Shown here: piece by piece, positions 1 to 64,000 of the stretch
How the letters are laid out: each line of letters starts with the position of its first letter
Position numbering within the stretch: position 1 is the first letter of the stretch
Source of the DNA: Strigops habroptila
Taxonomy: Eukaryota > Chordata > Aves > Psittaciformes > Psittacidae
Direction of reading: 5' to 3'
Assembly: GCF_004027225.2 (NCBI RefSeq)
Contig: NW_022651105.1
Span: 186,001 to 250,000, forward strand
DNA: 64,000 nucleotides
Notes under the pieces: model-generated
What the model saw: only the letters and a program-made list of their open reading frames with translations
The model's database searches: none
What the model was told of the DNA's origin: nothing
Made by a program: the position numbers and the translations under genes

Positions 1-470
1 TACTCAGAGGATACAACAGAGGCCTGTGAGCTCCATTCACTTACTCAGAGGATACAACAGAGGCCTGGGAGCTCCGTTCACTTACTCAGAGGATACAAGA
101 GGCCTGTGAGCTCCATTCTCTTACTCAGAGGATACAACAGAGGCCTGTGAGCTCCGTTCACTTACTCAGAGGATACAACAGAGGCCTATGAGCTCCGTTC
201 ACTTACTCAGAGGATACAACAGAGGCCTATGAGCTCCATTCACTTACTCAGAGGATACAACAGAGGCCTGTGAGCTCCGTTCACTTACTCAGAGGATACA
301 ACAGAGGCCTATGAGCTCCGTTCACTTACTCAGAGGATACTACAGACAGCTTCACTACCAGCTCCATCCTCCTACTCAGAGGATACAACACAGGCTTGAC
401 TCCAGCTCCAAGTAGCTACAAGAGGCCTGACTTCTAGCTCCATCCTCTTACTCAGAAGATACAACACAGG
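1..470. repeat. 41-bp minisatellite
   Basis: About eight regular copies of a 41-bp unit containing TACTCAGAGGATACAACAG and AGGCCTGTGAGCTCC run head to tail from base 1. Three or four degenerate copies continue to about 560. The array is cut by the window edge. No gene is seen in it. Confidence 0.95.
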
Positions 471-574
471 CTGGACTATGAGCTCCATCCTCTTACAGAG
501 TGGATACAACGCAGGCCTGGCTTCTAGCTGTATACGCCTTCCTACTCAGAGGATACTCTCCACGCCGCCGTCCT

Positions 575-1565
575 CTCACTCTAGAAATGATACTAGTGGT
601 AATAACGGTGATAATAGTGGAAATAACAGTGCTAATAGTGGTAATAATGGTGATAATATACTAATAACAGTGCTAATACTGCTACTAGCAATGAAATACT
701 GGCAGTAATGATGAAAATACTACTACTAATGATGAAAATACTGGTAATAACAACAAAAATACCAGTAATAATGATGAAAATACTGGTAATAATGATGATA
801 ATACTACTAATAGTGACGAAAATACTGGAAATAATGATGATAATACTGCTAATAGCGACGAAAATACTGGAAATAATGATGATGATACTGGTAATAGTGA
901 TGAAACTACTACTAATAATGATGAAAATATGGGTAATAGCAGGGCAAATACTGGTAATAATAAAAATACTGATAATAATGATGAAAATACTGGTAATAAC
1001 AATGAAAATACTGGTGATAAGTATTAAAACACTGGTGGTAAGGATGAAAATACCCGGAATAGTGATGAAAATACGAGTAATAACGACGATAATACTGCTA
1101 ATAGCAATGAAAATACTGCTAATAACGATGAAAATACTGGCAATAATGATGAGTAGTATTAACAATGTAAATAGTGGTGACAATGACAAAAATACTGCTA
1201 ATAATGATGTTAATACTGCTAATAACGATGGAAATACTGCTAATAGTGACAGAAATACTGCTAATAGCGATGGAAACACTGGTTATAACGACGGAAATAC
1301 TGCTAATAACCATGGAAATAGTGGTGATAACGACGAAAATACTGCTAATAATGATGATAATACTGCTAATAGTGATGAAAATACTGGTTATAACGATGGA
1401 AATGCTGCTAATAACGATGGAAATGCTACTAATAATGATGCAAACACTCTTAATACTGATGCAAATACTCCTAATAATGATGCAAATACTCCTAATAATG
1501 ATGCAAATACAGATACTACCCATAATAACAATGATGATAAGGATAGGAGCACTAATAATAACTAA
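575..1565. repeat. 21-bp AT-rich minisatellite
   Basis: Roughly 45 copies of a 21-bp unit like AATACTGGTAATAATGATGA. Because 21 is a multiple of three, a stop-free unit stays open in the same frame. This gives long Asn-rich frames on plus and Ile/Ser-rich frames on minus. They have no splice or promoter context and I do not read them as genes. Confidence 0.93.
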
Positions 1566-1975
1566 TAAAACCAAAGATCAGCCCAATTATTGACACTGCA
1601 ACCAAGCGCCAGCACCAAAGTGGAGCCTTTCCCCATCCCAACAGCTCCAGAACATGACACTGGGAACACAAACCCTGGAGCTGCCTCAGTTTCCCTTGGG
1701 ATCAAACAAACCCAACTCATGGACACAACACAACCAGGAGCGACGGCGGCATTCCGATAGGAAAACCCCCCCGGAACGAGGGGAGGGTGGGATATAGGGA
1801 ATGACTGGAAGCAAACAAGAGGGAAAACCGCCGGGAATGGGTGAATTTGGGAATCAAGGAGCCTACGGAGCCCGCGGCCACCCGGCCGGGATTATCCATG
1901 GGAAAAGCTGGAATACCTGGAAGCGGAGCAGGGAAATGACAACTAGAAGAAGGGTTTGAGGAGCAGCCAACGTCC
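1566..1975. other. Unique sequence, no gene seen
   Basis: Non-repetitive, moderately GC-rich sequence between the 21-bp array and a minus-strand polyadenylation signal. No convincing exon was found. Confidence 0.5.
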
Positions 1976-1981
1976 TTTATT
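1976..1981 (-). terminator. Possible poly(A) signal on the minus strand
   Basis: TTTATT on plus reads AATAAA on minus, within GCTGAATAAAGGACG. It could end a short minus-strand transcript starting in the CpG island at about 2.5-2.9 kb. The hexamer alone is weak evidence. Confidence 0.35.
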
Positions 1982-2294
1982 CAGCTCGGGGGGTGGGGGG
2001 GGGGTGTTTAAGCATCCCAAAAACCACGTCGATCCCAAAATCCCACCCTGACTTTAACCAGGAGCAACCCCCCCCATGATCGGGAATGGCTCCGCTTGGC
2101 ATCGCTAGGCCGGAGCGCGGCATTCCCGGTTTTCCAGTGACACCCCGACAAGGGGTGTGGGGGGGGGGAGCTTAACCCCGATCTCCCACTTCCCCCCCGT
2201 GTGCATCCCATGGGAAGAGGAGGAGTGGGGTGGGGGGCACCCAACCGTTAACATACCCCCCCCATATCCTCCTCCAGGATAAGGCGCTTCCCGG

Positions 2295-2445
2295 TGGGAT
2301 ACGGGTTGGAATTGGGAGGGGGGTTGGGTTGGAATCGGGGGGTTTGGGTTGGAATTGGGGGGGTTTGGGTTGGAATTGGGGGGTTTGGGTTGGAATGGGG
2401 GGGTTTCGGGGTGCGGGTTGGATTGGGGGGGGGTTCAGGGTGCAT
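2295..2445. repeat. Short G-rich tandem repeat
   Basis: Five or six copies of a ~22-bp unit, GGGTTTGGGTTGGAATTGGG, with homopolymer G runs. It lies beside the CpG island and may form G-quadruplexes. Confidence 0.8.
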
Positions 2446-2489
2446 AAAGGGGGGGGATCGCAAAGCGACGTCTCCATAGAGGGGGGGGG

Positions 2490-2905
2490 CACATTGTGTC
2501 CCGCAACCGCGACCGCACCGGGAGGAAGAGGCTGGTCCGGGAGCGGGAGGAAGGGGAGGAGGGGGGGGGGGGGGGGAGGGCGAAGCGGCGGGGCCGGGCC
2601 GCGGGGCTGAGGCTCGGAGGGTGCGGGGTGAGGCGCAGGGAAGGGGAAGCGGCGGCGGCGGCGGCGGCCGGGCCGGGGGGAGCCGCCCCCGGTGGCCTCG
2701 GCCGCGGTTAAAGCGATTTAACGCGAAATCGCTGCATTGTGCGGGACTCACCGTGGTGTCTGAGCAGCGCCCGGCGCGGGGTCTCCCGGACATCCCCGCA
2801 CGGGCGGCGCACAGCGAGGACCCCGCCGGGCACCGACACTTAGAGGTTCAACGCGGTGCCTGATCCCAGCGCCGCTGCTCGAAGGAGGAGCCGGGAAGGG
2901 AGGCG
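2490..2905. promoter_or_regulatory. CpG island, possible minus-strand promoter
   Basis: Very CpG-rich block with GGC/GCG runs. On the minus strand a short open stretch starts at ATG (2791-2793), encodes 14 residues and meets a consensus donor (CACG|GTGAGT) at 2751/2752. With the minus-strand AATAAA at 1976-1981 this could be a small gene or a lncRNA. I could not find a convincing second coding exon, so only the island itself is well supported. Confidence 0.45.
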
Positions 2906-2939
2906 CGGAACGGGGCACCCCCGGAATGGGGGTGAGGAG

Positions 2940-3050
2940 AGGGGGGGAAAGGGAATGGGGGGGGGGGGGGTGACTGGGAAAGGGGGGGGTGAGAAACACA
3001 CACACACACACAAACACCGCCCCCCCCCGCACCCCCACACTGGGGCGGGA
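2940..3050. repeat. Poly-G tracts and CA microsatellite
   Basis: Homopolymeric G runs are followed by an ACACACACAC run at about 2997-3015 and C runs. Simple sequence only. Confidence 0.85.
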
Positions 3051-4200
3051 TTAGCATAGGGCACGCCCCCCCAGGGCACGCAGCGGCGCGGGCCACGCCC
3101 ACGCTCCATAGATGGCAAAAAGCACGCCCACTTGCCATATAAAGGGAGGACCACGCCCACTCTGCGCTCATATTAGCATAAGCCACGCCCTCCGACCAGT
3201 ACTAGCGTAAGCCACGCCCCTCCGGTCTCATATTAGCATACGCCACGCCCCTCCGCGCTCATATTAGCATACGCCATGCCCCCCCCGCTCTTATAGCAGC
3301 ATATACCACCCCCCAAGTCTATTTGAGCACACACCAGAGCCCCACACCAATGTATTAGCGTAAACCACGCCTTCATATGCATCTATTAGCATAAACCACG
3401 CCCCCACTGCGCTATAATGGCATAAACCATCCCCTGTGTGTACATATTAGGATAAGCCACGCCTCCCTGAGGATATATTAGCGGACACCACGCACCCCCC
3501 AAGTCTATTTGAGCACATAACGCAGCCCCATAACAGTGTATTAGCATAAGTCACTCCCCTATTAGCATAAACCACGCCCCTCTATGTCTTATTGGGCACA
3601 CGCCATGGCCCCACACCAATATAGTAGCATAGGCCACAGTCCCCACCCCTCTATTAGCATAAACCACTCCCCCAACTTCCATATAAGTGCACAGGACATC
3701 CCCCCCGCTGATATATTAGCATAAACCACGCCTCCATATCATATATTAGCATAGTCCACGCCCTCTCGACTTATTTTGGAACATTCCACAGCCCCACATC
3801 AATGTATTGGCATAGGCCGCGCCCCCAGTGATGCATATTAGCATACACCAAGCCCTTAATTAGCATAAACCACGCCCCCAAACTTACACATAACTGCACA
3901 TTATGGTCCCCCCACACCAATGCATTCGCATAACCCAAGCCCCTGACCATGTATAAGCATAAGCCACGCCCCCATCATAGGCACCACCCCATGCCCCACT
4001 CTTAGCATAAACCACACCCTCACTCCATGTATGGGGAGAAGCCACGCCCCCAAGCCCATTGATTGGCCTCCATCCCCTCATTAGCATACACCAGGCCCAT
4101 TTTTGCCAATAGAGTGGCATTCACACCCCATTCATTAGCATACGCCACTCCCCTTCCTCGCCTCATTTGCATTGACCACGCCCGCCCCCCCGGGTGCCAT
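3050..4200. repeat. Degenerate ATTAGCAT / CCACGCCC repeat field
   Basis: Some 20 loosely spaced units (about 50-60 bp) each pair ATTAGCATA with CCACGCCC or a close variant, as in ATTAGCATAAACCACGCCCC. CCACGCCC is a KLF/SP-type GC/CACCC box, and ATGCTAAT (its neighbour on the other strand) resembles a POU octamer. The field lies between two CpG islands. It may be only a diverged minisatellite, but it multiplies two recognisable binding motifs. Confidence 0.8.
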
Positions 4201-4985
4201 TCCCACCCCTGAACCCCAACATCCCCCAATGGGGGTTCCCTGCACCCCTCTCTCCCCCAACCAAATCCATCCTTTAGGTGCTACCGGGTCATTTCTCCCA
4301 TTAATTCCCGGCTCCTCATGACCAATAACGGGATAAAATTGGGATAATCCCCAGGACGGGAGGAGGGGGCCCCCCCCATTATCCATCCCGCAGCGGGGTT
4401 GATCCCGGTTTAAGGCGCACTGAGAGGCCGCGCTTCCCCATTTCCCACTGATTTAACACAGATTTCCTTGGAAAAGGGGAAATACTATTTAATAAGCACC
4501 AGGATCGGGGCAAAACGGGAAGAAAACACCCCCAAAACCCACCCCAGATTGCCGGATTTCGGCCGGATTTTGCCCTCGGTGAAGCCCGAAGCGGCGCCGG
4601 CGCCACCGGGCAGCCCAGCGCCCGGCCCAGCCCAGGGTCCTCCGCATCCCAATTCCAAACTGGTTGAGCCGGGGAGGAGGCTCCGCTTGGGATTGGCGAG
4701 GAACAGGCAGGGCCAAGCGTCGTCATTAGGCGCGTTCCATAGGGTTGAACAGGGAAAGGAATTCCAGGGCGAGGGGCCGGGCTTGGGGCTTTGTTGATAG
4801 CCCGGGATTGGCTGGATCGGGATCGCCGAGACAACATTCCCCATGGACATGGGGGGGTGGATTTTGAGGCATTTCGCTCTCCAACGCCGCTGCTCTTCGC
4901 TGCCGGGATCCCGCCGATCCGGGGCTGGAAGAACATCGGGACACGGAGCTGCTTAAGGAATGGGGGAGTGGGGGAAGGAGGCGAA
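4200..4985. other. No gene recognised
   Basis: Mostly unique GC-rich sequence. The minus strand stays open for up to 185 codons (4379-4936), but there is no family resemblance, start context or splice structure. I treat it as non-coding. Confidence 0.45.
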
Positions 4986-5690
4986 CCCCGAGCAGTTCCC
5001 AGTTGCTTTTAGGGATTCCCAGTTACTCCCAGTTGTCCCCAAAAGGGTTCCCAGTTACCTCCAGTAGCCCCCAGGGATTCCCAATGGCTTTTGAGGGGTT
5101 CCCAGTTACTCCCAGTTGCCCCCAGAGGCTCTTGAGGGGTTCCCAGTTACACCCAGAGGCTCTTGAGGGGTTCCCAGTTACTCCCAGTTGCCCTCAAAGG
5201 GGTTCCCAGTAGCCCCCAGAGGCTCTTCAGGGGATCCCAGTTACTCCCAGTTGCCCCCAGAAGGGTTCTCAGTGTCCTTCAGGGATTCCCGGTTACCTCC
5301 AGCAGCCCCCAGGGACTCCCAATGGCTTTCGAGGGCTTCCCAGTTACCCCCAAAAGGGTTCTCCGATGCCTTTAGGGGTTCCCAGTTACCCCAGTAGCAC
5401 CCAGAAGCTCTTGAGAGGTTCCCAGTTGCACCCAGAGGCTCTTGAGGGGACCCCAGTTACTCCCACTTGCCCCCAGAGGCTCTTAAGGGGTTCCCACTTA
5501 CCCCCAGAAGGGATCTCAGTTGCCTTTACGGCTTCCCAGTTACCTCCAGTAGCTCGCAGGGACTCCTAAAGGCTCTTGAGGGGTTCCCACTTGCTCCCCA
5601 ACGCTTCTGTGTTGCCCTGAGGGCTTCCCAGTAGCCCCCAGTCGCCTCCCCAAGGCTCTGGCATATTCCCAGTTCCCCTTCACGGACTCC
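4985..5690. repeat. ~40-bp minisatellite
   Basis: Imperfect copies of a unit built from GGGGTTCCCAGTTACTCCCA and GTTGCCCCCAGAGGCTCTTG, upstream of the SIPA1L3 promoter. Confidence 0.9.
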
Positions 5691-5899
5691 CAGTCGCTCC
5701 CGGCGGCTCCCCAGTGGTCCCAGCCCTCCCCAGGGGACCCTCAGCAGCTCCCAGTACCTACCTGGGCAGGTTGCAGAGAGCATCCCAGGGACCCCAGAGA
5801 ACCCCTAGAGCATCACAGAGACCCCCCAAGAGCATCCCAGGGACCAAAGTGGCTGGAAGCGGCCCCCATAGGGCTGAGCCCCCGCACACTCATCACACG

Positions 5900-6180
5900 C
5901 GCTCTTTACCCGCGGGAACCGCTCCCGTCCGCGCCCTTTATGCAAATGAGCGGCCAATCACACGCGAGCGTAGGCGGGACCCCGCCCACCCCTCCCGTAT
6001 GCAAATAACATCCCCCTCCCGCCTCGCTGATTGGCGAAAAGCCCCGCCCCTCCCCTCGAAGCCCCGCCCCATCCTCCCGCGCCAGGCCCCGCCCTCCGCC
6101 GCCGCCGCCGCGCGCTGCCCTGCCGCGCCGCCGCCTCGCCGCCGCCCCCCGATTGGCCCGTGCGCTCGCGCCGCCGGGTG
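5900..6180 (+). promoter_or_regulatory. SIPA1L3: SIPA1L3 CpG-island promoter and noncoding exon 1
   Basis: The octamer ATGCAAAT occurs twice (5940-5947 and 5999-6006). Each is followed by a CCAAT box, forward at 5954-5958 and inverted at 6030-6034, and then by GC boxes such as CCCCGCCC. A CpG-dense stretch ends in a consensus donor (CCGG|GTGAGA) after 6177, which would close a noncoding first exon. The doubled octamer-CCAAT-GC arrangement looks like a local duplication. Assignment to SIPA1L3 is by position and strand. The promoter may work in both directions. Confidence 0.65.
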
Positions 6181-6382
6181 AGAGACACCCCCCCCACACC
6201 CCCCCCCGCTCCCTCAGTCCCCCCCTGAGGCTCGGGGGGGACGGACGGGGAACGGGGCGCCGCCGCCGCCGCCGCCGAGCTCCGATCGGGCCTGGGCCCC
6301 GGCACGGCCTTTTTGGGGCCTGGAGGGTAACGGGAGGTGTCCCCGGCCAACCTCCGGGTCCCCGCTTCCTTCTCCCGTGCGG

Positions 6383-6456
6383 GGCTGCCGGGAGTTGTAG
6401 TGCTGAGGTACGGCCCGAGGCCTAGGCCGTGGGGAGGCGGGACTACAACTCCCAGC
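6383..6456. promoter_or_regulatory. Inverted pair of ZNF143/SBS-like motifs
   Basis: GGGAGTTGTAGTGC (about 6388-6403) and GGGACTACAACTCCCAGC (6439-6456) are inverted copies of the ACTACAACTCCCAG promoter motif bound by ZNF143 (Staf). They are about 40 bp apart, inside the CpG island and downstream of the exon-1 donor. They may mark an alternative start site. Confidence 0.6.
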
Positions 6457-6879
6457 GGCCCCCGGGATGGGGGGGGCCTCCCTCAGCCTTTGGGGGGGGC
6501 ACCACTGGGCCTTTGGGGGGGGTACCACTGGGCCTTTGGGGGGGGTATTGGGGGCTATGGGGCGGGGAGAGGCCAAAGCGTTCATGAAGGGGCTTATGTT
6601 TGGGGGGGCTGCTGCACTTGGGGGGGCCTGTGGAGGCCTAAAGCTCCTTACTGGGGGGGGGGGGCAAAGATTGGGGTCCCCCCATCATCAGCCGCTTTGG
6701 GGGGCACTTTCTGCACCCTGTGGTGGGGCAATGGGGGGGGCACCGTGTTATCCCCCCCCCCAGCACCCATAACCACCCCCTTCATGTGGACGCCCCCCCC
6801 CCCCCCCAGAACCCCCCCATGAGGCTGTTTCCCAACTTTCCTGCTGTTTATGGATCTGTTCCCTCTTTTCCTCCCTCAG

Positions 6880-6919
6880 CTCTGGACCAAGAGGGGCTGC
6901 GGCAGCATCGCTCTGGCAG
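6880..6919 (+). other. SIPA1L3: Candidate noncoding exon 2 of SIPA1L3
   Basis: A strong polypyrimidine tract and acceptor (CTTTTCCTCCCTCAG) is followed after 40 nt by the donor GCAG|GTAAAT. The piece has no usable ATG and lies on the SIPA1L3 strand between its promoter and first coding exon. It is therefore a likely 5' UTR exon, unproven without transcript data. Confidence 0.5.
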
Positions 6920-7139
6920 GTAAATCCTTTACCCCACTCCATGGGGATCTTGGGGGGGGGGGGAACAGAGGTTTTGGGGTTCCAAAGGCTGGGGGGGGAC
7001 TCAAAGGCCTGGTTTGGGCTGGGAGGGACACGGGGGGTTTGGGCCAGGACTCGATGGGGATCATAAATTCAACCCTTTGTTAAGATGAAGCTTGGTCGTG
7101 GCTCCCAAATCCCCCTTTCCAAAGCATCCCAATGGGGTT

Positions 7140-7620
7140 CTGGCATTGAAACCCCCCAGAACTGCCCCAAATATCCCCAGAACTGCCCCAAATACCGCCA
7201 GAACTGCCCCAAAACCTCATTTCACCCTCCAAAAAAATCCCAGAACCCCCCCAAACCCTCATTTCTTCCCCAACCCCTCCCATTTCCCCTCCAAAACACC
7301 CAGAATTGCCCCAAAACCACACATTTTCCCCCCAAACTCCCCCATTTTTTCCACCAGAACCTCTGTTTTCCCCCAAACCTCCTCATTTCTGCCCCAAAAC
7401 CCCCAGAACTGCTCTAAAACCCCCCATTCCCCCCCAAAAAACCCATTTCCCCCCCAAAAAGCCCCCAATTTTCCACCAAAATCCCCCATTTCCCCCCACA
7501 AATCCCCCATTTTCCCCCCAAAACACCCCATTCCCTCCCTAAAACCCCCATTTCCCCCCCAAAACACCCCATTCCCCCCCCCAAACCCCCCATTTCCCCC
7601 CGAGGGAGGAACACTCAGAT
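7140..7620. repeat. C-rich minisatellite in SIPA1L3 intron
   Basis: Irregular tandem repeats of CCCCAAAACCCCC / CCCATTTCCCCC type. The strand complementary to the coding strand is G-rich, with potential to form quadruplexes. Long frames on both strands are by-products of the repeat. Confidence 0.85.
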
Positions 7621-9550
7621 TCCCAAAGGTGGGAATTCTTTGGCCTTGTTTTGGGCTCAAAATGGGCCTTTTTGGGCACGGGAAGGGCTTGTTTGGGGGG
7701 GGGCACCCATGAGCCGGGTATGGAGCTGGCAGCGCTTCCCGCTGCCTCCTGCACGTTGGGACTTGCCTTTTCCTTCCCTTTTATCCCAGTTTTCCTTGGC
7801 TCTTGGGTTATTTAGTGGGATTTAGGGGGGGGGGGTTGAGGCTATTTAACAACTTCCAGCCACACTCGTGGCCTTTTCCCTTCGGATTTTCTGGAGCAGC
7901 AATCCCAGCTCCATCCCGAATCCCAGTGGGGTTGAGGCCATCGAGGTGGTGCTTGGATGTGTCGGCATTCCATCGGGAGCAGGGTGATCCCACCGCATTA
8001 AACGCTTCCTCTCTTCCTCCTCCCAGGATTCCTCAAGCTTGGAGCTGGGAATGCCATAGGAGCCTCCTCTTCCTCCTCCTGCTCTTCATCCCGACACCCG
8101 GGCCTCACCCGGCTTCTTTGGACATCCACACGCAGGGATTTATCCCAAGGGAAGGGATACAACAAGCTCCCTCCTAATTCCTTTGGAATTAGCCAAGCTC
8201 ATCCATAGACCTCATCTGCTATCCCAGAGATCCCGGCCTCGGGAATCCAGGCAAGTAGGAATTGGTCCCTATTCCCGACTATGTTTGTGCTGGAATAGTG
8301 CTAATTATCCCGTCTTCGTCAGATAACACCCGGATCAAGGTCCAGGTTGGGATGGATGCCGTCTTTTATTCCCGTTTTCCCTGTGGGATAATGAAGGGCG
8401 TCCTCATTGCCCACTAATGGGGATTATCGGGCTTTAATTACCCCCTAATTAAGGGCAGAATTCCCAACCTTTTCCTTTAATTGCTTCCTTAATTCCCCTT
8501 GCCTTTCCCTCGGGATGAGCATTGGGAAAACCGGGAATACCTCCCCCCCATCCCAAAAGGAGCCCGGGATGGTGCTTTATTCCCTGTGGGAAGCACTAAG
8601 GGAGGGAGGAGAAGCTCCTGGTGGATTGGGGGTGAGTTGGGATCAAGCTGGAAGCGGAAAGGCCCTTGGGGGGGGTTAAATCCCAGGTTTTAATGGGAAT
8701 TAGGTGGGATAAAGCCGGGAAGGGGTTAAATCCCATCCCACATCCCAGAGCAAAGCCTGTGGTTAACCATTAAAACCAATCTGGTTATTCATTAGCAGGG
8801 AAAGGGTTGGGCCCTGCTCCTGCAAAGGCAGCAGGATTGGCCTCAACATTCCCAAGTTTGGGATCAACTGGAGGAGCGGGATCAGCTGCAGGAGCAGGAT
8901 CCATCCCGGGGGGGGTGTTGAAGCCTTTTCCCTCATTTCTTATCCCAAATGACATCCCGGGGGGGTGATGGAGCATTGGGGGTGGTGCTCATCCCTCCAC
9001 TGGGATCCCTTGGGATGGTTCGGGATCCATCGGTGCCGGAGCCCCCAGGATTCCCCTTAAATCCCTGCAATGGATCCTTTAGGGATCCTTCTGCTTCCCT
9101 TTGGCACATAGAGCCTGGAGAGGGGGAGGCTCTTCCCACCTTTCCTAGGGAATAGGATGGGATTCCCTCCTGGATGGATTCCTGCTGGATAACGGTGGCA
9201 TTCCGTCACTTTTGGTCTTCCCAAACTTGATAGTGGAGGCTGGAAATGCCAAGTTGGGGGAGATTCCAGGAAGGAAAAGGGGGGGTATTCCCAAAACATG
9301 GAGCTTCTGCTGGGAGAGGTGAAACTGCTCCTGGTTTTCCTTCAAAAGTAGCTCCAAATCCATGAAAAAACCCGGGAAATGACAAGTTCTTCCATAAGTT
9401 GCCCTGAATCCTTCCCATTGGGATCATACAACATGGGAAGGGGGATCCCCTCATCCCTGGCTGCAGGTTTATGCTCCCGCATCCTGTGTTTTGGGAAGAG
9501 CATCCCGGGAATTCCATATCCTCGTGGGTACAAACCTCCTCCTGATGCTT
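7620..9550. other. Unique intronic sequence
   Basis: Non-repetitive SIPA1L3 intron sequence before the first coding exon. No second gene or RNA gene was recognised. Confidence 0.5.
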
Positions 9551-9554
9551 CATC

Positions 9555-9795
9555 TCCACGTCCAAGACTCCCTGAGGAACCTCAACAGCTCCATCCCTAT
9601 GTCCAGGACCCCCTGAGGAACCTCAAGAGCTTCATCCCTATGTCCAGGACCCCTTGAGGAACCTCAACAGCTCCATCCCTATGTCCAGGACCCCCTGAGG
9701 AACCTCAAGAGCTTCATCCCTATGTCCAGGACCCCCTGAGGAACCTCAACAGCTCCATCCCTACGTCCAGGATCCCCTGAGGAACCTCAACAAGC
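9555..9795. repeat. 41-bp minisatellite
   Basis: About six copies of a 41-bp unit containing CCCCCTGAGGAACCTCAACA and CTCCATCCCTATGTCCAGGA, directly before a CR1 fragment. Confidence 0.93.
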
Positions 9796-9954
9796 AGAAC
9801 TCAATACATGGATGAAGGATCTGGAGCAGGATTGAAGGTGCCGTGACCAAGCTTTTGGTGACACCCACCTGGAAGAAGCTGCTGTTGAGGGGGCTGGATG
9901 GATGGGAGCATCAGATGATGCCCTTCATGAGACCCCCCTTGATGTCCTGGTGTC

Positions 9955-10360
9955 CCCACCATCGGGAGGACATGGAGATGATGGAGCAAAGCCATGAGGG
10001 TGCTGAGGGGCTGGAGACACTGAGAACATTGCTCAGCCTGGAGAAGAGAAAGCTCCATAGAGACCTCAGAGCAGCTCCCAGTGCCTAAAGGAGCTACAGG
10101 AGACCTGGAGCAGGGCCTTGGACACGGGATGGAGGGATGGGATGAGGAGATGATGGAAGAGCTGGATGGGACCTTGGGATGAAGCTGTTCCCCATGAGGG
10201 TGCTGGGACACTGGGATGGATGGAGAAGGTTTGGCTGCTCCATCCCTGGCAGTGCTCAAGGAGCAGCCTGCCCCATGGAAGGTGTCCCTGGGGGTTGGAT
10301 CTGGATGATTCCAGCTCCTTCCCATCCCAACCCATCCCATGGCTCCATGATTCCAGTTGA
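9955..10360 (+). mobile_element. CR1 LINE 3' fragment
   Basis: Plus-oriented CR1 remnant recognised by its 3' landmarks: GACATGGAG, TGGAGAAGAGAAAG, GACCTCAGAGCAG, the GAGGGTG(C/G)TGGGACACTGG box, GCTCCATCCCTGGCAGTG and the final TGGATGATT. It is 5' truncated and internally rearranged, and ends about 110 bp before the acceptor of the first SIPA1L3 coding exon. Bases 10097-10347 match the reverse complement of 24399-24649 with only about four mismatches. Confidence 0.85.
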
Positions 10361-10469
10361 CACCCCCCCCGTTGGATTAGATGGACCTTTAATGGTCACT
10401 CCCAACCCAAACTGGTGACCCCCTCCCCTTCCACCCCCAACTAACCCTCTTCTCTGTCACCGCTGCAGG

Positions 10470-10599
10470 ATGGCCCCTCAGGCGTGAGCGGCAGCACCAT
10501 GCCCCGCGGCATTCCCAGCCCTCCCGGCATTCCCACCCGCGGGCTCCCGCCATGGCACCAGTGGCAATGAGTGGCTTCATCCCCGTCCCCGGACCATGA
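10470..10599 (+). promoter_or_regulatory. SIPA1L3: Three upstream ORFs before the SIPA1L3 start
   Basis: The exon begins at 10469 after the acceptor CACCGCTGCAG. Three short upstream reading frames follow: 10470-10487 (5 codons plus stop), 10499-10570 (23 plus stop) and 10552-10599 (15 plus stop). The last ends in an ATGA overlap with the main start codon at 10596, an arrangement that favours termination-reinitiation. Their presence is read directly; an effect on translation is inference. Confidence 0.7.
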
Positions 10600-13500
10600 G
10601 CTCCCACCGCCCGCCGCGCCATGAGGACACCGACGGGTCCCCGCCGCCCTTCTGGGTGCCCAATGGCAACGTGGTGCCACCCCCAGCAGCGGCAGCAGCG
10701 CCGATGGTGGCACCTCCAGGGGGTGACCCCCCCCGCATGGTCCCTGTCCCCAAAATGGGGGTCCGCGCCCGCATCGCCGAGTGGCCCCCCAAGAGGGACC
10801 CCCCCAAGGAGCCGCCGCGGGAAGCGGCGGGAAGCCGGGATGCTCCTTGGAGCCGGACCGTGGCGCCCATCGGGCAGCAGCCCCTGGCGGGCGTTGCGGG
10901 CTTCAAAGCTCTTCAGCGCCTGGCGCGGCGGCGTTCCAAGGATGTGGAATTCCAAGAGGGATGGCCTCGATCCCCTGCCAAGGGTTTGGCACCGCTGCGG
11001 CACCGGAGCAGCAGTGAGGTGACGTTGAGTGAGTGTGATCCCGAGGAGCCGACGGAGCCCCGAGGAGCCAAGCTGGGAGGAGGAGGTGGGATATTCCGGG
11101 AATACGGCAGCACCTCCTCCATCGACATCCAGGGAATCTCGGAGCAAAGCTTCTTTGATATGCTCAATGAATTCCGCACCAAGAAGCCGGAGCGGCGGGC
11201 GGCGAGCCCGGAGCGTCTCGGAGAGGCCGGTTTTCCTGCGGGATCATACCCCGGGATCAAAGCTGAGGGCAGGAATGGAGCCCGGGATGAAGCGTTGACC
11301 CAAGCCAAGGAGAAACCGCGCCGGAGATATCCCAAAGGTGACGCCGGGGCCGAATCCATCTTCAGGAAGCTCCGGAGCGCCCGGAATGACGCGGAGCCGG
11401 AGGAGCCGCGGGCGCCGGAGCCGGGCAGGAGCTGGTGGTGCCAGAAGAGCTTTGCCCACTACGATGTCCAAAGCATCTTCTTCGACCTCAACGCCGTGGC
11501 CACCAACCGCGTGGTGGTGGCCCAACGCCGCAACACCACCACGGGCGCCTCGGCCGCCTCGGCCGCCCCGTCGGGAATGGGCTCGGATCCGGCCTTTTCC
11601 GGCACCGAGGATCCCAACTCCAAGGAGAACTTGGAGCATGACCTTGGGGACAACACCAGCAACGAGCTGCTCCTCAGTTGTCCTCATTTCCGCAACGAGA
11701 TCGGCGGCGCTGGCGAGCGCAACGTCAGCTTCTCCAAAGCTTCCGGGGCTTCTCCGGTCATCCCGGTATCCGATGGGAGCTTCCCGGAGCCCATCCTTGA
11801 TCTCCGGCCCACCAACGCTGGTATCTCGGTGCTGGAGGTGCCCAAGGAGCTGCAGAGGAACCCCAACCGCCTCAAGCACTACAGCGTGGAGCACGTGGAC
11901 CTCGGCGCTCGCTACTACCGCGACCACTTCCATGGCAAAGGTGGGTGCTGGGGTGGGGGGTCAAGGGGGGTCCCAGCTCATCCCGATGCTCCTGATCCTC
12001 ATTTTCTCCTCCATCCCTGTTTTTCTCCTGGTAGAGCACTCGAATTACTTCGGAGTGGATGAGAAGCTCGGCCCGGTGGCCGTCAGCATCAAGCGGGAGA
12101 AGCTGGAGGACCACAAGGACCACGGCCCCCAGTACCAGTACAGGATCATCTTCCGCACCAGTGAGGTACCACATCGTGCTGGGATACCCCAAACCCGGGA
12201 TCGGGAAGCTGGATCCATCCCAGGTTATCCCGTTTTCATTGGTCTTTCCCCATCCTTTCCCAGCTCATCACCCTCCGTGGCTCCATCCTGGAAGATGCCA
12301 CCCCCACCACCACCAAGCACGGCACGGTGCGGGGCCTCCCGTTGAAGGATGCTCTGGAATACGTCATTCCCGAGCTCAACATCCACTGCCTGCGCTTGGC
12401 CCTCAGCACCCCCAAGGTCACCGAGCAGCTCCTCAAGCTGGACGAGCAAGGGGTGAGTAGAGGTGGGAATGGGAGCTCCTGGAGCTGGTGGGATCCAACA
12501 CGGGTTGACTCCGGCGTTCCCGCAGCTCTGCCGCAGGCACAAGGTGGGAATTCTCTACTGCAAAGCCGGGCAGAGCTCGGAGGAGGAGATGTACAACAAC
12601 GAGGAGGCCGGTCCCCCCTTCGAGGAGTTCCTCATGCTCCTGGGGGAGAAGGTTTGTCTCAAGGCCTTCAGCAAGTACGCGGCTCAGCTGGACACCAAGA
12701 GTGAGTGACACGTGGTGGCACCATGGGGACACCAGGGATGCTGCCACCACCACTCACTTGTCCCTCTGCCTCCCTTGTAGCCGACTCCACCGGGACCCAT
12801 TCCCTCTACACCACGTACCAGGATTATGAGATCATGTTCCATGTGTCCACCATGCTTCCCTACACTCCCAACAACAGGCAGCAGGTAACCCCCTCCGTCC
12901 CCAGCAGCACCTTCCTTGGGCTTCTCCCTCTTCTCCAAGCAGTTCGGGATCCATCCGTGTGGATTTGCACCTCTTTGTCTCTTCCAGCTGCTGAGGAAGA
13001 GGCACATCGGGAATGACATTGTCACCATCATCTTCCAAGAACCCGGAGCGTTGCCTTTCACCCCTCAGAACATCCGCTCCCACTTCCAGCATGTCTTCAT
13101 CATTGTCCGAGCCCACAATCCCTGCACGGAGAACGTCTCTTACAGGTGAGCTTCCAGCTGGATCAGGCCACCACATCCCAAATTCCCCCTCTAGGAAGGG
13201 GAGACCTGGAGCTTCTCCCTTCGGAGCGGGCCAGAAGGGACCTAAATCCCAACCCTGAGCGGGATTCCATGGTTTTAGCCACCTTAACCACCGTCCCTTC
13301 TCCATCCCTTCCCAAGCGTGGCCGTCACCAGGTCCAAGGACGTCCCTTCCTTCGGTCCCCCCATTCCCAACGGCGTCACCTTCCGCAAATCCGACGTTTT
13401 CCGAGAGTTCCTCTTGGCCAAAGTGATCAACGCGGAGAACGCGGCTCACAAGTCGGACAAGTTCCACACCATGGCCACCAGGACCCGCCGGGAATACCTG

Positions 13501-16500
13501 AAGGACCTGGCCGAGAACTGGGTCACCAACACTCCCATCGACTCCACCGGCAAGTTCAACCTCATCTCTTTGGCTTCCAAGAAGAAGGAGAAGACCAAAG
13601 CCCGGGTTGGGGCCGAGCAGCACAGCGCCGGGGCCATCTCCTGGCGCGTCTCCGCGCTGGATTTCGCCCGTGGAGCCGAGATCTCGTGCGCTTTGGGCAT
13701 CTCCAATGAGTTCGTGGTCCTCTTGGATCTGGGAGCCAAAGAGGTGGTCTTCAACTGCTTCTGCGGGGACGTCATCGGCTGGACGGCGGAGGCGGCCACC
13801 ATCAAGATCTTCTATGGCCGAGGGGACCACATCTTCATCCGGGCCGGGGAGGGTGGTCCTGAGGACATCAAGGAGATCGTGCAGAGGTTGAAGGTGGGTC
13901 TCCAGGTGGAAAAGCACTTGCTGAGGTTGTGGAGGTGCTGCTTGGGTGAGGGGTGGTGGGGTTGGGCTGGGACAGGGGGAGGGCAGGTTGGATTTAAGGG
14001 AGTTCTTCCTGATGAGGGTGGTGGGACAATGGAATGGTGGGAAGTTCAGGTTGGATACAATGAAGTTCTTCCTTATGAGGGTGGTGGGACACTGGAATGG
14101 TGGGAAGTTCAGGTTGGATACAAGGAAGTTCTTCCTGATGAGGGTGGTGGGACACTGGAATGGTGGGAAGTTGGGTTGGATGTAAGGAAGCTCTTCCCTA
14201 TGAGGGTGGTGGGACACTGGAATGGTGGGAAGTTCAGGTTGGATACAAGGAAGCTCTTCCCTGTGAGGGTGGTGGGACACTGGAATGGTGGGAAGTTCAG
14301 GTTGGATGTAAGGAAGCTCTTCCTGATGAGGGTGGTGGGACACGGGAATGGTGGGAAGTTCAGGTTGGATACAAGGAAGCTCTTCCTTAGGAGGGTGGTG
14401 GGACACTGGAATGGTGGGAAGTTGGGGTTGGATATAAGGAAGCTCTTCCCTGTGAGGGTGGTGGGACAATGGAATGGTGGGAAGTTGGGGTTGGATATAA
14501 GGAAGCTCTTCCCTGTGAGGGTGGTGGGACACGGGAATGGTGGGAAGTTGGGGTTGGATGTCAGGAAGCTCTTCCCTGTGAGGGTGGTGGGAAGTTCAGG
14601 TTGGATATAAGGAAGCTCTTCCTTATGAGGGTGGTGGGACACTGGAATGGTGGGAAGTTGGGGTTGGATGTAAGGAAGCTCTTCCTGATGAGGGTGGTGG
14701 GACACTGGAATGGTGGGAAGTTCAGGTTGGATGTAAGGAAGCTCTTCCTTATGAGGGTGGTGGGACACGGGAATGGTGGGAAGTTCAGGTTGGATACGCG
14801 GAAGCTCTTCCCTGTGAGGGTGGTGGGAAGTTCAGGTTGGATGTAAGGAAGCTCTTCCTTATGAGGGTGGTGGGACACTGGAATGGTGGGAAGTTGGGGT
14901 TGGATGTAAGGAAGCTCTTCCTTAGGAGGGTGGTGGGACACTGGAATGGTGGGAAGTTGGGGTTGGATGTAAGGAAGCTCTTCCCTGTGAGGGTGGTGGG
15001 ACACTGGAATGGTGGGAAGTTCAGGTTGGATACAAGGAAGCTCTTCCTTATGAGGGTGGTGGGACACTGGAATGGTGGGAAGTTCAGGTTGGATACAAGG
15101 AAGCTCTTCCCTGTGAGGGTGGTGGGACACTGGAATGGTGGGAAGTTGGGGTTGGATACAAGGAAGCTCTTCCCTATGAGGGTGGTGGGACACTGGAATG
15201 GTGGGAAGTTCAGGCTGGATACAAGGAAGCTCTTCCCTGTGAGGGTGGTGGGACACTGGAATGGTGGGAAGTTCAGGTTGGATACAAGGAAGCTCTTCCT
15301 GATGAGGGTGGTGGGACACGGGAATGGTGGGAAGTTCAGGTTGGATACAAGGAAGCTCTTCCTGATGAGGGTGGTGGGACACGGGAATGGTGGGAAGTTC
15401 AGGTTGGATACAAGGAAGTTCTTCCTTAGGAGGGTGGTGGGACACTGGAATGGTGGGAAGTTGGGGTTGGATATAAGGAAGCTCTTCCCTGTGAAGGTGG
15501 TGGGACACTGGAATGGTGGGAAGTTGGGTTGGATACAAGGAAGCTCTTCCTGATGAGGGAGGTGGGACACTGGAATGGTGGGAAGTTGGGGTTGGATGTC
15601 AGGAAGCTCTTCCCTATGAGGGTGCTGGGACTGGGAATCACGTGCATGGAGACGTTTGGCTGCTCCATCCCTGGCCGTGCCCCAGCCCCACTTGGAGCAC
15701 CCTCCTTTGTGGAAGGCGTCCCTGCCCATGGAACTGGATCATCTCCAGCTCCATCCCACCCCAGCCTAAACCTGGCGCCTGTTTCCTGATGGGATGCAGA
15801 TCCAGGACCAGGATTTTAGGCCTCCAACCCACGTCCTGCCCCATCCTTCCCCCCTTCCCAAGGTGATGACGGACGGCTGCGACACGGTGGACATGACCCT
15901 CAGGAGGAACGGGCTGGGCCAGTTGGGCTTCCACGTCAAGTACGACGGGACGGTGGCCGAGGTGGAGGACTATGGCTTCGCCTGGCAGGCGGGGCTGCGG
16001 CAGGGCAGCCGCCTGGTGGAGATCTGCAAGGTGGCCGTGGTCACCCTCAACCACGACCAGATGATCGACCTGCTCCGCACCTCCGTCACCGTCAAGGTGG
16101 TCATCGTCCCACCCCACGAGGACGGGGCTCCTCGGAGGTAGGTGATGGTGGTGGTGGTGGAGACCGTGTCTCCCGGTTAGCTTGGTGGTGGTGGGACTCC
16201 ATGGAGCATGTCTCCCAGTTAGGTTGGTGGTGGTGGTGGAGCCCCCATCTCCCAGTTAGGTTGGTGGTGATGGGTCTCCATGGAGCACGTCTCCCAGTTA
16301 GGTTGGTGGTGATGGGCCTCCATGGAGCCCATGTCTCCCAGTTAGGTTGGTGGTGGTGGGTCTCCATGGAGCCCATGTCTCCCAGTTAGGTTGGTGGTGA
16401 TGGGCCTCCATGGAGCATGTCTCTCAGGTTGGTGGTGATGGGTCTCCATGGAGCACATCTCCCAGTTAGGTTGGTGGTGATGGGTCTCCATGGAGCACGT

Positions 16501-19500
16501 CTCCCAGTTAGGTTGGTGGTGATGGGCCTCCATGGAGCCCATGTCTCCCAGTTAGGTTGGTGGTGGTGGGTCTCCATGGAGCACATCTCCCAGTTAGGTT
16601 GGTGGTGGTGGGCCTCCATGGAGCACATCTCCCAGTTAGGTTGGTGGTGATGGGCCTCTATGGAGCACATCTCCCAGTTAGGTTGGTGGTGATGGGCCTC
16701 CATGGAGCCCGTGTCTCCCAGTTAGGTTGGTGGTGATGGGCCTCCATGGAGCCCATGTCTCCCAGTTAGGTTGGTGGTGGTGGTGGAGCCCACATCTCCC
16801 AGTTAGGTTGGTGGTGATGGGTCTCCATGGAGCACATCTCCCAGTTAGGTTGGTGGTGATGGGCCTCCATGGAGCCCATGTCTCCCAGTTAGGTTGGTGG
16901 TGATGGGATTCCATGGAGCCCATGCCTCCCAGTTAGGTTGGTGGTGGTGGGCCTCCATGGAGCACGTCTCCCAGTTAGTTTGGTGGTGGTGGGACTCCAT
17001 GGAGCACGTCTCCCGGTTAGGTTGGTGGTGATGAGTCTCCATGGAGCACATCTCCCAGTTAGGTTGGTGGTGATGGGCCTCCATGGAGCACATCTCCCAG
17101 TTAGGTTGGTGGTGATGGGCCTCTATGGAGCACATCTCCCAGTTAGGTTGGTGGTGATGGGCCTCCATGGAGCCCATGTCTCCCAGTTAGGTTGGTGGTG
17201 GTGGGTCTCCATGGAGCACATCTCCCAGTTAGGTTGGTGGTGGTGGGCCTCCATGGAGCACATCTCCCATTTAGGTTGGTGGTGATGGGCCTCCATGGAG
17301 CCCATGTCTCCCAGTTAGGTTGGTGGTGATGGGCCTCCATGGAGCACATCTCCCAGTTAGGTTGGTGGTGGTGGTGGGTCTCCATGGAGCACATCTCCCA
17401 GTTAGGTTGGTGGTGATGGGCCTCCATGGAGCACATCTCCCAGTTAGGTTGGTGGTGATGGGCCTCCATGGAACCCATGCCTCCCAGTTAGGTTGGTGGT
17501 GGTGGGATTCCATGGAGCCCATGCCTCCCAGTTAGGTTGGTGGTGGTGGGCCTCCATGGAGCACGTCTCCCAGTTAGTTTGGTGGTGGTGGGACTCCATG
17601 GAGCACGTCTCCCGGTTAGGTTGGTGGTGATGAGTCTCCATGGAGCACATCTCCCAGTTAGGTTGGTGGTGATGGGCCTCCATGGAGCACATCTCCCAGT
17701 TAGGTTGGTGGTGATGGGCCTCTATGGAGCACATCTCCCAGTTAGGTTGGTGGTGATGGGCCTCCATGGAGCACATCTCCCAGTTAGGTTGGTGGTGGTG
17801 GGTCTCCATGGAGCACGTCTCCCAGTTAGGTTGGTGGTGATGGGTCTCCATGGAGCACGTCTCCCAGTTAGGTTGGTGGTGATGGGTCTCCATGGAGCAC
17901 GTCTCCCAGCTGACACCAGCAGGAGAACACCCCCTTTGTGCTGGCCGTGCGGTGCCCAAAGGGTGTGCGGAGCCTTCCCGGTGGGATTCGGGGGGGGGGG
18001 TCCCAGTTTTCCAGTGCAGAGCTTGGGCTGGTCACCCCCACGTGCTGCTCACTGCTTATGGGGACTTCAAGAGCCCCAGGAAGGACGTTGCTGGGGGGGC
18101 TGAAGCTCTGCCCATGGCACTGCCTGCCCTTGGGTGCCCCATAAGCGCCGCTCCCTGCCCCATAAGTGCTGATCCCCGCGGCTTCATGCCCCATAAGGCT
18201 CAATTACCACTGGCCTTGTGCCCCATAAGCACCGCTCCCTGTGGCTTCCTGCCCCACAGGTGCCAATCCCTGGGGCTCCATGCCCCATAAGTGCTGATCC
18301 CCATGGCTCCGTGCCCATAGGGGCCGATCCCGGTGGCTTCATGCCCTATAAGGCTCAATCACCACCGGCCTCATGCCCCATAAGTGCTGATGCCTGTGGT
18401 TCCGTGCCCCATATGTGCTGATTGCCACCAGCTTCGTGCTCCATAAGCCCTGCTCCCTGTGGTTCCGTGCCCCATAGGTGCCAATCCCTGCGGCTTCGTG
18501 CCCCATAAGCACCAATCCTTGCAGCTTTGTGCCCCCTAAGTGCCAATCCCTGCGGCTTCGTGCCCCATAAGCACCAATCCTTGCAGCTTTGTGCCCCCTA
18601 AGTGCCAATCCCTGCGGCTTCGTGCCCCATAAGCACCAATCCTTGCAGCTTTGTGCCCCCTAAGTGCCAATCCCTGCGGCTTCGTGCCCCATAAGCACCA
18701 ATCCTTGCAGCTTTGTGCCCCCTAAGTGCCAATCCCTGCGGCTTCGTGCCCCATAAGCACCAATCCTTGCAGCTTTGTGCCCCCTAAGTGCCAATCCCTG
18801 CGGCTTCGTGCCCCATAAGTGCCACTTGCCACCGGCTCCCTGCCCTCAGCCCCACTCGCTGTGCTTGGCAGGGGCTGGTCCGAGTGCGTGGCCCTGGGCA
18901 GCGCGGAGCCCAGGGAGGAGCCGGAGCGGGGGGGCTGCCCCACGCGCCCCCCGTACCGCAGCAGCGCCGCTTGGCAATGGAGCTCCTCGGCCTCCCACAG
19001 CACCAGCCTCGGCCCCACGGCGCCCCACGGCCGCCCCGGCAAGCAGGCGGTGCTGCCGCCCCACGGCAAGAGGTGAGTGACCACAACACCCCCACCGTGA
19101 CGCCAGCACCGTGACACCCCCACCGTGACACCCCCACCATGGCACCCCCACTGTGACACCCCCACCATGGCACCAGCACCATGGCATCCCCACCATGGCA
19201 CCATCACCATGACACCCCCATGATGGCACACCCACCATGACACCAGCACCATGACACCCCCACTGTGACACCCCCACCATGGCACCAGCACCATGGCACC
19301 CCCACCATGGCACCATCACCGTGACACCCCCACCATGACTCCATCACCGTGACTCCATCACCGTAACACCAGCACCATGACATTCCCACCATGACACCAT
19401 CGCCATGGCACCAGTACCATGACACCCCCGCCATGACTCCATTACCATGGCACCCCCACCATGACACCATCGCCATGACTCCAGCACCATGGCGCCAGCA

Positions 19501-22500
19501 CCGTGACACCCCCACTGTGACACCATCATCATCACACCACCACCGTGACACCCCCACCGTGACACCATCACCATGGCACCCCCACCATGACACCAGCACC
19601 ATGACACCCCCACTGTGACACCATCACCGTCACACCACCACCATGACACCCCCGCCATGACACCCCCACCACGACGCCATCACCATGACTCCACCACCAT
19701 GACACCAACACCATGACACCCCCACCGTGACACCACCACCATGACTCCACCACCATGACACCAACACCATGGCACCCGCACCATGACACCATCACCATGA
19801 CACCATCACCGTGACTCCACCACCATGACACCAACACCATGGCACCCGCACCATGACACCATCACCATGACACCATCACCGTGACTCCACCACCGTGACA
19901 CCAACACCATGGCACCCGCACCATGACACCATCACCATGACACCATCACCATGACTTCACCACCATGACACCAACACCATGACACCCCCACCGTGACACC
20001 ATCACCATGACTCCACCACCATGACACCAACACCATGGCACCCGCACCATGACACCATCACCATGACACCATCACCGTGACTCCACCACCATGACACCAA
20101 CACCATGGCACCCGCACCATGACACCATCACCATGACACCATCACCGTGACTCCACCACCGTGACACCAACACCATGGCACCCGCACCATGACACCATCA
20201 CCATGACACCATCACCATGACTCCACCACCATGACACCAACACCATGGCACCCGCACCACGACACCATCACCACGACACCATCACCATGACTCCACCACC
20301 ATGACACCCCCACTGTGACACCCCCACCGTGACACCCCCACCACACCACCCCCACCACAACACCCCCACCATGCCACCCCCACCACAACACCCCCACCAC
20401 GACACCCCCACCACAACACCCTCACCACGGCAATACCACGGCAAGAGGTGAGTAACCACACCCCCACCATGACACCATCACCACCAACCCTTCACAGAGT
20501 CACAGAATGGTTTGGGTTGGAAAGGACCTGCAGATCAGCCAGTTCCACCCCCCTGCCGTGGGCACGGGGATGATGAGGGGCTGGAGCATCTCCCATGGGG
20601 AGACACGCTGGGAATGTTGGGGCTGGAGAAGCTGCCTGGAGACCTCAGAGCAGCTTCCAGTGCGTGAAGGGGGCTACAAGGATGCTGGGGGGGGACCTTC
20701 AACAGGGATTGGAGTGGTAGGACATGGGGTGATGGGTTCAAACTGAAACAGGGGAAGTTCAGGTTGGATCTAAGGAAGTTCTTCCCTTGAGGGTGGTGGG
20801 ACACTGGGATGGGTTGAGTGGAGCAGGTTTGGCCGCCCCATCCCCGGCAGCGTTCAAGGCCAGGTTGGACGAGGCTTGGAGCAACCTTGTCCGGTGTGAG
20901 GTGTCCCTGCTCATTGCAAGGGCTTGCGACTGGATGGTGTTAAGGTCCTCTCCACCCCAACCCATTCTGTGCTTCCCTGCCTTTTCCCACATGGATCCAT
21001 GGAGCCAGGCCGCTGAGCTTCCCAGAGACACCCCATCCCTCCTCTTCCTCCCCATCGGAGCGGCCGCAGCCGTACCGGCAGCCATCGGGCAGCTTCTCCG
21101 CACCGGGCAGCACCTTCACCCGCTATAAACCATCCCCAGAGAGGTGGGTGACACCGTGGGGACCCCCCGCTGTGTCCCACAGGGGTGGGTGACACCGTGG
21201 GGACCCCATGAGGGGGGGTTTGGCACCGTTTTGGGGGGGGGGTTTAACCCCCTTTTCATCCCAGGTTTGTGGCATCATCGGAGCCACCCGACGGTGACTC
21301 CTCATCGGGGGGGCTCAGCAGCCACGAGAGCACCATGGAGCGGCACAACCCGGGTACGGTGACCCCGGTGTCCCCCCCCCGCGGCCGCAGTGGCCTCTCT
21401 GGTGCCACCAACCCAACGGGGACTCATTGCAGAGCCCGTCTGGCACGTCCCAGCGCAGCCCCGCTTGCCAGCAGGCAGGAGAAGCAGCAAACAGGAGGCG
21501 GCCGGGATGGATTCTCCCAAGCGACATTCCAAGGTGGGGCGCTGGGATGATCCCATCGCATCCCAGTGGGGCGTAGGGAACGCCGAGGTGATGCTTTGGG
21601 GGTGTCCCATAGGGTGATGCGCCGTACTCCAGCCACTCCAGCACCACCACGCTCTCCAGCACCACCTCCAGCGACGAGCGCTGGTTCGACATTCCCGATC
21701 CCAACGATGGCGCCGAATTCCCGGATCCTTTCCCCAAAGGCGGCTCCAACGACAGCGGCATCGACACCCCCAAACCCCCCCGCCCGCTATCCCAGAGGGA
21801 GAAGGGCCCCAAACCCATAGTGGCACCGGGGGATGATGCCACCACCACCAAGAGGGACCCGTCGCCCCCCAGCACAAGCTACAGGCACAAAGCAGGGACC
21901 CCCCCGCAGCCCAGGTGAGCCCCCCCCCCACAATAGGGGTGTCCCCCCCATATTGGGCCACCCCATCTTTATGGGGAGGGGGGATACCCACATCCTCATC
22001 CTCACCCTGAGTCTCCATCCTCTTCCTCATAGCTCCAACCCGCGGATGGGGTATCCCGGCTATAGCACCCCCTCAACTGAAGCCCCCCGGGGGGGGGCCC
22101 AGCTCTCGGCTTCCATCCCCAAATCCTTCTTTTCCAAGCAGCCGGTCAGGAATAAACAGGCCACGGGCTGGAAAAGGGCTGAGGAGAAGCCTGAGCCCCA
22201 AAAGTGGGTGCTGGGGGGGGGGCAGGGCTCCTAAAAGTGGGTGCTGGGGGGGGGCAGGGTGCCAAAAGTAGGTGCTGGGGGGGGTAGGACCACAAAAGGA
22301 GGTGATGGGGTGATGATGTTGGGTGATGATGAGGATGATGATGTTGGATTGATGATGTTGGGGTGATGTTGGGGTTCAGGGGGGTCCCACCTCCATGTCT
22401 GTGTCCCCCCCCCATGGTCCCAGGCGGGTGGAGGCCTGTTGAGGTGATGGGATCATGATGTTGGGGATGATGATGATGGGATGATGATGTTGGGGTGATG

Positions 22501-25500
22501 ATGGGGTGATGATGATGGGATGATGATGGTGTTGGGGTGATGATGGGGATGATGATGTTGTGTTGATGGTGTTGGGGTGATGATGGGGATGATGATGTTG
22601 GGTTGATGATGTTGGGGTGATGATGGGGATGATGATGTTGGGTTGATGATGTTGGGGTGATGATGGGGATGATGATGGTGGGATGATGATGGTTTTGGGA
22701 TGATGATGGGGATGATGATGATGGGATGATGGTGTTGGGGTGATATTGGGGATGGTGATGTTGGGGTGATGCTGGGGTGATGATGATGGGGTGATGATGA
22801 TGGGATGATGGTGTTGGGGTGATGATGGGGATGATAATGTTGGGTTGGTGATGTTGGGGATGATGATGTTGGGATGATGATGTTGGGTTGATGATGTTGG
22901 GGTGATGTTGGGGTTGATGATGGGATGATGATGTTGGGGTGATGTTGGGGATGGTGATATTGGGGATGGTGATATTGGGATGATGATGTTGGGTTGATGA
23001 TGTTGGGGTGATGTTGGGGTTGATGGGATGATGATGTTGGGGTGATGTTGGGGATGGTGATATTGGGGATGGTGATATTGGGGATGATGATGTTGGGGTG
23101 ATGATGGGGTGATGATGTTGGGTTGATGATGTTGGGGTGATATTGGGGTTGATGATGGGATGATGATGTTGGGTGATACTGGGGATGATGATGTTGGGTT
23201 GATGATGTTGGGGTGATGTTGGGGTTGATGATGGGGATGATGATGTTGGGTTGATGATGTTGGGGTGATGTTGGGGTTGATGATGGGATGATGATGTTGG
23301 GGTGATGTTGGGGATGGTGATATTGGGGATGATGATGTTGGGGTGATGATGGAGTGATGTTGGGGTCCAGGGGGGCTCCCATCTCCATGTCCCCCCCCAG
23401 GCACGTGGAGGCCACCCCCAAGAACGTCTTTGGGCAGCCCCGGCTCCGCGCGTCGCTGCGGGACCTGCGCTCCCCCCGCAGGAGCTACAAGTCCACCATC
23501 GAGGATGACCTCAAGAAGCTCATCATCATGGACACCACCAGCCCGGAGCCGGAGCGCGCCCCGGTGAGCCGGGAATGCCATGGCCAGTGGGGCTCCAAAC
23601 GTGACCGGGGGGGGCAACCATGATCAGTGGGGCTCCAAACATGACTGGGGGGGGTTCAACCATGATCATTGGGGCTCCAAACATGACTTGGGGGGCGAAC
23701 CATGGCCAATGGGGCTCCAAACACAACTGGAGGGGTTCCAAACATGACCGGGGGGGTCCAACCATGATCAGTGGGGCTCCAAACATGACCTGGGGGGGTG
23801 AACCATGATCAATGGGGCTCCAAACATGACTGGGGGAGGTTCAACCATGACCAGGGATGGTCCAACCATGACCAGGGGGGTTCCAACCATGATCAGTGGG
23901 GCTTCAAACATGACTTGGGGTGGCGAACCATGACCAATGGGGCTCCAAACACAACTGGAGGGGTTCAGCCATGACCAGGGGGGTCCAACCATGATCAGTG
24001 GGGCTCCAAATATGACTGGGGGGGGTTCAACCATGACCAGAGGAGGTCCAATCATGACTGGAGGGGGTCCAACCCTGACCAATGGGGCTCCAAACACAAC
24101 TGGGGGAGGTTCATCCATGACCAATGGGGGTCCAACCAAGACCAATGGGGCTTCAACCACAGCGAGGGGGTCACCCCACCTCTTATCCCCCCCAGACCCC
24201 CCCCAAGGGGCTGCAGAGGACCCTGTCAGATGAAAGCCTCTGTGGTGGGCGCCGGGACCCCGGTTACACCAGTGGGAGCCCAGTGCTGGAGCCCGAGGGT
24301 GGCTTTGGCAGCACGTACCCCTCCAGCACCCTGCCCAACCGGCGCCAGCACCCAGCCACCACCAACGGGGGCCTCCATGACAAGAAGGGTGAGTGCTGTG
24401 GAGCCATGGGATGGGTTGGGATGGGAAGGAGCTGGAATCATCCAGATCCAACCCCCAGGGACAGCTTCCATGGGGCAGGCTGCTCCTTGAGCACTGCCAG
24501 GGATGGAGCAGCCAAACCTTCTCCATCCATCGCAGTGTCCCAGCACCCTCATGGGGAAGAGCTTCATCCCAAGGTCCCATCCAGCTCTTCCATCATCTCC
24601 TCATCCCATCCCTCCATCCCGTGTCCAAGGCCCCGCTCCAGGTCTCCTGATGTTGGGGAGCCCAGAGCTGGCCCCAGTGCTCCAGCAGGGTCCCCCCCTT
24701 GGCCCTGCTGCTCCCATGGGACACAGTGGGGAGCTCCCATAGGACAATGGGGAGCTCCCATAGGGCACAATGGGGAGCATCCATAGGACACAGTGGGGAG
24801 CTCCCATAGGACAATGGGAAGCTCCCATAGGACACAGTGGGGAGCTCCCATAGGACACAGTGGGGAGCTCCCATAGGGCACAATGGGGAGCTCCCATAGG
24901 GCATAATGGGGAGCATCCATAGGACACAGTGGGGAGCATCCATAGGGCACAGTGGGGAGCTCCCGTAGGACACAATGGGGAGCATCCATAGGACACAGTG
25001 GGGAGCATCCATAGGACACAGTGGGGAGCTCCCATAGGACACAAGGAGCTCCCATAGGACACAAAGGGGCTGTTGGTGGCTCCCGTTGACCTTCTCCTCC
25101 CCCAACATCCCAAATCCTTCTCCTCGGGGCTGCTCCATCCCTTCTCCTTGGCCTTGGAATTGCCCCAGGAGCAGGAGCTGGTTGAGCTCCATGAGCTGCT
25201 CCAGGTGGGATGGATTCCCAAGGACGTGCTGGGGGTCCATCCCTTGAGTGTCCTCATTGGTTCTTCCATGGTCATGGAATGCTGGATGTTCCGGTTGGGG
25301 CTCCATGAACCACTCCTGGGCTTGGAAGCCCCTTTCCAAAGGGAATGTGGGCTTTGGATTCACCAATGGAGCCAGGAAGCTCCTTGTCTCCGGGTGCTAT
25401 GGGATGGCCTCAGCTTCCCAAGAGCGATCCCAAAGCTGCTGTCTCACACCCCACGTTCCAATCGTTATCCCTAAGGATTATCCCAAGGGTCCCTGTTGCT

Positions 25501-28500
25501 GTTGCTGTGTCCAGTTTTGGGGTGGTTTTGGGCTACTGGGGTTGGTTTTGGGGTGGTTTTGGGGTGCTGAGCTTGGTTTTGGGGTGGTTTTGGAGTGATT
25601 TTGGGGTACTGGGGTCAGTTTCGGGGTGCTGAGGTCGGTTTAAGGGTGGTTTTGGGGTGCTTTGATGTGGTTTTGGTGTGGTTTTGGGGTACTGGGGTCA
25701 GTTTTGGGGTGTCCGGGTCAGTTTTGGGGTGGTTTGGGGTGGTTTTGGGCTTCTGGGGTCAGTTTTGGGGTAGTTTTGGGGTGTTTTGGGGTGGTTTTGG
25801 GGTAGTTTGGGGTGATTTGGGGTAGTTTGGGGGTGTTTTGGGGTAGTTTTGGGGTAGTTTTGGGATGGTTTTGGGGTGTTTTGGGGTAGTTTTGGGGTGT
25901 TTTGGGGTGTTTTGGGGTAGTTTTGGGGTGTTTTGGGGTGGTTTGGGGTGTTTTGGGGTAGTTTTGGGGTGTTTTGGGTTGATTTGGGGTAGTTTTGGGG
26001 TGTTTTGGGGTAGTTTTGGGGTGCTTTGGGGTGGTTTTGGGGTGGTTTGGGGTAGTTTTGGGGTGGTTTGGGGTGTTTTGGGGTGTTTTGGAGTGATTTG
26101 GGGTAGTTTTGGGGTGATTTGGGGTGTTTTGGGGTGATTTGGGATGGTTTTGGGGTGATTTGGGGTGATTTGGGGTGTTTTGGGGTGATTTGGGGTGCCG
26201 ATGGTCCCGGTGTCCCTGCAGGGGCCATCTCGGCCTCGGAGCTGTCCCTGCGCCGGGTGGATCCCGGGATGATGCCGCTGCCGGACACGGCCGCGGGGCT
26301 GGAATGGGCCAGTCTGGTCAATGCAGCCAAGGCCTATGAAGGTACCCCCAAAAACAGCCCCCCCCAACTGCACCCTCACCACGGCGTTGGGTTGGGGGGG
26401 TTTGGGTGGTTTTGGGGTGCTGAGGTCAGGTTTGGGGGGGGTTTGGGGTGGTTTTGGGGCACTATGTTGGGTTTGGGGTGGGTTTGGGTGGGTTTGGGGT
26501 GGTTTGGGGGTGCTGTGTTGCTTTTGGGGTGGTTTTGGGTGTTTTGGGGTGGTTTTGGGGTGTTTTGAGGTGGTTGGGGGTCTTTTTGAGGTGGTTTTGG
26601 GGTGGTTTTGGGCTGGGGTGTTTTGAGGTGGTTTGGGGGTGTTTTGGGGTGGGTTCAGGCTGTTTTGGGGTGGTTTCGGGGTGTTTTGGGATGTTTTTGG
26701 GGTGTTTTGGGGTGGTTTTGGGCTGTTTTGGGGTGGTTTTGGGGTGTTTTGGGGTGGTTTTGGGGTGGTTTTGGGCTGGGGTGTTTTGAGGTGGTTTGGG
26801 GGTGTTTTGGGGTGGGTTCAGGCTGTTTTGGGGTGGTTTTGGGGTGTTTTGGGATGTTTTTGGGGTGTTTTGGGGTGGTTTTGGGCTGTTTTGGGGTGGT
26901 TTTGGGGTGTTTTGAGGTGGTTTTGGGGTGGTTTTGGGCTGGGGTGGTTTGAGGTGGTTTGGGGGTGTTTTGGGGTGGTTTTGGGGTGTTGGGGTGGTTT
27001 TGGGGTGTTTTGGGATGTTTGTGGGCTGTTTTGGGGTGGTTTTGGGGTGGTTTTGGGCTGGGGTGGTTTGAGGTGGTTTGGGGGTGTTTTGGGGTGGTTT
27101 TGGGGTGTTTTGGGGTGGTTTTGGGGTGTTTTGGGCTGTTTTGGGGTGGTTTTGGGGTGTTTTGGGATGTTTGTGGGCTGTTTTGGGGTGGTTTTGGGGT
27201 GTTTTGGGGTGGTTTTGGGGTGTTTTGGGGTGTTTTGGGGTGGTTTTGGGGTGTTTTGGGATGTTTGTGGGCTGTTTTGGGGTGTTTTGGGGCTGTTTTG
27301 GGGTGGGTTTGGGGTGGGTTTGGGATGTTTGTGGGCTGTTTTGGGGTGGTTTTGGGGTGTTTTGGGATGTTTGTGGGCTGTTTTGGGGTGGTTTTGGGGT
27401 GTTTTGGGATGGTTTTGGGGTGGTTTTGGCTGTTTTGGGGTGGTTTTGGGGTGCTAACGTGCCGCCCCCCCAGTGCAAAGGGCCGTGTCCCTGTTCTCCC
27501 TCACGGAGCCGGTGCTGAGCCCCGACCCCCCCCCACCCCCCGAGAGGCCGCGGGGGGGCGCCCCCCCCATCAGGTACAGAGACCCCCCCCCGAGCCCTGT
27601 TGTGTGTGTGTCCCCCCCCTTGTATGTGGGTCTGGGACCCCCCCATATGGGGACACCCCGGGGGCCCCCCCACATCGCCCTGTGCCCCCCCACAGCCCCC
27701 CCTCAGCCTTGGACCTCCCCGAGAAGGTGTCGCAGCTCGAGGCCATGTTGAAGCAGCTCCACAGCGACCTCCAGAAGGTACCTTTTGGGGAGGTTTGGGG
27801 GGGGGGTTTGGGGGGTTTCGGGGTCCGACCATGTGCCCCCCCCAGGAGAAGCAGGACAAGGTAGTTTTGGGGCTGTTTTGAGCTGTTTTGGAGGTGCTTT
27901 TGGGGTGGTTTTGGGTGTTTTGGGCTCTCACCATGTGCCCCCACAGGAGAAGCAGGACAAGGTGGTTTTGGACTGGTTTGGGGCTGTTTTGGGGCTGGTT
28001 TTGGGCTGTTTTGGGCTCTCACTGTGTCCCCCCCCCAGGAGAAGCAGGACAAGGTGGTTTTGGGGCTGTTTTGGGGCTGTTTTGGGCTGTTTTGGGCTCA
28101 CCCTGTCCCCCCCCCATAGGAGAAGCAGGACAAGGTGGTTTTGGGGCTGGTTTTGGGGCTGTTTTGGGCTCACCCTGTCCCCCCCCATAGGAGAAGCAGG
28201 ACAAGGTGGTTTGGGGCTGGTTTTGGGGCTGTTTTGGGCTCACCCTGTCCCCCCCCATAGGAGAAGCAGGACAAGGTGGTTTTGGGGCTGTTTTGGGCTG
28301 TTTTGGGCTCTCACTGTCCGTCCCCCCCATAGGAGAAGCAGGACAAGGTGGTTTGGGGCTGTTTTGGGGCTGTTTTGGGCTGTTTTGGGCTCTCACTGTC
28401 CCCCCATAGGAGAAGCAGGACAAGGTGGTTTTGGGCTGTTTTGGGGCTGTTTTGGGCTGGTTTGGGGTGTGACCGTGTCCCCCCCCATAGGAGAAGCAGG

Positions 28501-28979
28501 ACAAGGTGGTTTTGGGGCTGTTTTGGGCTGTTTTGGGCTCTCACTGTCCGTCCCCCCCCCAGGAGAAGCAGGACAAGGTGGTTTTGGGCTGTTTTGGGGC
28601 TGTTTTGGGCTGGTTTGGGGTGTGACCGTGTCCCCCCCCCCAGGAGAAGCAGGACAAGGTGGTTTGGGGCTGGTTTTGGGGGGTTTTGGGGCTGTTTTGG
28701 GCTGTTTTGGGCTCTCACTGTCCATCCCCCCCCCAGGAGAAGCAGGACAAGGTGGTTTGGGGCTGGTTTTGGGGGGTTTTGGGGCTGTTTTGGGCTGTTT
28801 TGGGCTCTCACTGTCCGTCCCCCCCCCAGGAGAAGCAGGACAAGGTGGTGCTCCAGGCGGAGGTGGCCAACCTGCGGCACAACAACCGGCGCCTGCAGCA
28901 GGAGTCGCACTCGGCCGCGCGGCAGCTCCGCCGCTTCGCCCGCATCTTCTCCGGCACCGTGGACAAGGAGGAGCTGTGA
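10596..28979 (+). CDS. SIPA1L3: SIPA1L3, signal-induced proliferation-associated 1-like protein 3 (Rap GTPase-activating protein)
   Basis: Twenty coding exons: 10596-11940, 12035-12165, 12264-12452, 12526-12700, 12781-12884, 12988-13145, 13317-13893, 15863-16137, 18872-19072, 21009-21143, 21265-21353, 21433-21533, 21613-21914, 22033-22203, 23401-23563, 24196-24388, 26222-26341, 27474-27573, 27696-27777, 28830-28979. All junctions are GT-AG with matching phase, giving 1586 residues (human about 1780). The order of domains is: N-terminal region with [11 protein letters not shown]; RapGAP domain about 556-760, with the catalytic Asn657 in [16 protein letters not shown] domain about 898-980 (GLGQLGFHV); SPAR-type C-terminal region ([18 protein letters not shown]); coiled coil 1510-1586. 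The family promotes GTP hydrolysis on Rap and acts at the cell cortex, junctions and cytoskeleton. Conserved blocks are close to human SIPA1L3 rather than SIPA1 or L1/L2. The gene is intact here, and its introns are unusually repeat-filled. Confidence 0.96.
12035..13893 (+). other. SIPA1L3: RapGAP-domain exon cluster of SIPA1L3
   Basis: Exons 2-7 are separated by introns of only 73 to 171 bp, all free of tandem arrays. This is the one compact part of the gene. It encodes the RapGAP core, including the [16 protein letters not shown] segment and the asparagine-thumb helix HIGNDIVTI. The contrast with the array-filled later introns is striking. Confidence 0.9.
13900..15790 (+). repeat. CR1-derived 63-bp minisatellite, about 26 copies
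   Basis: The unit runs from GGTTGGATACAAGGAAGCTC through CTGATGAGGGTGGTGGGACA to GGAATGGTGGGAAGTTCA. It is the CR1 3' segment GGTTGGAT...GGAAG...CTTCC...GAGGGTGGTGGGACACTGGA repeated in tandem. More CR1 follows on the right (about 15620-15770: GCTCCATCCCTGGC, GGCGTCCCTGCCCATGG). A single CR1 fragment therefore expanded internally, filling most of intron 7. The 63-bp period keeps frames open on both strands; these are not genes. Confidence 0.93.
16140..17915. repeat. ~43-bp minisatellite in SIPA1L3 intron 8, about 40 copies
   Basis: The unit is TCTCCCAGTTAGGTTGGTGG followed by TGATGGGCCTCCATGGAGCA. The array starts within a few bases of the exon-8 donor (CGGAG|GTAGGTGATGG). A block near 16955-17160 recurs almost unchanged near 17554-17760, so a larger duplication of about 600 bp sits on top of the basic unit. 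Confidence 0.94.
18125..18840. repeat. 62-bp minisatellite and related CCCATAAG repeats
   Basis: Degenerate GCCCCATAAG repeats lead into five almost perfect 62-bp copies (GCACCAATCCTTGCAGC at 18508, 18570, 18632, 18694, 18756) just before the acceptor of SIPA1L3 exon 9. The near identity suggests recent expansion. Confidence 0.93.
19080..20460. repeat. CACCATGACAC minisatellite with higher-order ~70-bp units
   Basis: The array starts at the donor of exon 9 and fills most of intron 9 with CACCATGACACC / CCACCGTGACTCC steps. From about 19740 to 20280 these form ~70-bp higher-order units (for example CACCAACACCATGGCACCCG repeated). The array ends at 20434-20460 in a second copy of the exon-9 end and donor. 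Confidence 0.94.
20500..20985 (+). mobile_element. CR1 LINE fragments
   Basis: 20500-20565 is a minus-oriented CR1 3' end (AGAATGGTTTGGGTTGGAAA). It is joined to a plus-oriented CR1 3' part (about 20570-20980) with GACCTCAGAGCAGCTTCCAG, AACTGAAACAGGGGAAGTTC, GAGGGTGGTGGGACACTGG and GTTCAAGGCCAGGTTGGA. These are old, truncated copies in SIPA1L3 intron 9. Confidence 0.85.
22204..23350. repeat. GATGATGTTGGGGT minisatellite in intron 14
   Basis: The array begins with two extra copies of the exon-14 donor region (AAAAGTGGGTGCTGG) and passes into GATGATGTTGGGGTGATG repeats that reach nearly to exon 15. The minus strand is open for over 400 codons of His/Pro/Ile/Ser repeats, an artefact of the repeat. 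Confidence 0.93.
23585..24170. repeat. ~25-50-bp minisatellite in intron 15
   Basis: Units combine AACCATGATCAGTGGGGCTC and CAAACATGACTGGGGGGG. They start about 20 bp after the exon-15 donor and stop shortly before exon 16. Confidence 0.92.
24399..24650 (-). mobile_element. CR1 LINE 3' fragment, inverted twin of 10097-10347
   Basis: The minus-oriented CR1 remnant begins 11 bp after the exon-16 donor at 24388/24389. It is the reverse complement of 10097-10347 over 251 bp with about four mismatches, including the same internal deletions and joins. Such likeness is far above that of unrelated old CR1 copies. Confidence 0.88.
24720..25065. repeat. 23-bp minisatellite
   Basis: About 15 copies of CATAGGACACAGTGGGGAGC plus TCC in SIPA1L3 intron 16. 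Confidence 0.94.
25500..26215. repeat. G-rich TTTTGGGGTGG/TGTTTTGGGG array, intron 16
   Basis: Continuous GGTTTTGGGGTGTTTTGGGG-type repeats on the coding strand up to the acceptor of exon 17. Hundreds of GGGG runs with short loops give very high G-quadruplex potential in DNA and pre-mRNA. Confidence 0.95.
26385..27455. repeat. G-rich TTTTGGGG array, intron 17
   Basis: Same basic repeat as in intron 16, with higher-order blocks containing GGGCTGGGGTGTTTTGAGGT. It runs almost to exon 18. Long Trp/Gly/Phe frames on plus and Pro/Lys/Gln/Asn frames on minus are repeat artefacts. Confidence 0.95.
27840..28829 (+). repeat. SIPA1L3: Array of 12 copies of the last-exon 3' splice site
   Basis: Intron 19 holds twelve tandem units of about 70-100 bp. 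Each has a C-rich tract, an AG and the first bases of the last exon (GAGAAGCAGGACAAGG), then GGTTTTGGGGCTGTTTTGGG filler. The exon-like part starts at 27846, 27947, 28039, 28120, 28191, 28261, 28333, 28410, 28491, 28563, 28644 and 28737. The true exon is the thirteenth copy at 28830. Every unit keeps the acceptor AG. Confidence 0.95.
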
Positions 28980-29764
28980 CCCCCCCGGACAATGGCATTC
29001 CATAGGGAACGCTGGGATTCCATCTGGGGATGCTGCCATTCCATAGGGAACGCTGCCATGCCATGGGGAACGCTGGGATTCCATACGGGAACGCTGCGGT
29101 TCCATAGGGGACTCCAGGGATCTCGCATCTTCTCCGGCACCGTGGACAAGGAGGAGCTGTGACCCACCCCGGGACAATGGCATTCCATAGGGAACGCTGC
29201 CATTCCATAGGGAATGCTGGCATTCCATAGAGAGACACTGAGATTCCATCTGGGGATGCTGCCATTCCATTGAGAGACACTGGGATTCCATACGGGAACG
29301 CTGCGGTTCCATAGGGGACTCCAGGGATCTTGCATCTTCTCTGGCACCATGGACAAGGAGGAGCTGTGACCCAGCCCTTGGAATGCTGGAATTCCATAGG
29401 GAATGCTGCCATTCCATAGGGAATGCTGGAATTCCATAGGGAGACACTGGGATTCCATAGGGCACGCTGCCATTCCATAGGGAACGCTGGGATTCCATAC
29501 GGGAACACTGCAGTTCCATAGGGGACTCCAGGGATCTCGCATCTTCTCCAGCACCGTGGACAACGAGGAGCTGTGACCCTCCCATAGGACACTGGGGACC
29601 CCCCCTTGGGACACCGGGATTCCATAGGGAACGCTGCGATTCCATAGGGAGACACTGGGATTCCATAGGGAATGCTGCCATTCCATAGGGAGACACTGGG
29701 ATGCCATAAGGGATACTAGGGATCTCCAGTGCCTGAAGTGGATGGAGCAGCAGGAGATGCCTCA

Positions 29765-30960
29765 TGGGACTCATGTATGGGGTGCTGTGTCCTCCTATGG
29801 ACCCCCATATGGGGCTGAGGGGGTCTATATGGGACCAAGGGTATCCCTATGGGGTTAGGAGCATTCCTATGGAGCTAGCAGCATCCATATATGACATGGG
29901 GCTTCCATACGGGACCACCAGCACCCATATAGGGCTGAGGGCCTCTATGTGGGGCTGAGAGGCTCTGTATGGCCCTACGAGCAGCATCCATATCAGACCA
30001 AGGGCCTCCATATGGGACCACAAGCATCCATATGGGATTGAGGGCCTCTATATGGGGCTGAAGGGCTCTATATGGGGCTAGGAGCATCCATATGGGGCTA
30101 GGAGCATCCATATATGACATGGGACTTCCATACGGGACCACAAGCACCCAGCTAGGGCTTGGAGCTGGGGGCCTCCATATGTAGCTATGGGCCTCTATAT
30201 GGGGCTGGGGACCTCCACATAGGACCAAGGGCCTCTATATGGGACTGTGAGCTCCCATATATGACATGGGGCCTCCAGGCGGGACCACGAGCATCTATAT
30301 TGGACTGAGGGCTTCCATATGGGGCCGTGAGCTTCCATATGGGGCCATGGGCTTCCATATACAACCAGGGGCCTCTGTATGGGACCAAAGGCCTCTCTAT
30401 GGGACCATATGTGCATCTGTATGGCACTGAGGACCTTCCCTATAGGGCCGAGGCCCTCCATATGGGCATCCATATGGGGCTGAGAGCCTCTCTATGGGGC
30501 TGAGGACCAGCCCTATGGGGCCACAAACCTCCACAGGGGACTGAGAGGATCCATCTCTATGGGGCTGGGGGCTTCCCTATAGGGCTGAGCCTTTCCCTAT
30601 GGGGTTCAGGCCTTCCCTATAGGGCTGAGCATTCCCTATGGGGCTGAGGCCTCCTTATGGGGCTGAGGCCTCCCTATGGGGCTGAGCCTTCCCCTATGGG
30701 GTTCAGGCTTCCCTATAGGGCTCAGGCCTTCCCTATGGGGCTGAGGCCTCCCTATGGGGCTGAGCCTTCCCCTATGGGGTTCAGGCTTCCCTATAGGGCT
30801 CAGGCCTTCCCTATGGGGCTGAGCCTTCCCTATGGGGCTGAGGCTTCCCTATAGGGCTCAGGCCTTCCCTATGGGGCTGAGCCTTCCCTGTGGGGCTGAG
30901 GCTTCTCTATAGGGTTCAGGCCTTCCCTATGGGGCTGAGGCTTCCCTATAGGGCTTTCCC
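29765..30960. repeat. CCATATGGGGCTGAGG minisatellite
   Basis: Degenerate ~24-30-bp units such as GGCCTCTATATGGGGCTGA change into ~22-bp units CTTCCCTATGGGGCTGAG within the presumed SIPA1L3 3' UTR. Confidence 0.9.
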
Positions 30961-31441
30961 CCCATACATCCCCTTTGCCCCCCCCATACATCCCCTTTGC
31001 CCCCCCCATATCCCTGGGGAGGGGGGGGGGACGGGACGATACCATTCAAGGCAATAAGGGGGTGCGGGAGCCCCCCCCCAGCCCCTCATTTGGGGGCCAA
31101 ATCCTTAATAATAATAATTAATAATATGCTAATTAATAATTAGGCTCTTCCAGCACTTTCTCCCCCCCCCCCTAAATTATTTCCTAGTGGAAACCAATGG
31201 GTTTAACCCCCCCCCCTCGACCCCCCCTTTATAAATCACTATATTTGTATAAATGGCGCCTTTCCAACCCCAAATCTTGCCTTTTTCTACCCATTTTCTC
31301 CACGGGGGGGGGAGGGGCCTCACTGTGACCCCCCCATTGGGCCCCCCCCAAATCATTCCCCCCCCCCAATTGTGTATATTATTTTATACGTCCCCATGAT
31401 CTTATTTAATCCCCCCCCCCCCCCGTTTTGATGCTGATGGG

Positions 31442-31447
31442 AATAAA
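31442..31447 (+). terminator. SIPA1L3: SIPA1L3 poly(A) signal
   Basis: AATAAA in GGGAATAAAACTGCTG follows the last unique AU-rich part of the 3' UTR. It is the best candidate for the end of the SIPA1L3 transcript. Confidence 0.65.
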
Positions 31448-31529
31448 ACTGCTGCCCCCCCACCCCCCCCCGCTCCCTCTAGTGGTTTGTTCCATAAGGG
31501 AGGGGTAGAAAAGGGGGGTCGAGACCATT

Positions 31530-32765
31530 GTGAGGTGCGGGGGGGGGGTGTCCAAGCCATTTGGGGTGCTGCGGGCCCAGTTTGGGGTGCTGGGGGGGGT
31601 GTCCCCTATTTTAGGGTACTGGGTGCCCCCATTTTGGGGTGCTGGGGGGTATCCCCCCATTTTAGGGTGCTGGGGTCCCATTTTGAGTTGCTGGGGTCCC
31701 AGTTTAGGGTGCTGGGGGGGGAGTCCGCCCCATTTTGGGGTGCTGGGATCCCAGTTTAGGGTGCTGGGTTTCCATTTTGGGGTGCTGGGGTCCCATTTTG
31801 GGGTGCTGGGGTGGGTGTTCCCCCCATTTTGGGGTTCTGGGGTCCCAATTTGGGGTGCAGGGATGGGTGTCCGCCCCATTTTGGGGTTCTGAGGGGTGTG
31901 TCCCCGTTTTAGGGTACTGGGTGCCCAGTTTAGGGTGCTGGGTTGGGGTGTCCGCCTCATTTTGAGGTGCTGGGGTCCCATTTTGGGGTGCAGGGGTGGG
32001 TGTCCCCCCCATTTTGGAGTACTGGGGTCCCATTTTGGGGTGCTGGGGTTCCAGTTTAGGGTGCTGTGGGGGTGTCCGCCCCATTTTGGAGTGCTGGGGT
32101 CCCATGTTGGGGTGCTGGGGGGGGGGAGTCCCCCCATTTTGGGGTGCTGGGGTCCCAATTTGGGGTGCAGGGATGGGTGTCCGCCCCATTTTGGGGTTCT
32201 GAGGGGTGTCTCCCTGTTTTAGGGTACTGGGTGCCCCCATATTAGGGTGCTGGGATCCCAGTTTAGGGTGCTAGGGGGGTGTCCCCCCGTTTTGGGGTGC
32301 TGGGGTCCCATTTTGGGGTACTGGGGGGGGTGTGCCCTCCATTTTGGGGTGCTGGGGGGGTGTCCCCCCATTTTGGAGTACTGGGGTCCCAGTTTGGGGT
32401 ACTGGGGGGGGTGTGCCCCCATTTTGGAGTGCTGGGGGGGTGTCACCCCCATTTTGGAGTACTGGGGTCCCATTTTGGGGTGCTGGGAGGGGGTCCCCCC
32501 ATTTTGGGGTGCTGGGGTCCCAGTTTGGGGTGCTGGAGTGGATGTTGCCCCCATTTTGGGGCAGTGGGGTGTGTCCCCCCATTTTAGGGTACTGGGTGCC
32601 CCCATTTTCGGGTGCTGGGATCCCAGTTTGGGGTACTGGGGGGGGTGTGCCCCCATTTTGGAGTGCTGGGGGGGTGTCACCCCCATTTTGGAGTACTGGG
32701 GTCCCATTTTGGGGTGCAGGGGTGGGTGTCCCCCCATTTTGGGGTGCTGGGGTCCCCCTTTCGGG
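31530..32765. repeat. CCCATTTTGGGGTGCTGGG minisatellite
   Basis: About 1.2 kb of ~25-30-bp units (CCCATTTTGGGGTGCTGGGG with TCCCAGTTTAGGGTGCT variants) just downstream of SIPA1L3. Confidence 0.95.
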
Positions 32766-33270
32766 CCCGTTGAGCCCGCCCACAGGAGGGGCGGGGCCAG
32801 CCGGATGGGGCGGAGTCTGATTGGCTGAGCCCGGGGGGCGTGGCTTTAGCCTTAGAGGGAGTGACGGGCGGGGAGTGGGCAGTACCAAGAAGCGGATCAG
32901 GGGTGTTCGCACCGTGTGCGCTCAGCGGAGGGGCAGCGCGGGGAGGGAGGTTTAGGTGACGAAGCGAGGGCGCATTGCCGCGGTGGTGGCACCATGTGTA
33001 GGACATGCTTGGAGCAACTTGCTCCAGTGGAAGGTGTCCCTGCCCGTGGCAGGGGGTTGGATCCGGATGGGCTTTATGGTCCCTTCCAGCCCAGCCCGTT
33101 CGCTGCGGTCGGGCGCTAGGACCCAGCGGCGCGGGGTGGGGCTGAGCCGCTGCGAGGCTGGGTCGGACCTGATTGAAGCCCGCGGCGCCTCCCGAGGCTG
33201 GGGCGTGCGGGGAAGGGCGGACCTGATTGAAACCCGCGCGTTGGGTCGACAGAGTCCGGCCCCGCCCTAC
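32765..33270. other. GC-rich intergenic block with a CR1 scrap
   Basis: Contains GC boxes (GAGGGGCGGGGCC at about 32785, GGGGCGTGGC at about 32836) and an inverted CCAAT. About 33005-33105 is a CR1 3' end in plus orientation (GGAGCAACTTGCTCCAGTGG, AAGGTGTCCCTGCCCGTGGC). No coding exon was found. It could be a leftover promoter. Confidence 0.5.
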
Positions 33271-33274
33271 AAAA

Positions 33275-34320
33275 ACCGGCCCCAATTGCCCCCAAACCAG
33301 CCCAAAATGCCCCAAACCAGCCCAAATTACCCCAATCCAGTTCAAATTGCCTCCAAACCCACCCAAAATGCCCCAAACCAGCTCAAATTGCCCCCAAACC
33401 CACCGGAAATGCCCCAAACCAGCCCAAATTGCCCCCAAACATGCAAAAATTACCCAAATCCAGCTGAAATTGCCCCCAAACCCACCCAAAATGCCCCCAA
33501 ACCAGCCCAAATTACCCAAATCCAGCTCAAATTAACCCCAAGCCCACCCAAAATGCCCCAAACATGCAAAAATTACCCAAATCCACCTGAAATTGCCCCT
33601 AAACCCACCCAAAATTCCCCAAACATGCAAAAATTACCCAAACCCAGCTGAAATTGCCCCCAAACCCACCCAAAATGCCCCAAACATGCAAAAATTACCC
33701 AAATCCAGCTCAAATTGCCCCCAAACCCACCCAAAATGCCCCAAAGCAGCCCAAATTACCCAAATCCAGCTCAAATTGCTCCCAAACATGCAAAAATTAC
33801 CCAAATCCAGTTCAAATTGCCCCCAAACCCACCTGAAATGCCCCCAAACCAGCCCAAATGACCCCAAACTCAGCCAAAACCAGCTCAAATTGCCCCGAAA
33901 GAGCAAAACCCAACCCAAATTGACCCCAAACTGCCCCCAAAGTGCCCAAAATGGCCTTAAACCCACACAGAAATGCCCTAAGCTTACCCCAAGCACCCCC
34001 AGACCTTCCCCAAAAGGCCTGAAATGCGGCAATGGAGCTGAAAGTGTCCCAAAATAGCCTGAACCAGCCTGAAACGCCCCAACCTGCCCAAAACCCACCC
34101 AAATTGCCCTAAATCAGCTCAAACGATCCCTACAGTGACTTTAACTGTCCTAAACCAGCTCCCAAATAGCCCCAAACTCCACGAAATGCCCCAAACCAGC
34201 TCAAAATTCACCCCAAAACGGCTGGAATTACCCTAAATTATGCACAAATAGCCCAAACTGCCCCCAAATCAGCTCCAAACCATCCAGAAATGCCCCCAAC
34301 CCCCCCCAAATTACACCCAA
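33275..34320. repeat. CCCAAATTGCCCCCAAACC minisatellite
   Basis: About 1 kb of units such as CCCAAAATGCCCCAAACCAG and CAAATTACCCAAATCCAGCT. Open frames are repeat artefacts. Confidence 0.94.
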
Positions 34321-34389
34321 ACACCACCAGATGCCAAAGCGTGGACGTCCAGAGCCTACTCCTAAGCTTAATGTGCGGTTAAGAGCCAG

Positions 34390-35115
34390 AACGTTTCCTC
34401 CTAAGAGAACCAAAGTAGAGCAGTGACAAGAAGGTGGAACCAGGAGTCATTAGTCAGGTGCTGGTAGCTGGTTCTTATTGCCCATCACCTACACATGGGG
34501 ATCTCATGAGCAGTTCACTAACTTGGCAATCCGTCCATGCTTTGCCACCTAAAACTCTGTCTATTACTCTATAAAACACAGTTGGGTGCCCTAGAGCAGA
34601 GCACCCACAGCGCCAACATCCAGCCCATGCTCCTAATCCCAAGGTGCCAGTGCAGGAAGCTGCTGCTGGGTAGCCCTTAGGTCTCAACACCTCTGGAATG
34701 GTGCCATCAACAAGCCAGTTCCACCTATCTTAAACCACAACAGCCAACTAAAGCCCCATTTGTATCCTAACCTTGCGTTGAGTGCTCTCGAGTGTCCTGG
34801 AGAACCCAACGCATAGTGCAAATACCCAGACCCTGCTCCCACAGCCAAGCAGCCAGAACAGAATCCTGGTGCTGGGCATCACCTCCACAGGGTGAGCTCC
34901 ACGACGGTGCCACCAATGTGGCAACCAGACCTTGCTTAGCCACCTAAAACTATCCGTGCACTGTATCTGTAAACCATATCTGCGGTGCTGGGCTTCACCT
35001 GCACATGGAGGCATCCGGAACGGTGCCACCAATATGGCAATGAAACCTGTGTAGGTGATGGCCAGCACCTTTCTGTCCTGGCGCCAGAGAGGCAGGGTGC
35101 AGATGGAGTTTTAGG
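34390..35115. repeat. Satellite-like ~190-bp repeat, plus orientation
   Basis: Four related units (anchor GGTGCCACCAA, with CATCACCT..CACA before it and GCCACCTAAAACTC after it), spaced roughly 185-205 bp with one short unit. The block from GAGAACCAAAGTAGAGCAGT to about 34930 is repeated at 48250-48850. I cannot name the family; the length is near that of described songbird satellite units. Confidence 0.75.
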
Positions 35116-36640
35116 TGGCAAAGGGAGGTCTTTAGATCAAAGACTCAGGTTTTGTCCTTGTAAACCCTGCTCTGGGTCTTTTTCAAGCTCTCCATCTCTC
35201 CCCTTAGAGCCTTTCTGGGATGATTTCAGTGGTCTGTGCCTCAGTTTCCCTACCTGTGAACCAGGAAGAACAGCAATTTTCCCCTGCTTCTCTGGTTTTT
35301 CCAATCGACTCTTTTGATTTAACCCCCCTCTGTGTGTCTTTGGAAAGCAGCTCCCACTAGTAAATGCTAACTAGTCCTTTTCAGTCTCAGGTTTGAGTCA
35401 GCGACACAGGCATCAGCCGTTCTGTGCTGCAGCAGAAAGAGTGTGCCGGTGACCCCAGTCCTGCACAGACAGTAAAGACAGGGTACAAAGGAAAACAGGG
35501 GGAAACAACAAAGTCTAAAGCTGTTTTTCAGGGTTCCAGCACATTCTCCACAATGTTTGCATCTTTTTGGCACTCGCTGATGTTCTGAAGAGCTTTGATG
35601 ATGCTGGATTGGATTAGCAAACAGGTTTAGACCACTCCAGTAATGCTTTTGCTGGTCTCATGTTGTCAATTCTTGTTTGTTTTTCCTCAGCCTTGTTGCT
35701 GCTCTTGTCTGCTTGTGATCGTCCAGAGCAAGACTAGAGGAAACGCAGGCAAGGCTGCTGGAATCCCTTCCATCTTCTCCTTGCGCCCCAGAAACTTGAT
35801 CATCTGACAGTGAGTAATATTGCTGTGCTTTTATACATCACACATAACCTGTCAAACTGCTTTATTTCCAAGTTTCCAGACTCAAATCTATCTGGAACAG
35901 AGGTGGTTCCTTCTGCTCCTGCTGAAGTCTGTTTAGAAGAGATCCCAAGCAAGGATGGCTCTGTCTAAATCACAAGTGTTATTAGTTTGGGACCATTTCA
36001 TTCCCTGGAGCGGCTTCTGAAGAAACATATCAGCATATTGGGAATCCGATGGGAGATGGAAAGGGCTTTGCTAGTGTTTACTGGGACTTGAATGCTTGTG
36101 GTGGAAGGAAAACAAGAAGTAGTCATGCAGTTGCAGGAGCTGAAGAAAGTGAGACAGGTGCTTAGTAACTTGGAAATGACTTTGAATTCTTCAAGTTAGT
36201 TCTGAAGGAAGTTTCATTGCTCTCTTTGGTTCAAAGACAGGTTTCTGTTAGGCTGGGAAAGGCATTTCTAACTCTTGAAGGAGCTGGTAACCCCGTGATT
36301 TGACGCGTGGCACCTATCTACCTTCCCTTTCCCAGCAGTTCATCTGTTTGTTCTGGTCAAGCTTTGTCCTGGGATTTGCAAGTGATGTCCAGAAATGTCC
36401 GCTCTGCCTCGCAATGATTTCTCTCTAAGCTGGGAAGGCAGAGGAGCGGCCGCTGCAGGTTGTAAGGGTTGCATTGGAAAGACACGTCTTGTCCTGGTCG
36501 GTTGGGGGCTGAGCTGGGAGGAGGCAAATGGATGGAGTGATTACTCATGAGCGAGAAAAGGGCTGATAATATCTCCTGTTCAAGATGTTGCAAAAAGCTG
36601 AGGAATGGATTTTTCTTGGCAGATCGTTGCTGTGAATGTT
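35116..36640. other. Unique AT-richer sequence, no gene recognised
   Basis: Base composition is closer to 45% GC than in the flanks. There are no long frames, no CR1 and no tandem array. It may be spacer within a satellite-like region. Confidence 0.5.
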
Positions 36641-36900
36641 AGTGGAGCTGTTGCGATGCAAGCCATGTGTAGGTGATGCTCAGCAGCATAGTCCTGGGAC
36701 TACGGGTTTGGGAGCAGCTGCTGGACGTTTGCATTCCGTAGCTGTGCTCTGGGACACCGGAGCGCACTGAGCAGAAGGGAAGTACACAGATGGTGTTTAA
36801 GGTGGCAGAGGAAGGGCGTATTGCCATGTTGGTGGCACCGTTGCAAAGCTCACCCTGTGTAGGTAATGCCCAGCACCAGCTTTCTGTCCTGAGGGAGAGG
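36640..36900 (-). repeat. Satellite-like ~190-bp repeat, minus orientation
   Basis: On the minus strand, GCATTACCTACACAGGGTGA then GGTGCCACCAACATGGCAAT and GCCACCTTAAACACC form one full unit, and a second begins about 180 bp further on. Same family as 34390-35115. Confidence 0.75.
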
Positions 36901-38385
36901 CAGAGCCAGCCCCAGTCCTCTCCTCGCTCTCCCAGTGCTGCACTAGTCAGTAGTTGATGCTTGAGGGGGGATTTGCTAGATGACCACCACCCTCATTCCC
37001 TGACTACCACAGAGCAGAAACGAGCTGGTGATTTAGTGTTAAGGCCAGAAATAGAGAAATCAGTCTCAGGGAATGCTAGCAGGGTCGCTTCTGTAAGCTG
37101 AGGCAGCTCACCTCAGTGAGCAGAGCTAATGGTGCCAAGATTGCCACTCTTAGATGGCTATTATCATCATCCCCAGTTTTCACACGAATCAATTGAGGCC
37201 CAGGGAGAAAACAAGCACAGGGAGCCAAAAAATAGCCACGTATCATGGTGCTGAGCCCTGGGCTTGTGCTGTTTTGACTGCGATGCCTCTTTGAGGTGAT
37301 GGCTGAAGGCATCTCCTTTCTCCTTGCCCTGTGTCCAGGCGCTAATGGCCTGCAACCCCCAGCACTTGAGGTTTTGTGCCTTCAGGGGAGTCTTCTTGTG
37401 GTTTGCCCATAGCGTTTTAGCAGAGCTACATCCTCCTCTGGGTCTAATACCGCATTTTGGGCTCCTTTAATCTTATGGGACGTTGACTTGTGAAGTTCCT
37501 GCAAGTGATTTCCTCCCGTTAATGGCAATTATATCCATTCTTGGGCCGTTCTTGTAGATGTGCAGGGCTGGGTGAGTGCTGGAGGCAGACCGGGGTGCTG
37601 GGATAGCCCGGGGGGACACGCTCTCTCTTGTGCTCTGGCATGGGAAGAGCTGTGGGAAACCTGAAGAAATCTGGGATTAGGGCTCGGAGGAAAATTTCCT
37701 TCCCAGCAGCTTTTCCCCAGCAGCAAAAGGCCGCTTTTGTGAAGAGACCCTGATGCGTGACACATCTGTGCAGGGCTAAAAACAGGGGGGGAAAGCAAAT
37801 GGAAGCAAAACCTCCAGAGTTATTCTCTCCCCCAGCCCCGCTTTCCCTTTGCCTATTAACCAGCAAAATGGAAATCTACAGAATTGTGAGCATACGGGGT
37901 GAAAAATACTAAAAAGGTGAATAAAGTGAAACGATTTTCTGGCTGGGCAGCTGGGTTTTTGGCGTTGGTTTCGTTTGTGGGTGTCAGAATTGGGATGGGG
38001 GGGAGAACATCGCGTGCGGACTGGTGTAATGACGGTAAAACAGGCAGAGACGGACCAAGGAGACGGAATTAACCGCAGCACCATGGGCTGGACGTGGCAA
38101 TAACACCCTGTCCAAGAGAGCACATGGGAGAGGGGTGGCACTGCCTGACCGGCCAGGTCCGTGCAACCCCAAATCGACCCCTTTGCGTTGGGAGAGCCTC
38201 ACGTTGGCCCTCGCTCGCCGTACCCCGTGTGTGAAGCCATTGGAGTCCCCTGGGGCTGGAGCAGCTCTGGTTGGGGTGGCAGGACATGGAGCAACCCATA
38301 GTCAGAGTGATGTCCCGGTCAGAGATGAGCACTAGACGTGGAGCGCTCTTAGCAGAGCTTCTGAACGTTCTGCTTCACTTCAGTT
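36901..38385. other. Unique sequence, no gene recognised
   Basis: Moderate GC. Minus-strand frames of up to 121 codons show no family resemblance or splice structure. Confidence 0.45.
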
Positions 38386-38389
38386 TGCG

Positions 38390-38520
38390 CTTTGGGAGCT
38401 GGTTTGTGGGTCACCGGAGAGCGGTGTCCTGTGAGGATTTACACTGGTGGAGTTTAGGTGGGTGCATAAGTGGGGATATCCGTGTTGGTGGCACCGTTCC
38501 GGAGGGCACCCTGTGATAGG
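38390..38520 (-). repeat. Truncated satellite-like unit
   Basis: On minus: GGAACGGTGCCACCAACACG followed by CACCTAAACTCC. It is one partial member of the ~190-bp family, lying directly beside the simple-repeat block. Confidence 0.65.
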
Positions 38521-38524
38521 AAAT

Positions 38525-39590
38525 GATGATGTGATATCTTCTGATATCAGAGAAGACAGGAGAGGAGAGAAAATGAGAAGGAGGATGAAATGAAATGAAA
38601 CGAAGTGAAATGGAAAGGAAATGAAATTATATGATATGGCAATATAACATGACATAACACGATATGTTATATGATATATGATATGATACGATACAATACG
38701 ATATATGATATGATACGATATGATATGAAATTATATGATACAATACAAAACTATATGATACGATACGAAACTATATGATACGCTACAATGATACGCTACG
38801 ATGATATGATATGATGAAGAGGAGATGAGGTGAGATGAAATGAGAAGGAGGATGAAAGGAAATGAGATGAAATGAAATCATATGATGATATAATGTAACA
38901 TGATATATCATGAGATGACGTCACGCGACAAGAAATGAAATGGACATGAAATGAAATTAAATGAGATGACACCAAATGCACATGAAATGAAAAGAAATAA
39001 AATGAAATTAAATGAAATAACATGATATGATGATGTAACATGATGTAACGATATGATACGAGAGCAGAGGAGATGATAATGAGATGAGATGAGATCGGAT
39101 GGGATGAGATGAGATGAGAAGGAGGATGAACTGAACTGAACTGAATTGAAATTAAATGAAATGAAATTATGATCTAACATAACATGATATACCATGATAC
39201 GACATGATATGAAATGGAAATGAAATAAAAATGAAACAAAATTAAATGAAATTAAATTTTATGATATGAAATTATATGATAAGGTATGATATAACATGAT
39301 ATGATATTTTCTGAGAGGAGAGAAGTATCAAATTAAATTAAATTAAATTAAATTAAATGGAAATGAAATTAAATTATATGATGCCATGAGATGAGATGAG
39401 AACAAATGAGATGCGACGAGATGAGATATGATGATATGGGATGGATGAGATGAAGATGTGGTGTGATGAGATGCGATGCGATGCGATGCGATGAAGATGA
39501 AACGGGATGAAGATGAAACGGGATGAAGATGAAACAGGATGAAGATGAGCTGAGGTGATGACATGCGATGAGATGAGGTTGGGATGAGAC
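38525..39590. repeat. ATGAA/GATAT simple-repeat block
   Basis: About 1 kb of (ATGAA)n, (GATAT)n, (AAATT)n and (GAGAT)n pentamer runs, nearly without C on the plus strand. Minus-strand Ser/Phe/Ile/His frames are artefacts. Confidence 0.94.
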
Positions 39591-39987
39591 GAGGCGGGAT
39601 CGCCTCCATCACACCCCAGCTGAGGAGGAGGAAAATGCTTTTGGGGAGGGGAGAGGAGGACTTTTCACATGTCCACCCTGAGTGGGAGCAGGTTTGGCTC
39701 CTCGGCACCAGGGAAGGCATCCTCCACCACCAGAACGTCTCCTCCCATCGGAGGGGGCAGCTCTTTGCATTCCCACTCAAGAGTGACAGCTTTGGGAGCT
39801 CAGATGCCCTGAGGTAGGAATGTGAGCAGGAGAGCTTGAGGATCTTCCCACATTTACTCTGCTTTACATGGATCCATCACTGCAAGCAGCCCCAGAGCTC
39901 TTTATTGTGTATTTCAAGGTGGACCTTGGCAGCTGAGGAGCCTCCAGCCCCTTTGCCATGGGAAGCCCCATCCCTTTATGGAGACAG

Positions 39988-42900
39988 TTAATGGGGGAGC
40001 TGCCTCTGCTGCTCCATCCTCCTCCTTCTGCTCTCAGCAACGTGCTTGAAGATGTTCCTCCGTGCTTGATACGGCTCCAGCCTCCTGAGGACCTGGGCAG
40101 CTCGTGGGGAAAGGCGGCTGCAACACAGGGGAACATCATCCTTTAGCTGTGGAGGTGACCCAGGACATCCCAGGGTCTTCCTCTGCAGCCCCAGGATGTG
40201 GGGATGGGGCTGCCCAACAGGCAGTGGCCACACTTACTCAGGCTGGGCTCTCTCCAGCTGGGCTGCTGCTGCCATCTCCTCTGCTGGCAAAGGGCTTTCA
40301 GCCTTTCTCCAGCTCTCCTTGCTCCTGGGCTGGGTTGGATGGTGGGGAATCCAAGGGCCTCCAATACCAAGGGCCTGCCAAGGAGGGAATGCTCTCAGCA
40401 AGCCTCATGGTGCTGTATCCAAGAGGACCTCATGGAAGGAGCCTGCAGCAGGCGCTGGTCCCCAAGAGAGAGTCAATCCCTATCCCCATACCTGGGGTGG
40501 ATGCTGCTCCTCCCCTGCAGCCCAGGCTTCCCACACTGCCCATTCTGCCTTCATTTGCTCCAGCCGCTCTTGCCGGTGGGTCCTCCTCTGCTCCCACTCT
40601 GCAGCCAGCTGCCAGACCTCCTGGACGGGACGGGAATCCATCAGGACTAGGCTCAGCTCCTTCGGGGCTGGCCCATGTTGCTGTCCCTTTGCCTCAGCAT
40701 GTACCTGCAGCGCTCTCTTGCAGGCTTCATCTGATGGGAGGGCAGCGGTGGGCTTGGCTGCAGGAGCTGTCTCCAGCCCACCTGTATCCATTGGCCTGGG
40801 GGAGCAGGGAGGCACCAGAGCAGTCAGCATGAGCACGGGGCACTTGGTGTCCCACTGTCACCCACTGCCAGAAGCTGCAGGGGAGATGGGGCCATTCCCC
40901 ATAGCAAGGGGGAGCCTTTCCTGAGCCCCATCGGATGGGTGTTGTAAGGCCAAGCAAAGGCTTGTTGCGTGCACCAATGGCTGCATCTTCCCCACCAAAA
41001 GAGAATCATAGAATCGTAGAATGGTTTGGCTTGGAAAGGACCTTGAGATCATCCAGTTCCAGCCCCCTGCCATGGGCAGGGACACCTCGCACTAAACCAT
41101 GGTGCTCAAGGCTCCATCCAACCTGGCCTCGAACACCGCCAGGGATGGAGCATTCGCAGCCTTTATGGGCAACACATTCCGGCGCCTCACCACCCTCACT
41201 GTAAAGAACTTCTTCCTTATATCTAACCTGAACTTCCCCTGTTTCAGTTTGGACCTGTTACCCCTTGTCCCTAATGAAGAGTCCTTCTCCAGCATCCTTA
41301 TAGCCTCCTTCGGACACTGGAACAGTTTGGGCGCAAAGGGACCTTAAGTGGTCACCTAATCCAGCTCCCCTCCACAAACAAGTGTGGGCATGTGCCAGGG
41401 ACCTTCCCACAGCCCTACACATCCAAAGGGAATGTCTCTCCTACCTGGATGCAAGGTCCCTTTCCCACCATAATCTCACCTCCCAGGCTTCTTCCCTGTG
41501 TCCTGCTGCCTCATGCCAAGCATCTTGCCGGAACGTCCCTCTGCCTCTAGGGAAGGAGGGAGGTCTCCAGAGCAGCCCCATAGGGACCACGTTTGGAGGT
41601 GGGCTTTGGTCCTACAGCTATACCTGGATCGAAAGGCCCCATTCCTGTTCCCCTGCGGAGCCTGGGCCTTGCTGCAGCCTTCCTGTGCCAAGTGGAGAAC
41701 GCCTTGGCCGCTGCTTGCTCCACAGCTTGGATGACCACAACCAGCTGCAACCTGGAAAGCAAACGGGGACATGGTCGCTCCAGGATTGATCCCTGACTTG
41801 ATGCTGAGCCCCAGGAGGTGGGATGTCCAAGGAAAAGGCGCTCACTTTGGGAATGCGATGGCAGGAGCCGCCGGCATCTCCTGATGGAAGAGGACCGCGC
41901 TCGGCATCCACAGCCTCTGCAAAGTGACATGGAGCTGCTGGGAGGATCCCAAGAAGGATTCCTTCCAGGGTCTGAAGGGTGCTGGAGAGGGACCTTCACC
42001 AGGAGTGATAGGACAAGGCGGAATGAGCTCAAACTGAAACAGGGGAGATTGAGATGAGGTTTTAGGCAGAAGCTCTTCCCCGTGAGGGTGGTGGGACACT
42101 GGCACAGGGCTGCCCAAGGAAGTTGTGGATGCTCCATCCCTGGCAGTGTTCAAGGCCAGGTTGGACAGAGCCTTGGGTGACATGGTCTAGTGTGTGGCAT
42201 CCCTGCCCACGGCAGAGGGTTAGAACTGGATGATCTCAAGGTCCTTTCCAACCCAACCCATTCCATGATTCTATGAAGGACCCTGAGGCTGCCTTTGCTC
42301 ACGAAGCGGGTGGCAGGAGGATGGGGAAAGGCGTTTGGGTGGCTCAGCCTTCCACAGGCTTCCCAAAGCCCTGAGCACGCACCGTGTGGAGCAGCGCCAT
42401 CCAGCCGGCTCTGCTCTCCAGCGCCCTGACGCAGGAGGGGTAGAACCTCATGCACAGGGCATCGTCCTTGCAGCACAGGACACCGATGTCCTTGAAGACG
42501 AAGGGGAGGGACTGCCCGTTCCTCAGTTGCAGGCAGTACAGGAGGATGGTCTCCTGCACACAGTCCTCCACCATGTGCCGTGGGAAAGAGGTGACTCGTG
42601 AGAGCTGCCTGTAGTTGAGAGGCTTCATCTTGACGTTGTCTACAAGGAAGAGGAGCATCGTCACGGCCAAGATTCCGTACAAGTTTCCATGCAGAATGCC
42701 CAAGAAGAAGCAGCTCTCGGGGAATGGGTTGTATGGGAGGAGCTCAAGGCATCCCCCATCCTTTGGAGGCAATTGCCAAAGAGCACCACGGAGGGGGAAA
42801 GCGGAGGATGGCCATTGCCTGCTCACCGGGGATGACCACGGAGGGGGAAAGCGGAGGATGGCCATTGCGTGCTCACCGGGGATGACCACGGAGGGGAACG

Positions 42901-43582
42901 TGAACTCCTGCAGACATAACGTGTCCCAGTCCAGCTGGAAGACAGGTCTTCGGGTGACGTAGACCACTTCTTCCCCATGGAATCGCTCTTGGACAGTAGC
43001 AAAGGTCCCGATTCCTGTGAGCAGGACACCCTGCTCAAGCAAGAGACAAGAAGGCTCATGAGGGAGCACTTTAGAGATGGGAGAAGGCTCCTGTTCTCCA
43101 TTGGTTTTCTTCCCCTTGGCTAACACCCCTTGGCTAGAGAGGATCCGAGGCATTCCCTACACAGGGAGTACGGATTCCTGGCCTTATCCTTGCCATGCCC
43201 TCAGCACATTGACCAAGCTGTGGGCGCACAGGTTTGTCTTGGTGTCCTTCCATGATGCTCAGGAAGGGATCGCTCCCCAGGGCCCAGGCTCTACATGGCA
43301 AAGGGGGACCAAGACACCAGCCCACCTTGTCCAGCTTCAGCTGCCCCAGGATGTACGTAGACACAGCATCCCAGATAGCTACAACCTCTGCAAAGCAAAG
43401 GGAAGAAGTGTCAGGCTCCAGGGCCAGCCAGCTCCTCGCCCAGGGGGTCCACAGTGACCATCCCTGCTCCAACCCATGAGGAAGGAGCCCCCCAAGCCCT
43501 CACCCGTGGTGGAGAGCTGCAGGAGTGTAGGGAAAAAGCTGCTGAGCTCCAAGCTGATGCTCACGCTGCAGCATCCCTCCAT
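39988..43582 (-). CDS. CCDC81-like protein (HU-domain coiled-coil protein), intact
   Basis: Ten minus-strand exons, listed 5' to 3': 43504-43582, 43326-43387, 42877-43030, 42383-42639, 41624-41744, 41480-41546, 40705-40795, 40492-40620, 40238-40329, 39988-40117. All have GT-AG borders and matching phases, giving 393 residues with stop at 39988-39990. Residues about 27-98 (VAIWDAVSTYILGQLKLDKG, GIGTFATVQ, RRPVFQL) and 99-184 (VKMKPLNYRQLS, PFVFKDIGVL, MRFYPS) match the two HU-like domains at the N terminus of CCDC81. Residues about 278-320 form a charged coil (EWEQRRTHRQERLEQMKAEW), and the C terminus is Arg-rich. CCDC81 is linked to centrosomes and cilia. The protein is shorter than human CCDC81 (about 650), so it is probably one of the bird paralogues. 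CR1 pieces sit in two introns. The start Met is inferred from phase. Confidence 0.85.
41007..41305 (-). mobile_element. CR1 LINE 3' end
   Basis: Minus orientation: AGAATCATAGAATCGTAGAA, GGTTTGGCTTGGAAAGGACC, then GGCTCCATCCAACCTGGCCT and TTATATCTAACCTGAACTTC. It is 5' truncated and lies in an intron of the CCDC81-like gene. Confidence 0.92.
41925..42278 (+). mobile_element. CR1 LINE 3' end
   Basis: Plus orientation: AAACTGAAACAGGGGAGATT, GAGGGTGGTGGGACACTGG, GTTCAAGGCCAGGTTGGACA, and the end TTCCATGATTCTATGA. It lies antisense inside a CCDC81-like intron. Confidence 0.92.
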
Positions 43583-43894
43583 CCCGCTGCCCGCTCGCCC
43601 TCGGCTCATGGAAGGGGATGTTCTCTGCATCTCGCGGCCAGAAGCTCCTCTCCAGCCGCACTGGTGCCAGTGGGGGTCCCCCTGCACAGCCCCACTGCGC
43701 GCCAAGCAACAGCCGTGGCAACGGGAGGTGTATTGTGAGAGCAGCAGGGAGGCAGCGCAGGGCGACACAGAGATTTCCCCTCTTGTCCTAAGGAATCATC
43801 ACCCCTTTTATTCCATGGCCTTATCCCAACACCCCAAATGCCCCCAGCACCAACCGCTGGGCAGCAGGGTTGGGATTGCTGCAGCTTGGCAAGG

Positions 43895-44040
43895 GATGGG
43901 GTCATGGGATCGTGGAATGGGTTGGGTTGGAAAGGACCTTAAGATCATCCAGTTCCAACCCCCTGCCATGGGCAGGGACACCTCAAACTGAACTCTGTCG
44001 CCCAAGGCTCCATCCGGCCTGGCCTTGAACAGCGGCTCAT
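43895..44040 (-). mobile_element. CR1 LINE 3' end
   Basis: Minus orientation: GGAATGGGTTGGGTTGGAAA, GGACCTTAAGATCATCCAGT, CCTGCCATGGGCAGGGACAC. A short fragment just upstream of the CCDC81-like start. Confidence 0.9.
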
Positions 44041-44329
44041 GGGGAGCTTGGCTTGGTTGAACTCCATGAGGGTGGCACTGGGGAGGCCAGAAGGTGTCAT
44101 CCCATTGTCCTTCAAGGGCAGATGTGCTGTAGGCTGCTGGAAAGACGTCCCTAGCCATGGCCATTTGAGGGGTAGAATGATGAGGGGGATGGAGTTAGAG
44201 GCAGAGGAGGGGTAATCGAGGTACGGGGGAAGATCACTGCCTGGTCTCGAATGTACTCAAGTGATTGATGGCACAAGGGTTAGAAGAGCCCTGGGGGGAG
44301 TTAAAGTCCGTTGTGGGGGGGTCTGTGGT

Positions 44330-44560
44330 GTCCCCAACTCATAGAAGGTGACAAAAGGGGTCCCTAGGAGGACCAAAGACACTTGGGGGTGTCCAATAGA
44401 GACCTGGTGGTGCCCAAAAGACCTTGGCTGGCACAAAGAGACACGTGGGTCCCCAAAAGAGGCCTTGGGGGGACCCCAAGAGACATGTGGGTCCCCAAAA
44501 GAGGCTTTGGGGGGGGCCCAAAGAGGACCTGGGGTGCCCCAAAGAGACCTCCACCTACAC
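44330..44560. repeat. ~37-bp minisatellite
   Basis: Imperfect units with GGTCCCCAAAAGAGGCCTTG and CCCAAAGAGACACGTGG between the CCDC81-like and SNRPD2 genes. Confidence 0.8.
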
Positions 44561-44639
44561 CGGGAGCTACGACCGCAGCGGAGCGCGGTTCGCCCGGTGC
44601 GAATCCCCCTGCCCCGCCTCTTGGTACCGCCCACCCCTC

Positions 44640-44836
44640 CGACCACACCCCCTTAAGGCTAAGCCACGCCCCCTCATCCGCAGCCAGCCAGGCTCCGCCC
44701 CATCCACTTGGCCCCGCCCCTCCTCTGGGCGGGCCCATCGGGCCGCGCCCTCCGGGGGGGGGTTCCTGTTCCTGTTCGTGTCGTTCCTGAGTCGGAAGTG
44801 GCGCGTGAGGCCGGTGCGCGGGAGCGGAGCCACCAT
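44640..44836 (+). promoter_or_regulatory. SNRPD2: SNRPD2 promoter and 5' UTR
   Basis: GC boxes (GGCCCCGCCCCTCC, CCACGCCCCC, GGGCGGGCCC) are followed by an ETS-type site (GTCGGAAGTGGCG, about 44793-44805) close to the exon-1 end. This is typical of a TATA-less housekeeping promoter. Exon 1 ends at 44836 with AT, the first two bases of the start codon. Confidence 0.75.
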
Positions 44837-46591
44837 GTGAGAACGGGAACGGGATCGGGATCGGGAATGGGATGGGGGTGGGATGGGGATGGGAATGGGG
44901 ATGGGGATGGGAACAGAAATGGGATGGGGATGGGAATGGGAATGGGACCGGTAAAGGGAACGGGACCGGTAGCAGGGACGGGAACAGGAATAGGAGCCGG
45001 GATGGGAAAAAGGGCAATAGGGGTGTCCCCATCCCCGTGTCCCCATCCCGGTGTCGCGGCCACCTCATTCCCCATCGGAACCTCTGTCCCCATTGCTCCT
45101 TCACTGCCCCTATTGCCCCCCATTGCCCCCTCCCTGCCCCCATTGCCCCTTCACTGCCTCCATTGCCCCCTCCCTGTCCCCATTGCCCCTTCACTGCCCC
45201 CATTGCCCCCATTGCCCCTTCTCTGTCCCCATTGGCCCCTCCCTGCCCCCATTGTCCCCATTACCCCCATTGCCCCTTCACTGCCCCCATTGCCCCCCAT
45301 TGCCCCTTCACTGCCCCCATTGCCCCTTCCCTGCCCCCCGTTGCCTCTTCACTGTCCCCATTGCCCCTTCCCTGTCCCCATTGGCCCCTCCCTGCCCCCA
45401 TTGCCCCATTACCCCCATTCCCCCCTCACTGCCCCCATTGCCCCCATTACCCCCATTGCCCCTTCACTGCCCCCATTGCCCCCCACTGTCCCCTCTCTGC
45501 TCCCATTGTCCCCATTGCCCCCTCCCTGTCCCCATTGCCCCCCATTGCTCCCTCACTGCCCCCCTTGCTCCCCATTGCCCCCCATTGCCCCCTCCCTGTC
45601 CCCATTGCCCCCCACTGTCCCCTCTCTGCTCCCATTGTCCCCATTGCCCCCTCCCTGTCCCCATTGCCTCCCATTGCCCCCATTGCTCCCCATTGTCCCC
45701 ATTGCCCCCTCACTGCCCCCATTGCCCCCGTTGCCCCCGCAGGAGCCTCCTGAACAAGCCCAAGAGCGAGATGACGCCGGAGGAGCTGCAGAAGCGGGAG
45801 GAGGAGGAGTTCAACACGGGGCCCCTCTCGGTCCTCACGCAGTCGGTGAAGAACAACACCCAGGTCCTCATCAACTGCCGCAACAACAAGAAGCTCCTGG
45901 GACGCGTCAAGGCCTTCGACAGGTCCCTCTGCATGGCCCCAAGAGGCTCCCCCATGGCCCTTGGCAGCCTCTGGTGTCACCCATCCTGCTCCGCTTTACC
46001 CTCATGGGGTACAAGGTCCCCACCGTGGTCCCACCATGGTCCACAATGTGCTCCTGACTCACCCTTGTGTGCCCCAAGGGCCCCCCTTGCTCCTGCTCCT
46101 TCTCCTCTGGGTCACCCCAGTGTCATAAACATCCCCATTGGTCACCACAGCACCCCCAAAGTGTCCCTTTGAGTCCCCCATGGCCCGTCCTTTTGGGTCC
46201 CGAAGCCCCCCCCGATCCCTCTGTGTTCCCCTTTGGGGTCTCCAGGTCCTACTGGGTGTCCCTCCCCATGTTGTTGGGTCCTGCTTGCTCTGGTGTCCCT
46301 TGATCTTCCCGCACTCCCCAACCCCTTGTATCCCCATAGGGGTGGCACAACTCCCCCTTGGCCATGTCTTGACGGGGGGGACACCCCAATACAAGTGTCA
46401 TTGCCCCCCCCCCCAGGCACTGCAACATGGTGCTGGAGAACGTGAAGGAGATGTGGACCGAGGTGCCCAAGAGTGGGAAGGGGAAGAAGAAGTCCAAACC
46501 CGTCAATAAGGACCGGTACATCTCCAAGATGTTCCTACGTGGAGACTCCGTCATCGTTGTCCTGCGCAACCCCCTCATTGCTGGGAAGTAG
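44835..46591 (+). CDS. SNRPD2: SNRPD2, small nuclear ribonucleoprotein Sm D2
   Basis: The coding parts are 44835-44836 (AT of the start codon), 45743-45922 and 46417-46591, giving 118 residues, the same length as human. As far as I can recall the human protein, the sequence is identical in every block ([75 protein letters not shown]). SmD2 is one of seven core Sm proteins that ring U1, U2, U4 and U5 snRNAs for pre-mRNA splicing; Sm1 and Sm2 motifs are intact. Intron 1 interrupts the start codon between T and G (CACCAT|GTGAGA...GCAG|GAGCCTC). Intron 2 uses a donor with a weak downstream sequence (ACAG|GTCCCT). It lies head to head with the CCDC81-like gene. Confidence 0.97.
44850..45740. repeat. 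Simple repeat and CCCCATTGCCCC minisatellite in SNRPD2 intron 1
   Basis: (GGGATG/GGGAAC)n hexamers (44850-45010) are followed by ~22-bp CCCCCATTGCCCCTTCACTG units up to the exon-2 acceptor. Long Pro/His/Cys frames on plus are artefacts. Confidence 0.93.
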
Positions 46592-47181
46592 GGATCCCCC
46601 CCCCCCGGGATGGGATGGTCCCATCCGGGGTGGATGAACCCCCCTGGATTCCCTTAGGGTTGCCTGGAATCTCTTAGGATTACCTGGACCCCCCCCCATC
46701 AGATTGCAAAGAGCCTTCCAGAATTCCCTGGAACCCATCTTGGGATGGGATGAACCCGCCTGGATTGCTTGGGACCCCCTTTGGGATGGGATGAACCCCC
46801 CTGGATTGCTTGGGACCCCTCTTGGGATGGGATGAACCCCCCTCCAGATTCTCTGTTACCCCCCACGATCCTCTGGGACCCCCACAGGATTCCCTGGAAC
46901 CCCCCCTGGATTCCATGGAACAGCCCCAGGATTGTTTGAATCCCCCATATTCCCTGGAACCCCCCCCAATATGGGTTGAACCCCCCCCCCACATACCCTG
47001 GACCCACACTGGGGCTCCACACTCCAACCTCAGGCCATACCAGGACCCCCCCCCCATCTCCCTATGGGGACCCCCAACACCTTGTCCCCCCCCAGGCTCT
47101 CACATAAGGGTTCTTGCCCCCCCCGGGGGTATTTGGGGGGGTCCTCTCTGTGTGTGTGTGTGTGTGTCCATAGGCAATAAA
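46592..47181 (+). other. SNRPD2: SNRPD2 3' UTR with minisatellite and poly(A) signal
   Basis: From the stop, GGATGAACCCCCCTGGATTG-type repeats run to about 47000. Then comes a TG run and AATAAA at 47176-47181, followed by a GT-rich element (TTTGTGTGTGTGT), together a complete 3'-end signal. Confidence 0.8.
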
Positions 47182-47279
47182 GCCGGTTCGTTCCTTCCCG
47201 GTGTCACCTTTGTGTGTGTGTGTCCCCCAGGGCCCCTTTTACCCCCCCCAAGTTTACCCCCCGTGGTACTGGCGGGGGG

Positions 47280-47460
47280 GCGTGGCGTGTTTCCCGCGCT
47301 GGGCTATTGGCTCCGCCCCTTCTGAGGAGTCGTCCAATCAGAGCAGGTGCAGCGGCCCCGGGCCGCGCCTTTCCGGCGCTGGCCACGCCCCCCCCCCACC
47401 CGGCTCAGCTTCGCGCCAGCGTCGCCCGCTCGAGGTGGGAACGTGGAAGTTCCGGAGCTG
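47280..47460 (+). promoter_or_regulatory. CpG-rich promoter of a gene lost in the gap
   Basis: An inverted CCAAT (GGGCTATTGGCTCCGCCCC) and a direct CCAATCAGAG with GC boxes precede a CpG-rich stretch and a donor-like CTCGAG|GTGGGA (about 47431-47437). A 5' UTR exon is plausible. Confidence 0.55.
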
Positions 47461-47499
47461 GGATCGGCCTCGGAATGGAGCCAACCGGGAATGGGGCCC

Positions 47500-47995
47500 T
47501 GTGGGCACGGGACACCCCCATGGGGCCCGAGAACAGCCCCCATGGGGCCCGAGAACACCCCCCATAGGGCCCGGGACCCCCCAGTGGGGCCTGAGACCCC
47601 TTCAGTAGGGCCTGGGACACCCCCCACCAATAGGGCCTGAGGCCCCCCCAAAGGACATCGACCCCCCGCCCAACAGGGCCTGAGACCCCCCCGAATGGGG
47701 CCTGAGGCCCCCCCCCATAGTACCCGGGACCCCCCAATAGGGCCCGAGATCCCCCCCCAATGAGGCCCGAGACTCCCCCCCGCCAATGGGGCCTGAGACC
47801 CCCTCCAATGGGCCCCGAGACCCCCCCCCACAATGGGGCCTGAGACCCCCACAATGGAGCCTGAGATCCCCTCCAATGGGGCCTGGGACACCCCTCTTCC
47901 AGGGCCCCCCCATAGCACCCGGGACCCCCCAATAGGGCCTGAGACCCCCCCCAATGGGGCCTGGGGACCCCCCAATGGGGCCTGGAACCCCCCCG
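47500..47995. repeat. CCCCCAATGGGGCCTGAGAC minisatellite
   Basis: About 20 units of ~25 bp between the CpG promoter and the next exon, so probably intronic. Confidence 0.93.
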
Positions 47996-48038
47996 GAGCC
48001 ATTTAAACCCCCGGTTCTTGTGTGTCCCCCCGCCGCAG

Positions 48039-48072
48039 ATGTGGTCCCCGGGCTCGAGGCCGCCGGGCAGGA
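48039..48072 (+). CDS. First codons of an unidentified gene, cut by assembly gap
   Basis: After a pyrimidine tract and acceptor (CCCCGCCGCAG) the sequence reads ATG and then codons for MWSPGSRPPGR before the N run. This could be the first coding exon of the gene driven by the CpG promoter at 47.3 kb. Eleven residues are too few to name it. Confidence 0.4.
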
Positions 48073-48170
48073 NNNNNNNNNNNNNNNNNNNNNNNNNNNN
48101 NNNNNNNNNNNNNNNNNNNNNNNNNNNNNNNNNNNNNNNNNNNNNNNNNNNNNNNNNNNNNNNNNNNNNN
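48073..48170. other. Assembly gap (98 N)
   Basis: Run of N. The true distance is unknown, and the join of left and right sequence depends on scaffolding. Confidence 0.99.
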
Positions 48171-48244
48171 TGTTACTTTTATTACTGGGTGCTGAATGAT
48201 TTTTCACTGAAGACAGAAGGTTACTTTTTACTGGGTTTGTTCTG

Positions 48245-48860
48245 TATTGGATTATTATCTGAGGAGAACCAAAGTAGAGCAGTGACAAAAAGGTGGAACC
48301 AAGAGTCGTTTTGCAGGTGTCGGTAGGCTGCGGAAGAGAGAAGCATGCCTCATGCCTAGTTGTCATTAGCCATCACCTATGCGTGGAGATCTCATAAAGA
48401 GTTCCACCAAATGGCAATCTGTCCATGCTTGGCCATGTAAAACTCTATCTCTCTACTACTCCTCCATAAAACACAGTCGGGTGTCCTGGAGCAGAGCTCC
48501 CAGAGTGCAAACATCCAGCCCATGCTCCTAATCCCAAGGTGCCAGTACAGGAAGCTGCTGCTGGGTAGCCCTTAGGTCTCAACACCTCTGGAATGGTGCC
48601 ATCAACAAGCCAGTTCAACCTAGCTTGAAGAACAAAAGCCACCTAAAGCCCCATTTGTATCCTGCCTCTGTGTTGAGTGCTCTCGAGTGTCCTGAAGCAC
48701 ACCACGCAGGGTGCAGATGTCCAGACCCTGCTCCCACAGCCGAGGAGCCAGAACACAACGCTGCTGCTGGGCATCACCTCCACAGGGTGTGCTCCACAAC
48801 GGTGCCACTGAGACGGCAATGAGACCTTGCTTACCCACCTAGAGCTCTGTCTGTATACTG
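48245..48860. repeat. Satellite-like ~190-bp repeat, second block
   Basis: Begins with GAGAACCAAAGTAGAGCAGT, as at 34399, and follows the same order (CATCACCTATGCGTGGAGAT, GGCAATCTGTCCATGCTTGG, GGTGCCATCAACAAGCCAGT, GGTGCCACTGAGACGGCAAT), spaced about 193 and 207 bp. It is a second copy of the 34.4-kb block placed just after the gap. Confidence 0.78.
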
Positions 48861-48934
48861 CCTCTGTTGAGCGCAAACCTCCAGCACCTCATTGCAAACT
48901 CCATGACCCCTGATATCGGGCACAAGAGAGGAGA

Positions 48935-49170
48935 GGATGCACGCAATTGGGCTTTTAGGTGGGAAAGTGAGGAGCGAGAGCAATGATGGTGGCACCGTTG
49001 CAGAGCTCACTGTGTGCAGAAGAGGCCCAGCACCAGCTTTTTATCCTGGCTCTTCGGCTGCGGGAGCAGGGCCCCGATGTTGTACGCGTGGTGAGCTCCG
49101 CAACGGTGCCACCGGCATCGCTCTCGCTCCTCGCTTTCCCACCTAAAAGTCCAATTGCGTGCAACCTCTA
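48935..49170. repeat. Inverted pair of satellite-like units
   Basis: The arm starting GCACGCAATTGGGCTTTTAG (48938) reappears reversed, ending CTAAAAGTCCAATTGCGTGC at about 49161. Arms are about 75 bp with a ~90-bp centre. Both arms contain the satellite core GGTGCCACC..CACCTAAAA, so they are two units head to head. The pair lies about 200 bp before the start of the PIM-like exon. Confidence 0.85.
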
Positions 49171-49360
49171 CGGCGAGCACCCGAGGCTGTGCCGGAGCCC
49201 AGCGCGTAGAGCACAAACGTCCCCCGGCGCTCTCTGGCCCGCCCCCAGCCTCCGCTCAGCCCGGAGCTGGCCGGGGGCCGCCGACACACACGGGAGCCCG
49301 GCGCGGAGCGGGCGGGCAGCGGCCGCCGCGACCCCCGAGCCCCCGGTGCGCGGTGCGAGG

Positions 49361-50960
49361 ATGCCGGCACCGGGAGCGCGGTCGGGCAAGGTGCCCGTGG
49401 TGCTGCTGACGCGAATTGACCCATCGGCCTATCTGCGCTCCGGGACCGGCGGGGAGCGGCACGCCGCGGAGGCGCAGCCGGGGAAGGCCGGTAACAACTC
49501 GGCTCCGCTCGGCCCGGAGCAGCCGGTGGGGGCCGGCGGGGGCCCCGGGACAGCAGCAGCGGCCGCGTGCGGCAAGCAGGGAAGGAGAAGCAGCCCCTGG
49601 AGCGGCTTTATCGTGTGGGAGCGCTGCTGGGGAGCGGCGGCTTCGGCTCCGTCTACTCGGGGGTCCGCCTGTCCGACGGCGCCCCGGTAAGTGACGGGGC
49701 CGGCGGCGGGGCCGGCGGCGGGGCGGGGAGGCGGCGCGGCGGGGGCCAGCTCAGCCCAACGCTGCCCTTGGCTTGCAGGTGGCGATCAAACGGGTGGCTC
49801 GGGAGCGCATCTCCTCATGGGGCGAGCGGGTGAGTGCGCGGGGCCACCGGGACAGCGCGGGGCAGGGCGGGCGGGGGGAAACCGGGACAGCGCGAGGGGA
49901 GCAGGCGCGGAGTCACCGGGAGATGCGGAGCATCCAGGGCAGGGGGTGCCCGGTACTGGGTAGGGGGGCACTGGAGCAGCCCCGGGGCGGGAGGCACCTG
50001 GTACTGGCGAGGCCAGACAGGGGGGCACCGGAGCATCTCTGGGGTAGGGGGTCACCTGGTACCGGTAGGACCGGGCAGGATAGCACTGTAGCATCCCAGG
50101 CAGGGGGACACAGGACCACTGGCCCAGCATCAGCCCCACTGACGGGGTCGTGGGCCAATGCACCCCCCAGCCCCGGCGCTGGTCACAGGGCCACAGGGGA
50201 GAAGGCAGCCCATGGCACGGCACCCACACAGCTACCTCCAGCCCCGAGAGAGACACGGCTGGGGAGAGCTGTCAGCTCCTGATGTTCTGCTGTGTGTTCA
50301 CAGGAGGAGCCAGCAGCCTTGCCCACAGAGGAGAAGGATGAGGATGCAAAGGAGGAGTCGGAATATGTTAGTGACAAAGAGCTGTCCCAAGGAGAAGCCG
50401 GCACCTTGTACAACATCTGCGTCAACCCCTTGGTGCCAGAGCTCTTCCAGGACCCCCGAGCGCATATCCAGGAGGGACCCAGCATCCTCAGCAGCATGGG
50501 CATGGATGCGGCAGCAGAGGCAGCCGGAGACCTGCAGAGCGTGTCTCCTGCCCCAGCCGGTCCCACGGACACCGAGCCGGCAGCTCCGAGCCTGGCTGGA
50601 GCTGCTGAGGAAGAGCAGCACCGGGCACCTATTGCTGCTGTGGAACACAAGGAGAAGACCAAGAGCTTGGATGTGGCCATGGCAGAAGTTTCAGCTGCAG
50701 TAGTTGAGGACGCTGCATCTCCTGAGGCCGCAGAAACTCAGGGAGAGCCAAGCACAGCCCCTCTCATTGCAGAAGCAGGAGAGGGTGCAGAAGACATGGT
50801 GTCTCCCGTGTCTTCCCATCAGGAAGAGTCCGTAACAACCGGTGTCTCCCCAGCAGCACACGAGGGGGATGTGACACCTTCTTTGACTGAGATCCCTGGG
50901 GCAGATGCTGGAACACCGCACCCTGGAGCCAGCAGCTCAGCTCCCTCTCAGCTTCCCTGA
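49361..50960 (+). CDS. PIM1-like kinase N-lobe fragment, possibly fused in frame to an Ala/Glu-rich tail
   Basis: Exons 49361-49490, 49580-49686 and 49779-49829 match the first three exons of PIM1: [12 protein letters not shown], then [20 protein letters not shown] with the glycine loop, then [16 protein letters not shown] with the ATP-binding lysine. The next PIM exons (hinge, HRDIKDEN, DFGS) are absent, so no active kinase is possible. The next acceptor (TTCACAG, exon 50304-50960) belongs to the family of the 52-56-kb gene and is in the same phase, predicting a 314-residue chimera. Residues 1-96 would be PIM-like and 97-314 would be [18 protein letters not shown]... to SQLP. Whether the exons are spliced together is unknown. 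Otherwise it is a truncated PIM pseudogene beside a partial copy of the other gene. Confidence 0.6.
49835..50150. repeat. ~50-bp degenerate repeat in PIM-like intron
   Basis: Imperfect units with CACCTGGTACTGG and GGGGCACYGGAGCAGCYCCG. The sequence shared with 54505 onward starts at about 50151. Confidence 0.6.
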
Positions 50961-50980
50961 TGTCTCTTACTCTCTTGTCT

Positions 50981-51852
50981 GCCAACAAGACTGGTCACTA
51001 CTGGTGTCCCCCAGGGCTCAGTATTGGAGCCAGTGTTGCTTAATTTCTTTCTTAGAATCATAGAATCACAGAAGCAGATCACTGATGACCTGGATGAGGG
51101 GATCGAGTGCACCCTCAGTAAGTTTGTGGACGACACCAAGTTGGGTGGGAGTGTTGATGTGCTGTAGGGCAGGAAGCTCTGCAGAGGGATCTGGACCGGC
51201 TGGATCAATGGGCTGTGGCCAATGGGATGAGGTTCAACAAGGCAAAGTGCTGGGTCCTGAACTTGGGAGCATCCTGGCCTGTATCAGCACCAGTGTGGGC
51301 AGCAGAACCAGGGCAGTGATTGTCCCCCTGTACCGGGCACTGCTGTGGCCGCCCCTCGAATCCTGTGTTCAGACCTGGGCTCCCCCTAAGGAGAGACATT
51401 GAGGTGCTGGAGCAGGGCCAGAGAAGGGCAGCGGAGCTGGTGCAGGGCCTGGAGCACAAGTGTGATGAGGAACGGCTGAGGGACCTGGGGGGTTTAATCT
51501 GGAGAAGAGAAGGCTCAGGGGGGACCTTATCGCTCTCTACCTGAAAGGAGGCTGGAGCCAGAAGGTGCCTGCTCTGCTCTCCTAAGGAACGAGGGATAGA
51601 ACAAGAGAAAACGGCCTCGAGCTGGGCCAGGGGAGGTTTAGACTGGCGATTAGGAAGCATTTCTTCACTTCAGGTGGAGTCAGGCATTGGAACAGGCTGC
51701 CCAGGGCAGTGCTGGAGTCACCGTCCCTGAAGCATTCACACACCGTGCAGACGAGGCGCTCAGTGCCATGGGTTACGGTGGCCTTGGCAGTGCTGGGGAA
51801 TGGTTGGATTTGATGATCTTCAAGGTTTTTTCCAACCTGTTGCCTCTATGAC
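50981..51852 (+). mobile_element. CR1 LINE, 5'-truncated and internally deleted
   Basis: Plus orientation. The start codes for the reverse-transcriptase stretch [14 protein letters not shown] (GGTGTCCCCCAGGGCTCAGT). It continues through AGTTTGTGGACGACACCAAG (FxDDTK), GAGGTTCAACAAGGCAAAGT and CTGGAGCAGGGCCAGAGAAG to the 3' end GATGATCTTCAAGG...TTGCCTCTATGAC. A small AGAATCATAGAATCACAGAA piece near 51055 marks an internal join. It separates the upstream sequence of the multicopy gene (50925-50980) from the rest (52078 on), which are contiguous at 57225-57450. Confidence 0.88.
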
Positions 51853-52077
51853 TGCCGGGAGCAGCCCTGGTGAGCCCAGTGGCCATGGGCATGATGCCAC
51901 CAACATCACAAAGCCTCGGTGGCCACTGTGGAGACACCTGGGACTGGTTCGGAATGGCTGGGACGGGTCATGGGTGTGGGCATCTCCACTGCGACCGCCG
52001 GTGCTTTGTGATGTAGGGGGGCTCCTGGTGCCCAGAGGCCATTGTGACGGGGTGGCCCCGTGGTGAGCGTGGGGTAC
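51853..52077. other. Short unique spacer
   Basis: Unique sequence between the CR1 end and the promoter-proximal block of the following gene. Nothing was recognised. Confidence 0.4.
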
Positions 52078-52185
52078 GTAAGGAGCGAGAGCCCTGGAGC
52101 AGCCCAGTCCAGAGGAGCAGCCTCACTCAGGAGGCAGCAAATTCCCTGGAAGCCCACGGCAGGTCAGCGTCCCAGGACGTGGAAG
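52078..52185 (+). promoter_or_regulatory. 5' flank/UTR of the multicopy gene
   Basis: TAAGGAGCGAGAGCCCTGGA through CAGGAGGCAGCAAATTCCCT to the start codon is shared with 57286-57394. The conservation of this non-coding stretch marks the upstream end of the duplicated unit. Confidence 0.6.
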
Positions 52186-55100
52186 ATGCCCGTGGGCAAA
52201 GAGGCGAACGCCCGTTCCCAGCCCGCTGAGGGCAGGCCGAGCGCGCAGAGGATGCGCCAGGTGAGAGCCGGGGCAGGAGGGGGAGGCCGGTGGCGGGACG
52301 GGGCCGCACGGAGCTGCCTCGGTGCCGGGGCCGGGCTTGCCGGCACTGCGGGGGCCGCTGTGCCAAGGCAGCCGCCTCCATCACACACCTCTTCCTCCTC
52401 CTCTTCCTCCTGCCCGCAGGTGGCCCGCAGGCAGCCCGAGGAAGCGCCGCAGGGCAGCCCGAGCCAGGCCTCGTCCCACCATGGGATCACGCAGGCACGG
52501 GTGCCCAACCCAGAGAGGTTTCAGCGTGTCGCCAACCAGCAGGCACAGGTAGGGAGCCCGAGGGAGACGGGGCCGAACGTCTTCCCGCCCCCGGGAGCTG
52601 CTGACGGGCAGGCGGGAGGTGCGGGAGGGAGCAAGCTGAGCCCCCCGTGCCGTGCCCGGCCGGCTCCCCGGCGTGCCGGGGGTGCTCTGGGCAGCGGCCG
52701 TGGGCTGCGGGTGGCCAGCCCTGTCCCCAGCCGGCTCTGGGAGCAGGCGGCAGCCGCCTGCGGGGCTGAGCCCTGCCCTGGGGCTGGCGGGGGAGCCCAA
52801 GTGCAAGAGCTCAGCCCGCTGGGACGCGGGCGCAAGGGACACCGTCACACAGCCTCTCTCCTCGGCTTCTCTTGCAGATGGGCAGCGCGGGGCACCGAGG
52901 GATGCTGCCCCGCAGCAGCGGGCCAATGCGTGAGCAGACGCTTCGTCTGCCACCAGTGGTGGCAATGGCACCCCGGCCGCCTCCTCGCTCAGAGAGACCC
53001 GTCGTCACCTCCTGCAGGCTGCCGCCTGTGGCACCAGCAGCCTCTGCGGCTTCTGGCACTGTCAGCAGCTTGGCCATCGGCAGCACGAGCAGCAGGCAAC
53101 AGCAGCTTCTCAAAACCGCAGCCCAGCTGCGCCGCGAACCAAGTCACGGCAGCAGAGTTGCATGGCCAGAGACCTGCCGGACACCTGCCCCACTCAGCCC
53201 CACAGCCTCTGCCTCTGCAATGGAGAGCTCGGGCAGCGTGAGCGCAGTCCTGCGCAAGAACAGCACCGGGAGCCGGGGAGCCCGCCGGCAGCCAGCGCCA
53301 CGGCAGGACCTGGCGCACAGCAGGGCTGCAGGGATGAGGACAAGGACAGACCCTGTCCCGGTGGCTGGCAGCAGCAAGGCCCCTGCCGCTCAGCCCACAC
53401 GTCACTCTCACAGCCATGGGGGTACCGGTGCTCCCCAGAGCAGGAACACAGGGCAAGCAGCAGAGCACCTGCCAGCAATGCCGGCGGCACGCATGAATTC
53501 CTGCATCAACACCAAGTTCCTTGGTGTGCACTACAGGCCTGTTGCACAGCGTCTGCCCCCCCAGCCCAGCAAGACCAGGCCTTCGGAGCAGCCGAAGAAG
53601 AGCTGCCTGGCCAGAGCTCCTGAGGAAGAGGAGCACCAGGCACGTCTCCTTCCCGTGGCACCGGCACCAGCTTCTAATAACCTTGGCAAGAAGGAGGCAG
53701 CACCACAGGGGCAGAGACATGCACCTGCCCTGAAGGGCACCAGAGTGATGGACGCAGCTCTGCAGGTCACAGCCACATCCAAAAAGAGGAAGCTGCTGCT
53801 CCCGCCCTTGCCTGGGATCCTGAGAACCAGCAAGAAGCAGGCGGAACAGCAAGACACAAGCCAAAGCTGGCATGTGGCGATGGCAGCATTGCCGCATGCA
53901 GCACTTAAGGACACCGAGTCTGCTGTGAGCCATGTGCGTGTGTCAGTGGCAGCAATGAGACCTGCAGCAGTTGAGGGCACGGAGTCTCCTGTGGCCGCAG
54001 AGCCTCAGGGAGAGCCAAGCACAGCCCCTCTCGTCCCAGCAGCAGCCGAGAGTGGAGAAGACATGGTGTCTCCTGTGGCTGGAGACCACCAAGAAGAGGC
54101 CATAAGAGCCAGTGTCTCCCTGGCAGCACACGAGGGGGATGTGACACCTTCATTGACTGAGATCCCTGGGGCAGATGCTGGAACACCGCCCCCTGCCCCT
54201 GGGGCAGAAGATGAAGGGGAAGCAGCAGCTCGTCCCTTGGCTCAGGACTCTCAGCACCAGGTGAGTGACAGCGTGTGGCCGGCACCGGCGATGCCGAGGT
54301 GCTGGAGGCAGCCCCAGAGCCCGGGCTGTGTGTGGCAGGGACATTGCTGGTGCTCCCTGTGCCATCCCGCTGACATCCCCTCCCTCCCCTGCCCGTGCTC
54401 TTCCTCTCCCGTCCCGCACCCCTGCTCTGGCGCAAAGGCACTGAAGGAGAGCAGCCCGGGAGGGACCTCCCCAGTGAGCAGCCACCAGCAGCAGCCCCAG
54501 CACCAAGTGACGGGCCAATGCACCACCCAGCCCCGGCGCTGGTCACAGGGCCACAGGGGAGAAGGCAGCCCATGGCACGGCACCCACACAGCTACCTCCA
54601 GCCCCGAGAGAGACACGGCTGGGGAGAGCTGTCAGCTCCTGATGTTCTGCTGTGTGTTCACAGGAGGAGCCAGCAGCCTTGCCCGCAGAGGAGGAGAAGG
54701 ATGAGGATGCGAAGGAGGAGTCGGAATATGTTAGTGACAAAGAGCTGTCCCAAGGAGAAGCCGGCACCTTGTACAACATCTGCGTCAACCCCTTGGTGCC
54801 AGAGCTCTTCCAGGACCCCCGAGCGCATATCCAGGAGGGACCCAGCATCCTCAGCAGCATGGGCACGGATGCGGCAGCAGAGGCAGCCGGAGACCTGCAG
54901 AGCGTGTCTCCTGCCCCGGCCGGTCCCACGGACACCGAGCCGGCAGCTCCGAGCCTGGCTGGAGCTGCTGAGGAAGAGCAGCACCAGGCACCTCTCGCTG
55001 CTGCGCACCAAGAGCAGGAGGAGGCACTGGCATCAGCTTCCCCTGGCTTTGATGAGGAGGAGGCAGAAGCAGAGGCCTGGAAAAAGGCATTTGCCCTGCT

Positions 55101-56253
55101 CAGCGCCAAGGTCTCTGAGCTGCTACAACAGGAAACAGCCGCGTGCATAAGGAGGGACATCGCGCACCGGGCTTCGGCTGTCTTACACCAAAGTGACGAG
55201 CAGCCTCTGGAACAGCAGGACATGGCTCAAAGCCATGTGAATGTGGCAATGGCAGCAATGAGACCTGCAGCAGTTGAGGACACGGAGCCTCCTGTGGCCA
55301 CAGAGCCTCAGGGAGAGCCAAGCACAGCCCCTCTCGTCCCAGCAGCAAAAGAGAAGGCGGCACCGGCACGAGCTTCCCGTGCCTTTAGCAAGCAGGAGGA
55401 AGACAAAGAGGCCCAGGAGGCACTTGCTCTGCTCAGCCCCATAGCCTCTGAGTTTGTTCCACAGGAACTAGCCAGCCAGTTCGTGAGGGATGTCATTCGC
55501 GCTGGTTTTGCTGTGATCCAGGAAACTATCCTGCAGCGTCTGGAAGAGCAGGACGTGGCCGAAGGAGTGGATGTGTCGACGGCAGCAAGGAGACCTGCAG
55601 AAGTTCAGTCCACCGAGTCTCCTGTGCCAACACCAGCAGAGGCCCAGAGAGAGACACCATCATGGGCCGAGAGAGAGACACCATCACGGGCCCAGGGAGA
55701 GGGATCAGGGCACCCCTGGAGTCAGCTCCCACCACATGCGCAGAGACAGACCCCACCCAGGGTCTCAGTTCTCAACAGAGCTCTGCAGGCTGTATTGGGG
55801 CGCAAAGTGAGGAAAGCACCTAAAAAGCACCAAGGAGAGGCCAGCACAACCTTTGCTACCCCGCGATTCTACGAGGATGCACAGGCAGCGTATGCAGCAG
55901 CTCAGGAAAGGGCAGCAACACCCTGGTGTCAAGAGGCACCCAGGCCAAGCTGGAGGCAGCGTCTGTTCAAGTGCGGCAGTGCCCCGGCCTCCCCTCCTCC
56001 TACAAGGGTTCATATCCCTCATCGCAGTCTCCCCAGGAGAGAACCTTATCGGTGGCTGAGAGGAGGAACCTACGATAGGTCCTCCTATCACTACACCTAT
56101 TCTTACCCCAGAGTCATCGTCGTCTTGCCGCAAGGAGTACTGCACGATGAGAAAGAGCATCAAGAGCAGCAACCATCCTGCTTCAGAAGGGTGCTGAGGG
56201 CTCTGTGCAAGGCTTGCAGCTGCTCCTGCATGAACCCACAAGTGGAGGAGTAG
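52186..56253 (+). CDS. Ala/Pro/Glu-rich protein of a multicopy family, intact, function unknown
   Basis: Five exons, all phase 0: 52186-52260, 52420-52548, 52878-54260, 54438-54506 and 54664-56253, with GT-AG borders and no internal stop, 1081 residues. It starts MPVGKEANARSQPAEGRPSA. Exon 3 is basic and Ser/Pro/Arg-rich. Exons 3 and 5 carry repeats of a module like [31 protein letters not shown]. Exon 5 has two related helical segments (ALLSAKVSELLQQE and ALLSPIASEFVPQE) and an aromatic stretch SSYHYTYSYPRVIVVLP, and ends in Cys-rich CKACSCSCMNPQVEE. No signal peptide or membrane segment is evident. I recognise no family. Low-complexity matches to sheath- or cilia-type proteins such as FSCB are possible but could come from composition alone. 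Partial relatives lie at 50304, 57286, 61370 and 63387. Confidence 0.7.
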
Positions 56254-56925
56254 TGCCCCACTGCCAGCTCCAGGCCCGAGGGAGCTGCACTGAGGATGCT
56301 GAGGATGCTGAGGATGGGAAACCACCTTGAACTCCTGGCCACCCTGTGTACGGCTGGCACGTGAAGCTCCACAGTACAACCGGAGCAAGCGGAGAACAAC
56401 TTCATCTTGCTGGAAACCAGCTCTAAAGACTGTGTCTGGGAAGCTGTAGTGTAGCATGAGCACGTGCATGGCCTCGGCTTCCTTCCCCGACCCCATGCGC
56501 CCGGCTATGTCCTCGCTCGGGGTCCGTGGCTGTGAAGGCAGAGGCAGAATGCATCGACAGAAGGCTCCAGAAGTCAGAAAGGGAGGTCATGGGGAGGGTC
56601 CTGGAGCAACTTCTCTTGACTGACTGGTGTGTCAGTCACTCCTGGAATTGGGGCAAGAGAAGCTTCCAGAGGTCCAGGAAGCGGGGCCAATAAACAGGGC
56701 CATGTGCGAGCCCCTGGGGCACTCTCTGCACACCAAAACCCCCCATTGGCAGACTGGTGATCTCTCAATATCTGTTACTCCCTCTTTCTCTCTCCCTTTC
56801 TCACTTTTTTCTGAAAGTTGCTGAGTAACACGAGGCCCACCTCGACTTCTCATGAAGCCGCAGAGCTCAGGCGGAGTATAACTGTGAGAGGGTCAATGTT
56901 TACAGAATATTTATCCCATTAAAGT
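56254..56925 (+). other. 3' UTR of the multicopy gene
   Basis: Unique sequence after the stop, with two possible poly(A) signals: AATAAA near 56690 (GCCAATAAACAGG) and ATTAAA near 56919 (CCCATTAAAGTTGG). Confidence 0.55.
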
Positions 56926-57224
56926 TGGTGTTTCTGTACAGACCTTGGCTGTTATCTCAGCTTAATCCACACAGAGGGGCTTTTGAGGGAGATTCAGGTC
57001 AGACATTAGCCATTGTGGTGGGTGTTGCCTCGTTAGCCCCCTGCAGAGCTGTGAAGAGGTTTTGGGTGAGGACACTGGGCTCTGGAGGAAACCCCTTGCT
57101 TTTATTTCCCTCTTCCTCCTCTTTTTGTGGTTTCTTCGGGTATCAAGTTCCCAACCCCCTGGATTAATGCACTCTTTCCTCTCTGTTTGTGCTAGGGGGG
57201 ATGCTTGTGGTCCCTGCACAGTTT

Positions 57225-57450
57225 GGGCTTGGAGCCAGCAGCTCAGCTCCCTCTCAGCTTCCCTGATGTCTCTAACTCTCTTGTCTGTAAGGAGCGAGAG
57301 CCCTGGAGCAGCCCAGTCACAGGAGCAGCCTCCCTCAGGAGGCAGCAATTTCCCTGGAAGCCCACGGCAGGTCAGCGTCCCAGGACGTGGAAGATGCCCG
57401 TGGGCAAAGAGGCGAACGCCCGTTCCCAGCCCGCTGAGGGCAGGCCAAGT
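57225..57450 (+). pseudogene. Isolated 5' copy of the multicopy gene
   Basis: GGAGCCAGCAGCTCAGCTCC through CTCTTGTCTGTAAGGAGCGA and the start codon region (MPVGKEANARSQPAEGRP) are nearly identical to 50925-50980 plus 52078-52240. The copy breaks off inside exon 1 after GAGGGCAGGCCAAG, and no downstream exon follows. Confidence 0.8.
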
Positions 57451-57454
57451 GACG

Positions 57455-58020
57455 GTGTTTATGTCTGTTGTTGCTGTGTCGTAGCCGCGGTCCTTGTCGC
57501 TGGGGTTGGAGCAGCCGCAGTGCTTGTGGCTGGCGCTGGAGAAGCCGCACTGCTTGCCGATGGGGTTGCAATACCTGCAGTGCATGTCGCTGGAGTCGTA
57601 GCAGCCCCAGCGCCCGTCCTTGGTGTTGGAGTAGCTGATGCGCCCATGTGTCGCCATGGTTGGAGTAGACACAGTTTTTATGGCTTGGGTTGGAGAAGCC
57701 TCACTGCTTGTCGATGAGGCTGGAGTAGCCGCAGTGTCTGTCTCAGACACTGGAGTAGCCGCGTTGCTGTGGCTGGCACTGAAGTCGCTGCTCTGCTTGT
57801 TGCAGTGGTTGGAATAGCCTCAGTGCTTATGCCTGTTGTTGGTATGTAATGGCTGCAGTGCTTGTCACTGCATTTATAGCAGCTGCAGAGTTTGGGTGTA
57901 GGGTTGTAGCAGCCGTATTGGGTTTTGCCGTGGTTGGAATACCAGCAGTGCCTGTCACCGTGGTTGGAGTAGCCCCAGTGCTTGTGCCTGGCGGTGGAGT
58001 AGCTGCGTTGTCTGTTGTTT
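57455..58020. repeat. ~30-bp degenerate tandem repeat
   Basis: Units such as GCTGGGGTTGGAGCAGCCGC and GTGGCTGGCGCTGGAGAAGC with GTGCTTGT spacers, about 18 copies, open on both strands. No gene is inferred. Confidence 0.82.
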
Positions 58021-58039
58021 TGCCATCAGATCATGCCTC

Positions 58040-58235
58040 TGCTCCTCTGGCTTCCTGTGCCCCTCCTCACTGCAGAGCATGAGGGACTCAATCAGCCTTG
58101 CTCAGGGTAAGTGCTACTGAGCAACAACTAAGCCATCGGTGTGTTATCAGCTTTATCCTCAGACTAAAGCCCACCCTCAGCACTGCCCCAGCTACAGGGA
58201 GGAGAATGAACTCTCATGAGGTGTTTTTCTGATAC
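58040..58235 (-). mobile_element. Avian ERV LTR fragment (fossil)
   Basis: Minus-oriented piece sharing TAGCTGG..CAGTGCTG, GATAACACACCGATGG and TTAGTTGTTGCTCAGTAGCA with the fragment at 60195-60440. It resembles the common bird LTR that begins with a CTGG(G)TTTGGCTGGGATA box. Only part of an LTR is present and no internal genes are seen. It is broken and old. Confidence 0.6.
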
Positions 58236-58254
58236 TTAATGCTCTCCAAAACCC

Positions 58255-58545
58255 TAGAAACCAACCCCTGCAACCCCCCCAAAAACTGCAAAAGTCTCCA
58301 AAAAAAACCTAATCCCCCAATAAACACCCAACCTTACAGAACTCCAAAACCCCCAAAGCCACCAACCCTCCACAAAACCCACAAATTCCCCAGAAAACCC
58401 AACCCCTCAAACTTTAGTCTCCAAAAAACCCCCAACCCCTCCTGCCCAAAATCCACCCAAGCCTCCCAAAAGCCCAAATCCCCCCCAAAATACCCAACCT
58501 CCCAAAACACCCCAAACCCCACACAAACCCCGAAAAACACCACCC
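58255..58545. repeat. C/A-rich tandem repeat
   Basis: CCAAAACCCCCAAAG / CCCCAAAACACC units. The complementary strand is G-rich. Confidence 0.85.
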
Positions 58546-58567
58546 GCTTACCTGCCCGGCTGCTGGC

Positions 58568-58704
58568 TCAGGCTGTGCTGGTGGAGGGTGGCTGTCTCCC
58601 GGGGCAGGAGGATCTTTGCAGCCAAGGGTGGTTGAAGATGTCCTCCAGGGATGGTCTGTCACAAACGCGCATGGACAAGCACCACCCGATGAGGTGCTGG
58701 CATT
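58568..58704 (-). pseudogene. Orphan last exon of a PIM1-like kinase
   Basis: Minus strand after an acceptor (GGGTTCTCCCCAG) reads [20 protein letters not shown] and [10 protein letters not shown], which is the end of the PIM kinase domain (subdomain XI, with the conserved Arg of CDRPS). After LQ a one-base loss shifts the frame. The usual tail ([20 protein letters not shown]) is visible one frame over, and translation ends at 58568-58570. No other PIM exons lie upstream within the window. Confidence 0.82.
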
Positions 58705-58759
58705 CTGGGGAGAACCCGGGAACCGCTGCTCAGTCGCAGGAGGCTCCTGCCCACCTTGT

Positions 58760-59330
58760 GCCACCGTCCGCAGCGCTCCATGATGGGTTTTGGAGGAGAG
58801 CGGAGCTGCCTCGGCAGACCCAGCGGCGGCGGCTCGCCCAGCGCCGCCACTGCCAGGACCGGGAGAGCGGAGCGTGGCGGCGAGCCTCGGCGGGGCGGCC
58901 GGGAGGAGGGCCCGGGGGCTGGGGGGAAGCGGGGGGCACCATGGCGGGGACCGGCGGAGGGAGGGCTACGACCCGCCGAGAGCTGCCGCTGCCGCTGCTG
59001 CCACCGGCCGCGGCCCCGCTCGCAACGGCTCTGCCCCCGAGCGACCGCTGCCACCGGTCGGAGCGGCCGGCGGGGCGGGGCTCGCGGCCGCGGGAGCCCG
59101 TTGAACGGCGGAGCGGGCCCTGCCCAGCCCCGCGAGCGGGCTCGTGCGCCCCCCGCCCGGCCGCAGCATCCCCGCGGCCGAACCGCGGCGCTGGGACCGC
59201 GGCGCTCCCCGTCCGAGCCCTCCGCGGGGAGCGTGTTCCTCACTCGATCCCTTTTCCCTGCGGCCTCGCCGCGTCCCGGCGGTGCCCGGACCCCGTCCCA
59301 CCCGCTCTCCCAGCGCCGCCGTTATTCATC
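58760..59330. promoter_or_regulatory. CpG island
   Basis: Dense CpG and GCC/GGC codon-like runs with long open frames on both strands and no family resemblance. It lies upstream of the orphan PIM exon on minus and ahead of an AATAAA at 59540-59545 on plus, so it may drive transcription either way. Confidence 0.55.
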
Positions 59331-59539
59331 GCGGGCACCTCCCCACACCCGGTGGAGGGCTGGATCCAGCCTTCCCCGTGCTGCTCTCGGGGGCTGATCC
59401 TGGGTAACGCGGGTCGAGGAGCCTTTGAGGTCCTGCAGAATCAGTCTCGCTGGGTGACAAACCGCTGGGCCCCGCAGCAGCCACGCTGTGCTCCCCCGCA
59501 CCCCGCACGCTCGCAGCATCCTTCATCCCTCAATCCTGC

Positions 59540-59545
59540 AATAAA
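59540..59545 (+). terminator. Possible poly(A) signal
   Basis: AATAAA in CTGCAATAAAGGGATGG, downstream of the CpG island. It could end a short plus-strand transcript. Confidence 0.35.
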
Positions 59546-60190
59546 GGGATGGCTCCATCCATCAAGTGCTTCTTCTTTTTTCAATCCGCATGGAAAACAA
59601 ACAAGCAAACAAGATTCCTGCGTTCCCTACACTGGGCACTCTTAACTGTGAACGCAAATCCCGCCGGTTCAACACTCGGTCCCATGGCCAGACCCGACAG
59701 CGCGGACAGCCGGGGCCAGCTCCCCCCGCCCCAGCCCCAGACAAGACACCCCTGCAGAAAAGCAACCCTCAGCTGCAGGCTGAGGATCTGCCCGTGGCAG
59801 GGAAACGGCAGCGACCGGAACTACGGCCACAGGGAGCTGGGGAGCAGGAGCCGCTCCGCACCTCCACCAGGCTGCCGACGGGAACACTACGGACCCGGGG
59901 CCGGGCATGGGACACACACGGGGGGAAGGACCCACATGGAAAACCTGGGCATCAGCAGCCGCAGGAGCAAGGCGCGGGTTGGAAACCCACGGGAATTAGA
60001 AATAAATAACTCACCCACCAGCCAGAGCTCTTTAAAAAACAAGAAGAAAGTCATGAAAAGAAGTTAAAAACCAAACCTGGAGCAACAAGATAAAAGGCAA
60101 GAGTTTCTATCACTAAAATCACTATTAACAGCTGTACAACAAAATTTGTTCCTATAGAACTGTCGTGGATTAAAGGGGACAGAGCATAAA
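59546..60190. other. No gene recognised
   Basis: Unique sequence with frames of up to 172 codons on plus but no splice or family evidence. Confidence 0.4.
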
Positions 60191-60194
60191 ACTA

Positions 60195-60440
60195 GACGGG
60201 GGAAAGGAAAGCGCTGTCTCTGTCCTGGCTTTGCTTCCTCCCAGCTTCCCGTGCCCCTCCTCACTGCAGAGCCTGAGAGAGTGGAAAGTGCTTGCTCAGG
60301 GTCAGTGCTACCGAGCAACAACTAAACCATCGGTGTGTTACCAGCGTTATTCCCAGAATAAAGCCAGAACACAGCACTGCACCAGCTACAGGGAAGAGAG
60401 TTAATGCTATCCCAGCCAAACCCAGGACAGTATCCACCCC
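60195..60440 (-). mobile_element. Avian ERV solo-LTR-like fragment (fossil)
   Basis: Read on minus it begins TGTCCTGGGTTTGGCTGGGA, then TTAACTCTCTTCCCTGTAGC, AACACACCGATGGTTTAGTT and GTTGCTCGGTAGCACTGACC. This is a start typical of a bird endogenous retrovirus LTR. No gag, pol or env sequence adjoins it. It is partial and broken. Confidence 0.65.
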
Positions 60441-60790
60441 TTATTCCTAAATGAGCAGTTTGTACCATAAAATGAAGCTTTGGAGCCCCAAAACGAGTCT
60501 TTCAACTGCAGAATCTGAGCTTTGGACCCTAAACATGAGGCTTTGGGACTTAAAACTGGGGCTTTGAGCCCTGCTAGAGGGGTTTGGTCCCTCCAAACGA
60601 GGGTTTCGACCGCTTAAGAGGCTGCTTGGACCCTAAAAATGCCTGCTTGGATCCTAAAAATGACATCCTGGAATCTGAAAAGGAGACTCTGTAAACTGAA
60701 CCTGAGGCTTTGGACCCTGCAAACGACGCTTTAGAAGCAAAACCTGAGACTTTGGAAAGTGAAAAGGAGGATTTAGACACGAGTAAGAAG
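60440..60790. repeat. ~30-bp degenerate repeat
   Basis: Units with GAGGCTTTGGACCCTAAA and AAACTGAGGCTTTGGA, losing order to the right. Confidence 0.75.
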
Positions 60791-61370
60791 GGTTTATTTT
60801 CCTGCTTTCCTCCTTTCCCTTTCCTTCCTGTCCTCCTTTCCTTTCAGTTTTCCTTTCCTTTCAGTTTTTTCCTTTGTACTCCTTTCCTTTGCTTTCCTTT
60901 TCTTCCTTTTCCTTTTCCTTTTCATTTTCCTTTTCCTTTTCCCTTTCCCTCTCATTCCCATGCCTTTCCCCTTTCCACCCCTTTTCTCACCCCTTCCCTC
61001 ACCCGTCCTTTCCATCCATTTCCTTCCCATTCGTTCCCGTTCCTTCCCTTTCCTTTTCCCTTTCCACCCCTTCCCACCCCATTCCACCTTTCCTCACCCA
61101 TTTCCTTTCCTTTCCTTCCCTTTCCTTTTATTTCCTTCCCTTCCCCTCCCATCCCTTCCCTTCTGATTCCTCACCAATTCCCTTCCCTTCCATTCCCTTT
61201 CATTCCTATGCCCTTTCCTTCACTTCCCTTCCCTTTTCCTCCCTATTCCATTCACTTCCTGTTCCCTTCCCATCCCTTCACATCCTATTCCCTTCCCTTC
61301 CCATCCATTCCCTTCCTATTCCTTTCCTTTTCCTTCCCTTCCCATCCATTCCCATTCCTCACGACTTCCC
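60790..61370. repeat. 580-bp polypyrimidine tract (TTTCC/TTCCC)n
   Basis: Almost pure C/T on the plus strand with TTCC, TTTCC and CCCTTTCC motifs, ending at the inverted gene copy. Confidence 0.95.
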
Positions 61371-63580
61371 TTCCCATTGCTGCTCCACCTGCTTCTTGCT
61401 GGTTCTCTGGATCCCAGCCGAGGGCAGGAGCAGCAGCTTCCTCTTTTTGGATGTGGCTGTGACCTGCAGAGCTGCATCCATCACTCTGATACCCTGCAGG
61501 GCAGGTGCATGTCTCTGCCCCTGTGGTGCTGCCTCCTTCTTGCCAAGGTTATTAGAAGCTGGCGCCGGTGCCACGGGAAGGAGACGTGCCTGGTGCTCCT
61601 CTTCCTCAGGAGCTCTGGCCAGGCAGCTCTTCTTCGGCTGCTCCGAAGGCCTGGTCTTGCTGGGCTGGGGGGGCAGACGCTGTGCAACAGGCCTGTAGTG
61701 CACACCAAGGAACTTGGTGTTGATGCAGGAATTCATGCGTGCCGCCGGCATTGCTGGCAGGTGCTCTGCTGCTTGCCCTGTGTTCCTGCTCTGGGGAGCA
61801 CCGGTGCCCCCATGGCTGTGAGAGTGACGTGTGGGCTGAGCAGCAGGGGCCTTGATGCTGCCAGCCACCGGGACAGTGTCTGTTCTTAGAATCATAGAAT
61901 CACAGAATAGTAAGGGTTGGAAAGGACCTTAAGATCATCTAGTTCCAACCCCCCTGCCATGGGCAAGGACACCTTGCACTAAACCATGTGGTCCAAGGCT
62001 CTGTCCAACCTGGCCTTGAACACCGCCAGGGATGGAGCATCCACAACCTCCCTGGGCAACCCATTCCAGTGCTTCACCACCCTCACTGTAAAGAACTTCC
62101 TCCTTATATCTAATCTAAACTTCCCCTTTTTAAGTTTGAACCCATTACCCCTTGTCCTACCACTCCAGTCCCTAAGGAAGAGTCCCTCCCCAGCATCCTT
62201 ATAGACCCCCTTCAGATACTGGAAGGCTGCTCTGAGGTCTCCACACAGCCTTCTCTTCTCCAGGCTGAACAGCCCCAACTCTCTCAGCCTGTCTTCATAC
62301 GGGAGGTGCTCCAGCCCTCTTATCATCCTCGTGGCCTCCTCTGGACTCGCTCCAACAGCTCCATGTCCTTTTTATGTTGAGGACACCAGAACTGGACGCA
62401 GTACTCCAAGTGAGGTCTCACAAGAGCAGAGTAGAGGGGCAGGATCACCTCTTTTTGCCTGCTGGTCATGCTTCTTTTGATGCAGCCCAGGATATGGTTG
62501 GCTTTCTGGGCTGCAAGCGCACACTGAAGCCGGCTCATGTTAAGCTTCTCGTCAACCAACACCCCCAAGTCCTTCTCCTCAGGCTGCTCTGAATCTCTTC
62601 TCCGCCCAATCTGTAGCAGTGCCTGGGATTGCCCCCACCCAGGTGTAGGACCTTACACTTGGCTTGGTTAAACTTCGTAAGATTGGCATCGGCCCACATC
62701 ACAAGCGTGTCAAGGTCCCTCTGGATGGCATCCCTTCCCTCCAGCGTATGAACAGAACCACACAGCTTGGTGTCGTCGGCAAACTTGCTGAGGGCGCACT
62801 CAATCCCACTGTCCATGTCGCCGACAAAGATGTTGAACAGGACCAGCCCCAACACCGATCCCTGAGGGACACCACTCGTTACAGGTTTCCAACTGGACAT
62901 CGAGCCGTTGACCACAACTCATTGCGTGCGGCCATCGAGCCAGTTCTTTATCCACCGAGTGGTCCATCTATCAAATTGATGTCTCTCCAATTTAGAGACA
63001 AGGATGTCATGTGGGACAGTGTCGAATGCTTTGCACAAGTCCAGGTAGATGACGTCAACTGCTCTGCCCCTGTCCATCAGTTCCGTGGCTCCATCATAGA
63101 AGGCCACCAAATTGGTCAGGCAGGATTTCCCCTTAGTGAAGCCATGTTGGCTGTCACCAACCACCTCGTTGTTTTTCATGTGCCTTAGCATGTTTCCCAG
63201 GAGAATCTGCTCCAAGATTTTGCCAGGCACAGAGGTGAGGCTGACTGGTCTGTACTTCCCCGGGTCTTCCACCTTCTCCTTCTTGAAAATGGGGGTTATA
63301 TTACCCTTCTTCCAGTCATCGGGAACTTCACCTGAATGCCATGATTTTTCAAATATGATGGACAGTGGTTTATCAAATTCATTCTTGTTCTCATCCCTGG
63401 AGCCCTGCTGTGTGCCAGGTCCTGCCGTGGCGCTGGCTGCCGGCGGGCTCCCCGGCTCCCGGTGCTGTTCTTGCGCAGGACTGCGCTCACGCTGCCTGAG
63501 CTCTTCATTGCAGAGGCTGTGGGGCTGAGTGGGGCAGGGGTCCGGCAGGTCTCTGGCCCTGCAACTCTGCTGCCATGACA
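61370..63580 (-). pseudogene. Inverted partial copy of the multicopy gene, split by a CR1 LINE
   Basis: On minus, 63387-63577 matches about 53142-53345 and 61370-61882 matches about 53346-53840 of exon 3 of the intact gene ([20 protein letters not shown], then RMNSCINTKFLGVHYRPVAQ, EQPKKSCLARAPEEEEHQAR). The two halves join exactly around the CR1 insertion. Sequence identity is high and the rest of the exon is missing on both sides. It could previously have been expressed but is now interrupted. Confidence 0.88.
61888..63381 (-). mobile_element. CR1 LINE, 1.5 kb, 5'-truncated, with target-site duplication
   Basis: The minus-strand reading covers the reverse-transcriptase domain in pieces: [104 protein letters not shown]. 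The 3' end reads ATTCTATGATTCT at 61888. The element is flanked by TTCTT at 61883-61887 and 63382-63386. It is too short for ORF1 and endonuclease, and the frame is broken in places, so it is dead but relatively young. Confidence 0.95.
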
Positions 63581-63589
63581 AGGGGGTTT

Positions 63590-64000
63590 CCCGTCCCCAA
63601 ACACAAACCAAGAGCTGCGTCCGTCTTCCTGCCCAACTACATCTGCAGCCTCAGGCCCGCCTCGCTGTCCTTGCTCTGCTGCAGCCCCGGGGACCCAAGG
63701 CCATGGCTTGGGGCATCTGTAAGACCCCCTGCACTCAGGTGCTCGGAAGCTGCAGGATGGGGATGGAGGGGATCGAGCGGGGTCACCCGTCTGCTTCCCA
63801 TTTACAGTTCTGCTTCTGGAAACGCTGCCAGCTTCCCGCTGCATTGCTCCAGTGCTTGCGCGTGCAAGAGGAGCAGGAGAATCGCAATCTCTTGTCCCTT
63901 ATCTCTGGCCTTAGCAACTCCAAGCCTCGCTCCTTATTCCTCCCATCCTTTCTACACCCCTCTCATTCCGGTCACTGGGCTGCAGCACGCAGCGGGCTCC
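63590..64000. other. No gene recognised
   Basis: GC-rich unique sequence. A minus frame reads into the inverted gene copy, but similarity to the intact gene stops at about 63577. It may be upstream sequence of a diverged copy. Confidence 0.4.

Follow-up and report, generated by a model that had tools for sequence, protein, structure and literature searches.

Copies of an exon edge in the last intron of kakapo SIPA1L3: probable exon stuttering in a parrot gene

The last intron of SIPA1L3 in the kakapo contains twelve additional copies of the junction between that intron and the last coding exon, and this array is confirmed as a real feature of the 64,000-nucleotide stretch of DNA analysed here (the window). 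We consider it very probable that the array represents exon stuttering in the last SIPA1L3 intron of a parrot, with copies that have no selected role and stand in the intron as passive decoys. Other readings, namely a regulated switch, a set of microexons and an assembly artefact, were weighed against the same data and are discussed below with the evidence that bears on them.

The identity of the host gene is secure. In tblastn comparisons of the window with the kakapo SIPA1L3 protein (P0001), exon 1 is identical at 448 of 448 residues, the PDZ exon at 93 of 93 and the stretch at 26221-26340 at 40 of 40; the remaining segments of P0001 span exon ends or introns and have lower scores. A budgerigar SIPA1L3 record shows 83% identity in exon 1, and the tested exons match part of the Rap-GAP domain as well as the PDZ domain. 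The penultimate coding exon (27696-27777, plus strand; located with tblastn of P0001, its start set by eye from a CAG acceptor) ends in the donor AAG/GTACCT and is followed by a last intron of 1052 nt (27778-28829, plus strand), which consists mostly of the repeat array, and then by the last coding exon (28830-28979, plus strand) with the real acceptor, the C-terminal segment and the stop codon. All 49 residues of this exon are identical to the C-terminal end of P0001, so that the coding exon is intact, and its C-terminal segment is what we take to be a coiled coil. P0001 implies a junction from the donor at 27777 to the acceptor at 28829/28830, which bears out the gene, the exon and the donor that had been proposed in an earlier reading of the letters alone (the sequence-only reading).

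The array itself lies at 27844-28756 on the plus strand, each copy comprising the acceptor AG followed by the opening 17-20 nt of the last exon, with GGTTTTGGGG-type filler in between. The string AG/GAGAAGCAGGACAAG/GT occurs in 13 exact copies within 27844-28846, all on the plus strand, and the 13th of these is the start of the last SIPA1L3 coding exon. The start positions of the exact GAGAAGCAGGACAAGGT copies are 27846, 27947, 28039, 28120, 28191, 28261, 28333, 28410, 28491, 28563, 28644, 28737 and 28830, and a search of the window found no exact copy on the minus strand. A 19-mer that includes the AG, sought on both strands with up to three mismatches, returned the 13 exact copies and one match with three mismatches (43324, minus strand), against 0.03 matches expected from shuffles. 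All 12 extra copies begin at exon base 1 with an AG in front of it, kept as CAG or TAG, and the exon match extends over 20 nt in 11 of them and over 17 nt in the other. Every copy is preceded by a branch-point-like motif of the CTCAC/GACC type, its A lying 15-20 nt upstream of the exon base, and by a C-run. With a spacing of 70-101 bp (mean 82) and 12 exact copies, the sequence-only reading was correct in describing twelve extra junctions at intervals of roughly 70-100 bp, each with its AG retained.

Sequence stuttering has been described in the chicken, where introns of genes on dot chromosomes are packed with local repeats and where, in a subset, the repeat takes in the lateral part of an exon together with its splice donor or acceptor (PMC12954441). 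That study reports 115 genes and 236 introns, of which 190 lie on dot chromosomes (a usual location without being a requirement), with 1-44 copies, a copy source within 1 base of the exon border in more than 90% of cases, repeat blocks that did not cross into exons, and affected introns that differ in length among chickens. By the strict criterion of PMC12954441 the kakapo array qualifies as exon stuttering: its copies begin at the exon border and include the splice site (the AG) in 12 of 12 cases, its units are imperfect tandem repeats inside an intron rich in simple repeats, and the coding exon is intact (49/49 residues). Shared with the chicken cases are an exon edge copied with its splice site from the exon border onwards, imperfect tandem units, a location in the intron next to that exon within a bird gene full of repeats, and an unharmed coding exon. 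The origin of the array is most likely an ordinary one, as a further case of this recently described process.

Some differences should nevertheless be noted. The published screen covered introns and required at least 20 bp and at least 42.1 bits, a detection threshold that is not part of the definition; the array stays below it, with 11 copies at 20 bp and 40.1 bits and one at 17 bp and 34.2 bits, owing to an exon portion of no more than 17-20 nt. In this it is unlike the cases of PMC12954441 that passed the screen, and it illustrates that short exon-edge copies can escape the published cut-off. The screen was carried out in chicken, with other birds mentioned in some instances, whereas the host here is a parrot, and SIPA1L3 is absent by name from the main text, the list of 115 genes being placed in the supplement. 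SIPA1L3 in addition carries a donor-side copy and copies of its coding end in the 3'UTR (see below), and the latter have no counterpart in what was consulted of that intron-based study. The kakapo gene would therefore extend exon stuttering both to a parrot and to a coding end that is copied, with its stop codon, into the 3'UTR.

Two other known arrangements resemble the array in part. With intronic minisatellites and VNTRs it has in common a tandem unit some tens of bases long, filler rich in G and a higher period, here of 153 bp, but the SIPA1L3 unit differs in containing an acceptor and an exon start. Tandem acceptors of the NAGNAG type likewise set several possible AGs opposite one donor; the SIPA1L3 copies, in contrast, are 70-101 bp apart, and each has a branch-point-like motif and a C-run of its own. 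TRF lists the array at periods of 81 and 93 with 84% matches, among 212 tandem-repeat rows in the window. G4Hunter scores of at least 1.2 were obtained for 25% of the 25-nt windows in the last intron as opposed to 8% over the whole 64,000 nt, so that the filler is G-rich, in keeping with its earlier description as prone to form quadruplexes; scores of -1.2 or lower were obtained for 9.5% of the 25-nt windows in the last intron. The neighbouring introns carry a GTTTTGGGGTG minisatellite stretch (25514-27453, plus strand), and 49 of 281 distinct 12-mers are common to this stretch and the array region. An exon that matches kakapo SIPA1L3 (26222-26339) lies inside the minisatellite, and no copies of it above the shuffled control were found nearby.

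Exon edges have also been copied elsewhere in the gene. The end of an upstream exon with its donor GTGAGT (19062-19084, plus strand) reappears beyond a 14-bp minisatellite as a decoy donor (20437-20459, plus strand) with one mismatch in 23 positions, and no such copy is expected from shuffles. Likewise, the last 39 coding bases including the stop codon (28941-28979, plus strand) are present in three copies in the 3'UTR, starting at 29124, 29331 and 29538 within a repeat of 207-bp period (29124-29576, plus strand), with 0, 3 and 2 differences, respectively. A first exon-edge screen of 14 exons gave, beyond the copies of the last exon, one internal 13-nt match in exon 1 that is not at an edge; three more stretches were screened, one of which (18870-19142) overran the exon end into the 14-bp minisatellite, and its 51 matches were left uncounted. 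In an edge screen with 17 entries, the last exon had 12 copies upstream of it and 3 downstream, and entry 9 had one; negative results at the edges of entry 1, which contains a start codon and has no acceptor, and of entries 3, 9, 10, Ea, Ed0 and Ee, whose borders are in part incorrect, were left out of account. The exon at 23401 may have its acceptor edge copied at 22422, where there is a candidate match with two mismatches. The budgerigar record P0003 has the peptide TMAFHRE near its end, and the same peptide is found in the translated 3'UTR repeat (compared with 28980-29159), hinting that part of the 3'UTR sequence may exist in both parrots, kakapo and budgerigar.

What the decoys would encode was examined by translation. 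The sequence-only reading held that use of any decoy would replace the C-terminus; this is valid for ten of them, and fails for decoys 11 and 12 (28644-28829, including the filler that follows them, plus strand), from which the frame would run through the filler to the normal C-terminus, adding 62 and 31 residues, respectively. Eight of the other ten would reach a stop within 11-72 codons, and decoys 2 and 7 would lead into another frame that is open for 352 and 237 codons. Stops brought in by a decoy would fall in the last exon, where nonsense-mediated decay is not expected. These translations bear on the suggestion that the decoys form a regulated switch, purposely shortening or lengthening the C-terminus. 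The longer in-frame proteins from decoys 11 and 12 are compatible with such a switch, as is decoy 10 (28508-28582, plus strand), which agrees with the real site at every position of a 75-nt stretch (55 upstream and 20 downstream). The earlier view of thirteen near-equal acceptors is correct. Other edges of the gene have been copied, however, to places where a role as acceptor is impossible, such as the coding ends in the 3'UTR, and the published process by itself yields arrays of this kind, which vary in length among chickens (PMC12954441). No positive evidence was found for the regulation that the sequence-only reading had raised; with an array that fits exon stuttering and two more copying events in the same gene, we regard a purposeful switch as highly improbable.

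How the real acceptor would be chosen is a separate question. Given its identity with the real site, the 75-nt stretch at decoy 10 cannot discriminate between the two, which makes decoy 10 a natural test of how the spliceosome chooses among equal acceptors. RNA accessibility was considered as a discriminator and rejected: when the 13 sites are ordered by how readily folding is predicted to leave 12 nt at the AG unpaired, decoys 1 and 7 come ahead of the real acceptor, which is third. The sequence that follows the acceptors is more informative, as 4-6 GGG-runs are present at +16 to +115 after each of the 12 decoys and none after the real site; the total G content after the acceptor is 0.35 for the real site and 0.36-0.41 for the decoys, so that it is the runs alone that differ. 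Under the preferred exon stuttering reading, most transcripts would use the 13th acceptor, since every decoy is followed by G-runs of the type bound by hnRNP F/H, which would act as exonic silencers, and some mis-splicing to the decoys would be tolerated. G-runs bound by hnRNP F/H are described as enhancing splicing when located downstream of a donor and silencing it inside an exon (PMC12062376). From this analysis we infer, as the likeliest explanation, that the decoys would lose mainly through the G-runs downstream of them, with help from terminal-exon definition.

Each copy also ends in a donor-like AAG/GT, a feature that the sequence-only reading had overlooked, and this opens the reading of the array as a series of microexons. 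Each unit would then be an in-frame exon of 15 nt (EKQDK), and variable numbers of the pentapeptide would be spliced into the C-terminus. The geometry is suitable, as the block between AG and GT is exactly 15 nt long in 12 of 12 copies and 15 nt preserve the frame; the cores are identical in 13 of 13 cases; and the donor-like sites score 1.71 (11 copies) and 1.83 (copy 1) as compared with 1.05 and 0.28 for the real donors at 27777 and 27573, values from an approximate scoring matrix. By the same approximate matrix, however, 8 of the 11 real SIPA1L3 donors scored beat the decoy donors. The distance between a decoy donor and the candidate branch A of the next unit is only 37-70 nt, being below 50 nt in 8 of 12 cases and above 75 nt in none of 12, and distances below 50 nt are described as damaging and those above 75 nt as of low risk (PMC12062376). 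Homologues speak against the microexons as well. A search with residues 1000-1190 of the joined query found 573 records, in a collection clustered at 90% identity and with many records labelled as predictions, and exactly one E[K/R]xDK was present in the last 160 residues of all 120 that were examined, the kakapo record included. This indirectly disfavours common inclusion of microexons. Overall, we give the microexon reading very little credence, and slightly less still to its extension, in which a growing set of 15-nt microexons would tune the length of the conserved C-terminus by steps of five residues, differently in each individual.

The invariance of the core, which could be taken to favour microexons, is in line with the absence of CpG from it. 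Nineteen columns are invariant, identical in 13 of 13 units, and variation is seen on the branch-point side. Relative to hand-picked neighbouring ungapped columns, 1 of 22 core columns is variable as opposed to 10 of 18 (p=0.0007), and relative to the 3'UTR copies as a control, changes amount to 0/228 as opposed to 5/117 (p=0.004), these and the following p value being rough, since columns and copies are non-independent. Four of the five mismatches in the control copies fall at CpG sites, and the core contains no CpG; with CpG sites removed the comparison becomes 0/228 for the core and 1/99 for the 3'UTR copies (p=0.30). Selection on the 15-nt core, which had looked strong, was rejected on this basis, and it is not needed to explain the invariance.

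For the formation of the array we suggest a scenario in which a G-rich intron of a minisatellite-laden gene expanded through repeated template switching or unequal exchange, and in which the expanding unit would have spanned the intron/exon border. A unit straddling the border would account for a branch-point-like motif, a C-run, an AG and the first 17-20 exon nt in each copy. Copying of the exon stops at GGTGGT (28844-28849, plus strand), a putative breakpoint with a match of 6-7 nt to minisatellite filler. The match is 6 nt long in the filler between copies, a length reached at 6 of 143 exon positions, and 7 nt long in the upstream GTTTTGGGGTG minisatellite, a length reached at 8 of 143, the breakpoint being counted in both figures. 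This is a weak indication that microhomology with the minisatellite filler was the site of template switching or unequal exchange. The match to the first intron segment (27778-27845) is 3 nt long and no better than that of 77 of 143 positions, and the microhomology idea therefore rests on the other filler. Use of the first acceptor would yield an intron of 68 nt, close in size to SIPA1L3 introns of 73, 80, 94 and 103 nt (the remaining ones being longer), and 68 plus 15 gives 83, near the mean unit of 82. The unit may thus correspond to an entire ancestral intron together with 15 bases of the exon, although this sits poorly with the 3-nt match at 27778-27845.

A multiplication of one or a few copies by faulty assembly would likewise leave an array of near-identical units. 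Repeats in GC-rich introns are error-prone, PMC12954441 warns of local technical variation, and units 10, 12 and 13 are alike at 97-99% over 78 nt. Against this, the units differ in filler, in spacing, in the branch region and in the use of CAG or TAG, the single run of N in the window (48073-48170) is nowhere near the array, and two further copying events are found in SIPA1L3, so that we think an artefact highly improbable. Elsewhere in the window, an open frame of about 535 codons (54643-56250, plus strand) gave no Pfam match at E 0.001, another (42347-43156, minus strand) matches the CCDC81 HU domain 2, and a reverse-transcriptase domain (RVT_1; 62922-63650, minus strand) is perhaps a LINE fragment.
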